From: an uncultured Alphaproteobacteria bacterium
GTDB taxonomy: Bacteria > Pseudomonadota > Alphaproteobacteria > Methylaequorales > Methylaequoraceae
DNA length: 44,972 nt
Direction: 5' to 3'
NCBI GenBank assembly: GCA_902590895.1
Contig: CACIYM010000006.1
Location: 1 to 44,972 of the forward strand
Under the pieces are notes generated by a model. That model saw only the letters and a program-made list of their open reading frames with translations, ran no database searches and had not been told where the DNA came from. The position numbers and the translations under genes were made by a program. Shown one piece after another: positions 1 through 44,972 of this stretch. Every line of letters begins with the position of its first letter. Position 1 is the stretch's first letter.

Positions 1-1
1 T

Positions 2-652
2 AAAAGTGAAAATAACACTAAAGCAAGAATAAAATACATTTTTAGTTTTTCCGCTCTTATTGATGCCATAGCTATTCTTCCAAGTTTGTTAGCTTTCTTA
101 TTCCCAACAGTAGATTTGAGATTTGTAAGAGCACTAAGAATCTTTCGTCTACTTAAATTCTCAAGATATTCAAGTTCAATTAATACACTTTTAGTTGTTT
201 TGTGGGATCAAAGAAAGTCCTTTGGTGCAGCTTTTTTTATTTTATTTATAATTTTGATAATTTCATCTAGTGGGATGTATTTAGTAGAAAAAGACATACA
301 ACCTGACAAGTTTGGAAGCATACCTCAGTCAATGTGGTGGTCAATCGTTACGTTAACAACAGTAGGTTACGGAGATGTTTATCCTGTAACATCAATGGGT
401 AAGTTTTTTGGTTCAATCATTATAATTTTAGGTATTGGAACAGTTGCTCTTCCATCAGGTATACTTGCTTCAGCATTCACAGAGCATACTAAGAGAAACC
501 AAAAAAAATATGAAGATCAATTAAAACTTATGTTATCTGATAACATAATTGACGATAAAGAAAGAAAAGAACTGGTGGAACTTTCACAAAGATTAAATTT
601 AAGTGATGAAGACATTTTAGCTATAGAAGAACATTACAAAAGTAAAAAATAA
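2..652 (+). CDS. Voltage-gated potassium channel, 5' end outside window
   Basis: Integral membrane channel subunit that would pass K+ across the inner membrane. The frame is open to the window edge, so the gene starts upstream; the first TTG in view (86) lies inside the S3-S4 region and is not the real start. Visible parts are an S3-like stretch (ALIDAIAILPSL), an S4 voltage sensor with spaced arginines (RFVRALRIFRLLKFSR), an S5 helix, the pore loop with the K+ selectivity filter TVGYGD, an S6 helix, and an acidic-basic cytoplasmic tail of about 60 residues. The family is a tetramer of six-helix subunits; only the last part is present here. Its stop lies one base from the stop of the opposing ppc gene. 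No terminator is visible between them. Family call is secure; ion specificity follows from the GYG filter. Confidence 0.9.
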   Translation, partial: KSENNTKARIKYIFSFSALIDAIAILPSLLAFLFPTVDLRFVRALRIFRLLKFSRYSSSINTLLVVLWDQRKSFGAAFFILFIILIISSSGMYLVEKDIQPDKFGSIPQSMWWSIVTLTTVGYGDVYPVTSMGKFFGSIIIILGIGTVALPSGILASAFTEHTKRNQKKYEDQLKLMLSDNIIDDKERKELVELSQRLNLSDEDILAIEEHYKSKK

Positions 653-653
653 A

Positions 654-3600
654 TTATCCTACAGCTCCGATAAAATGAGAAATTCCAGTACTGACTCTTC
701 TAGCACATTCATATAAAGCTTCTAACTGTCTAAATATGTTTTTCTCCTCCTTTGAGTAGTCAATATTTATTTCACTAACATAGTTTGAAGATTCATCTAA
801 ACCAAAATTAGACCTTTTTATTTTCCCAGCTGGAAAAATTTTTCTTAATGTTTTAACCGCATCTTCAACATCAAATCTAATTAGTTTTGCTATAACCTCT
901 TCTCTTGAAGTTCCTGCTTGGTCACTAAATTTTGGAATATTGACAGAGAGTAAGAATATTTCGTGAAAAATTGCCACTCTTATACCGTGCATTAAAAGTA
1001 ACTCGTCTCTTATTTCTTTTTCAATAACTCTACCTCTTCCAACAGCAATTCTTCCCCTATTTTTTCGACCCAATAACCAATTTCTAATCTCCATGTATTC
1101 TTGATGAAGGTTTCTATATACCTTATTAAGTCTCCAATGAACATCAAACTTCTCTAAAAGATTTGCGACCTCTTTCATATTTTCACTTCTATTGGAGTCA
1201 GCGGTTCTCGTTGACCATGACAGCCACATCCCAGGGTCAAAACAATCAATGTAAGCTTTTAAAACTTCTATATCACTGAACGCAAAGGCATACTTTACAA
1301 TATCCATAATTCTTCTAAATCTCTCTGACTTATTGTAATATTCTGCAAACTGTTTTGGATTTTTTCTTAAAAACATCCCAATACCACCTAAAGAGTTTGC
1401 CATCATTCCCAACTGTTGAAGTATGCTGTTTTGAGGTATTGCACGTGTTTGACTGGGATGGTAAACTAAAGTTTTTACAGAGCCATCAACAAATCTCTTT
1501 ACAGCTCTAGAGCCAGTTGAATGCGTTAAGTTTACGCCAAAAACATTTAATAATGCTGCATAGTTTGGATCATTCATGATATCTGTATTAAATTGTTTTA
1601 TTGTGTTAACGAATTCTATTCCAAAATCTTGAGAGTCATAAAGGGCATCTTTTTTTTCAAAATTTTGCTCTTCAAGGCAGAACTCAAGTATTCTTGAAAT
1701 AGATGCATAAGCTAAGTTGTGGTTCATAAAGTATTGGTATCCGTCGCCACCTTGAAAACTCATTTCTTGAACAAGGTGTATTCGCCAATCCTTTATTTTT
1801 TTTCTGGTATAACTGCAATTTACATAATTCAGCCTATCTTTAAGAGAGATTGGATGTCCGCCTCTTCCAATCGATTCACCATGAGTGTTAAAAATTAACA
1901 ATTTGACTTTAGATAAATTGTTATCGTGAAGTAGTTTCGCTATTTTTCTCTGTAAATTTTCTATTGACAAAACTGCTGCTGATTGTCCCAAATACCTACC
2001 TGCATCTGAAAAACCTGTTTGTACTGCAAGTTTTTCTCTTTTAATAATATACTTTCTATAGTGACTATTTTTTAAAAGAGTTGAAATAACATTATGCCCA
2101 GAAGAAAGACCCTTTTCAGTCTCAAACAAAGGTGATATATCGACTTTTTCCTCAACGCCAAAAAGTTTAGAATAATATAGGGCAGTCATAACAGTGAGAG
2201 AAAAATCACACTCTGCAATAAGAAATCTAATCGATTGGTTTTCGTCTATATATTTTAACATTTGCTTTATAACCATAAAATATTTTCTAGCATTCATGTT
2301 TTCCTCAAGTATGCTTCCAAAATTAATCTTTACAGTTTTAACGTTTTCAATTAATTTTGAAATTTCTGATAGATAAGTTCTTTTTCTTGAGGGGTCATCA
2401 GGATCTCCTTTAAGATCAATTTCTTTTGAAATAGAGTTATTTAATTGGTTCGCATTTAATCTAACTTGCGTTCTTCCAAGTCCAAGTCCAAAATTTTCTA
2501 TTTCAATTTTTAATAAAATTAATTCTTCTACTATTTTTGATCTTAATGTTTTATTTTTTATCTCTGTTGATACTATCTCTTCAATACTTTCAATAAGAAG
2601 ATTAGAATTAGTTATTAAATCATTTTTCTTCTTGAACATAAAATTAGAGATTTTTTTAAACTCTTCTTGGTTCTCTAAAAAATCGATTCTTGAAAACGAT
2701 TTTAAAATTTTTTCATTTAAAAGAATTGATAGATCAAGTTTTTTTTTTAATGTTAATAACTTTTTTTCAGTAAGTTTGTTTTTTGCTTTTTTGGAAAGGT
2801 TCAAAATTGAACTTAGATAGATTTTAAGTTGTTCAATTTTTACTTGAAGTCTTTTTGAGAATGTGTTGTTCCAAAAGATATCACCTCTTCCATCAACATC
2901 ATAACCAACCCACGTATGAAGTCTCAAAATTTGCGGCTTTATTTCGTGATATTTTTCAGGATAAAACTGTTTGGAAACATTTATAACAATCTTGTAAAAA
3001 CTCTTTAATGATAATTGAAGGTTTTTTAAGGCTGCGATTGACAAGCCATGCTCAAAATCAAGAGAAATATTTCTTTCTGGTCTTTGTTCAGTTTTAAAAA
3101 TATCTTTTATAATCATTTTAAGTTCGTTATTAGAAATTTTTTCTCCCTTTTCATTTTCTGCTGTAGCTAGCTTTGCAAGATCTTGCATCATCTGAAAAGT
3201 CATCCCAAAAGTCGGATGAGCAGTTAGAACAATACCAAATATTTCTTGTCCAAGAAGTTTATTAAAACTTTCAAATTCAATAAGTTTTCCTGATTTATCA
3301 AACACAAGTTTTTTAATAAGATTAAAAATTTTTTGGTCATTATCCTCTTTATTTGATGAGCCAATATAAGACTTTAACCTATCAGCTCTTAATCCAACTG
3401 ATCCAACAGCTAATCTTTGAATTAAAGCTTCTAATGCCGAGTAATTAAGTAAATTTTTTTCAAGTCTTCTGGAAATATCTAATGCAAGCATTGTTATTGA
3501 ATTTGAAAAGGGATCCTTCTCTGCACCAGATCTAATTTTGTCTAAATCCCTTTGTAAAATTTTTCTCAGTTGCTGCGTATCTATATCTTTGTCAACAGGA

Positions 3601-3686
3601 AAGCAACTCCACGTTTCAGGGAGTAAAGGTTTTCTGTACAAATCCATTTCTGAATGTGATAGCTTTCTAATATTTATACTTGTCAT
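654..3686 (-). CDS. ppc: Phosphoenolpyruvate carboxylase, divergent
   Basis: Cytosolic enzyme carboxylating phosphoenolpyruvate to oxaloacetate, an anaplerotic step. The product is about 1010 residues, longer than the roughly 880 of E. coli Ppc. Family motifs in order: VLTAHPT near residue 155, HTWVGYDVDGRGD near 285, GFSDAGRYLG in the middle, SIGRGGHP, a QGG segment, and the usual glycine-containing C-terminus. Some normally invariant positions differ: the lysine of the GYSDSxKDxG motif is arginine, and the HGRGG part of the glycine loop reads NTHGE. I chose ATG 3686. A TTG 69 bases upstream (3755) is in frame but would put a perfect TATAAT box inside the gene. Divergent from fpr. Family is clear; full catalytic competence is less sure. 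Confidence 0.85.
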   Translation of the reverse strand: MTSINIRKLSHSEMDLYRKPLLPETWSCFPVDKDIDTQQLRKILQRDLDKIRSGAEKDPFSNSITMLALDISRRLEKNLLNYSALEALIQRLAVGSVGLRADRLKSYIGSSNKEDNDQKIFNLIKKLVFDKSGKLIEFESFNKLLGQEIFGIVLTAHPTFGMTFQMMQDLAKLATAENEKGEKISNNELKMIIKDIFKTEQRPERNISLDFEHGLSIAALKNLQLSLKSFYKIVINVSKQFYPEKYHEIKPQILRLHTWVGYDVDGRGDIFWNNTFSKRLQVKIEQLKIYLSSILNLSKKAKNKLTEKKLLTLKKKLDLSILLNEKILKSFSRIDFLENQEEFKKISNFMFKKKNDLITNSNLLIESIEEIVSTEIKNKTLRSKIVEELILLKIEIENFGLGLGRTQVRLNANQLNNSISKEIDLKGDPDDPSRKRTYLSEISKLIENVKTVKINFGSILEENMNARKYFMVIKQMLKYIDENQSIRFLIAECDFSLTVMTALYYSKLFGVEEKVDISPLFETEKGLSSGHNVISTLLKNSHYRKYIIKREKLAVQTGFSDAGRYLGQSAAVLSIENLQRKIAKLLHDNNLSKVKLLIFNTHGESIGRGGHPISLKDRLNYVNCSYTRKKIKDWRIHLVQEMSFQGGDGYQYFMNHNLAYASISRILEFCLEEQNFEKKDALYDSQDFGIEFVNTIKQFNTDIMNDPNYAALLNVFGVNLTHSTGSRAVKRFVDGSVKTLVYHPSQTRAIPQNSILQQLGMMANSLGGIGMFLRKNPKQFAEYYNKSERFRRIMDIVKYAFAFSDIEVLKAYIDCFDPGMWLSWSTRTADSNRSENMKEVANLLEKFDVHWRLNKVYRNLHQEYMEIRNWLLGRKNRGRIAVGRGRVIEKEIRDELLLMHGIRVAIFHEIFLLSVNIPKFSDQAGTSREEVIAKLIRFDVEDAVKTLRKIFPAGKIKRSNFGLDESSNYVSEINIDYSKEEKNIFRQLEALYECARRVSTGISHFIGAVG

Positions 3687-3698
3687 TTTGGTAAAAAA

Positions 3699-3704
3699 AT
3701 TATA
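3699..3704 (-). promoter_or_regulatory. Candidate -10 box for ppc
   Basis: The minus strand reads TATAAT here, 12 bases before the chosen ppc ATG, in the 86-base divergent spacer with fpr. A transcript from it would have a leader of only about six bases. No good -35 box is seen 16 to 18 bases upstream, and in DNA this A+T-rich such a hexamer is common by chance. It supports the shorter ppc start. Confidence 0.3.
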
Positions 3705-3772
3705 TTTAAAGTTTATATCATAGTTTGATTCCTTATGAAGTTTTTTTAAAAACAAAATACAGATTAATTAAC

Positions 3773-4540
3773 ATGGCTCTACTGAAAGAAAAAGTTACAC
3801 AAATACACCACTGGACTGACAAGACATTTAGTTTCAAAACCACAAGAGATAAAGGATTTAGATTTAAAAATGGGGAATTTGCAATGATAGGTCTAGAAAT
3901 TGAAGGAAAACCTCTATTGAGAGCATATTCTGTAGTTAGTCCAAATCATGAAGATCATCTTGAGTTTTTATCAATTAAAGTTCCCAACGGACCCTTAACA
4001 AGTAGACTTCAGCATATAAAAATAAATGACGAAATAATTATCAATTCAAAACCAACCGGAACACTCGTTTGTGATTATTTACTAAATGGTAGAAATCTTT
4101 TTTTACTTTCTACAGGAACTGGATTAGCACCATTTATGAGTATAATTAGAGATCCTGAGACTTATGAAAGGTTCAATAAGGTCATACTCACACATACTGT
4201 CAGAAAAATTAATGAACTTGCTTATTTCGATACACTTAATAAATTGAACGATGACGAAGTATATTCTCAGGTAACTCAAGGGAAGTTTTATTATTTTAAC
4301 ACTGTGACCAGAGAAAAATGGGAAAGAACCGGAAGAATTACAGAATGGATTAAAAATAATAATTTATGGAGTTATTTAAAAATTGAAGATTTTGATCCGA
4401 AACTTGACAGGGTAATGATTTGTGGATCTGAAGAAATGACTTTTGAACTAAAACAAATGTTTGAGGAACTCGGTTCAGTTGAAGGTTCTACAAAAGTACA
4501 AGGTGGTTTTGTAATAGAAAAAGCATTTGCTGAAAAATAA
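3773..4540 (+). CDS. fpr: Ferredoxin/flavodoxin-NADP+ reductase
   Basis: FAD enzyme moving electrons between NADPH and ferredoxin or flavodoxin in the cytosol. The product is 255 residues, the normal size of the bacterial Fpr class. The FAD-binding motif RAYSVVSP is near residue 45, followed by SIKVPNGPLTSRL; the NADP-binding half carries STGTGLAPFMSI and ILTHTVR, then CGSEEM and a C-terminal GGFVIEKAF. ATG 3773 gives the family N-terminus (MALLKEKVTQIHHWTD); a TTG 48 bases upstream is in frame but has no family support and would run towards the ppc start. The GST-like gene begins two bases after its stop, so both are probably one transcript. High confidence. Confidence 0.93.
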   Translation: MALLKEKVTQIHHWTDKTFSFKTTRDKGFRFKNGEFAMIGLEIEGKPLLRAYSVVSPNHEDHLEFLSIKVPNGPLTSRLQHIKINDEIIINSKPTGTLVCDYLLNGRNLFLLSTGTGLAPFMSIIRDPETYERFNKVILTHTVRKINELAYFDTLNKLNDDEVYSQVTQGKFYYFNTVTREKWERTGRITEWIKNNNLWSYLKIEDFDPKLDRVMICGSEEMTFELKQMFEELGSVEGSTKVQGGFVIEKAFAEK

Positions 4541-4541
4541 T

Positions 4542-5177
4542 ATGATAAAGTTGGTTTATTTTGATTTTAATTTTTGGCGTTTTGATATTTTAAGATTGTG
4601 TCTTAGTTATTCCAAAGTCCCTTATATTTCTGAAAGAATAAAAAGACAAGAATGGCCAAAAGTTAAAAATAATTTTCCCTTTGGACAACTACCAATTATG
4701 ATTGTTGAAAATAAAAAATATGCACACACACACTCCCTAGCAAAATTTTGTGCATTAAAGGCAGACCTTTATGAAGATAACGAATTAAAAGCTCTAATCA
4801 TAGACCAAGTTCTTGATTGGTCTAACGAAGTAACAAATAAAATTGCACCATCCATAAGGGCTGCGATGAGGGAAAAAGATCTTGAAAAATCAAAAAAATT
4901 AAGAAAAGAATTCATCGATAATGATTTATATCTTTGGTTTTCTTATCTAGAAAAACTCTTTGATGAGTGTTCATTAAAGAAAGTTTTTTTTAATGATAAG
5001 TTTAGTATTGCTGATATAACTGCATGGAGAATGATTCAGTGGTTTTGTTCTGGTAAACTTGAATATATAGACCAAAACTTTATAAAAGAATTTCCATTAC
5101 TTGAGAGTTTTTACAACAAAATGAATAAAAATGAATCTTTTATAAATTTAAATGAGTATAAGGAAATTATAAGTTAG
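4542..5177 (+). CDS. Glutathione S-transferase-like protein
   Basis: Thioredoxin-fold plus helical-domain protein of 211 residues, the normal size of a cytosolic glutathione S-transferase. The N-terminal half has the beta-alpha start KLVYFDFNFWRFDILRLCL and the cis-proline segment FGQLPIM, followed by HTHSLAKF where the family usually has a Q(S/T)xAI motif that holds the glutathione glutamyl group. The C-terminal half has the N-capping motif FSIADITAW. This resembles sigma-type or MAPEG-independent GSTs, but the substrate cannot be read from sequence. ATG 4542 sits one base after the fpr stop; an earlier TTG at 4527 would overlap fpr and is rejected. The last 11 bases overlap the 3' end of the convergent ampG-like gene. 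Confidence 0.82.
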   Translation: MIKLVYFDFNFWRFDILRLCLSYSKVPYISERIKRQEWPKVKNNFPFGQLPIMIVENKKYAHTHSLAKFCALKADLYEDNELKALIIDQVLDWSNEVTNKIAPSIRAAMREKDLEKSKKLRKEFIDNDLYLWFSYLEKLFDECSLKKVFFNDKFSIADITAWRMIQWFCSGKLEYIDQNFIKEFPLLESFYNKMNKNESFINLNEYKEIIS

Positions 5178-6420
5178 GTTTTTGATTTTTAATTGGAAAC
5201 TTAACCCTCATCCAAAATAAAATCATAATTGCTGGTAACCCGCAAATAGTGGAAAAAATAAAAAATTTACCCCAACCAAAAGCCTCAACAATATAACCTG
5301 ATGGTGACGACAAAATTGTTCTTGCTAAACCCATTATCGATGAGAGTAATGCATATTGAGTTCCTGTATATTTTTTATTGCATAGCGCTGATAGGTAAGC
5401 AACAAATGCTGCAGACCCCAACCCACCTGAAAAATTTTCACCAGCTACAGTTAAAAATAAATAATTTATTTCTGGCCCAACATTATTTAGTAAAACATAT
5501 AGAAGGTTAGAAAATATTTGAAAAAAACCTGAAATTATCAACGCTTTTAAAATTCCGAATTGTTTAACTAAAAATCCCCCAACGAACACACCTACTATAG
5601 TCATAATAACCCCAAAAATTTTACTCGCATTAGCTATTTCAATATTTGTAAAGCCAATTTTTACATAAAAGGGATTTGCCATTACACCAGCAATTACATC
5701 ACCAAACTTAAAAGAAAAAATAAATATAAAAATTAGTGAAATATTAAATAATGAATTTCTAAAAATAAATTCTTTGAATGGAGAAATGAGATTTCTATTG
5801 GACGAAGTGTGATTATTTTTTGAAGGAAAAACGAAAATAATTAAAATCATTAAAAAAAAAATAATTATTGAAACTAATAAAAATACCTGCTCCCAGCTAA
5901 AGTATAATGTTAAATAAAGTGATCCTGCACCAGCCAAGAGTCCCCCTATTCTATACCCAAATTGTGTCATAGCTGCGCCTGCTCCCTGAGAATCATCATC
6001 TAATATCTCAATCCTGTAGGCGTCCACAACAATGTCTTGACTAGCTGAAAAAAATGAAACTAATAAAGCAAAAATAGCGGTTGTTTGAAGATTATTTACT
6101 GGATCGCTGTATCCAAGAAATATAATAAACAGCATAAGGTTTAACTGGATTAATAAAAGCCAAGATTTTCTCTGACCTAAAAATTTATGTAAATAAGGAA
6201 CATTGTAATTATCTAAAAGCGGTGCCCATAAAAATTTTAAACTCCAAGGGATCTGTGTTAGGGCAAAGAGGCCAATTGTAGAAATATCTATGTTCTCTCT
6301 AGTTAACCAAATAAAGAGTGTGGAAAGTATTAAATATAATGGAATTCCACTGGAAATACCCATCACAAAAATTAAGATTTGGTTTTTATTACAATATAAT
6401 TTTAAAAAATTTCCAAACAT
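5167..6420 (-). CDS. ampG: AmpG-type muropeptide permease (MFS)
   Basis: Twelve-helix inner-membrane transporter of the major facilitator superfamily, 417 residues, in the range of alphaproteobacterial AmpG. AmpG imports anhydro-muropeptides released by wall turnover for recycling. Family marks are the N-terminal GISSGIPLYLILSTLFIWL, IPWSLKFLWAPLLDNY in helix 2, GQRKSWLLL, SASQDIVVDAYRIEIL in helix 4, GAGAAMTQFGYRIG and a C-terminal helix set. It is encoded by an ATG at 6420 on the minus strand and ends inside the 3' end of the convergent GST-like gene. It is the last recognisable housekeeping gene before the glycan block. Recycling function is inferred from family; the substrate could be another peptidoglycan fragment or a related solute. 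Confidence 0.85.
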   Translation of the reverse strand: MFGNFLKLYCNKNQILIFVMGISSGIPLYLILSTLFIWLTRENIDISTIGLFALTQIPWSLKFLWAPLLDNYNVPYLHKFLGQRKSWLLLIQLNLMLFIIFLGYSDPVNNLQTTAIFALLVSFFSASQDIVVDAYRIEILDDDSQGAGAAMTQFGYRIGGLLAGAGSLYLTLYFSWEQVFLLVSIIIFFLMILIIFVFPSKNNHTSSNRNLISPFKEFIFRNSLFNISLIFIFIFSFKFGDVIAGVMANPFYVKIGFTNIEIANASKIFGVIMTIVGVFVGGFLVKQFGILKALIISGFFQIFSNLLYVLLNNVGPEINYLFLTVAGENFSGGLGSAAFVAYLSALCNKKYTGTQYALLSSIMGLARTILSSPSGYIVEAFGWGKFFIFSTICGLPAIMILFWMRVKFPIKNQKPNL

Positions 6421-6468
6421 TTTAGTTGAATTTTTGTTATTTAATACAATAATAATATCATGAGAAAA

Positions 6469-6648
6469 TTACTTTGCTGCAAACCTACTAGTAACTTTTT
6501 GAATTTTTCTTTTTTGTGACTTTATCTTATTAATATCTAAAATTTCATTATTTGATAAAATTTTTTTTTTAAATTTGTCTTTGTACTTTTCTAAAAGTTT
6601 TTCTATTCTTTTATTTTCAATAATATCAATACCTTGTCTGAAAAACAT
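6469..6648 (-). CDS. Small lysine-rich hypothetical protein, 59 residues
   Basis: Short open frame from an ATG at 6648 to TAA, giving a 59-residue basic protein (MFFRQGIDIIENKRIEKLLE, then lysine-rich, ending SRFAAK). It has no signal peptide, membrane helix or motif I recognise; the first half is predicted to be helical by composition. The start lies two bases after the stop of the upstream membrane protein gene, so it would be co-translated as the last gene of the glycan operon. It fills most of the gap up to ampG, which argues that it is real or is the remnant of a real gene. No Shine-Dalgarno-like sequence is seen. It could be a boundary relic; function unknown. Confidence 0.45.
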   Translation of the reverse strand: MFFRQGIDIIENKRIEKLLEKYKDKFKKKILSNNEILDINKIKSQKRKIQKVTSRFAAK

Positions 6649-6650
6649 AA

Positions 6651-7982
6651 CTAATACTTAAATATTTTATTAAATCTTATAAAAATAATTAAAATTATTA
6701 CAGGAAAAAAAGGCATTAAATATCTTGGTGAGGCTATGTTTATTGTTGAAACAACTAATAGATGAAGGTTTATTAGTATCATTATAATATTTAGATCAAA
6801 ATTATTACTAAATTTTGTTTTGAATAGCTCGTATAAAGAACATAAAGTTATTAAAATATTAATAATCAACATTATAAAAAAGAAAATCATTACAGTTAAA
6901 AGTATTTTTTTATTTACGTTCATAATTTTTCCAGAAGATTTTTCTAATAAATTTAAATAAGGTGGTGAGGGATTATCTTTTTGGTATTCTTCAAAAAAAA
7001 TTTGTTTGCCCCCAGGCATCCACATTGCTAAATAATTTGATATGCAAAGACTTATGAAATCAAAAGGGCTACTAATTAATAGATTTTTTAAAATATCTAT
7101 TTTTTCTTTCTCTATTTTAATGAACATGTTTTTTTCTCCAAGAATTTCAGATAATTGATACTGTCCAACAACCTCATAATCTGATTTTAAATTAAATTTC
7201 AAAAATGGATTTGAAATATTTTTTAAATATGCATTAACTGGCCTTGATTTTTCAGAAACTATTTCAATAAAATTATAATCTTTTTCAATCTCTATTTTAT
7301 TCTCATAGTTTCCAGAGAGAATAAAAATTTTTCCAATGATTGATTTATCTAATACAGTATTCCTTTCATTATGAAGATTATAAAAAATCATATTTTCTGT
7401 GAATGGCAAAATACAAAGACTAATTACGAAAATAATTCTTTTCAAATTTTCTTTTTGTTTTATGATGTAAATAATTGACAAACACAAGGTTATAAGAAAT
7501 CCCTCTGGTTTTATAGCCATAACCCCGCCTATAAAGAAACCTATAAAGAAGTTTGTAAAAAGAGAATTTTGTATCCTATTTCTTATTAAAAAAAGACCGA
7601 TTGAAAAATTTATAAAAGAAAAATAAACAGCTTCTGTAAGAATTGATTTTGAAAAAGATGTATAGTAAAAGTTCAACAAAATAATTAAAAAAAAGAATAA
7701 CCTCAAAAATTTATTAAACACAAATTCACTTAGTACTTGAACTAGGAAAACTATACTTAATGCTAAAAATATAACTTGAAATATAATTACATAATTAAAA
7801 TTCGTTTCAAAAAAATCGATTAAAGATGGATATAAAGCAAACCTGTTACTTTCATTATTAATATAAGAAAGACTATCGTTCTCTAAAATTTCAAAAAATG
7901 ATGGAGAGTAAAAAATTATTGATAATGAAATAAAAAATAAAAAAAGAAAATTAAAAATTTTTGAGTTTATATTTTCTAACAT
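6651..7982 (-). CDS. Polytopic membrane protein, possible GT-C glycosyltransferase
   Basis: A 443-residue integral membrane protein with roughly ten hydrophobic helices. After the first helix comes NDSLSYI and then YPSLI, with an acidic residue in the first external loop, which is the layout of GT-C glycosyltransferases that use polyprenyl-phosphate sugars. A long loop of about 120 residues lies between helices in the second half. The protein at 8898-10148 shows the same start (PDSKDYI, then YPFFI), so the two look like paralogues. It overlaps the fucose synthase gene by 7 bases, which puts it in the same operon. A role in transferring a sugar or polymerising the glycan is inference; a plain O-antigen polymerase is the alternative. 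No domain can be named with certainty. Confidence 0.6.
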   Translation of the reverse strand: MLENINSKIFNFLFLFFISLSIIFYSPSFFEILENDSLSYINNESNRFALYPSLIDFFETNFNYVIIFQVIFLALSIVFLVQVLSEFVFNKFLRLFFFLIILLNFYYTSFSKSILTEAVYFSFINFSIGLFLIRNRIQNSLFTNFFIGFFIGGVMAIKPEGFLITLCLSIIYIIKQKENLKRIIFVISLCILPFTENMIFYNLHNERNTVLDKSIIGKIFILSGNYENKIEIEKDYNFIEIVSEKSRPVNAYLKNISNPFLKFNLKSDYEVVGQYQLSEILGEKNMFIKIEKEKIDILKNLLISSPFDFISLCISNYLAMWMPGGKQIFFEEYQKDNPSPPYLNLLEKSSGKIMNVNKKILLTVMIFFFIMLIINILITLCSLYELFKTKFSNNFDLNIIMILINLHLLVVSTINIASPRYLMPFFPVIILIIFIRFNKIFKY

Positions 7983-8911
7983 TTATTTTTTAAAAACCAT
8001 TCAACAGTTAATTTTAATCCTTCTTCAATTGAAACTTTTGGTTTCCATCCAAGATTTTTTATTTTACTTGAATCTAAAAACTTTCTGTAAACACCATCTG
8101 GATATTTCTCATTGAAGATTAACTCACCATTATAACCGATTATTTTTTTTATTAATAAAGCAAGGTCATGAATGGTAATTTCAAAACCTGAACCAATATT
8201 AATAGGTTCGATTTTTTTGTACTTTTCTAAAATAAAAAATAACGCCTCCGCTAAATCGTCAACGAATAAGAATTCGCGCTTTGGTTTTCCAGAACCCCAA
8301 ATTTCGCATTTTTTTTTATTACTTACTTTAGCATCATACATTTTTTTAATTAACGCAGGAATTACATGTCCTGACTGAGCAGAAAAATTATCTTTCGGGC
8401 CATACAAATTATTTGGCTGAACGCTTAAATAATTTAAACCATATTGTTCACTAAATGACCTACACATTTCTATCCCAGCTATTTTTGCAACTGAGTATGC
8501 TCTATTAGTAGGTTCAAGACGACCAGATAATAAATCATTTTCTCTAATTGGTTTATTACTAATTGGATATATACATGCTGAACCTAGAAAAATAATTTGT
8601 CTTATATTTTTTTTATATGCAGAGGTAATTACATTAGTTTGAATTTGAAGATTTTCAGAGATAAACTCTGCAGGATGATTGTTGTTTTCTAGAATTCCAC
8701 CAACTCTAGCGGCAGCAAGGAAAATTATATCAGGTTTATTTTTATCGAGCCATATCTCAACATCCTTTTGTATCCTTAAGTCTAATTTATCCTTTGTAAC
8801 TATTAATAAATTCATTTTCCTTTTTTTTAAATTTCTATAAATAGCTGAGCCAACCATCCCGTTATGCCCTGCTATCCAAATTTTTTTTTTCTTTTTTTTA
8901 TTTTTTTCCAT
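7976..8911 (-). CDS. fcl: GDP-L-fucose synthase
   Basis: Extended short-chain dehydrogenase of 311 residues (E. coli Fcl is 321) that epimerises and reduces GDP-4-keto-6-deoxy-mannose to GDP-L-fucose with NADPH. The N-terminal Rossmann motif is GHNGMVGSAI; LAAARVGGI follows; the catalytic set is S in GSACIYP and Y/K in YSVAKIAG; NNLYGP and the C-terminal NIGSGFEITI region are typical of Fcl. It starts at ATG 8911 and has a very lysine-rich lead (MEKNKKKKKK) before the fold. Both flanking genes overlap it, 14 bases upstream and 7 downstream. The partner gene gmd that makes its substrate is not in the window. Close SDR relatives with other sugar specificity exist, but the motifs match Fcl best. 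Confidence 0.88.
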   Translation of the reverse strand: MEKNKKKKKKIWIAGHNGMVGSAIYRNLKKRKMNLLIVTKDKLDLRIQKDVEIWLDKNKPDIIFLAAARVGGILENNNHPAEFISENLQIQTNVITSAYKKNIRQIIFLGSACIYPISNKPIRENDLLSGRLEPTNRAYSVAKIAGIEMCRSFSEQYGLNYLSVQPNNLYGPKDNFSAQSGHVIPALIKKMYDAKVSNKKKCEIWGSGKPKREFLFVDDLAEALFFILEKYKKIEPINIGSGFEITIHDLALLIKKIIGYNGELIFNEKYPDGVYRKFLDSSKIKNLGWKPKVSIEEGLKLTVEWFLKNKC

Positions 8912-10148
8912 CTTTATTCTTTAAGATTCCCTTACTAAAATAATCAATTATAACCAAAAATATCATAAGCATAAGAGTTAATTCTGTATAAAATTTAAAC
9001 CTAGTTAAATACGGGGCACCAATCAAAATTATAATTAAATTAGACAAATGTGTAAAAATTAATTGTAAAAAGAAGAAAAATCTATCATCATTTTTTCTTA
9101 AAAATTCATTAATTAAAAAAAGAAAAAAAAATAAAAAAATAATAAGATAGTATTGATTAATAAAAGCTGATGAAAATTTTAAAAAGTAAGATTCAGAAAT
9201 ATTTACCCTATCATATTTTAGATTCGTAAGAAAAATATCAAAAAATAATTCTTTGCTTACGTTTTCATTTTCAGTGAGATTGTTTTTTGGAAACTCTTTT
9301 TTTATCTCAACATTTGAACAGTTTTTGATAATAAAAGAATTATCCTCTAATACATGTAACCAGTTATTACCATTATTTTTTGCAATCTTTTTCGTTAAAC
9401 CTTTATTTACAAGACATTGATGAATATTAATAAGCAAATTCTTATACTTAGAATGACTTTTTTCTATTATTTCTTCATTTGTAATAAAAATAGGAAGAAT
9501 CATAAGTTGATTCCAAGTATCTGTAATTGGAACATTAACCTCATTAAATAAATTATTGAAATAAAGATTAATCTTATTTGGTACAAAAAAGATCAGAAGT
9601 GTGAGTGGAAAAATTAGTAAAGTTTGTTTTTTAAACTTTTTACTAAAAATGTAAGAGGCAGTTAAAATTAAACTCACCACTAAAAAAATAAGTTGAGGTC
9701 TGATTATGACACCTATAAACAAAATAAATAAAGCTAGGAAAAGAAATGTATCTTGTTTTTTTTGTAAAGATTTAATTATTGCTGTCATAAACAGTAAAAA
9801 GAATGAAAAAGCTAGAGACCCAGTTAAAATATTTAATGAAATTTTAGTTGTTATTAAAACTAGAATGGAGGAAAGAAAAACGATTATGTAATTGTTAAAG
9901 TTAAAGAAATACTTAATTTCTCTAACAAATAATAAAACTGAAAATAATGAAAAAAAAGACTGAAAAAATAAGACTAATTTTAAATTTTCATCAAGAATAT
10001 GAATAAAAAAAGGATATCCAACTGATCTGGCCGGGTGATATGAGATATAATCTTTTGAGTCAGGATGAAAAATTGGATCAAAAATAAAACTTACGCTTAG
10101 AGAGATAGGAAAAATCAAGAAAAGTGTGTTCCTGTAGAATCTATTCAT
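8898..10148 (-). CDS. Polytopic membrane protein, possible GT-C glycosyltransferase
   Basis: A 416-residue integral membrane protein with an N-terminal signal-anchor-like helix, the acidic loop HPDSKDYI followed by YPFFI, about nine further helices, and a soluble loop of about 130 residues in its second half. The loop contains the tract between TDTWNQLMILP and SKELFFDIF. Start, loop position and helix spacing match the gene at 6651-7982, suggesting a paralogous pair that brackets fcl. The DS-x-x-YI plus YP layout is that of GT-C enzymes acting on lipid-linked sugars at the periplasmic face. Translation overlaps the GT4 gene upstream by 8 bases. Function as glycosyltransferase is inference; I cannot name a sugar. 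Confidence 0.6.
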   Translation of the reverse strand: MNRFYRNTLFLIFPISLSVSFIFDPIFHPDSKDYISYHPARSVGYPFFIHILDENLKLVLFFQSFFSLFSVLLFVREIKYFFNFNNYIIVFLSSILVLITTKISLNILTGSLAFSFFLLFMTAIIKSLQKKQDTFLFLALFILFIGVIIRPQLIFLVVSLILTASYIFSKKFKKQTLLIFPLTLLIFFVPNKINLYFNNLFNEVNVPITDTWNQLMILPIFITNEEIIEKSHSKYKNLLINIHQCLVNKGLTKKIAKNNGNNWLHVLEDNSFIIKNCSNVEIKKEFPKNNLTENENVSKELFFDIFLTNLKYDRVNISESYFLKFSSAFINQYYLIIFLFFFLFLINEFLRKNDDRFFFFLQLIFTHLSNLIIILIGAPYLTRFKFYTELTLMLMIFLVIIDYFSKGILKNKDGKK

Positions 10149-11265
10149 AAAGCTTTTCGAAGGTGTTAGTAAATGACTCTCTACTTAATTTTAATTTATA
10201 AAAGTTTGCAACTTTATCTCTATCATATACTAAATTCCTTTTTAAGATAAATTTTTTGTAATCATAAATATTTTTAATTTTGCTATTTAAATTAAAATAA
10301 TCAGAAACTGAAGGGCTAGAAATAATTTGTAGTCCTGTCATAGCATATTCTGCAAATTTAGTTGGACTACCAGCATTATTGGCATGATTATCCTCTCTAA
10401 TTAGTAATCCAAAATCACTAGCATTTAAATAATTATTAACATCTTCAAATTTAACATTTTTTAGAATAATACTATCGTTATCTTTTATATAATTCATTGC
10501 TTCGTTTGTGTTATTAGTAAGTACCAAAAGAATTATATTCTTATCGTATTTTTTTAAATCGTTAAAAAAATTTAAGGTTTGAGGAAACTTTTGATAATTT
10601 TGCATACCACCAACATAAATAAAAACTCTTGTATTATTCTTTATTTTCAAAAGCTTTCTCATTCTTTGTCTAATGTTTTTATTATAAAAAAATAAATCTG
10701 AACTTGCTAAACTAGGTATTAAAAAGATATTTTTTTTTGGAAAATTTTTATTAAGACGCTTAAACTTATCTTTTAAATACATTGAAACAAATATTATTTT
10801 TGTTGCAATTTTCCCCGCGTCGTAGAACCTTTTTTCTAAAATCATTCTCCTCAAAATTATAAACCTCTCTCTGGGATTGTGATACAATTCTGCAGTAGAA
10901 TCCCCCCTGCAGTCCCAAACAACTTTTGTTTTTTTTTCTATCATCTTTAATATTTTCACACAATAATCAGTTCTTGCATGAATATAAGTAAAAGACCCAA
11001 TTTTTTTTATTTTGTGTTTAAGCAGATAAGCATTGAGTGAATCGAGAAAAAAAATTGGTCTAAAAATTTTAAGAAAATGAATTTTTAGATATTTATTTTC
11101 AATTTCAGCTTTAGTTTTTAACAATTCACTTTGAGACCAATAACAAAGTAAAATTTCAAACTTAGCAATTTTTTTTTTCTCGATCATTTTGATATGTGCC
11201 AAGACTTGTGATTTAATCACACCCAAAGAAAGATTTTCGGTTAAAACATATAAAACTTTTTTCAT
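10141..11265 (-). CDS. GT4-like glycosyltransferase
   Basis: Predicted cytosolic GT-B fold glycosyltransferase, 374 residues. The N-terminal domain begins MKKVLYVLTE with no signal peptide; WDCRGDSTAELYH sits near residue 115; the C-terminal domain opens with VFIYVGGMQNYQKFP, continues with NASDFGLLIRE and carries the nucleotide-sugar binding segment SPTKFAEYAMTG, where the second glutamate of the family E-x7-E pair would lie. It would add one sugar to the lipid-linked chain from a nucleotide donor; the donor is not predictable. It shares an ATGA overlap with the heparinase-like gene upstream, typical of translational coupling. Confidence 0.78.
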   Translation of the reverse strand: MKKVLYVLTENLSLGVIKSQVLAHIKMIEKKKIAKFEILLCYWSQSELLKTKAEIENKYLKIHFLKIFRPIFFLDSLNAYLLKHKIKKIGSFTYIHARTDYCVKILKMIEKKTKVVWDCRGDSTAELYHNPRERFIILRRMILEKRFYDAGKIATKIIFVSMYLKDKFKRLNKNFPKKNIFLIPSLASSDLFFYNKNIRQRMRKLLKIKNNTRVFIYVGGMQNYQKFPQTLNFFNDLKKYDKNIILLVLTNNTNEAMNYIKDNDSIILKNVKFEDVNNYLNASDFGLLIREDNHANNAGSPTKFAEYAMTGLQIISSPSVSDYFNLNSKIKNIYDYKKFILKRNLVYDRDKVANFYKLKLSRESFTNTFEKLYE

Positions 11266-13295
11266 AGAGAAGTAAAATATTTCATATTAATACTCTTTGT
11301 TTTATTTACCACACCAAATGAAGGACTAACATTGATATTTTTTTCTAATAAAGGATAATTATCTATATTAGGTCGGTTAAAATAATCAACAATTTGAATA
11401 ACATTCTCAAATATTGAAATTTTTCGCACAATCTTAGTCTCTCTATTAGAGTAATGTCCGATAAATTCATTTTTTTTAAAGCGTAGACATTTTGCTGAAT
11501 CATCAGAGGTGAAATAAAAATTATCAAAAAAGATATTCTGATGCTTTAATTGATCACTTAATCTAGGAACAAAATGTGATTTACTACTGCGGTATAGCTG
11601 TCTTAATTTAGTATCCTTAGCATAACAGAATGTTCCAGGATCTGTTATTATATTTATGTTACCATTTTGAATATCTATAGACAAGTTATCATCATGTGAA
11701 TGACCTGAATAAAAAAAATTCGTTTTCTTTTTACAAACAATAAATAAATTTAATTGTTTATTAAAAATTTTATAAATTCCAAAGTTTTCGAAGCTCAAAA
11801 TTTTAAGTTTTGATAATTCAATGGTAGGATTCATAGTTATTAAAAATTTCTTTTTTCTATAATTTCTAACATCATAATTCTTTTCATTTTGTTTAAAAGA
11901 TTTATAATTGTTAGTTATACCCAATTTGTTTATGGTTTTATTAAAAATACATAATCGATTTTTTTTATTATTTAGAATTTTATGAATATTTTTTTTTTCA
12001 AGATCATCTGAAAAAAAATCAAACGAAATAAAACAACCTGAATCATTATCACCAATTTGGACAAAAGTTTCGTCATTTTTAATTAAGGATTTAGAGAAAA
12101 AATTAATTTTTCTTGTTTTTATTAATAAATCTTTTAATGGTAATCTACTAATTTTTTTTGAATTTTTAATAATTAAGTAAACCTTATTGAAAATCGAGCT
12201 TATGTATTTAAAACTCTCTGAGAATGTTATTTTTTTATTGATTTTAAAATAAACTTCAAATCCAATTATTATCATTTCATTTGATAAAAGATGATATCCT
12301 GTAGAACCTTCAACATTTCCTCCATCTGATAAAAATTGATTTTCAATTTCGTTTAAAAATTGATTAACAGCAAAGCTCAAAATTTCTTTATTTTCTTTTG
12401 AATCTGGAAGTACATATGCAATTATCATTAGACCAACAATATTTGATAAATAATGATTTGTTCTAGATAGCCTTGAATACTCTAAGTTATTCAGTATAAA
12501 GAGTTTATGGTCATTTAAGTAATTAATCACGATCAATAGTTCAGAATTAGAAAAAATTTTTTTTCCAATTATATCTACTATTAAAGCTAAGTTCGCACCT
12601 CTTATAGAGACCTCCATAGGACTCACCCAATTGATTCCTTTCATTGGTGGATTAGAGATTAAGAAGTCAAAAATAGAGTGTTTTAAATATTTTAGAATAT
12701 TTTTTTTATTACTTTTTTTTTTTACCAAAAAATAAAAAATTGAAAGTTTTGTTAATTGTTGTAGTCTTGAGATTTCCCAAACAAATTTTGGATCTCCACA
12801 ATTTTTTATATCTAGTTTATAAAATGAATAAAAAGATCTATTTGTCCAACTTTTATTTTTCTCTAAATCAGAATGCCAATTCATAAATTTATATTTTTCA
12901 TCTGCAAAAATCTTTTTTAGAAGATTTAATGATTTATTCTTATTAGAAAAGTTTATATTTTTTTCAATCCACAACTCTTTATTATTTTCGCTAAGATTAA
13001 AATTTAAATATTTTTTTGAAAAATTTTTAAACTTGTTTTTAATCGCATATTTAATAAATTCTTCATCTTGAGAGCCTATTTTTTTTTGGTTTAGAAAGTT
13101 TAAATCTACTAGATGATTTATTTTAACGTTGTGTATTTTATGAGTGTATGATGAAACAAATGCAAATTTAAAAAAACTATATAAATTAAATATTTTCCTT
13201 AAAATTGAATTTATTGAATACTCTATGAAATCTCTGAATTTTAATTTTTTGTAAGATCTAAAATATATTAAAAAAGTAAGTAAAACTTTATTCAT
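11262..13295 (-). CDS. Heparinase II/III-family protein
   Basis: A 677-residue protein with the two-part layout of heparinase II/III-like polysaccharide lyases: an all-helical toroid in the first 400 residues, with WVSPMEVSIRGANLAL and DGGNVEGSTGYHLLSNEM near 215-340, and a beta-sheet domain with GHSHDDNLSIDIQNG near 560 followed by DPGTFCY and RSSKSHF. Family lyases cut uronic-acid chains by beta-elimination; the GYH and HSHDD histidines are the expected catalytic or metal region. No cleavable signal peptide is obvious, though in Gram-negative polysaccharide loci such proteins are often periplasmic. Its place between sugar transferases suggests it acts on the glycan made here, either trimming or modifying it, and hints at a uronic acid. 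Coupled by ATGA overlaps on both sides. Confidence 0.8.
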   Translation of the reverse strand: MNKVLLTFLIYFRSYKKLKFRDFIEYSINSILRKIFNLYSFFKFAFVSSYTHKIHNVKINHLVDLNFLNQKKIGSQDEEFIKYAIKNKFKNFSKKYLNFNLSENNKELWIEKNINFSNKNKSLNLLKKIFADEKYKFMNWHSDLEKNKSWTNRSFYSFYKLDIKNCGDPKFVWEISRLQQLTKLSIFYFLVKKKSNKKNILKYLKHSIFDFLISNPPMKGINWVSPMEVSIRGANLALIVDIIGKKIFSNSELLIVINYLNDHKLFILNNLEYSRLSRTNHYLSNIVGLMIIAYVLPDSKENKEILSFAVNQFLNEIENQFLSDGGNVEGSTGYHLLSNEMIIIGFEVYFKINKKITFSESFKYISSIFNKVYLIIKNSKKISRLPLKDLLIKTRKINFFSKSLIKNDETFVQIGDNDSGCFISFDFFSDDLEKKNIHKILNNKKNRLCIFNKTINKLGITNNYKSFKQNEKNYDVRNYRKKKFLITMNPTIELSKLKILSFENFGIYKIFNKQLNLFIVCKKKTNFFYSGHSHDDNLSIDIQNGNINIITDPGTFCYAKDTKLRQLYRSSKSHFVPRLSDQLKHQNIFFDNFYFTSDDSAKCLRFKKNEFIGHYSNRETKIVRKISIFENVIQIVDYFNRPNIDNYPLLEKNINVSPSFGVVNKTKSINMKYFTSL

Positions 13296-14029
13296 TTTTT
13301 TAAAAGTTTAAATATCCATGTGGCACACATAAAGGATGGCAGATAGTCTGGAAGTCTTGTATTTATTTTTTTCATTATTTCTGATCTAAAAAGAATTTCA
13401 CCAGAAATATCTGCTCCCATAAAACTTCCATTTTTTATATAGTTAACTCTCATAGATGCTTTATCAAATATGTTCTTCAAAACATTAATTCTAAAAAATT
13501 GAATATGTCCAGACTCATAATTGAATGGAATTTTTTTTTTGGTTCTTTTTTTTTTTTTAAATAAATAATAAATTTTTTTTATAAAAGCATATATACCTAG
13601 TTTGTGAATTAGGAATTTTTCAATTTCAGTTAATCCGTATCCATTTGGAACTGAACCCAAAAGAATTCCATCAGTATAAAGTGATTTATTTAATTTTTTT
13701 AAAATAATGATTGGATCTACTAAATGCTCGAGAACCTCTGAACAAATAATAACATCAAATTTTTTTTTAGGAAAAACATTTGAAAAATTAATATTTTTTT
13801 TTTTAAAATTCGAGACTGCAAAATCAATACCTGGTTTATAAATATCGTAACCTAAATAATTATCTAGATTATTAAATAAGTATCTTCCACAATCTAGAGC
13901 ATTTCCACATCCAAAGTCTAAAATATTTAATTTCTTTTTTTTAATCCTTAATAGATCTAGCTCTTTTCTAAATATATTAATTTTTTTTTTTGTAGCATAA
14001 CAGTCTTCTATTGGATTATAAAGATACAT
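13292..14029 (-). CDS. Class I SAM-dependent methyltransferase
   Basis: A 245-residue Rossmann-fold methyltransferase. Motif I is LDFGCGNALDCGRYL near residue 38, the acidic end of strand 2 is GYDIYKPG, motif IV is VIICSEVLEHLVDP near 92, and GSVPNGYG matches the post-I strand 5 region. The C-terminal half has GHIQFFRINVLK, seen in many sugar O-methyltransferases. It ends in an ATGA overlap with the heparinase-like gene. Its start lies only 10 bases from the start of the divergent plus-strand methyltransferase. The coding strand holds a run of 13 A (13546-13558) in lysine codons. Sugar methylation is inferred from context. Confidence 0.8.
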   Translation of the reverse strand: MYLYNPIEDCYATKKKINIFRKELDLLRIKKKKLNILDFGCGNALDCGRYLFNNLDNYLGYDIYKPGIDFAVSNFKKKNINFSNVFPKKKFDVIICSEVLEHLVDPIIILKKLNKSLYTDGILLGSVPNGYGLTEIEKFLIHKLGIYAFIKKIYYLFKKKKRTKKKIPFNYESGHIQFFRINVLKNIFDKASMRVNYIKNGSFMGADISGEILFRSEIMKKINTRLPDYLPSFMCATWIFKLLKK

Positions 14030-14039
14030 CTGAAATAAT

Positions 14040-14972
14040 ATGTTTAATTATAGCGAAAAAATTAAGAATTTAATACTTAAATTCTATACGACTGTTATTG
14101 ATTATTTACCAAAATATTCAACTTCTGAAAAATATTGGAATCAAAATCTTGTAGATACGCCGTTGAGTGGATTCAAAAATATAAATGAATCGATTGATCA
14201 TCTCAAATGGAGAAATATTCAGTATATCAACTCTATCAATATTTTAAATCTAAAGCAATATGACAATAAAGTAATCCTTGATTTCGGTTGTGGTCCTGGA
14301 AATGACATTGTAAATATTTGTTCTAACTCTAAACCAAAAAAAATGCTAGCATTCGATGTTTCAAAAAAAGCAATTTCATTAGCTCGAAAAAGGGCTAAAC
14401 TTCATAATTTCGATGTGGAATTTCTCGAAGGGTCTGAAAAAAAACTTATTTTACCAAATTCAGATAGATCTATAGATATTATCCATTCAATGGGAGTACT
14501 TCACCATATTGAAAATATTTCTGGTGTATTTAAGGAGTTTAGAAGAGTCTTGAGTAAAAATGGATTTATTCAGGTAATGGTTTATAACAGAAATTCTTTA
14601 TGGTATCACCTACACGTAGCATACGAAGTAAAAATAAAAAGGGGATTGTGGCCAAACAAATCTCTTGATTACATTTTTTCAAAGACGGTGGATGGTTTTA
14701 AATGCCCTGTAGCTTTTTGCTATAGCCAGAAAGAATTCAGCTCTTTATGTAAAAAAAATGGATTCTCATGTCAATTATTAGGCATTAGCACATCTTTATT
14801 TGAGATGGAGAAACTAAAATTTTTGTGGGAAGCTTTACGACATAAAAAACTTAATCAGAAGTCGAGAGACTTTCTTAATGGTCTTAGTTTTTCCATAAAT
14901 GGTGAACCTATCTATGAAAAAAAAATAGCCGGCATCAACTCCTACTATAAATTAAAGAAGATAAAAGTTTAG
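14040..14972 (+). CDS. Class I SAM-dependent methyltransferase, only plus-strand glycan gene
   Basis: A 310-residue methyltransferase with motif I LDFGCGPGNDIV near residue 80, AFDVSKKAISLARKRA for the cofactor ribose contact, and IHSMGVLHHIEN for motif IV, then a strand VLSKNGFIQVMVYN. The C-terminal part (YSQKEFSSLCKKNGF) is usual for Methyltransf_11-type enzymes. It starts 10 bases from the divergent methyltransferase at 13292-14029 and its TAG stop interlocks with the TAA stop of the deacetylase-like gene on the other strand (14969-14972). A promoter must therefore sit inside the neighbouring coding sequence. Fewer long A-runs than its neighbours suggest a separate origin. The substrate is unknown; a lipid-linked or free sugar is likely from context. 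Confidence 0.8.
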   Translation: MFNYSEKIKNLILKFYTTVIDYLPKYSTSEKYWNQNLVDTPLSGFKNINESIDHLKWRNIQYINSINILNLKQYDNKVILDFGCGPGNDIVNICSNSKPKKMLAFDVSKKAISLARKRAKLHNFDVEFLEGSEKKLILPNSDRSIDIIHSMGVLHHIENISGVFKEFRRVLSKNGFIQVMVYNRNSLWYHLHVAYEVKIKRGLWPNKSLDYIFSKTVDGFKCPVAFCYSQKEFSSLCKKNGFSCQLLGISTSLFEMEKLKFLWEALRHKKLNQKSRDFLNGLSFSINGEPIYEKKIAGINSYYKLKKIKV

Positions 14973-15724
14973 CTTGATGACCAAATTTTAAAAATTTCCT
15001 CAAGAGAAACTAATTTCATATTTTTTTTTTGGGTATATTCAATCATATTTTCAATAAAATTTCTAATACCAAACTTACCGTTCTCAACTCTTTTCAAACT
15101 TTCTATAGATAAATTATTCCATTCTTTCCTTGAAACACTATCTTTTATCTTTCTTGTATATTGAAAATCGGGAGTATTAAAACAGATGTGTGCAGGGTGA
15201 AAGTTAATAACTTTAAGGCCAGGCTTAGAAAAGTTTTCTAAAAAATTATTAAAATTCAAAGTTGGATCCATTAATAAAAAGCCACCATCTTCAAAAAAAA
15301 TTGGAATTGATAATAATCCACTTCTGTGTAGATTTGGCTTCAAATAGTTTTCACACCTAGTACAGAAGTTAGAGAAGTATTTAAATCCATATTTATTAAA
15401 AATTTCAAAAATATCATTTACTTCAAAATATCTGTGGGATCTAAAACCCTTGGCATCAGGACAAAACTTTAAACAATTTTCTATAATTTCTTCAAAACTG
15501 TTTCCATGAGAACTATTTGGAAGAAAATTTGGATGTATCAACATATCAATCTCCTTATTTATTAGCTTCATTTTAAGTTCACTACTTTGATGAGTATTAA
15601 AAATTGTAATTTTCAAAGATTTCAGACCCAAAAGTTGAAAAGTTTTTTTGATCATATCCTCTGAAGCCCAATCTATATCAGATGTAAAACAAACAACCGG
15701 TTCCTCTTCCCAAATATTTTTCAT
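14969..15724 (-). CDS. WbmS-like polysaccharide deacetylase-fold protein
   Basis: A 251-residue protein related to the WbmS-like branch of the carbohydrate esterase 4 (NodB) fold. The metal-site aspartate is in CFTSDIDW near residue 15; histidines appear in IHPNFLPNSSHG near 85, in FRSHRYF near 115 and in NFHPAHI near 190. Classical enzymes of the fold remove N-acetyl groups from amino sugars; a role on a glycan precursor or substituent is inferred. ATG 15724 is chosen: the in-frame TTG at 15736 would overlap the GNAT gene by 8 bases and adds only four residues. Its end interlocks with the convergent methyltransferase. The exact reaction is uncertain. Confidence 0.65.
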   Translation of the reverse strand: MKNIWEEEPVVCFTSDIDWASEDMIKKTFQLLGLKSLKITIFNTHQSSELKMKLINKEIDMLIHPNFLPNSSHGNSFEEIIENCLKFCPDAKGFRSHRYFEVNDIFEIFNKYGFKYFSNFCTRCENYLKPNLHRSGLLSIPIFFEDGGFLLMDPTLNFNNFLENFSKPGLKVINFHPAHICFNTPDFQYTRKIKDSVSRKEWNNLSIESLKRVENGKFGIRNFIENMIEYTQKKNMKLVSLEEIFKIWSSS

Positions 15725-15728
15725 ATAA

Positions 15729-16199
15729 TTAACCAATTAAAACCAATTGTTTTTCACCATGAACTGTTGTAAAACCTGACTTTTTAAAACCAATTTCTTC
15801 CATAGATCGAATCCATCCCTCTTTTACTTCATGAACTCTTACTTGGACTTTCTCAGCAAATTTAGATGCTTTTACATTTTGGAGACCTAACTTAAAGGCT
15901 ACACTTCCGATACCTTTTCCCTGCATTTTTTCAGTTATATTCATACTTACTCTAGCAACTTTTTTACCTAGAGTTTTGTCAATATTATATCTTATCTGAC
16001 CAACATCTTCGCCGTCATAACAAATTATAAAAAGCATACAATTTGAATCTGTTATAGCTTTTTTATACCATTCATTATGGTCTTCAAATTTTATAGCCTG
16101 TTTACTTGCCATCCAAGGAATCGTATTTGGCTCATTTCTCCACAAGAAGACTTTTTTTGAATGTTTTATTTTTGCTTTCACTAATTTTATTTTTGGCAT
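15729..16199 (-). CDS. GNAT-family N-acetyltransferase
   Basis: A 156-residue acetyl-CoA-dependent transferase. The N-terminal LWRNEPNTIPWM stretch is like that of PseH-type sugar acetyltransferases, the acetyl-CoA pyrophosphate loop is EKMQGKGIGSVAF near residue 95, and the final strands (VRVHEVKEGWIRSMEEIGF) are typical of the family. In a glycan locus with sugar amino groups it probably acetylates an amino sugar nucleotide or a decorated residue, in the cytosol. It starts one base after the asnB-like stop and its own stop lies four bases before the deacetylase-like start. Family call is good; the substrate is inference. Confidence 0.78.
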   Translation of the reverse strand: MPKIKLVKAKIKHSKKVFLWRNEPNTIPWMASKQAIKFEDHNEWYKKAITDSNCMLFIICYDGEDVGQIRYNIDKTLGKKVARVSMNITEKMQGKGIGSVAFKLGLQNVKASKFAEKVQVRVHEVKEGWIRSMEEIGFKKSGFTTVHGEKQLVLIG

Positions 16200-16200
16200 T

Positions 16201-18114
16201 TTAAATATAAAGAGTGCTTTTGTGTTTAAAGAAGACCTTCCACCACAATGCTAAATTTAATAAGAACCATATTCTAGTATCATCTGGTCTTTTTTCTAAT
16301 ATATTTTCAATTTCTTTAGAATTTAGTAGTTGAGTTTCATTTGCAAAACTAATTATAAGTTTTTTTTCTGATACTCCCAACCCTTCTTTTAGCCAATCTT
16401 TTAATGGTAGTCCAAATCCTTGTTTTTTTCTTTTTAATAAAAAACTTGGTAACAAATCATTTACACATATTTTTAGAATACATTTTAAATTATTATCCTT
16501 CAATTTTACATTACTTGGTAGATCAATCATTTTTTCTACTAATTTATAATCTAAAAAAGGAACCCTCCCCTCAAGAGAAGAAGCCATTGTCATTTTATCA
16601 ATTCTCATTAACAACAGCTCTGGCAATCTTAGTTTTAAATCAACATAAGTCATCCAGTTTATAAAACTTTTGTTCTGTGCTTTTCTCATAAAGCTTTTAT
16701 AATAATTTTTAACAACTTTCCAAGAATCTTCATTAATATATCTTTTCTTTAATTTTTCAGATAATATTTTTTTTTTCTCAGTATCAGTAAAAGCTTCAGC
16801 ACCACTCCAAAATATTGGTAGATTCTTTTTGGCTCTTAATAAAAGATCATATGAGTATTTATATTCAATTTTAAAAACTTTAAAAAAAATTATAAGAAAT
16901 GGAATACATATTTTTTTAAAAAAATAGTTGTCTAAAATTTTTTTTATTTTAAGGGTTCTCAACCAATTTGTATATCCAAAGAAAAGCTCGTCTGCTCCTT
17001 CTCCAACCTGACAAACTTTCACATTTTTATTGGTAGCAAGTTGTGATAAATAGTAAATAGGTATACAAACCGGATCAGAAATTGGTTCGTCTTGATGATA
17101 AATAATCTTTTCTAAAACATTAGTAAAATCTTCTTTGGAAAGTTTTTTTTCAAAATGGTTTGAATTTACATCCTCTGCAACTTTCTTTGCATATTTTAAT
17201 TCTGACTTATATGATGCATATTCTTTATCATAGCCAATTGAAAATGTATGAATTTTTTTTGAGTTTTTAGCTGATATATAAGCATTTGTAGAAGAGTCAA
17301 TTCCTCCAGACAAAAAAATTCCAGTCTTTACGTCTGCAACAAGTCTAAGTTTTATTGATTTTTCTAATTCATTTCTAATTGATTCAAAAAAGTTATTTTT
17401 TTTATCGTTAAAAACTACTGGATTTTGCAGAGGGTCCCAATATTTTTTTTTTTTAATTTTACCAGACTTCTCCACTATAAGAAATTGACCAGCCTCAATC
17501 TTATAAATTCCTTTAAACATTGTCTTTGGAGGGGGGGCACAGCAATATGTTAAATAATCAAACAAACATCTTTCATCAATCTCTTTTTTATAGGTTTTAT
17601 CCAACAGGATAGCTTTTATTTCTGAGGCAAAAATAATTTTATTATTATCAATTTTGTAATACATTGGCTTCACACCTAACCGATCTCTTACTAACCAAAG
17701 TCTTTGAAGTTTTTCGTCCCAGAGAGCGAATGCAAACATTCCTCTAAAATAATTCAAGCATTTTTCACCCCATTCAATATAAGAAAGTAAAAGTATCTCA
17801 GTATCCGAATTATTAGTCTTAAATTTATATCCTTTATTAATCAGTTTTTTTTTTATCTCTTCATAATTATAAATTTCTCCGTTAAATGCTAATATATAAT
17901 TTTTAGTTGGATCTACAAAAGGTTGATTCGCTTCTTTAGAAAGGTCTATTATTGACAACCTTGTATGACCTAAACCAATATTTTTCATTTTTGAAATCCA
18001 TATGCCAGATGCATCAGGTCCTCTATGTTTTAATATTAAATTCATGTTATGAATTTGTTTTTTTTTTACAAAAAAATTTCTATTAAAATACATTATTCCT
18101 GATACACCACACAT
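16201..18114 (-). CDS. asnB: Asparagine-synthetase-like glutamine amidotransferase (copy 1)
   Basis: A 637-residue two-domain enzyme. The N-terminal Ntn glutaminase begins MCGVSGIM, with Cys2 as nucleophile, and has RLSIIDLS and FNGEIYNY; the C-terminal ATP-pyrophosphatase synthetase domain has LSGGIDSSTN near residue 265, GEGADELFFGY and EGRVPFLDY. It uses glutamine ammonia and ATP to amidate a carboxylate. Housekeeping AsnB makes asparagine; in polysaccharide loci such enzymes are known or believed to turn uronic acids into uronamides, which fits this operon better. A second, clearly different copy lies at 40318-42147. The single-base TAATG overlap with the upstream dehydrogenase points to coupled translation. 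A 12-A run (17443-17454) lies in the coding strand. Confidence 0.85.
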   Translation of the reverse strand: MCGVSGIMYFNRNFFVKKKQIHNMNLILKHRGPDASGIWISKMKNIGLGHTRLSIIDLSKEANQPFVDPTKNYILAFNGEIYNYEEIKKKLINKGYKFKTNNSDTEILLLSYIEWGEKCLNYFRGMFAFALWDEKLQRLWLVRDRLGVKPMYYKIDNNKIIFASEIKAILLDKTYKKEIDERCLFDYLTYCCAPPPKTMFKGIYKIEAGQFLIVEKSGKIKKKKYWDPLQNPVVFNDKKNNFFESIRNELEKSIKLRLVADVKTGIFLSGGIDSSTNAYISAKNSKKIHTFSIGYDKEYASYKSELKYAKKVAEDVNSNHFEKKLSKEDFTNVLEKIIYHQDEPISDPVCIPIYYLSQLATNKNVKVCQVGEGADELFFGYTNWLRTLKIKKILDNYFFKKICIPFLIIFFKVFKIEYKYSYDLLLRAKKNLPIFWSGAEAFTDTEKKKILSEKLKKRYINEDSWKVVKNYYKSFMRKAQNKSFINWMTYVDLKLRLPELLLMRIDKMTMASSLEGRVPFLDYKLVEKMIDLPSNVKLKDNNLKCILKICVNDLLPSFLLKRKKQGFGLPLKDWLKEGLGVSEKKLIISFANETQLLNSKEIENILEKRPDDTRIWFLLNLALWWKVFFKHKSTLYI

Positions 18115-20231
18115 TAAAGTAGTTCCTCGACTTCAAAACATAAATTCATAGCCTCTATCTGTTCTTCAATAGAAATAGAAAATTTGTTAAGTTTTAAATT
18201 ATAAAAAAAGCTTTCATATTGATTTTGATAACCCTTATCTGGTAATTTAGATGAATAAAGAATTTTTTTTCTATTATTTGAAATTAATGTAATTTTTTGA
18301 AAATTCTCCATAATTATTGTTTTACTAGAGCTTCTTACTTCAATTATTTCTTTTTTGTCGTTTACTGAACCAGCTGAAGTGTAATTTAGTTTTGCAACAC
18401 TCCCATTATTAAATTTTAGAGTTACAAAAAAATTATCAGTTTTATGCAAATCTTTATTTTCAGAATTTATCGAGCTTACTTGAATATTAGTGTAATTATT
18501 GTTTATTAAGAAAAAAATTAGATCATAAAAATGACAAGCCTCTCCAATATTTCTGCCTCCTCCCTCACAAGAATATATCCATGAATTTGGTAATAACTTA
18601 TCTGCATTTACAGTATAATTAAGAAAAATTGGACTTGTACTTTCTTTAATAAAGTCTTTTAAAATTTTAGCGGACTTCGAGAATCTCCTATTAAATCCTG
18701 TAACAAGTATTGGAGCAACTTTCTTTTTTTTGAAAAAACTTTTTATTTCTTTTAGTTCACTAGCATTTATGCAAAGTGGTTTTTCACAAAAAACATGTTT
18801 TTTATTAAGAAGTGCATTTTTAGTAAGTTGCCAGTGATCTTTGTGTCTTGTAGATATAAAAATGACATCTAAAGATTTATTTTTTAGCATTAAATTAAAG
18901 TCATTAACGATATTTATGTTTTTATAAAAACTTGAAGAGTTTAAAAATGAAATTGGTTTTCTCACACATAAATAATCAAGTGAATTATAAGTCTTCATTT
19001 TTAAAAGGCTTGGAATAATTACTTCTTTTGAAAACCCTCCAACTCCGACTATTGCCGATGAGATAATTCCAGATTTTTTTTTAATAAAAGGAGTTTTTGG
19101 TTTAATAATTATTTCATTTTTAGAGTTGTATTTAAAAAGAGTTGAAATTGGTCTCTTCTTTTTCTCAAAAGCAGAATAAACCTCTTTAGCATTTTGTATA
19201 GGTTCTATATTGTCAATTAAACTTTTAATATTTATCTTTCCACTATCAATAAGATTAACATAACTCTTCATATTTCTATTTAAAGTCCATCTTACATATT
19301 CCAATGGATAATCATTTCCCTCTATTTCATAAGCTGAATCATATCTACCAGGGCCATAAGATGCAGATATCGAGAATTCAATTTCTTTTGAATAAATTTC
19401 TTCTCTATTAATTTTAATATCAACATCACCTACTAAGATGACTCTAGATTTTTTTCTACATAATCTGAAAGTTTTATTGAGTAAATCTTCTACTTTATTA
19501 GAAGCAGTTATTATAGCAGAGTCAAAACCTACACTGATCACATCTTGAGGTATTCTTTTTGACAAATCTTCAAATGAACTATAAACATTTGCAAAACCAT
19601 CCTTTTTTGATTTTTTAAGAAAATCATCATTAGGATCAATTCCATAAACTTCAACACCTGCAGCTCTTAAAATTTGCATTGTAATTTGTCCAATAAAACC
19701 CAAACCAACTACTAATGTTATTTCACCAATACTAGTTTTTGATCTTCTTACAGCATGCATAGCTATCGATCCTAAGGCAACTGTGGAGTAGAGAGACAAA
19801 TTTTCTTTTCGTTTCGTTTTAACAACTAAATTTTCTGGTACGAGTATCTTTTCAGCATGCGAAGCAAAACCTCCACCGCTACATGCAACTAAATCTCCCT
19901 TTGAAAAATTTTTAATACCCTCACCAACTTTTTCAATAATTCCCGAACTTGAATATCCAAGTTCATAAAACTCCGCTAGTTTTCTAGATACAATACCTCT
20001 AGTATTTTTAATGCCCCTTTTTTTTAAAACATCAATCAAGCTTTTTAATACTTGTGGCTTTTCAAAAATTTTTTTTAAAATATTTTTTTTTATTGAATTT
20101 AGTGAGGAAATTTCAGTACCAGGAGAAACACATGAATATAAATTTTTTATTAAAATTTTTCCTTTCTCAACTATGGGCTCAGGTACCTCCTTAATCTCAA
20201 TTCCTTTTCTAGATAGAAAAACTTGTTTCAT
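18114..20231 (-). CDS. Two-domain oxidoreductase (zinc-alcohol-dehydrogenase-like plus Gfo/Idh/MocA)
   Basis: A 705-residue fusion. Residues 1 to about 350 follow the medium-chain dehydrogenase fold (SCVSPGTEISS, GYSSSGIIEKVGEG, a cofactor loop GLGFIGQ); the structural zinc cysteines of classical alcohol dehydrogenases are not seen. Residues from about 380 follow the Gfo/Idh/MocA fold with GVGGFSKE, the CEKPLC catalytic lysine segment and GEACHFYDL. Such bi-domain proteins recur in polysaccharide loci beside heparinase-like and WecB-like genes, and probably oxidise or epimerise a nucleotide sugar; the substrate is unknown. ATG 20231 is chosen because it makes an ATGA overlap with the upstream gene; a GTG at 20243 would add four residues. 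Confidence 0.82.
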   Translation of the reverse strand: MKQVFLSRKGIEIKEVPEPIVEKGKILIKNLYSCVSPGTEISSLNSIKKNILKKIFEKPQVLKSLIDVLKKRGIKNTRGIVSRKLAEFYELGYSSSGIIEKVGEGIKNFSKGDLVACSGGGFASHAEKILVPENLVVKTKRKENLSLYSTVALGSIAMHAVRRSKTSIGEITLVVGLGFIGQITMQILRAAGVEVYGIDPNDDFLKKSKKDGFANVYSSFEDLSKRIPQDVISVGFDSAIITASNKVEDLLNKTFRLCRKKSRVILVGDVDIKINREEIYSKEIEFSISASYGPGRYDSAYEIEGNDYPLEYVRWTLNRNMKSYVNLIDSGKINIKSLIDNIEPIQNAKEVYSAFEKKKRPISTLFKYNSKNEIIIKPKTPFIKKKSGIISSAIVGVGGFSKEVIIPSLLKMKTYNSLDYLCVRKPISFLNSSSFYKNINIVNDFNLMLKNKSLDVIFISTRHKDHWQLTKNALLNKKHVFCEKPLCINASELKEIKSFFKKKKVAPILVTGFNRRFSKSAKILKDFIKESTSPIFLNYTVNADKLLPNSWIYSCEGGGRNIGEACHFYDLIFFLINNNYTNIQVSSINSENKDLHKTDNFFVTLKFNNGSVAKLNYTSAGSVNDKKEIIEVRSSSKTIIMENFQKITLISNNRKKILYSSKLPDKGYQNQYESFFYNLKLNKFSISIEEQIEAMNLCFEVEELL

Positions 20232-21421
20232 TTGTAAGCACACCCAATTATATCTTTAAATTTCTTTTGAATGTTTTGAAGTTCAAAATCTTTTGATTTT
20301 TTCATAGCATACTCTAAAGTTTGTTTTCTTAGGTTTGAATCAAATAAAATTTTTTTTAAAGACTTTTCTAAATTTACAAATGATTTTTTATCTTCAACAT
20401 AAGCCCATTTTTTTTCTTTTGCATCATTAATAAAAAATATTTTGTCAGGACCATAAATAAAAATTGGAACCTTCGACATCAAATAAGAGCCCATTTTTGC
20501 TGGCCATGAATATTTATAATACTCTGTAGAATAATTATCAAAGTTTGAGGCTAATAATAGAAGATTGCTCTCACTGATCTTTCTAAAATATTCTTTTTCA
20601 TCTAAATTATGTTCCTTAATATAAATATTTTGATGTTTTGCGAAATATGCCCCATAAATTCTTTTTTGACTTTCAGGTAAATAAAAGAAACATTGAATAT
20701 CAAAGTTTTCATCCATTAATTTTTTTAATACATTCGTAATCTCTACCAAAGAGTTCAATTGGGCATTTTTAAAAACTGAACCTATGTATGTGATGATTTT
20801 GGTTTTACGTTTTAAATTAACTTTTCTTACTTTATTACGCTCAACACCATTATGTATAACCTCAAATTTATATCCAAAAATTTTCCTGTATTCTTCAGAC
20901 ATTTTTGTATTAATAGCAATTCTTATTTTTGATGAATGTATTAAATACTTAAAAAGTTCATACTCATTTGTTTTGTTGGTGTATGTTGCTAAAACATTAT
21001 CCATTACATGTGTAATTAAAGGAATTTTTAACTCCATTTTCAACTGCTTAATTAAATACATTAAATTATAATTACCAAAAATAGTATAAATAATATCTGG
21101 TTTAAATTGTTTCAGCTTAGTGAGGAGATTAACATTAACTTTTTTTTTTTTTTTTATTTTATAAAAATTTTTAAGCTCAATTAAGAGCACAATAAATAAT
21201 GGATGTAAAAATTTTTTTAAAAAATCACCAATTTTACTAGGTTTTTTAAGTAGGTATGAATTTAAAGTAGCGTTGGTATTTGCATTTACATCTTCATGTA
21301 ATATGAAGAGTTTATCTTTTGGGTACTTTTCAAATAAATTCTTTAATAAAACTCCTCCACCAGAATTCTCGTTAAAATAAAATTCACTTATTATTAAAAC
21401 CCTAGGAATTTTTTTTTTCAT
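20228..21421 (-). CDS. GT4-like glycosyltransferase with a 16-A tract
   Basis: A 397-residue GT-B fold glycosyltransferase without signal peptide. The N-terminal domain starts PRVLIISEFYFNENSGGGVL, which includes the acceptor-side glycine loop; THVMDNVLATYTN lies mid-way; VIHNGVER marks the linker; the C-terminal domain opens TKIITYIGSVFKNAQ and has YKYSWPAKMGSYLMSKVP near the donor site. It should extend the lipid-linked glycan. The coding strand has 16 consecutive A bases at 21140-21155, the longest run in the window, within lysine codons around residue 90. A one-base slip there would truncate the protein. Overlaps wecB by one base and the dehydrogenase by four. Sugar specificity is unknown. 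Confidence 0.78.
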   Translation of the reverse strand: MKKKIPRVLIISEFYFNENSGGGVLLKNLFEKYPKDKLFILHEDVNANTNATLNSYLLKKPSKIGDFLKKFLHPLFIVLLIELKNFYKIKKKKKVNVNLLTKLKQFKPDIIYTIFGNYNLMYLIKQLKMELKIPLITHVMDNVLATYTNKTNEYELFKYLIHSSKIRIAINTKMSEEYRKIFGYKFEVIHNGVERNKVRKVNLKRKTKIITYIGSVFKNAQLNSLVEITNVLKKLMDENFDIQCFFYLPESQKRIYGAYFAKHQNIYIKEHNLDEKEYFRKISESNLLLLASNFDNYSTEYYKYSWPAKMGSYLMSKVPIFIYGPDKIFFINDAKEKKWAYVEDKKSFVNLEKSLKKILFDSNLRKQTLEYAMKKSKDFELQNIQKKFKDIIGCAYK

Positions 21422-22491
21422 TATTTTAAAGTACTTAGATATATTTTTAGAATTTCAAAAATACGCTCTGCGGTTTGACCATCCCATTTAGGAATTTTTT
21501 TCGTTTTTTGTTTTAATTCTTTATTCAATAATGTGTTAATTTTACTGAGTTTCACCAGTTTATTTGAACCCATTGAAATAGTTACTGGCCTCTCAGTATT
21601 TTTTCTTAAGGTGAAACAAGGCTTACCTAGAAATGATGCTTCTTCCTGAATTCCCCCAGAATCGGTTATGATAAACTTTGATTCTTTTAATTGTAATAAA
21701 AATTCAGAATAACTAAGTGGAGTAGTTAGATGTAGATTATTTATCCTTTTAAGTTTTTTTAATAAATTGAATCTAATTAAATTTTTTTCTGTTCTTGGAT
21801 GAATAGGGAATAGTATTTTGTATTTCTTTGTCCATTTTTCGATATTTTTTAAAATACTCTCCATTTTTTTTTTTTCATCAACATTTTCAGGCCTATGGAG
21901 TGTTATTAATCCATCAATGTCTGAAAAAATTGGTTTATCACTATTTTTTTTAAAAAAAGAAATCAGGCTATCAATCATAATGTTACCAACAAAAAAAACA
22001 TTCTTGGTTATATTCTCTTTTTTTAAATTAAGATTTTCATTTTTTGAAGGAGTAAATAATATATCTGATAATGAATCGGTTAAACGCCTATTTATTTCTT
22101 CTGGAAGATTATCATCATAGCAACGAAGACCTGCCTCTACGTGTGCAACTTTAATCCCATTTTTTTTTGCCGCTAGTCCAGCAGCAATAGTTGAGTTTAC
22201 ATCACCAAAAACGATTACTAAATCAGGCTTTTGTCTAATCAAAATTCTCTCATACTTACTCATTATTTCTGATATTTGATAAATATGCGAACCAGAACCA
22301 ATACCAAGGTTAAAATCTGGTTTTCTAAGATTTACGTCTTCAATAATATTTTCAGCTAAGGCTTTATCATAATGCTGTCCAGTGTTTATAAAACAGGATT
22401 TAAATATTTTTTCTTTGTCTAAGAGCTTTAGTAAAGGAGCAATTTTTACAAAATTGGGTCTGGCCCCACCGATTAAGTGAATAGTCTTCAT
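21421..22491 (-). CDS. wecB: UDP-N-acetylglucosamine 2-epimerase, non-hydrolysing
   Basis: Cytosolic epimerase of 356 residues (the usual size is about 370) interconverting UDP-GlcNAc and UDP-ManNAc, or a related 2-epimerisation of a 2-acetamido sugar. Motifs: GGARPNFVK at the N-terminus, NTGQHYD, VFGDVNSTIAAG, HVEAGLRCYDD followed by PEEINRRLTD, TLHRPENVD, and ITDSGGIQEEA for UDP binding. All expected acidic and histidine positions are present. It starts after the largest gap of the glycan block (91 bases) and is followed by the glycosyltransferase with a one-base overlap, so it may head a transcription unit running to the fucose-synthase region. A 12-A run lies at 21864-21875. Paralogues such as WbpI or MnaA with altered sugar specificity cannot be excluded. 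Confidence 0.88.
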   Translation of the reverse strand: MKTIHLIGGARPNFVKIAPLLKLLDKEKIFKSCFINTGQHYDKALAENIIEDVNLRKPDFNLGIGSGSHIYQISEIMSKYERILIRQKPDLVIVFGDVNSTIAAGLAAKKNGIKVAHVEAGLRCYDDNLPEEINRRLTDSLSDILFTPSKNENLNLKKENITKNVFFVGNIMIDSLISFFKKNSDKPIFSDIDGLITLHRPENVDEKKKMESILKNIEKWTKKYKILFPIHPRTEKNLIRFNLLKKLKRINNLHLTTPLSYSEFLLQLKESKFIITDSGGIQEEASFLGKPCFTLRKNTERPVTISMGSNKLVKLSKINTLLNKELKQKTKKIPKWDGQTAERIFEILKIYLSTLK

Positions 22492-22582
22492 TTATTAAAA
22501 ACTTTTTTGTTAAATTTTTCTATTTTTTGTCTTTATTCTTTAAATATAAATTTTTAAAGTTAATGATAAATCAAAAATTTTC
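22492..22582 (-). other. 91-base spacer upstream of wecB
   Basis: The longest gene-free stretch in the glycan block. It is almost all A and T, with TATATT and TATCAT-like hexamers on the minus strand but no convincing pair of -35 and -10 boxes at normal spacing. No hairpin followed by a T-run is seen. It may hold a promoter for wecB and the genes after it. Confidence 0.3.
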
Positions 22583-24145
22583 TTAATTATAATCAATTTC
22601 TATTAAATCCTGCTTCAAATCACCCTGAACCCAATTTACAAACTTTTTGATATCAGACTTAGTCATCAGATCATCGTAATCTTTAGGAATAAATTTAAGT
22701 GTACTTTTTTCCAAAGAAATTTTTTTAGTATCATAATCAATATATATTCCGTCCATTTTTATTGATCTTGCTATTAGTGATCCGTAAGTGTAAATTCTAG
22801 CTAGTTTAATTTTCTTTGAATTAAGTTTTCTGATGTTATTTATATCTATCAAAAAGTTAAAAAATTCTTTTTTATTTTTTGGATCTACAGTAAACCCCTC
22901 ATTTGAGTATCTTCCTGTTCCTGCAGTTATTACAGGCACACCATAACATGCTAACTCACATCCAATAGTTCCTCTAACCGTCAACGCTACATCAATATTC
23001 CCAAAAAAAGAATAAGTATTAATAATTGAATTAGGTTTGATTATTCTTATATGATCTGGCAATTTTCTAAAGACTTTCTCTATTAGTTTCTCCTCTAACG
23101 ATATTTTTGATCTTAAAAGATTTGCAGGGTGTATTTTAATTATCCAGTTAGTTTTCTTTTTATCTTTTATAAATAACAAAATTTCTCTAAGCCAATCCTC
23201 ATACGAGGAAAATAAACTTCTACCATAAAAAAAGGTAGCATCGTTGAACACATGCGTAAAAATAACACATAATTTATTAGTATTATGAATCTTTAAGTTT
23301 GTAAGAAGTTCTTTTTTAGAAAATATTTTTTTATTTGTTTGTAGCTTTTGTCTATTAAACCACTTGCCACTATAATATTGATCCCTTAGATGCATCATTA
23401 ATGCATCTGTAATTTGATTTCTTTTATTTTTTTTCTTTAAATAATTTTGTGAACTTTTACAAAGTGTAAGTGGATGTTTCGTTCTATTTTTCCAAGTATA
23501 AGATTTGAAAGAGTGATTATCAGCAATTGGTGCTCCAAACCATTGAATACATCTTATTTTATTTTTCAGAGCAAAGTCAAATATTTCTCCAGCTGGAGAA
23601 TATCCTCTTTCATTAAAAATCATAACATCAATGTTATATTTGAATAATTTTTTTTTTAAAATTTCTATACTTGAAATTGACTCATAAAACATATTAAATA
23701 TTTTTTTTTTATTAGAATTATTGATTTGGAATTTGCCTAATTTATTGATCATCAAGTATTTTGATGCTACGTATTTGCCAACACTGATTGATTCATATTT
23801 AAAATTTAAAAAACTTGATGTATTGTAATTCTTTTTGAAGAGAAAATTACATTTTTTTTTTAGATCTATTTTTCCATCTAAATATATAAAGTTTTTAACT
23901 CCAATAATTCTGTAGAAAAATTCATAAAATTTCGATTTATGAGGAAATAAAACATAAACGTTAAATTTTTTTTTTAAGGCTAATGAAAATAAACAATTTA
24001 CTTTTATTGTTAACAAACTTGTACATAATTCAACAAACATAACATTTTTATCTGTTTTTTTATTTAGTTTTGCAAACTTTCTTGTGTCTAAATACCACTT
24101 TGTTATTTCAAATATTTTTAAAATATAAACTTTAAAGCTTTTCAT
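22583..24145 (-). CDS. Capsule-polysaccharide-type GT-B protein
   Basis: A 520-residue protein with no signal peptide. It opens with lysine-rich helices and a Rossmann-like N-terminal half (NVMFVELCTSLLTIKV near residue 35); the C-terminal half has CVIFTHVFNDATF, IIKIHPANLLRSK and the donor-loop VRGTIGCELACYGVPVITAG followed by GRYSNEGFT. The HP and G-T-x-G-x-E-x5-G-x-P pattern is that of capsule polysaccharide biosynthesis proteins (PF05159-like fold), which act as glycosyltransferases on phosphorylated or sialic-type sugars. The protein at 30238-31776 shows the same C-terminal pattern. Overlaps the upstream GT4 gene by 14 bases. Transfer of a nonulosonate or Kdo-like sugar is a reasonable guess only. 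Confidence 0.65.
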   Translation of the reverse strand: MKSFKVYILKIFEITKWYLDTRKFAKLNKKTDKNVMFVELCTSLLTIKVNCLFSLALKKKFNVYVLFPHKSKFYEFFYRIIGVKNFIYLDGKIDLKKKCNFLFKKNYNTSSFLNFKYESISVGKYVASKYLMINKLGKFQINNSNKKKIFNMFYESISSIEILKKKLFKYNIDVMIFNERGYSPAGEIFDFALKNKIRCIQWFGAPIADNHSFKSYTWKNRTKHPLTLCKSSQNYLKKKNKRNQITDALMMHLRDQYYSGKWFNRQKLQTNKKIFSKKELLTNLKIHNTNKLCVIFTHVFNDATFFYGRSLFSSYEDWLREILLFIKDKKKTNWIIKIHPANLLRSKISLEEKLIEKVFRKLPDHIRIIKPNSIINTYSFFGNIDVALTVRGTIGCELACYGVPVITAGTGRYSNEGFTVDPKNKKEFFNFLIDINNIRKLNSKKIKLARIYTYGSLIARSIKMDGIYIDYDTKKISLEKSTLKFIPKDYDDLMTKSDIKKFVNWVQGDLKQDLIEIDYN

Positions 24146-25352
24146 TTAAGATCTCCTCATAAACTTTTATATAACTTGAAATCTCTTGATCTATTGAAAA
24201 ATTTTTGAGAATTTTTTCTCTACAATATTTTTTAAATAAAAAAATTTTTTTTTTATTTCTTATTGAAAATGAAACAGCCTCGAGAAATTTCTTTACATTA
24301 TTGTCCTTGATAATTAAACCTGTTTCTTTATCAATAATTTCATTTACTCCTCCAAAATTAAACGATAATGCTGGTAAACCACAAGACATTGACTCAAGTA
24401 AAACATTCGGGAAGTTTTCGTTGATTGATGGAAATATTAAAAGATCTGCTGAGTTGTAAAGATTTTTTTTCCATTTATCATTATTATTGTAATCAAAAGT
24501 TACCACATTTTTAGAAAATTTCTTTTTCCAATGCTTACTATCTACTCCAGCAATGAGAAATTGTATATCATTTCTATTTTTAAATTTTTCCAAGACCATT
24601 TCTAAAATATGTGTACCCTTCCTATAATTATTAAATGCTACCTGTGCTATAAAAAGGATAGAGAATTTATCTTTAATTTTAATATTTTTTCTTGCTGTAT
24701 TTTTTGACAGAGGGCTGAATTTTTTAGTATCAACTCCATTAGGTATTATAAATATTTTTTTATCCTTAAGTATTGGGCTATTTTTAACTTTTTTAAATAA
24801 ACTATTACTTGGTACTACAATACTCAAATTAAGATCGCTTATTAACCTTTTTTTTGTTTCCCATACTAACTTTGTATTGTCTAATCCAACTGAAGGATAT
24901 GTTTTTAAATCGGGACAACTTTTACAAATTGTTTTCCATTTTTGACAATCGCCAGGATATGCACAATGGCCTGTCATTGGCCAGTAATCAGATAATCTCC
25001 AAACTAAAGGGGCGATATTATCTAGTTTTTTTAAAAGTGATAATTGAAAATAACCACCATGCAAATTATAAAGTTGTATAACAGAAGAATTATTTAGTAG
25101 GCCATTTAATTTAATATTTGAGGGTATAAAAAAATATTGCAAACCAAGTTTATTCATAAAAATATTTACAAAATAGTCTAGTTTTTTTAACAAAGGAAAA
25201 TTGGTTAATGAGTATATTTTTTTTTGGTAATCAAATTCACCACCCACAAACATCAATGACTCATAACTTTTTGATAATAATTGTGAGTGAATTCTTCTTG
25301 CAGAAATTGCTGAACCTCCATCAAATGCTGATGTTGATATGTGAGAAATCAT
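24132..25352 (-). CDS. GT4 glycosyltransferase with a Cys-rich insert
   Basis: A 406-residue GT-B glycosyltransferase. It begins MISHISTSAFDGGSAISARR, a WcaC-like N-terminus with the acceptor glycine loop; near residue 125 is a cysteine-rich segment, RLSDYWPMTGHCAYPGDC, then CKSCPDLK, seen in a subgroup of such enzymes. Then IIPNGVDTKKFSP, SILFIAQVAFNNYRKG, and the donor-site stretch PSINENFPNVLLESMSCGLP with the family E-x7-E glutamates. The final helix (EISSYIKVYEEIL) is typical. Specific for an unknown nucleotide sugar, probably adding a hexose or deoxyhexose. Its end overlaps the capsule-type protein and its start is two bases after the upstream stop. Confidence 0.83.
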   Translation of the reverse strand: MISHISTSAFDGGSAISARRIHSQLLSKSYESLMFVGGEFDYQKKIYSLTNFPLLKKLDYFVNIFMNKLGLQYFFIPSNIKLNGLLNNSSVIQLYNLHGGYFQLSLLKKLDNIAPLVWRLSDYWPMTGHCAYPGDCQKWKTICKSCPDLKTYPSVGLDNTKLVWETKKRLISDLNLSIVVPSNSLFKKVKNSPILKDKKIFIIPNGVDTKKFSPLSKNTARKNIKIKDKFSILFIAQVAFNNYRKGTHILEMVLEKFKNRNDIQFLIAGVDSKHWKKKFSKNVVTFDYNNNDKWKKNLYNSADLLIFPSINENFPNVLLESMSCGLPALSFNFGGVNEIIDKETGLIIKDNNVKKFLEAVSFSIRNKKKIFLFKKYCREKILKNFSIDQEISSYIKVYEEILNEKL

Positions 25353-25353
25353 A

Positions 25354-26415
25354 TTATATTCTTTTATAAATTCTATCTTTTAATTGTGTAAATACATTTC
25401 TAAGAAGTACAACTGCTGAAGAAGGATGAAAAAATAACATTCTTAGCATAAAAATTAAATTAAGGTTTAAAAGAAGAAACAAAAGAGTTTCATTAAATGG
25501 CTTAGAATTATAATGTAACTGAGTAATTGCAAAACCTATTGCTTTTTTTAAATAAAATCCTTTATCTTTTATTTTAGATAATCTCAAATATGTTCTATGA
25601 ATATTTTGCCTTTGTGGAAATGGCTCTAGTTTGTTTTCAATTTCATAAATTCTATTATTATTTATTCTAAGATTAAAAAAGTTGTTTTTAAATATATCCT
25701 CTTTATTAGGTAAAACTTTCTCGATTTTTATTTTTTTTGATAAAATTATGCTATTCGATTCAAATGATCTTCTTTTGGGAAAGAAATTATTTATTTTTTT
25801 GAAATTTTCCAGTCGCTCAATAATTCCTAAACTTATGTAATTTTTATTTTTTAAATGTTTCATTAAAACTTTAGATTCACCAGAATACTCTACTCTATCA
25901 TAAAAAGTAATATCTTGAACGAAAGCAATATCATTTAATCTTGGAAATAAATGGTTTATGTACCACTTGGCAAACCACTCATCATGACAAGAATCAATAA
26001 GTACCATATCTGGGTTAGCAAAACTTTTTGATGTTTCAACAACATCTCCAATGATAATTTCGTGATTTTTATAACTATAATTTTTTATATTATTTTTAAT
26101 TAGTTTTTTAGTATCAATATTAAATTTTTTTTTTTCTATCTCAAAAGAATAAAGTTTACCTGAATTATTTTGAGCTAAAGCACTTGTTATATAAATTGAA
26201 GAAAAACCACAATCTGGTGAAATTTCATAAACTATATTTGGCTTTCTTTCTCTAACCAAGCAATATAGGATTTCACCATCAAAATCTGAAAAAGTAGCTC
26301 TATACTTTCTAAAATTTGAATAATCTTGCCTTATCCTGTAAGTTAAAATTCTTAACTCATTAAAGTATTTTTTATAAATTTTAAAAAGATAAGTTTTGCT
26401 AATCTGATTTTTCAT
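25354..26415 (-). CDS. SAM-dependent methyltransferase, Methyltransf_24-like
   Basis: A 353-residue protein. Motif I is YEISPDCGFSSIYITSAL near residue 65 (the glycines are spaced as in the O-methyltransferase/class I fold), SFEIEKKK is the post-I acidic strand, and PDMVLIDSCHDEWFAKWY matches motif IV with D and H, which in related enzymes hold a metal. The second half, after about residue 220, has no recognised domain and ends in a hydrophobic stretch (FNETLLFLLLNLNLIFML) that may anchor it to the membrane. It overlaps the neuA-like gene by 17 bases, placing it in the nonulosonate operon. Methylation of the glycan is inferred; the target is unknown. Confidence 0.65.
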   Translation of the reverse strand: MKNQISKTYLFKIYKKYFNELRILTYRIRQDYSNFRKYRATFSDFDGEILYCLVRERKPNIVYEISPDCGFSSIYITSALAQNNSGKLYSFEIEKKKFNIDTKKLIKNNIKNYSYKNHEIIIGDVVETSKSFANPDMVLIDSCHDEWFAKWYINHLFPRLNDIAFVQDITFYDRVEYSGESKVLMKHLKNKNYISLGIIERLENFKKINNFFPKRRSFESNSIILSKKIKIEKVLPNKEDIFKNNFFNLRINNNRIYEIENKLEPFPQRQNIHRTYLRLSKIKDKGFYLKKAIGFAITQLHYNSKPFNETLLFLLLNLNLIFMLRMLFFHPSSAVVLLRNVFTQLKDRIYKRI

Positions 26416-27106
26416 AATTTATTTTTTGTTTAAAAAGTAGTGATGCAATTTCTAAATCATTTTCATCATCTATATCTATAGATTCTGAAAATTTCATTTC
26501 AAATGGAATTGTATTTTCATTATATAAACATTTCTTAAGTATTCTTTCTTTTGTTGCATAAATTGCGGCACCATTCCTTGCGAAATAAATAGGTTTTTCG
26601 TTACGATTAAAAATTTTTTTTGAATGTTCTGTATTAATTAAAAAATCATTCTTGATTTGCATTAGAGATTCAGGTGCAAAATTGTGAGGTACTTTTACAC
26701 AAGAAACTAGAGAATCCGAATTTCTGTTGGCAATAAGTTTTTTTAAAGCATAAGTAATATGTTCTGAATTTCTCAGAGGAGAAGTTGGTTGTAAAGTAAC
26801 AACTATTTCTGGATTATATCTTTTTTTTTTTTGTTTTTCCCATTCATAGACTATCACATTATGAGTTGGCGAATTATCATCAGACAAACTTTTTGGGCGA
26901 AGTTCATTTTTTTCTATATTGTACTTCTCTGATATTTTTTTAATTTCAACTGAATCTGTGGACACAATGATTTTATCAATTAGTTTACAATTTAATGCTG
27001 ATAAAATAGTCCAACAAATCAATGGTTTTCCGCAAAAGTCTTTAATATTTTTATCTTTTAAACCCTTTGAACCTTTTCTTGCAGGGATTATTGCTAAAAT
27101 CTTCAT
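26399..27106 (-). CDS. neuA: CMP-nonulosonate (acylneuraminate) cytidylyltransferase
   Basis: A 235-residue enzyme that joins CTP to a nonulosonic acid, giving the CMP-sugar donor. The diagnostic N-terminus ILAIIPARKGSKGLKDKNIKDFCGKP includes the CTP-binding ARxGSKG-x-xxKN signature; IIVSTDSVEI, LRPKSLSDD, TLQPTSPLR and NGAAIYATKERI follow, as in NeuA/PseF/LegF. Only one such gene lies in the window. Its neighbours neuC (one base away) and the neuB-like gene further on fit a sialic- or legionaminic-acid pathway in the cytosol. Which nonulosonate is used cannot be told from sequence. A run of 12 A is present at 26821-26832. Confidence 0.88.
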   Translation of the reverse strand: MKILAIIPARKGSKGLKDKNIKDFCGKPLICWTILSALNCKLIDKIIVSTDSVEIKKISEKYNIEKNELRPKSLSDDNSPTHNVIVYEWEKQKKKRYNPEIVVTLQPTSPLRNSEHITYALKKLIANRNSDSLVSCVKVPHNFAPESLMQIKNDFLINTEHSKKIFNRNEKPIYFARNGAAIYATKERILKKCLYNENTIPFEMKFSESIDIDDENDLEIASLLFKQKINYEKSD

Positions 27107-27107
27107 T

Positions 27108-28283
27108 TTAATAGTTAATCGTTTTCTGAACTTTTATATTTTTAATTTTTTCTAGAATATTTACAATTCTTTTTCCAGCTTTTCCATCACCATAAAGAAA
27201 ATCTTTATTGTATTTACCAATCTTAATTTGCATTTTTATCGCATTAATTATTTTTTTTTTATCGTATCCAACATCTTTAACATTCTTGCCTCTCTCTCTT
27301 AAATTCTGTCGTGAGCCTATATTCACACAAGGAACGCCAATATAATTTCCTTCTCTTATTCCGCTAGAAGAATTACCTACTATACATTTAGTTTTATTGA
27401 GAAGATGAATATATGTTTGTGTTGGTATGTTTTTAAAGAGTTTAGTTTTTTTTAAGCCACCTCTTTCTCTATAAATTCTAATCATTTTTGCAATTTCTCC
27501 TGAACCAGCGTCAGCATTTGGCCAAATAATAATTGATTGAATATCAAGATCGTTTACACAAGAAAGTAAAAGATCTATTTGATTTTTTATATCTAAATAT
27601 TCCGTGGTAACAGGATGATAACTGAATATTATAAAAGGCTTATCATAATCAATGTGATGGCCTACACCATCTCTAAGATCATCTTTATTTAGTTTTGTTA
27701 ATTCAAGGGTTTCATTTACAAAATCTATTCTTGGACAACCTACTTGAAAGATATTCGATGGATTTTCACCCATTTTTTTTACTCTAATTTTAGAATTCTT
27801 TGTGGCAACAAAATGTAGATGGGATAACTTTGTTAAAGCATGTCGAATTGATTCATCAATGGTTCCAGTTACTTCTCCACCCATAGTATGAGCTAGGGGT
27901 ATATTCATATATGTTGAAGAAATAGCTGTTGCCATTGTTTCAAATCTATCGCCTACCACAAAAACTAAATCTGGTGAAATTCTATCAAGACATGTAGAAA
28001 TTTCAATTAATCCAAGACCAGTTGATTTAGCCATTGTCAACGGTTTCTCTCCCTCTACGAGAGTGTAAATTTTGTCATTAATTAGGAACTTATCCTTTTT
28101 CAATAATTCAGAAATATCTCCGTATCTATCTAAAATTGAAGAGTTGAACAAAATAATCTGAATATTAAAATTCAAATTTTTTTGAAACTCTGTCATAACT
28201 GTTTTAATTGAGCTATAGTTAGCTCTTGAACCCAGAACAAAACATATTTTTTTCTTAATTATTTTTTTATTAAATCCCATCAT
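27108..28283 (-). CDS. neuC: UDP-GlcNAc 2-epimerase, hydrolysing (NeuC/LegG family)
   Basis: A 391-residue enzyme hydrolysing UDP-GlcNAc (or UDP-diNAc-bacillosamine in LegG) to ManNAc-type sugar and UDP, giving the substrate of the NeuB synthase. Signatures: CFVLGSRANYSSIKTVM near residue 15, VVGDRFETMATAIS, AHTMGGEVTGTIDESIRHALTKL, HPVTTEYLD, and the UDP-site VGNSSSGIREGNYIG. It differs clearly from WecB in the window in the GSRANY versus GGARPNF start. Two ATG codons (28283 and 28280) are equally possible starts; the upstream dioxygenase gene overlaps by 14 bases. neuA begins one base downstream. NeuC or LegG: the choice depends on a missing aminotransferase, so I keep the general symbol. 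Confidence 0.82.
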   Translation of the reverse strand: MMGFNKKIIKKKICFVLGSRANYSSIKTVMTEFQKNLNFNIQIILFNSSILDRYGDISELLKKDKFLINDKIYTLVEGEKPLTMAKSTGLGLIEISTCLDRISPDLVFVVGDRFETMATAISSTYMNIPLAHTMGGEVTGTIDESIRHALTKLSHLHFVATKNSKIRVKKMGENPSNIFQVGCPRIDFVNETLELTKLNKDDLRDGVGHHIDYDKPFIIFSYHPVTTEYLDIKNQIDLLLSCVNDLDIQSIIIWPNADAGSGEIAKMIRIYRERGGLKKTKLFKNIPTQTYIHLLNKTKCIVGNSSSGIREGNYIGVPCVNIGSRQNLRERGKNVKDVGYDKKKIINAIKMQIKIGKYNKDFLYGDGKAGKRIVNILEKIKNIKVQKTINY

Positions 28284-29262
28284 TAGTTATTTTTAAAAAG
28301 TTCTTATTAATTTTTTGAAATAGAAATAAAAAAATTGTTCTCAAAATTCCAATTTCTAAGTACTGAAATTGTATCCTAATTTGAATTCTTTTTGTGCCAG
28401 ATTTCATAACTCCTCTACTATGAAAACCACAGTTATCAGTAAGAACTAGCGTATTTTTTTCTCCAGAAATAGATTCCTCTTTTAATTTTAATTTATTCCT
28501 AAAGTAAGGACTTATAGAATCATAAGATTTTAAGTGATATTTATCTGCTTTCAAACCAAGAATATTCATTAAAAGGTTTTTTGAAGCTCTAAACGCACTT
28601 TCATATTCATGAAGGTATCTATAAAAAGTATTTATTTTATGGGATTTTTTGGCATATACATATGCACCATTTTTACTATTTTGTGGATTTATATAAAAAA
28701 ATAATTTGATGTGATTAAAAAATCTATCGGTATGTAGTACATGTAAAGTATCATTCTTATCTGAACAATTTTTTGGTATAAAAATTTCTTGTATTACAAC
28801 TCTAGGTTTCCAATAAAATAGAGTTCTTTGTTTGAAAATTATCATTTCTTTTAAATATTTATCTTTAACAAAAATATCATAAATAAACCTTCTATCATTA
28901 CTAGATTCATCACCATTTATAGATAAAGTTTTAATTTTACCACCAGATCTAAATTCTAGATATTGCATTTCAGAGAAAATTTTCTTCAATATTTTCTCAA
29001 TTTTCTTAAAAGTTTTGTCTGGAAAGTATTTTTCTATTTTTAAAATACCATCTCTATCCATAAGAGAAATAGGATTTTTGTATTTTTTAAAAATTTTTGC
29101 TAATTTTTTTTTTAAAATTATACCTCTTAATTTAAAGCTAATTTTATAAAATAAAATTCTAAATAAGTTAATACCAAAAAAATCTAAAAAAAATATCTTC
29201 AATCTATATTTTGGTGGTTTAAAAAAAAATTTAAAAGATTTTATTAAAAATGATTTTATCAT
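28270..29262 (-). CDS. Phytanoyl-CoA-dioxygenase-like 2-oxoglutarate/Fe(II) enzyme
   Basis: A 330-residue protein with the double-stranded beta-helix of the PhyH branch of Fe(II)/2-oxoglutarate dioxygenases. The iron triad appears as H177 and D179 in VLHTDRFF and H281 in NCGFHSRG, with R292 (GTKRIQIRIQF) placed to bind the 2-oxoglutarate carboxylate. The first 60 residues are very basic and hydrophobic and may form a membrane-associated helix. Such enzymes hydroxylate small molecules or sugars using O2. It lies between neuC (14-base overlap) and a methyltransferase, in the nonulosonate operon, so the hydroxylation of a sugar, or of a lipid acceptor, is plausible but not shown. The fold call is supported by the residues. 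Confidence 0.72.
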   Translation of the reverse strand: MIKSFLIKSFKFFFKPPKYRLKIFFLDFFGINLFRILFYKISFKLRGIILKKKLAKIFKKYKNPISLMDRDGILKIEKYFPDKTFKKIEKILKKIFSEMQYLEFRSGGKIKTLSINGDESSNDRRFIYDIFVKDKYLKEMIIFKQRTLFYWKPRVVIQEIFIPKNCSDKNDTLHVLHTDRFFNHIKLFFYINPQNSKNGAYVYAKKSHKINTFYRYLHEYESAFRASKNLLMNILGLKADKYHLKSYDSISPYFRNKLKLKEESISGEKNTLVLTDNCGFHSRGVMKSGTKRIQIRIQFQYLEIGILRTIFLFLFQKINKNFLKITNDGI

Positions 29263-29335
29263 ATTTTAGTTAATTACAAAAATTTAACATTAGTAAATTA
29301 ATATATAAAAAGATGATCATTATTTATTTTGATAT

Positions 29336-30238
29336 TTAACATATAATTGAGGAAAGAATCGCGTTTTCTTTTCTCAGAATTGGAATATCTTTTAAAATTG
29401 GAAAAGAAACACCAAAATGATTACTTAAATAAAAATTATTTTTTTTTATTAAAGAAAAATTTTCCCCTGGAAATGTAAACTTTATTTTTTTTCTTTGGCT
29501 TTTTTTTTTTAATTCAATCATATAACAGGCTGTTGCATTTAATGGATTAAAAGGATTTTCTATTTTAATTTTTTTAATTAGTGATCCTCCATTTTTTTTG
29601 ATGTACGGCTCTAAATCTTTTACAAATTTATGAATATTCATTCTTTTTTTTCCTGCAGCGGAATTAAATTCATAACAGGGTTCAAAAAAAAGTAAATTTT
29701 TTTTTGCAACTCTAAAAAGCTCTTTGACTATTAAATCAACATTCATAAAATTTGGTTCAATTGAATGATGTGTTGTAACTAGATCAATACTAGAATCAGG
29801 TAAAGGTAGACATTTCATATCAGAACAAAAAGGTTTAATTTTATTTTTAATATTTTTATATTTTTTTGAAAATTTTAAGCCTGTAAATAATCTTGACCAG
29901 CTTAAATCGCAAACATAAATAGTGGAAACTTTCTTTTTAATTTTTGAAGTAATATCACATAAAGTCGTTAGTTCGCCAACACCAGCATCCAAATAATTTA
30001 CAAATGACTTCTCTTTCATAGAATCAATTATTTCCACAATTTCTTCACAATAATTTCTCTGTATTTTTAGATTTTTCATTGCCCATTTTATATATGAACC
30101 TGTTTGAACATCATAAATTGTTTCAATTATTTGTTCTTCAGAAATATCTTTATATTTTTTATTAAGGAACTTTGTTAAATTAATTTTTTTATCAAATAAT
30201 TTATTTAAAAGTGCAATTTCAATAAATTTTTTATCCAT
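29336..30238 (-). CDS. Methyltransferase with a C-terminal Trm112-like tail
   Basis: A 300-residue protein. Motif I is YLDAGVGELTTLCDI near residue 85, YVCDLSWSRLF the cofactor acidic strand, and TTHHSIEPNF motif IV. After residue 250, the end NHFGVSFPILKDIPILRKENA resembles the Trm112/YcaR family tail (xxFPVxxGIPxLxxExA), which is known to fold next to and activate some methyltransferases. Here it appears fused. The N-terminal 70 residues (lysine-rich, SYIKWAMKNLK) are not recognised. It starts one base inside the end of the capsule-type gene (TAATG) and precedes a 73-base spacer before the dioxygenase gene. Target unknown. Confidence 0.68.
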   Translation of the reverse strand: MDKKFIEIALLNKLFDKKINLTKFLNKKYKDISEEQIIETIYDVQTGSYIKWAMKNLKIQRNYCEEIVEIIDSMKEKSFVNYLDAGVGELTTLCDITSKIKKKVSTIYVCDLSWSRLFTGLKFSKKYKNIKNKIKPFCSDMKCLPLPDSSIDLVTTHHSIEPNFMNVDLIVKELFRVAKKNLLFFEPCYEFNSAAGKKRMNIHKFVKDLEPYIKKNGGSLIKKIKIENPFNPLNATACYMIELKKKSQRKKIKFTFPGENFSLIKKNNFYLSNHFGVSFPILKDIPILRKENAILSSIIC

Positions 30239-31776
30239 TACAAACTTTTAATTTTTTTATATTTTTTTAAATAAAATTTCATATTTTTAATAAATATTGT
30301 TGATACACTTTTTGGTGTAACTTTATTTTCTTTAAAAAAAGAAATCCCGGTAAATGGTTCATTGAAGGCCTCTATAGAATATTTTTCGATAGTTTTTAAA
30401 AAAACTTTTAGTTCAAAATGAGTAATTTTTTGCGTTTTAAATTCTCTTAAAAATCTATCAAGATCATTGTAAGACTTTGGATAAAAAACAGAAGGTGCTA
30501 CTTTCAGAATTGTTTCCCCAAAACAAATCACTTGCTTACCTAAGAAAAGGGCTTCCCAACCTGCGCTTCCTGTTATAGTAGCCACAATATCCGATTGTTT
30601 AATAATTGTAAATGAATCAGTATTTGTATCAACAAAACAAATATTTTTATTTTTTAAAATCTCTTTGTAATATTCATAAGATCTTGACAATGATTTTTGG
30701 AAAGGATGTTCTTTAATGACTATAGTAAAATTATTTTTTTTTGCATAGAAAGCCAAGTTATCTATAACCTCTAGCTGATCAAAATATTTATAACCTCCCA
30801 TAGGAACAGTTGCAGACTCAGGTTCACAATGCAAAGGAAAAAAAATAATTTTATTTTTTTTCGGCATTAAATCAAACTTACTTTTTAGAAACTTATTTTG
30901 ATAATTTAATTTTTTATAAAACTTTTGTTCATAATAATTTGTAATTAAATGCTTTCTAAATAAAGTCATATTTCCAGTTAAAAAATAAAAAATTATTTTG
31001 GTTAGTAGATTAAACTTATTGTATTGTTTTTTATACACAAATGCTTCTTTACTTTGCTCTGTCCAGTGAGGTTTAGATATTTTCTTAGAAGTCATTTTTG
31101 AGAAATATTTTGCTGCAAAATGAGAAAGCTTAATTTTTTTATGTTTAAAAATTTTCAAATTTTTTTTGTAATCCATTTTTATTGATTCAAAATTATTACT
31201 TACATTTTCACAGGGAATGAAGCATCCCTCATACATTGATATTGGACAAAAGATAGCTGGAATCTTTTTTAATTTACAAAGCTCAAAAACAATGAAATCC
31301 CAAACAATATGTGGAACTGTGGTTGAATAGAAAAAATTTATTTTTTTTTTTTTTAAAATATTTGACCAAAATCTCAAATGTCGATTAAATAAAATTCTCC
31401 TAAAACCAAAATCAAGCTCTGCTCTAGAAAAGCTAATTTTATCTCTAAATTTTTGATCTTCTTTAATATGATAATCAACTAACTTTGAGGGTTTTTCACC
31501 TCTATCCATCATTTTAAAAATTAATGTTTCAAGCTTTAAAAAGTTCTTTTGTATTTTTTCTTCTACCACCTCCGCTTCAGAAAGATTCATACCATATTCA
31601 CCGTAATGAATATTTTCAATATTAATAAAATCATAGTCAAATTTATATTTTTTTCTGGGTTCTTTAACGTCACACACTAAAACATACTTAATATTTTTAA
31701 TCTTTTCCATTTCTTCTAATAAATGTTCAGAATAGAATCTGTCAATATTAACAAGAATTAAGTTTACATCTTTCAT
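30238..31776 (-). CDS. Capsule-polysaccharide-type GT-B protein
   Basis: A 512-residue protein, similar in plan to the 520-residue one at 22583-24145. The C-terminal half has IIFFPLHCEPESATVP, with Tyr/Phe-rich segment, TIVIKEHPFQ, and ATITGSAGWEALFLGKQVICFGE, the pattern of capsule polysaccharide biosynthesis GT-B enzymes (PF05159-like). The N-terminal half (ILVNIDRFYSEHL, ILFNRHLRFWS) is less conserved. A KpsS/KpsC-like or nonulosonate-transferring function is possible. It is placed immediately after the NeuB gene (15-base gap) and overlaps the Trm112-tailed methyltransferase by one base. A run of 14 A at 31341-31354 lies in lysine codons. No signal peptide. Confidence 0.68.
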   Translation of the reverse strand: MKDVNLILVNIDRFYSEHLLEEMEKIKNIKYVLVCDVKEPRKKYKFDYDFINIENIHYGEYGMNLSEAEVVEEKIQKNFLKLETLIFKMMDRGEKPSKLVDYHIKEDQKFRDKISFSRAELDFGFRRILFNRHLRFWSNILKKKKINFFYSTTVPHIVWDFIVFELCKLKKIPAIFCPISMYEGCFIPCENVSNNFESIKMDYKKNLKIFKHKKIKLSHFAAKYFSKMTSKKISKPHWTEQSKEAFVYKKQYNKFNLLTKIIFYFLTGNMTLFRKHLITNYYEQKFYKKLNYQNKFLKSKFDLMPKKNKIIFFPLHCEPESATVPMGGYKYFDQLEVIDNLAFYAKKNNFTIVIKEHPFQKSLSRSYEYYKEILKNKNICFVDTNTDSFTIIKQSDIVATITGSAGWEALFLGKQVICFGETILKVAPSVFYPKSYNDLDRFLREFKTQKITHFELKVFLKTIEKYSIEAFNEPFTGISFFKENKVTPKSVSTIFIKNMKFYLKKYKKIKSL

Positions 31777-31791
31777 ACTAAATTTTTCTTA

Positions 31792-32784
31792 TTATGATTT
31801 TTTTAGGTCGGAAAAAAAAATTTGACTATCAGTTTTTTTATTTTTATTTAAAATTCTACCGATAATCTTTTTATAATTTTTGGGGGGAATTCCGTCACCA
31901 GGTTTTTTAAATTTAATATCATCTTTATTGATTATTTCACCTTTTTTTTTTTCTCTGGCCATTACAATACTTTTTTGAAATGTTTGTCTCATAATTTTAA
32001 AACTATTCAGATTATTTTTATTTACAGGATTATCAAGCATTTTCCATACATTTTTAATCGACATACAATAAGCCTTAAATTCTTCGGGTTCTAAAGCAAA
32101 CTTTGCGTCACTTCCATACATTGATCTTGAAAAGGTGATATGTTTTTCAATAACTGTTGCTCCTAAAGCGGCTGCAGCTATACCTGCTTCTATTCCTAAA
32201 TAATGATCAGAGAAACCTATTTGTTGTTTAAACTCTTCTTTAAATTTTTGTATATTGTTAAGACCCACATTTTTAATATCGCAAGGGTACTGAGAAGTAC
32301 ACTGCATGACAATTAATTCATTTTTAGAAAGAACATTAATAGCCTCATTAATTTCTTTAAAATTACTCATACCAGTCGATAAATAAACTTTTTTTTTTGT
32401 TTTACCTATCTTTTCAATTAGTGGAAGATTAGTTAGTTCGCCTGAAGCAATTTTATAAGCATCAACATTTAAATGTTCTAGTATCTCAACCGATTTTTCA
32501 GAAAAAGGAGAACATAAAAATCTTACATTAATTTTTTTACAATGACTTATAATTTTAGTTAGTTGATTTTCTGAAAAAAGAATTCTTTCAAAGTATTTAT
32601 CTCTTTTTTCTGACTTGAAGTAAGGAGGAGGTTTTGCTCTTTTTGTCATCTCCTCATTTGCTAAATGATGTTGAAACTTAACAACATCAGCACCATTTTT
32701 TTTTGCTAGTGAAATTAAATTTAAAGCATTGCCTATTGAACCATCATGAACAGAACCTATTTCAGCAATTATCTGTTTAATCAT
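31792..32784 (-). CDS. neuB: Nonulosonate synthase, NeuB family (copy 1)
   Basis: A 330-residue TIM-barrel enzyme that condenses phosphoenolpyruvate with a 6-carbon N-acetylated sugar (ManNAc type) to form a nonulosonate. Motifs in order: IAEIGSVHDGSIGNAL at the start, GADVVKFQHH, FLCSPFSEKS, AYKIASGELTNLPL, LSTGMSN, QCTSQYP, GFSDHYLG, and IEKHITFSR, ending in a short antifreeze-like tail (NKDDIKFKKPGDGI) of the SAF domain. Metal and PEP-binding residues look complete. It overlaps the ABC exporter gene by 8 bases. Together with NeuC and NeuA, its neighbours downstream, it makes a complete path to a CMP-nonulosonate. The second copy at 43749-44768 is clearly distinct. Confidence 0.9.
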   Translation of the reverse strand: MIKQIIAEIGSVHDGSIGNALNLISLAKKNGADVVKFQHHLANEEMTKRAKPPPYFKSEKRDKYFERILFSENQLTKIISHCKKINVRFLCSPFSEKSVEILEHLNVDAYKIASGELTNLPLIEKIGKTKKKVYLSTGMSNFKEINEAINVLSKNELIVMQCTSQYPCDIKNVGLNNIQKFKEEFKQQIGFSDHYLGIEAGIAAAALGATVIEKHITFSRSMYGSDAKFALEPEEFKAYCMSIKNVWKMLDNPVNKNNLNSFKIMRQTFQKSIVMAREKKKGEIINKDDIKFKKPGDGIPPKNYKKIIGRILNKNKKTDSQIFFSDLKKS

Positions 32785-34582
32785 AATTTTTCACAAAGAA
32801 TTCTTTTATTTTTATGTTTTTTTTAAGACTTGATGTTTTACCTTGCATCAAAAGTTTTCCAGCTTCGAAAAAAAATAATTTTTCACTTTTTTTTAGTACA
32901 TCAATATCATGGGAAATCATAATAATAGTAATGTCGATTTTTACCAATTTATTTAAAAGTTTAAAAAAATCATTCTTACTTTTATTATCTAAAAAAGATG
33001 TTGGTTCGTCAAATATAAAGATCTTTCTTTTATTAAAAAGTGCTCTTGCAATCATTATTTTTTGAATCTGACCACCAGATAAGTTCTTTCCATCTTCATT
33101 GACTATAAAATTTAATTTTTGTTTTTTAGAATTTATTAATTCTTCTAAGTCTAAAATTTTTAAAATTTCCCATATCTCTTCATCTATTTTTTTATTTACT
33201 TCCCTACTTAGGGCTATATTTTCTCTAAGAGTACCATTTAAAACAAAATGATCCTGAGGAATATAAGAAAAAAGACTCATTAAATTCTGCTTTTTTGTAT
33301 TAATCAACTTGTTATCTATTTTAAATTTTCCTTTTTCTGGGTTAAGCAGTCCCATTACTAAATTAATAGCTGTTGTTTTTCCAGCTCCAGACTTTCCAAT
33401 AACACAATGAATCTTAGATTTTTCTATGATCATTTCGTCTATTAATAATGAATTAGATTCATTGTTGTGACGATAGATTAAATCTTTCATCAAAATTTTA
33501 TTTTTAAAACTAATTTCTGACAAAATATCAGTTTCGCTTGAATGATCTCCTAATTTTTTAAACTCTTTACCAATATCTTTAAAATCACTTTCAATGCTTA
33601 GAAATGATGGAATACTATTCTTTAGCTCTTGAATTGCAGTAGTTAACTGATTCACTAAAGGTAACAATCTTGATGCTGAAATAGCTAGCAAACCTAAAAA
33701 GGGTATTAAATCAATAAAATTTGAACCATTGATAGTTTTATAAAATATATAAAAAAAGATAATACAAATAAAATTTAATTCTAAAAAAAATCTAGGGAAG
33801 TGATTAAGTGTATATATTTTTTTATTTAACTCTAAGGTCTTATCTATATCCTCAAAAAATACTTTTCTAAAAAAATAAACTTTTGAAAAAACTTTTATTA
33901 CCTTGAAACCTTTAACCATCTCAATAATATTTTTAATGATTCTTTTATGATGAAATATAAAATTTGTATTCCAAGTATGAATTCTTTTTGACACAAATAA
34001 AAAATAAAGTGAAACATTCATCAAGGTTACAAGGATAAAAATTAACGTTGTTTTAAATTCTATAAATAGAATTGTTAATAAAACAACTAAACTAAACATA
34101 ATTGTAGAAACTATTTGAATCAAACCAATATAGCCTTTAGTTATCATTTCATTTGGATGTCCCCATATATTTAATAGAATTTTGTTTGACTCAATATTCA
34201 TAATTTCTTTGTAAGGCTTGTTTATATAAAGTAAATAAATTCTACTTGAAAAATAATAATTAAGTTCTTTTACTAGTTTAAAATTAAAGCAAATAATAAA
34301 GAATTGCATAAAAATTCTTGAAATAATTATTAGTAAAATAAAGATACTAAAAAAAGCTAGTGTTTTAGAATAATTTTCAGTCAAAAAAGTTAAACCTAAA
34401 AAACTAATTTGGTTAGATAGTTCATCATCAATTGCATAATTTAGAAAAAAATAAAATGATGATATTCCCAAGACCTCTAAACTACTGGAAATAATCAAAA
34501 AGAGGATTAACCAAATGAGTTTTTTTCTATACTTTGCTGGATACAAATCAAATAGTTTTAAAACTAATCTTTTTATTTGCAT
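32777..34582 (-). CDS. ABC exporter (permease fused to ATPase), PglK/MsbA type
   Basis: A 601-residue half-transporter that would dimerise in the inner membrane. The first 330 residues hold six membrane helices; the ATPase follows with Walker A GKSGAGKTT near 400, Q-loop YIPQDHF, signature NLSGGQIQK near 502, Walker B KIFIFDEPTSFLD and the H-loop MISHD. It is similar in plan to PglK and MsbA flippases that move lipid-linked oligosaccharides or lipid A across the inner membrane, and it lies between methyltransferases and neuB, so it is the likely flippase for the glycan made here. The N-terminal basic-hydrophobic start (MQIKRLVLKLFDLYPAKYR) is normal. Substrate assignment is by context. Confidence 0.85.
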   Translation of the reverse strand: MQIKRLVLKLFDLYPAKYRKKLIWLILFLIISSSLEVLGISSFYFFLNYAIDDELSNQISFLGLTFLTENYSKTLAFFSIFILLIIISRIFMQFFIICFNFKLVKELNYYFSSRIYLLYINKPYKEIMNIESNKILLNIWGHPNEMITKGYIGLIQIVSTIMFSLVVLLTILFIEFKTTLIFILVTLMNVSLYFLFVSKRIHTWNTNFIFHHKRIIKNIIEMVKGFKVIKVFSKVYFFRKVFFEDIDKTLELNKKIYTLNHFPRFFLELNFICIIFFYIFYKTINGSNFIDLIPFLGLLAISASRLLPLVNQLTTAIQELKNSIPSFLSIESDFKDIGKEFKKLGDHSSETDILSEISFKNKILMKDLIYRHNNESNSLLIDEMIIEKSKIHCVIGKSGAGKTTAINLVMGLLNPEKGKFKIDNKLINTKKQNLMSLFSYIPQDHFVLNGTLRENIALSREVNKKIDEEIWEILKILDLEELINSKKQKLNFIVNEDGKNLSGGQIQKIMIARALFNKRKIFIFDEPTSFLDNKSKNDFFKLLNKLVKIDITIIMISHDIDVLKKSEKLFFFEAGKLLMQGKTSSLKKNIKIKEFFVKNYD

Positions 34583-34590
34583 TTTTGTTT

Positions 34591-35448
34591 CTAATTGAAA
34601 ACTACGATATCAGGAATATCATTTTTTATGGTAAATGGATTTACATGATTTACATAAGCACTCTGACAATCATCGATTCTAATTATCTTCGAAAAATGTT
34701 TTTGCAATACAGTATAAAACTGAGTTTCTGAAAAATAATAATTATGAAAAGGATTTAGTTGCTTTTTTTCAATTTCATTTGAAAAAACTATAATACCCTT
34801 ATTCCCTAAAAGACTTTTTAATTTTAAGATCGACCTATTTATATCTATACTATGAATTAATAAATGAAAACAGAAAATTGCATCAAATTTTGTGTCAATT
34901 TTTTTTTTTATTTCAAATATTCCATTTATTTCTCCGGGAATATCTATTAGTTGAATATTATTATCTTGAACATACTTTTTACAATTTGAGGAGAGCTCCA
35001 TTCCATAAATCTTAGCGTTAAATTTTTTTTTTAAGAAGTCTACTGAGTTACCAAACCAGTATCTAAGAATCAAAATTCTTTTCAAATTAAAATTATTTTC
35101 TCCAAAAAAATTATCCCAATTTCTTAACCTTTTTTTAAAATATGTATTATTAAAAGATTTTAGAAAATCACTTTTTGGTGGATAAGTTGAAAAGTTTTTT
35201 TCTGATGTTAAATGATCTTTGTTAATTAAATTGAAAGTTTTAAGTTCATCTAAATTTAATTTATTAAAATTCTGACTAATACCACAAACTTCACATATAC
35301 CATTAATTTTATTTTTTAATTTGAAGGCTATTTTTTTGTCAAATAGGTTGGGATTAAAATCTAATGAACTCTTAACTTTTTCATATTTAACTAAATCAGA
35401 ATGACAAAAGGAACATCTGTATTTTTTTTTTTTCAAAAATCCTAACAT
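34591..35448 (-). CDS. Zinc-ribbon SAM methyltransferase
   Basis: A 285-residue protein. The first 60 residues carry two CxxC pairs, CSFCHSD at residue 12 and CEVCGIS near 53, which should bind zinc. The methyltransferase core follows: the motif I region KRILILRYWFGNSVDFL is degenerate and lacks the usual glycine triplet, then YGMELSSNCKK and AIFCFHLLIHSID for motif IV. So the cofactor loop is unusual, although the fold layout is clear. It sits between the ABC exporter (8-base gap) and two more methyltransferases. The N-terminal zinc domain is like that of sugar-modifying C- or O-methyltransferases. Activity is less sure than for its neighbours; a run of 12 A is at 35422-35433, near the start. 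Confidence 0.62.
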   Translation of the reverse strand: MLGFLKKKKYRCSFCHSDLVKYEKVKSSLDFNPNLFDKKIAFKLKNKINGICEVCGISQNFNKLNLDELKTFNLINKDHLTSEKNFSTYPPKSDFLKSFNNTYFKKRLRNWDNFFGENNFNLKRILILRYWFGNSVDFLKKKFNAKIYGMELSSNCKKYVQDNNIQLIDIPGEINGIFEIKKKIDTKFDAIFCFHLLIHSIDINRSILKLKSLLGNKGIIVFSNEIEKKQLNPFHNYYFSETQFYTVLQKHFSKIIRIDDCQSAYVNHVNPFTIKNDIPDIVVFN

Positions 35449-35474
35449 TAAGCTCTAGCTTAAAAAATAAACAA

Positions 35475-36164
35475 TTATTCTTTTACCCCGCAAAAGGTAT
35501 AATGAAAACCGTCACCTTCCTCACTAGTAAATTTTCCGCTGTACCAGCCAAGATGCATTGGTTTGAACATTGAAAATTTATTGCACAATTCATCTTGATT
35601 CTCAGTAAAAAATATATAGTAATCTTTACACTGATATCTAGAGTTAGTGAAATTCACACACCTTAACCAGTCATCATCCGTTTCTTTCGAATTTTTAAAG
35701 TATTCTTCAGATTTAGTACCCATCATTGTTGCAAAAAAAACACCACCTTTATTTAATTGACTGTATAACTTCTCCATTAAATCTTCAAAATCTTTTCTAG
35801 TAAAATAATATAGAGATTGAAATGCAGTTATAACGTCATATTTTTCTAAGTTGCCATAATGTTTATTATTCAAAGGTTTTGGGTCACATAATGAAAAAGA
35901 ATTGGCAATACCTGGAAATCTATGCCTGGCAACATCAATATCAAACTTTGATATATCAACACCGTAGGAGTCAAATTTTAGACCCGCATAGTAATTAACT
36001 GCGGCACCTTGACCACATCCAAAATCTAAAAGACTAGTATACTTCTTAGGTAGTTTGAAATAGGGTTTTAAAATTCTGCCATATAATCTAAAAACATGGT
36101 GATCGACCATTGGAGCTGTATAACCATTCTCCCAGTAATCAGCGTTACTTTTTAAATAATCCAT
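35475..36164 (-). CDS. Class I SAM-dependent methyltransferase
   Basis: A 229-residue methyltransferase. Motif I is LLDFGCGQGAAVNYY near residue 45, GVDISKFDIDVARHRF contacts the cofactor, and VITAFQSLYYFTRKDF matches motif IV; GGVFFATMMG is strand 5. Substrate-facing residues are not recognised. I start at ATG 36164; the in-frame GTG at 36176 adds four residues and cannot be excluded, since neither has a clear ribosome-binding site. It lies in the run of three methyltransferases between the WbpG-type amidotransferase and the ABC exporter. A sugar target is inferred from context only. It has fewer lysine-rich tracts than its neighbours. Confidence 0.8.
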   Translation of the reverse strand: MDYLKSNADYWENGYTAPMVDHHVFRLYGRILKPYFKLPKKYTSLLDFGCGQGAAVNYYAGLKFDSYGVDISKFDIDVARHRFPGIANSFSLCDPKPLNNKHYGNLEKYDVITAFQSLYYFTRKDFEDLMEKLYSQLNKGGVFFATMMGTKSEEYFKNSKETDDDWLRCVNFTNSRYQCKDYYIFFTENQDELCNKFSMFKPMHLGWYSGKFTSEEGDGFHYTFCGVKE

Positions 36165-36213
36165 AATATGAGTCACACTATCAAATTAAAGTTTTATTAC
36201 AAGTGTTATGTTC

Positions 36214-37026
36214 TTAAGTAATTGAAAAGATACTTCTTATAGTATATTTTCCACTAGGTTCGATAACACTCTCAATTTTTAAACATTTTAAATCCAGTTT
36301 TTTGCAAAGAATCTTCAGTGAATCTTTTGAAAAAACATGAAAATGTTCAATCGTAAATTCCTCTCTATTTTTTCCATCTTGACTAGCTTTAACATCAGGA
36401 ACCTCAACATAAAGAAAACTTCTTTTTTTTAAAAATTTTAATGATTTCTTTAACATTGCTTCGGGATTAATTATATGTTCAATGACTTTATTGAATGTTA
36501 TAATATCAAATTTTTTTTTTGTTTTTAAATCAAAAAAATCTTTATTGTAGGTTTTTACTCCAATATTTTTTTTTATATGTTCTATATTTCTTTTATCTGG
36601 ATCTAACGCTGTGATCTTTAAGTTACTTTTATTCACAAGCCATGGAAAAACTCCTAATCCAGAACCTACATCAAGTATTTCAATCGCCTTCTTATCTAAA
36701 AAAAACGAGTTTAAAAAATTTGAAATAAACTTAAATCGTTTTTCATTATCTGAACTCCCTTTGGGTAAACTTATCAACCTATCAAATGTCTTTTGCATTC
36801 CTAGTCCATAAGTAATTTCTGTATATTCCCCATCATAAAATTTAGAGAAGTCATAGTTTACTTTTCCACACATATGACCACATTTTTTACATTCGTAGTA
36901 TTCTCTATAATAATCACTTTTATCAATTTTAAAATCAATTTCTACGTCAGGTTTACTCGTATATTTAAATTTTAATTTCAAAGATTTTTTTTGGCAAATT
37001 GGACAAAATAAAGTTTTACTTTTCAT
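36214..37026 (-). CDS. Zinc-ribbon SAM methyltransferase
   Basis: A 270-residue protein with an N-terminal zinc-binding knot (CPIC at residue 8 and CKKCGH near 46), followed by a class I methyltransferase core with ILDVGSGLGVFPWLV as motif I near 115, TALDPDKRNIEHI after it and ITFNKVIEHIINPEAM as motif IV, and LYVEVPDVKAS and HFHVFSKDSL near the C-terminus. This order, zinc knot plus Methyltransf_23-like core, is found in many sugar and polyketide methyltransferases. The start overlaps the small gene upstream by 11 bases. An 11-base A-run and a TTTTG tract are present but no frameshift. Target unknown. Confidence 0.8.
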   Translation of the reverse strand: MKSKTLFCPICQKKSLKLKFKYTSKPDVEIDFKIDKSDYYREYYECKKCGHMCGKVNYDFSKFYDGEYTEITYGLGMQKTFDRLISLPKGSSDNEKRFKFISNFLNSFFLDKKAIEILDVGSGLGVFPWLVNKSNLKITALDPDKRNIEHIKKNIGVKTYNKDFFDLKTKKKFDIITFNKVIEHIINPEAMLKKSLKFLKKRSFLYVEVPDVKASQDGKNREEFTIEHFHVFSKDSLKILCKKLDLKCLKIESVIEPSGKYTIRSIFSIT

Positions 37027-37411
37027 TGGATTTGTTAAAAATAAACTCTATTTTTTTTAAATCGTTAATTTCATCAAGCCTACAAATAACTTCTAGTGAT
37101 TCCTGTTTCATATATTTTTTAAGTTCTTTTTCCATTCCTATTTCCTGTAAAAGTACAAAATATCTCTCTGTTATTTTATTTTTTACAAGTATAGACTTAT
37201 AACCTTTATTTTTTAATCGCACATTTAGCGATGGAGTTGCATAATAACCCCATTTTTTTTTTACTACGTCATACTCTAAATTTTTATTTTTAGATTTAAA
37301 AGTAATCATTTCGTTTTTATCTAAATAGACAGAACCACAATCTTTTATTATCTCAAGTTTTTTTAAACCAGTAGGAAATTCTCTTTTTTTTTTTTTTAAA
37401 TTTATCCTCAT
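37016..37411 (-). CDS. Small basic protein coupled to the WbpG-type amidotransferase, unknown
   Basis: I do not recognise this 131-residue protein. It starts MRINLKKKKREFPTGLKKLE, is rich in lysine, has no membrane segment and no cysteine motif, and contains the segments GSVYLDKNEMITF and KKWGYYATPSLNVRLKNKGY with a mostly beta-strand pattern. The start is at ATG 37411: it gives an ATGA overlap with the amidotransferase stop, and a GGAG sits 6 bases upstream. Earlier in-frame codons (TTG 37423, ATG 37417) are less well placed. It also overlaps the following methyltransferase. Codons 5 to 10 hold a run of 14 A (37384-37397). Context suggests a partner of the amidotransferase, but no function is claimed. 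Confidence 0.6.
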   Translation of the reverse strand: MRINLKKKKREFPTGLKKLEIIKDCGSVYLDKNEMITFKSKNKNLEYDVVKKKWGYYATPSLNVRLKNKGYKSILVKNKITERYFVLLQEIGMEKELKKYMKQESLEVICRLDEINDLKKIEFIFNKSNEK

Positions 37412-38523
37412 TTCCATCTCCAACTATCAATTAAAAAATCTTTGATTTTCCACTTTTTTCCATCTAGATACCAAATTTTTTTGTTTCTGAATTTTTCACT
37501 TTTTCTCTCAAATTCACTTTTAGTTATATTTGTTAATTTACAAAACTTTTCTATATCTTCGTTTGGTCTTTGATCCCCAATTTTTTTCAATTTCTCAATT
37601 GCATATTTTCTATTAATTCTATTATTTCTAATTTCAATTGATAAATTATCAAAATATCTAGTGAACCCAAATTTATACCATTTCATCCAGTGATGTATCG
37701 ATATAAGATTATCATCTATATCAGCAAAATCATAAAGGCCTGTTTTAAGATTACTTTTTTCATAATAAAAACCATTTTTTTTTGCTACCTTCATTGTATT
37801 AATTGGATCCCATTTAAAAAAATAACCTAAGAAAATACCTTCAACATCAAATTTATTTAATATACCTTTTTTTGGCAACATATAAGGTGATAGGTCTTTT
37901 TCAGTAAACGTTTTTGAGACCCAATTCTTAGCGTTAGTTTGATTAGTTGCTCCATATTTTTTTATCCACTTAGCATTAACATTTGCACCAAAATCATTCT
38001 TTACTCCCCCATACTCAAACGCTGAATTCTCTCCCCAAATTATTAACGGTATCTTAAACGTGCAAGCTATTCTCACAGGGAGATTGTAAATAGCCAAATG
38101 CATTGGAATTAAGGGAGATCCTGATTTTTCAAATGTTTTCAGCATAAACTTTGATTCAATTTTTGGATTAATTGTGAAGTCGATATGGTTAACACCCAAA
38201 CTTACAAGATTTTTTAAATTTTTCTCACCGATAAGTGTTCTTTCTGGAGTTTTCCATGTAAGTGTTAATGGTTTAAGACCATACTTTAAAGCAATTACAA
38301 CCTGCCAGACACTATCTTTCCCCCCGCTAACCGGTATTAAACAATCATATTCAGCTTTTTTTTTTTTTATTCTTCTAACTAAGTTTTCAAACTCAAGTTT
38401 TCTTTTTTCCCAATTTATTTGTTTTTTGATTTTACCTTGTTCACAGGCATTACAGACACCTTTGCTATTTATTACTAAATTAGGTCTTGTGCTTGGCAGC
38501 ACACATTTTTTACACCACTTCAT
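37408..38523 (-). CDS. N-acetyl sugar amidotransferase, WbpG/PseA family
   Basis: A 371-residue PP-loop ATP pyrophosphatase. Two zinc-type pairs open the protein, CKKC at residues 4-7 and CNAC near 24-27, after MKWCKKCVLPSTRPN; the PP-loop IPVSGGKDSVWQ is near residue 64; PLTLTWKTPERTLIGEKNL, WGENSAFEYGG and HHWMKWYKFGFTR follow, all typical of WbpG. The family puts an amidino group on an N-acetyl sugar, with ammonia made by HisH/HisF-like subunits in Pseudomonas. No such subunits are in the window; the gene instead overlaps a small unknown gene by four bases. A 13-A run (38356-38368) lies in the lysine codons after the PP-loop. Acetamidino-sugar formation is inferred. Confidence 0.85.
   Translation of the reverse strand: MKWCKKCVLPSTRPNLVINSKGVCNACEQGKIKKQINWEKRKLEFENLVRRIKKKKAEYDCLIPVSGGKDSVWQVVIALKYGLKPLTLTWKTPERTLIGEKNLKNLVSLGVNHIDFTINPKIESKFMLKTFEKSGSPLIPMHLAIYNLPVRIACTFKIPLIIWGENSAFEYGGVKNDFGANVNAKWIKKYGATNQTNAKNWVSKTFTEKDLSPYMLPKKGILNKFDVEGIFLGYFFKWDPINTMKVAKKNGFYYEKSNLKTGLYDFADIDDNLISIHHWMKWYKFGFTRYFDNLSIEIRNNRINRKYAIEKLKKIGDQRPNEDIEKFCKLTNITKSEFERKSEKFRNKKIWYLDGKKWKIKDFLIDSWRWK
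37418..37421 (-). promoter_or_regulatory. Ribosome-binding site deciding the start at 37411
   Basis: GGAG on the minus strand, within the end of the amidotransferase gene, lies six bases before ATG 37411 and directly against the alternative ATG 37417. Spacing favours 37411. A clear Shine-Dalgarno-like sequence is rare in this window, so translation of the small gene appears to be actively coupled to its upstream neighbour. Confidence 0.5.
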
Positions 38524-38565
38524 TTAATAAAAAAAAATAAAAGATTTAAGAACATTCGTTAGTAA

Positions 38566-38593
38566 GTTATAAAATATCTTTTTTATGAATCAA
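38566..38593 (-). promoter_or_regulatory. Candidate sigma70-type promoter for the WbpG-type gene
   Basis: In the 77-base spacer before the amidotransferase the minus strand has TTGATT (38593-38588) and TATAAC (38571-38566), separated by 16 bases. These match 4 of 6 and 5 of 6 consensus bases. A transcript would start near 38559 with a leader of about 36 bases. The match may be chance in A+T-rich DNA. Confidence 0.35.
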
Positions 38594-38600
38594 GAAAAAT

Positions 38601-40304
38601 TTATTTTTTAGAAATATAAAAGTTGTTGAGAAAAAGAGCATCTAAGCCTGAACTAAAAAACGTTCTAATAGCATCTTGTGGAGAACAAACGATTGGCTCT
38701 CCTTTAACATTAAAACTTGTATTTAGCAAAATTGGAATTTTTGTTTCTTTATAAAAATTATTAATTAAGTTATAAAATTTCGGATTAATTCTTTTTGAAA
38801 CCGTTTGAAGTCTAGCTGAACCATCAACGTGCACAACAGCAGGGATTAACTTTTGTTTTTCTTTTTTTACTTGTAATGTTTTACTCATAAAAAAGGAATT
38901 TTGTACATTTATAAAAAAGTCTTCAACTTTATTCTCAAGAATTGAAGGAGCAAAAGGTCTGAAACCTTCTCTATATTTAATTAAATGGTTTACTTTATCT
39001 TTCATTTCTTGACGTCTTGGATCTGCTAAAATACTTCTATTTCCTAAAGATCTATCACCAAATTCTAAGGCTCCCTGGAACCATCCTATAACTTTTCCCT
39101 CACATATATCTTTAACGGCAACCTCTTCTGGATTATTTAAAAACTTAAAAGTTAATTTATAAGTTTTTATAATTTTTTTTATTTCATTATCACTGAATGA
39201 TGGTCCTAGGTAATTATGTGTTAACTTGTTAAGTTTTTTCTGATTAAAAATAGTATGGTTTACATATAAGGCCGCACCTATTCCGACACCACTATCATCA
39301 GGGAATGGGGGAATGAAAACCTTTTTAAAGGGAGTATTACTTAAAATTTTTCCATTAAGTGAACAATTTAAGGCACAACCACCAGCAAAAACCAGAGTTT
39401 TATTTTGAGTGAGTTTGTTTAATCTATGCATTAAATGAATGCAGATATTTTCAAAGATTTTTTGGACACCTGCAGACAAATCATAATATTCCTTCGATAA
39501 TTTTCTTTCCGGTACATTTGGTTTAATTCCTAAATGACCAATTAATTTATCAGAAAATAATCCTGGGCGATGAAATTGAAAGTGATTGAAATAATTTAAG
39601 TTTAATTCAAATCCATCTTTGATTGGATAAATTAGTTCCTCAAGTTTTTTTAAAAACCTTTTTTCGTCGCCGTATGCACTAGCACCCATTAGTTTCCACT
39701 CGTCACTTTGAGGCCTAAATCCCATAAAAGATGTGAAAGCAGAATAGAAAGATCCCAAGGAATGCGGGAACTCTTGGGACCATATAGAAGAAATCTTTGA
39801 GCCCTTACCTAAAAAAAACTCAGTACACTGTTTTTCTCCAAAAGCATCTATAGTCAAAATTGACGAAGAAGAGAAGTCAGATAAATAATATGATGAAGCG
39901 TGTGCCAGATGATGTCGAATAAAAAAGATATGAATTTTTTTTTTTTTATAATGTATTATTTGTTCAGATACATCGCCAACATTTGGATCAAGGTTAATAA
40001 AATTATTTACTACATTGTGAAAAATTTCTCCTAAAAATCTGGTTTGACCAAAATTAAAAGCAGTATTTAAATTTTCTAAATTAATTGCTGGGTTCCATCC
40101 AATTGCTATAAAGTCAATATCCTCTAGTTTGAGACCAAATTTCTCAAAAATATAATTCACTGCTTTAATTGGAAATTTCCTCGTTCTCTTTTCTCTATTA
40201 AGCCTTTCCTCCTCAACAGCAAAAAATAACTTATTGTCAATAAATAAACTACAGGATGTATTAAATCCGGAGCTATTTATACCTAAACAAACTTTTTTTG
40301 ACAT
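38601..40304 (-). CDS. Carbamoyltransferase, NodU/CmcH family
   Basis: A 567-residue enzyme that transfers a carbamoyl group from carbamoyl phosphate, through carbamoyl-adenylate, to a hydroxyl of a sugar. The N-terminal Kae1-like domain has LGINSSGFNTSCSLF, FFAVEEERLNREKR, RHHLAHASSYYLS (metal-site histidines) and LTIDAFGE; the ATP-site FAGGCALNCSLN and the C-terminal YrdC-like domain with LNTSFNVKGEPIV complete the family order. A 13-A run (39935-39947) precedes the histidine motif. It starts 13 bases after the asnB-like gene. In a polysaccharide locus it should carbamoylate a sugar residue, as NodU does on Nod factors. Sugar target unknown. Confidence 0.87.
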   Translation of the reverse strand: MSKKVCLGINSSGFNTSCSLFIDNKLFFAVEEERLNREKRTRKFPIKAVNYIFEKFGLKLEDIDFIAIGWNPAINLENLNTAFNFGQTRFLGEIFHNVVNNFINLDPNVGDVSEQIIHYKKKKIHIFFIRHHLAHASSYYLSDFSSSSILTIDAFGEKQCTEFFLGKGSKISSIWSQEFPHSLGSFYSAFTSFMGFRPQSDEWKLMGASAYGDEKRFLKKLEELIYPIKDGFELNLNYFNHFQFHRPGLFSDKLIGHLGIKPNVPERKLSKEYYDLSAGVQKIFENICIHLMHRLNKLTQNKTLVFAGGCALNCSLNGKILSNTPFKKVFIPPFPDDSGVGIGAALYVNHTIFNQKKLNKLTHNYLGPSFSDNEIKKIIKTYKLTFKFLNNPEEVAVKDICEGKVIGWFQGALEFGDRSLGNRSILADPRRQEMKDKVNHLIKYREGFRPFAPSILENKVEDFFINVQNSFFMSKTLQVKKEKQKLIPAVVHVDGSARLQTVSKRINPKFYNLINNFYKETKIPILLNTSFNVKGEPIVCSPQDAIRTFFSSGLDALFLNNFYISKK

Positions 40305-40317
40305 ATTTTCTAACTAG

Positions 40318-42147
40318 TTAAGAATAAGCTTCCATAAAGAACTTTGCATTAATAAAATTAAATAAAAACTTACTTTCACTATTAGTTAATTTATCAGAAA
40401 ATGAGTTTCTTATTTTTTTTCTATCAATAATTTCAAATATAGGACTATCTTCAAGTAACATTTTTTCAGTTTTTTTTTCATTAAAATTTACAAAGTTTTC
40501 TAGTGGCATATTAAATCCTACTTTTCTTGGATTATTTATTATGTCGGGTGGTGCAATTCTTTTTACTGATTCTCTAAGTATATATTTACCATAACCATTT
40601 TTTATTAAAAATTCAGTAGGAACTTGAAGTAAGAACTCATAAAGGTCTTTATCAAGAAAAGGTGATCTGTTTTCTACAGAATAATACATTGAATTTAAAT
40701 CGTCCTGATGAAGAATTTGAGGAACTGTTTCATTAAACATTTCGTTTGACATTCTATTTCTAAGTAAAATGTCTGAATATTTAAATTCATAAAAATCCTC
40801 ATTAAATTCGTCAACTAAATATTCTTTAAATTTATTTTGATTCAAATATATATGTCCTCTTTCATTAATATCTTCCATAAAATGTTTTTCATTTCTCAAA
40901 AAAGGATTTCTAATATACTTTTTAACTTTATCTTCCCAATCTTTTAAGCATTTTGAGTATTCATCTTTTTTAAATCTTTTCATATAGCTTAGGAAAGCAT
41001 TATGATGATCATAATATCCAGTGTAAATTTCATCCGCGCCTGTACCACTAATTGAAACCTTATATCCTTGACCACTAATCTCTTTCATTAACCTCCACTG
41101 AGCATAATAGGATATAGTTAATACGGGACCATCATAATAACAAATTTGTTTTTTAAGATTTGTAAAAAAATTATCATTTTGCAGTGTTTTTTTTGTGTGC
41201 TTAAGTTTCAAAGTTTTTGAAGCATAATTAATCATATCAAGTTCTTCGTATCTCTTATCTTCATTAATTATTGAAAAACCGTGTACTTTATAATCAAACT
41301 CTCTGCAAGCAATTGAAATTAAAGAAACTGAATCAACTCCTCCACTTAGACAAAAAGCTATGGGGACATCTGACCTTAAACGAAGTTCCACAGATTTTCT
41401 AAGTAACTCATAGGATTTAGAAACTATATCAAATTCTGTTAGCTTTTTATTATAAAAATCAAATTTAGGTTCCCAATATTTATTTTTCTTCAAAACAAGA
41501 TTTTTATCAATTTCATAATAACTTGAAGGTTCAACTCTTTTTAATCCATCAAAAAAAGTATCTTTTTCTTTGAAAATTGATTTATAACCGTTAATCAAGT
41601 ACCTCTTAATGTGCGAAAAATTAATTGGAAGTTTTCGCCCTAATAAACTAAAAATAAATTTTGGTTCAGAACCAAAATAAATTCCATCACTGTCTTCAAA
41701 GTAGAAAAGTGGTTTTTCACCAAATCTATCTCTAGAAAGAAAAATTTTTTCGTTTTCTTTTTCATAAAAGACAAAAGCCCACATCCCTTCACAACTTTCT
41801 AATGAGTTTATTCCCATATTTTTAATCAGTTTAAAAAGTACCTCTGTATCACCTAAAGTTTTAAAATCAATATCTTTTCTGGCTAATTTTTTTTTTATTT
41901 CTTTGTAATTATAAATTTCTCCATTAAAGCTCATAGCATCTCCAATATTATTTTTGAAAGGTTGGTTTGAACCCGAACCTAAATCGATAATACTTAACCT
42001 ACTATGGATGAGTACCAAATTATTTGTATTTTTAGATAAAAAATAATCACAATGATTTGGGCCTCTCCTCTTCATTAACATTTGACATTCTTTAATTTTT
42101 GAAACCTCAATATCTCTTTTCCCAAAATATCCTGCAATTCCGCACAT
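40318..42147 (-). CDS. asnB: Asparagine-synthetase-like glutamine amidotransferase (copy 2)
   Basis: A 609-residue relative of the enzyme at 16201-18114. The glutaminase domain opens MCGIAGYFGKRDIE with Cys2, then RLSIIDLGSGSNQP and FNGEIYNYKEI; the synthetase domain has FCLSGGVDSVSLISI near residue 265, GTGADEIYTGYYDHH and ENRSPFLDKDLYEF. Both domains look intact, so it should amidate a carboxylate with glutamine nitrogen. Two asn-synthetase-like genes in one glycan block suggest at least two amidated sugars, or amide donors for the modified nonulosonates; neither is likely to be the only housekeeping AsnB. It lies between the deacetylase (two-base gap) and the carbamoyltransferase. Confidence 0.83.
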   Translation of the reverse strand: MCGIAGYFGKRDIEVSKIKECQMLMKRRGPNHCDYFLSKNTNNLVLIHSRLSIIDLGSGSNQPFKNNIGDAMSFNGEIYNYKEIKKKLARKDIDFKTLGDTEVLFKLIKNMGINSLESCEGMWAFVFYEKENEKIFLSRDRFGEKPLFYFEDSDGIYFGSEPKFIFSLLGRKLPINFSHIKRYLINGYKSIFKEKDTFFDGLKRVEPSSYYEIDKNLVLKKNKYWEPKFDFYNKKLTEFDIVSKSYELLRKSVELRLRSDVPIAFCLSGGVDSVSLISIACREFDYKVHGFSIINEDKRYEELDMINYASKTLKLKHTKKTLQNDNFFTNLKKQICYYDGPVLTISYYAQWRLMKEISGQGYKVSISGTGADEIYTGYYDHHNAFLSYMKRFKKDEYSKCLKDWEDKVKKYIRNPFLRNEKHFMEDINERGHIYLNQNKFKEYLVDEFNEDFYEFKYSDILLRNRMSNEMFNETVPQILHQDDLNSMYYSVENRSPFLDKDLYEFLLQVPTEFLIKNGYGKYILRESVKRIAPPDIINNPRKVGFNMPLENFVNFNEKKTEKMLLEDSPIFEIIDRKKIRNSFSDKLTNSESKFLFNFINAKFFMEAYS

Positions 42148-42149
42148 AT

Positions 42150-43055
42150 CTAAGTAACCATTATTCTTTTTAAATTAAATAAAGAAGTATTAATTGTATT
42201 AGTTCCTTTTATAGCAGTTGGAGATGAAACAATTCCAAACTTTTTTAACACTTCAATAACCTTTTTATTGTAAGAACCTTTAAAACCTTCAGGATAAGAA
42301 AAATTTTTAACTTCTAATCCACACTTTTTTTTAAGAAAATCAATACTTGTTTTAATTTCCTTCTCTAATTCTTTTAATTTTAAATGTGATAAAACTTTGT
42401 GCGTTTTTGTATGTGCACCAAAGCAGATTAATTTGTCTTTTGAAAAAATACGTATTTGCTTTGAATTTATTTTTTGATCAAGAAATTTATCCTTGTGAAT
42501 ATTTTTAATTTTCAATTTTTCTAAAATATAATTTGAAAATTTAGTTGGATCAATTTTTTTAGATTTTTTAACTTTATCTCTTATTTCATCAATTATTTGA
42601 ATTTTTTGGTCAATGTTAATTATACAAACCTCTTTTTTACTCCAAGGTAGTATCAATCTTTTTTCTTTAGTATGTTCGAAAGCATATTCAATCTTATCTG
42701 TCCAAGACATTTCATTTTTCTCAGAAAAATCTGAAGTAACATAGATGGTAAATGGCATCTTTAAATTTAGTAAAATTGGTGCTGCTATACTTAAATTATT
42801 CTCAAATCCGTCATCAAACGTTATAGAAAATGAATAATCAGGAAATTTTTCTTTTTTTATTATGTGTGCGCTTAACTCGTCAATTGATATACAATTTCCA
42901 TTTTGATCTAAATCTTTTATGATTTTTTTAAACGTTTTTAACTCTAAATGTTTATTTGTATAGTTTCTTAATAAAAAATTATTTTTAGGAATAACACCAT
43001 GAAATAAAAAAATAGTATGACTATTTTTTTTAAGATAATTAGAATAATTAATCAT
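42150..43055 (-). CDS. Polysaccharide deacetylase, CE4 (NodB) fold
   Basis: A 301-residue protein whose NodB-type metal motifs are intact: TIFLFHGVIP near residue 14, SITFDDGFENN near 75 (motif 1 catalytic and metal aspartates), HTKTHKVL near 220 (motif 2, H-x-x-x-H), and FSYPEGF near 255 (motif 3). About 130 residues separate motifs 1 and 2, longer than in compact NodB, so it has an insert of unknown role. It has no obvious signal peptide. The enzyme removes N- or O-acetyl groups from a sugar in the glycan. It overlaps the formyltransferase gene by 8 bases, which would fit removal of an acetyl group before formylation of the amine. Fold is good; substrate is inference. Confidence 0.78.
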   Translation of the reverse strand: MINYSNYLKKNSHTIFLFHGVIPKNNFLLRNYTNKHLELKTFKKIIKDLDQNGNCISIDELSAHIIKKEKFPDYSFSITFDDGFENNLSIAAPILLNLKMPFTIYVTSDFSEKNEMSWTDKIEYAFEHTKEKRLILPWSKKEVCIINIDQKIQIIDEIRDKVKKSKKIDPTKFSNYILEKLKIKNIHKDKFLDQKINSKQIRIFSKDKLICFGAHTKTHKVLSHLKLKELEKEIKTSIDFLKKKCGLEVKNFSYPEGFKGSYNKKVIEVLKKFGIVSSPTAIKGTNTINTSLFNLKRIMVT

Positions 43056-43752
43056 TTTTTTTTAATAACTCAAAATTTTTAATACATTTTACAATGAGAC
43101 AACTAGGAATTGATGAATAATATCTTCCTTTATTTTTTTGATTAATTTTTTTTATTTTTTTACCTAAAGATATCTCTTTAATTAATTTTTTTGATAGTTT
43201 TGCACAGGTTTGTGTGTTGAAAATTTGAAAATGAAAAATATCAGGTATTTCACTTAGAATAATTTTTTCTTTACTGTATATTTCTCCACAATCAACTCTC
43301 AACGTTAAATGATGAAGTGTTGAAACAAGTCCATCTATATCTTTATGATACATAGACCATAGATGAGAATCTAGACCTCTGTAATTTTCTGGGTCTCCTC
43401 CATGCAAATTAAATAAGTTCGTCGGAAGTTTATCAATAGTTCTAGCATTAAGAATTTTTGTACCAAAACAAATAGCCAAGTCAAAAATATTATTTCCTAA
43501 AAAATTCAAAGATTCATCTGAATTTATACAGTCTATATACTTTGTAAAAGTAAAGTCACTGAGATGTGTCTTTTTTTTAAACCAAAACCTATTTTCAATT
43601 TCTTCTCGTTTTAAAAAAAAATTAGACTGAAAATTTTTTTTTCTTTTTTGAGAGTTTTCTGAAATGACTGTAATATTTTTTTCAACTTTTAATAACTCAC
43701 TTAAAAAAAAAATATGATGAGGTGTCTCTGTCGTCAGAATTAAGATTTTCAT
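43048..43752 (-). CDS. Sugar formyltransferase-like protein (Formyl_transf_N)
   Basis: A 234-residue enzyme of the methionyl-tRNA formyltransferase catalytic fold. The N-terminal strand is MKILILTTETPHHIFFL; the active-site motif is FNLHGGDPENYRG, where the N-H pair of the usual NxH...D triad is present; the expected catalytic aspartate is in RVDCGEIY, like the DTGxI of the family. The usual SLLP of the motif is replaced by GGDP, and no C-terminal OB domain is seen, so it is not a housekeeping Fmt. In sugar loci these enzymes formylate 3- or 4-amino sugars using N10-formyl-tetrahydrofolate. It overlaps the NeuB gene by four bases and the deacetylase by eight. Confidence 0.75.
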   Translation of the reverse strand: MKILILTTETPHHIFFLSELLKVEKNITVISENSQKRKKNFQSNFFLKREEIENRFWFKKKTHLSDFTFTKYIDCINSDESLNFLGNNIFDLAICFGTKILNARTIDKLPTNLFNLHGGDPENYRGLDSHLWSMYHKDIDGLVSTLHHLTLRVDCGEIYSKEKIILSEIPDIFHFQIFNTQTCAKLSKKLIKEISLGKKIKKINQKNKGRYYSSIPSCLIVKCIKNFELLKKND

Positions 43753-44768
43753 AACAAATTAGATTTACTAAAAGACTCAGAAAATTTCATTTTTTTTTTT
43801 ATTTTTTTTCCTATTATTTCTTTTTTTTCAATAATTCCATTTCCTGGGCGAACCCATATTAAATCATTTTCAATAATTTTTTTTTTTGCATTTAACGATC
43901 TTGATGCGGCTAAAGATCTTCTAGTTGGAAGTAAATTTTCTTTTTCACAATCTTGAATCATAAGATTTCCTGTTCCTGTTGCATTATAGAATTTTTTTAT
44001 TCTAGTTATCAAAGTCTTCATTTGTTTCGGATCTGCTGAAAGCTTGTGGTCTCTAAAATTCGAAAATTTTCTATCCAAAGTAAAATGTTTTTCAATAATA
44101 TTAGCACCCATAATTGAAGCAATATATGCAGCTTCTATTCCTATCACATGGTCTGAATAACCCACAATCACATCCTTAAATTTTTTTTTTAAAGAAAGGA
44201 TTTTTTGTAAGTTTGCATCCTCTAATTTAGTCGGATAAGCAGATACACAATGTAAAAAAACTAAAAATTTATCATCAGTAAAATAACCCCATTTTTTTTT
44301 GAAAAGATTATAAATTTTTTTTAGAAGTGAATAATCTGAAAGACCTGTAGATATAATTACAGGTTTATTGTAAGAGATTATCTGTTCAATTAAGGGGAAA
44401 AAATTATTATCTCCAGACGAAATTTTAAAAAATTTTTGGTATTCATTCAAAAACTCTGCACTTTCATTATCAAAGGGTGTTGAGAAGACAGTTATTCCCA
44501 TGTTTTTTCCATAATCAATTAATTTTTTGAAATCGTCGTAACTTAATTGAAATTTTTTAAGTTTTTTTAACCTTTCTTTTTGATCATTAGAGTAATAAAG
44601 ACTTGGAACAAACGTTTGAAATTTAACAGCATCGACACCACACTTGTATGCTTCAAGAATAATTTTTTTTGCAATTCTTAAACTACCTTCGTGGTTATTA
44701 CCTGCTTCGGCAAATACAAAAGTTCTTTTAGATGATTTTAAATTTTTGAGACTAAAATTTAATAACAT
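43749..44768 (-). CDS. neuB: Nonulosonate synthase, NeuB family (copy 2)
   Basis: A 339-residue member of the NeuB/PseI/LegI-type synthases, which join phosphoenolpyruvate to a sugar. Motifs: VFAEAGNNHEGSLRIAKK, GVDAVKFQTFVPS, FSTPFDNES, KISSGDNNFFPL, ISTGLSDYS, LHCVSAYPT, GYSDHVIG and IEKHFTLDR, then DHKLSADPKQM, and the C-terminal SAF domain with WVRPGNGI. The NNHEGS and KLSADP wordings differ from the first copy, so the two probably accept different sugars. It starts 18 bases after the stop of the truncated epimerase gene at the window edge and ends in an ATGA overlap with the formyltransferase. No dedicated CMP-sugar synthetase for it is in view. Confidence 0.87.
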   Translation of the reverse strand: MLLNFSLKNLKSSKRTFVFAEAGNNHEGSLRIAKKIILEAYKCGVDAVKFQTFVPSLYYSNDQKERLKKLKKFQLSYDDFKKLIDYGKNMGITVFSTPFDNESAEFLNEYQKFFKISSGDNNFFPLIEQIISYNKPVIISTGLSDYSLLKKIYNLFKKKWGYFTDDKFLVFLHCVSAYPTKLEDANLQKILSLKKKFKDVIVGYSDHVIGIEAAYIASIMGANIIEKHFTLDRKFSNFRDHKLSADPKQMKTLITRIKKFYNATGTGNLMIQDCEKENLLPTRRSLAASRSLNAKKKIIENDLIWVRPGNGIIEKKEIIGKKIKKKMKFSESFSKSNLL

Positions 44769-44786
44769 AAAGTATTAATTATTTTA

Positions 44787-44972
44787 TTAGAATTTGTAAT
44801 TATTTTCGTACCAATCAATATATTTATCTATTCCTTTATAGATATCAAACTTAGGAGAATATCCTAATTTACTTTTTGCTAGGTTAATGTTTAAGGTTCC
44901 TCTTTCAGGCATTAAATTATCTTTTTCTTTATATTTAATACCTATACTGAATTTTGATGAGATGTGAGTTGC
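44787..44972 (-). CDS. NAD-dependent sugar epimerase/dehydratase, C-terminal part
   Basis: Only the last 61 residues and stop are in the window; the gene continues off the right edge. The visible part, MPERGTLNINLAKSKLGYSP followed by DIYKGIDKYIDWYENNYKF, is the typical C-terminal end of extended short-chain dehydrogenases acting on nucleotide sugars (RGT-LNI-AK-LGYxP...GI-YI-WY). The substrate, and whether it is an epimerase or dehydratase, cannot be told. Its stop is 18 bases before the start of NeuB copy 2, so it should be the upstream part of the same operon. Confidence 0.75.
   Translation of the reverse strand, partial: ATHISSKFSIGIKYKEKDNLMPERGTLNINLAKSKLGYSPKFDIYKGIDKYIDWYENNYKF

Follow-up and report, generated by a model that had tools for sequence, protein, structure and literature searches.

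The window, i.e. the complete stretch of 44,972 nt analysed here, is AT-rich (26% G+C) and carries a long surface-polysaccharide locus of a marine bacterium. The following genes and features are relevant to the present analysis:

16201-18114: second AsnB-like gene, with a GATase domain
36214-37026, minus strand: MT1, class I SAM methyltransferase (PF13489, E 1e-20), at the same position in most cassettes
37016-37411, minus strand: SMALL, an unnamed 131-residue protein (ATG at 37411, stop ending at 37016)
37408-37411, minus strand: ATGA stop/start overlap of WbpG and SMALL (WbpG stop 37410-37408, SMALL start 37411-37409)
37408-38523, minus strand: WbpG/WbuX-family N-acetyl sugar amidotransferase (TIGR03573) of the SMALL-associated clade WbpG_a, 371 aa
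37411-37446, minus strand: codons of the WbpG_a-specific C-terminal tail, residues 360-371, IKDFLIDSWRWK
38601-40304, minus strand: NodU/CmcH-type carbamoyltransferase between AsnB and WbpG (PF02543, PF16861)
40318-42147, minus strand: AsnB-like glutamine amidotransferase of the cassette (PF00733, PF13537; N-terminal Cys, SGGVDS, SGTGADE)
42150-43055, minus strand: polysaccharide-deacetylase-like protein of the cassette (PF01522), recurring in cassettes
43048-43752, minus strand: formyltransferase-like protein of the cassette (weak Formyl_trans_N and ArnA/Fmt matches), recurring in cassettes
43749-44768, minus strand: NeuB-family nonulosonate synthase of the cassette (PF03102, E 4e-65)

The WbpG protein of the window is a member of the N-acetyl sugar amidotransferase family. 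TIGR03573 (WbuX) matches it with 335 bits (cut-off 203.2; E 6e-100), the PP-loop SGGXDS is present as SGGKDS at residues 66-71, a motif invariant in our alignment A5, and the tetracysteine zinc motif CXXC-Xn-[GN]XCXXC is found with C4, C7, G22, C24 and C27. The initial annotation of this DNA had described an intact PP-loop amidotransferase, which holds true. Going by the WbpG family alone, its product would be an acetamidino sugar. The predicted structure (pLDDT 91) is closest to 8WEX, the LpNASAT of Legionella pneumophila (PMC10607449), which is the sole solved family member that we found (Z 37.9, rmsd 2.1, 341 residues, 28% identity); the account of LpNASAT mentions neither HisH nor HisF nor glutamine. 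NadE is among the next-best fold neighbours.

The overlap between the WbpG stop and the SMALL start is exact, as had been claimed, and the 3' end of SMALL in turn overlaps MT1 (start 37026) by 11 bases. For SMALL we used the ATG start; the mechanical ORF list has a TTG four codons upstream of it. A GGAG precedes SMALL by a few bases, and such a site was present in only three of the 31 window genes checked, so that the initial annotation rightly called the ribosome-binding site rare. Its value as independent evidence of coupling is nevertheless weakened, since the GGAG lies within TGG-AGA-TGG, which encodes W-R-W of the conserved WbpG tail, and could be explained by selection acting at the protein level. 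SMALL is not a chance ORF: an equally long open frame arose in one of 2000 shuffles, and the frame is kept across phyla in homologues that are 29-50% identical.

Among 31 genomes of the same order one homologue of SMALL was detected, and a plasmid of Azospirillum brasilense encodes another; scanning genome, viral and phage collections with a single sequence returned none. With a three-sequence profile, 24 loci were recovered from GTDB genomes, which belong to the Alpha-, Beta- and Gammaproteobacteria, Nitrospira, Verrucomicrobia, Pirellulales, Latescibacterota, Tectomicrobia and Methanomicrobia. A sample of 385 genomes from the class yielded 15 with SMALL and the phylum sample of 398 genomes yielded 3, the window's own genome being counted in both. 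SMALL is a real, unnamed family of Proteobacteria, Nitrospira, Verrucomicrobia, Planctomycetes, archaea and others. The alignment of 37 homologues has ten invariant residues. Invariant polar positions are R10, D48, Y57, S61 and N63, and E34, K52, R65 and E90 are near-invariant. In G111, two SMALL genes stand in tandem (L060, 9138-9512 and 9540-9893, plus strand), the second being divergent. A natural fusion of WbpG and SMALL was not seen.

The structure of SMALL is predicted with confidence (pLDDT 92.9) and found no convincing match by Foldseek, with best E values of 1.5 against the PDB and 0.34 against BFVD. The best VIA match, a phycobilisome linker domain (Z 3.8), covers 46 residues of the C-terminal half and is not meaningful. 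No Pfam family matched in a search with all 37 members, the known glutaminases (HisH class I, GATase_6/7, Amidase) included, and single, weak NCBIfam matches to omptin and lanthipeptide families were taken as chance, in agreement with the earlier description of the protein as unrecognised. Also, SMALL is not a cysteine glutaminase, because the cysteine of its DCG motif is replaced in L028, L035, L058, L059, L062 and L063.

The conserved gene order of the cassette starts with a Gfo/Idh dehydrogenase, a DegT aminotransferase, an SDR epimerase, a GNAT protein and NeuB, sometimes continues with the formyltransferase and the deacetylase, and ends with AsnB, WbpG, SMALL and a methyltransferase. The gap between AsnB and WbpG is mostly below 100 bases in other cassettes, which leaves no room for the carbamoyltransferase. 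SMALL may also be several genes off in the same cluster (L058-L060, L062 and L063) or 17 kb away (G697). In the window, three methyltransferase-like genes follow SMALL in a row (34591-37026, minus strand), and in L057 SMALL and MT1 constitute one frame of 406 aa (1577-2797, minus strand). The two AsnB-like enzymes of the window both have GATase domains, as initially annotated. Asparagine synthetases carry an SGEGADE or SGEGSDE motif, whereas the cassette AsnB has SGTGADE, which suggests a substrate other than aspartate; with its glutaminase and synthetase motifs intact, this enzyme most likely serves a substrate of its own.

In Pseudomonas, enzymes of the WbpG type obtain ammonia from HisH/HisF-like subunits. 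Neither HisH nor HisF was found in the window, as the initial annotation had stated, and dedicated genes for the two are missing beside its amidotransferase. Throughout the recovered assembly (1.07 Mb, 43 contigs, 71% complete), contig C31 alone encodes a full HisF and a HisH above cut-off, and the gene order there, hslV-hisB-hisH-hisA-hisF, is that of an ordinary histidine operon. Because the assembly is incomplete, the absence was retested in more complete genomes that also have the WbpG and SMALL genes: G111 (100% complete), G326 (98%), G121 (95%) and G152 (94%) encode no full HisF except beside hisA. Among about 120 WbpG neighbourhoods read, most of them drawn from the class sample regardless of SMALL, none of the 34 SMALL-type WbpG genes has HisH or HisF at a distance of up to 4 kb, as against 72 of the 87 others. 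As a genomic pattern, the association of SMALL with loss of HisH/HisF has strong support, and at the WbpG locus SMALL and HisH/HisF are mutually exclusive. Both systems can share one cluster, for example in L016 and L020, in which another WbpG, accompanied by HisH/HisF of its own, follows 5-7 kb downstream, or one genome, as in G343 with both kinds of cluster. The known systems WbpG/HisH2/HisF2 and WbuX/WbuY/WbuZ (TIGR03573, TIGR03572) have the same amidotransferase family, PP-loop and zinc motif as the window WbpG; in place of HisH/HisF within 4 kb, WbpG of the SMALL type has SMALL, AsnB and usually a methyltransferase. This form of a known amidotransferase system, which does without HisH/HisF and has an unnamed, obligate-looking partner, is in our view real and unusual. 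As a side observation, L016 (14227-16317, plus strand), L188 (6701-8710, plus strand) and L201 (3521-5602, plus strand) have a HisF-WbpG fusion, encoded as a single frame of about 690 aa downstream of HisH.

The WbpG genes split into two sets by their score against the cassette profile, a model trained on cassette members, and independently by a tree built separately from that profile. In this maximum-likelihood tree WbpG_a is one clade of 32 (SH-aLRT 100) that holds nearly all SMALL-associated WbpG. The pair L037 and L061, termed WbpG_c, falls outside it, although a single origin of all SMALL-associated WbpG was not rejected (AU p 0.38). WbpG_a proteins are distinguished by a conserved C-terminal pattern, F-L/I-I-x-D/E-W-x-W: the W-x-W ending is present in 32 of 34 WbpG_a rows and in 0 of 93 other WbpG rows. 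It is absent from WbpG_c, where SMALL is present. About 30 further residues are specific to the clade, many of them inside the catalytic body. In the model of the window protein the tail is extended and of low confidence, and its W-x-W either coincides with the end of the part matched to 8WEX (model residues 1-366) or falls outside it; the tail might act as a docking peptide. A separate WbpG clade without HisH/HisF (SH-aLRT 99) comprises L165 (5416-7979, plus strand), L140 (3900-6403, minus strand), L131 (7206-9667, minus strand) and a related WbpG in L138. In three of these four loci the next gene encodes a GatA-like amidase-signature protein (PF01425), possibly a third ammonia source.

Which gene of the cassette does SMALL follow? 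In the class sample of 385 genomes, the set of 15 that encode SMALL is identical with the set in which WbpG_a (14) or WbpG_c (G326) was found, while about 63 other WbuX-positive genomes have no SMALL and, in the places read, no WbpG_a. A WbuX match was also present in 18 of 18 genomes checked with GTDB SMALL loci and in both new genomes of the phylum sample. As the 15 genomes span ten family codes, relatedness alone is not enough to explain the match, which horizontal transfer of the whole cassette would help to produce. It has to be considered that the co-occurrence is mostly seen within a single cassette, which may be transferred as a whole and all genes of which therefore co-vary; the distance correlations of SMALL with WbpG (0.82) and MT1 (0.83) do not single out WbpG. 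SMALL is unlinked in G135, G406 and G412 (on another contig, or 88-210 kb away), each of which has a WbpG_a cluster. In short, the homologues of SMALL were adjacent to one type of WbpG or shared a cluster or a genome with it. Neither this result nor the search of the recovered genome for further HisH/HisF speaks against the initial annotation. In two genomes of one genus, unlinked SMALL genes lie outside a sugar cluster (L064, 9560-9949, minus strand; L065, 9468-9845, plus strand), next to what we take from the sequence to be clpA, with clpS in L064.

Clusters with NeuB, AsnB, HisH, HisF and WbpG exist without SMALL (L118, L120, L130, L132, L151 and L169), and no SMALL was detected anywhere in genomes G268, G081, G032, G150 and G216, which have AsnB-HisH-HisF-WbpG clusters, or in G018, whose cluster has NeuB, HisH, HisF and WbpG with no AsnB seen. 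SMALL therefore does not simply follow NeuB or AsnB. Nor does it require MT1 nearby, as seen in L061, L066-L068 and L032. Among the cassette genes, WbpG_a/c are best followed by SMALL. In AsnB, the glutaminase and the synthetase PP-loop are intact in SMALL clusters and in HisH/HisF clusters alike, and since the AsnB type is common to both, AsnB is not simply a replacement for HisH/HisF. This weakens the earlier suggestion that AsnB-like enzymes are the alternative ammonia source.

On balance, with somewhat better than even confidence, we propose that SMALL is the obligate partner of a HisH/HisF-free WbpG_a clade in a widespread nonulosonic-acid cassette, where it replaces HisH/HisF. The initial annotation had put forward such a replacement; its genomic side is borne out by the co-occurrence with HisH/HisF-free WbpG, whereas the idea that SMALL might supply or recruit ammonia is hypothetical. 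SMALL would bind WbpG_a, plausibly through the conserved C-terminal tail, and would complete or close its active site, such that the ATP-activated acetamido group could be aminated without an ammonia channel delivered by HisF. The ammonia might derive from the free pool or from another glutaminase. Use of the free pool is known from NadE, an NH3-dependent PP-loop NAD synthetase that works without a glutaminase of its own; NadE shares the fold of WbpG_a and nothing more, its substrate being different and SMALL being absent. The methyltransferase after SMALL may N-methylate the acetamidino group, by analogy with PtmH after PtmG. According to PMC3766260, PtmG of Campylobacter and ORF28 of Legionella are amidotransferases for an acetamidino nonulosonic acid, which PtmH and ORF8, respectively, are reported to N-methylate. 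Likened by role, these pairs are a plausible model for WbpG_a and MT1; no counterpart of SMALL is described with them in the passages considered.

A less probable, yet serious alternative is that SMALL, as an enzyme or a binding protein, serves another step in making the same sugar, earlier or later than that of WbpG_a, that WbpG_a departs from other WbpG because it has a different sugar, and that loss of HisH/HisF is a property of WbpG_a alone. The invariant polar residues of SMALL would be compatible with an active site, SMALL can be encoded away from WbpG, and many clade-specific residues of WbpG_a are in the catalytic body; however, SMALL matched no enzyme fold, and the AsnB/NeuB clusters that have HisH/HisF and no SMALL indicate that it is not needed for that part of the pathway. 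Improbable in our view is that WbpG_a draws ammonia from the glutaminase of the adjacent AsnB-like protein and that SMALL forms a bridge between them. Nearly all complete cassettes have AsnB immediately upstream of WbpG_a, and SMALL is flanked by two AsnB genes in L061, but the same AsnB type occurs with HisH/HisF, and having both active sites intact in either kind of cluster it should use its ammonia itself.

Quite unlikely, too, is use of the housekeeping HisH/HisF in trans, with SMALL being unrelated to ammonia: although nearly all SMALL-bearing genomes have a hisA-adjacent HisF of the his operon, most other WbpG genes keep dedicated HisH/HisF, even in G240, G127 and G112, where a hisA-linked HisF is encoded as well. 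The least credible assignment is that of SMALL to MT1, e.g. as a subunit, instead of to WbpG. Their adjacency is common and L057 joins them in one frame, and yet SMALL occurs with WbpG in the loci listed above that have no MT1 nearby.

Acetamidino sugars are constituents of LPS and flagellar glycans in Legionella, Campylobacter and Pseudomonas, and to our knowledge the nitrogen supply of their amidotransferases has hardly been studied. The exact exchange of HisH/HisF for SMALL, seen in several bacterial phyla and in methanogenic archaea, makes this question testable, provides a lead to the function of a family without name or matched fold, and offers SMALL as a marker for a widespread nonulosonic-acid cassette. 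It is conceivable, if still doubtful, that SMALL represents a novel kind of partner for amidotransferases, a small protein other than a glutaminase that frees a PP-loop sugar amidotransferase from HisH/HisF, and that evolution has redesigned the ammonia supply of the WbpG family (HisH/HisF, SMALL and perhaps the GatA-like amidase of another clade).

The window also encodes a second NeuB-type synthase (31792-32784, minus strand), a NeuC-type epimerase (27108-28283, minus strand) and a CMP-sugar (PseF-like) transferase (26399-27106, minus strand), from which a second nonulosonic acid seems to be made by the same locus.
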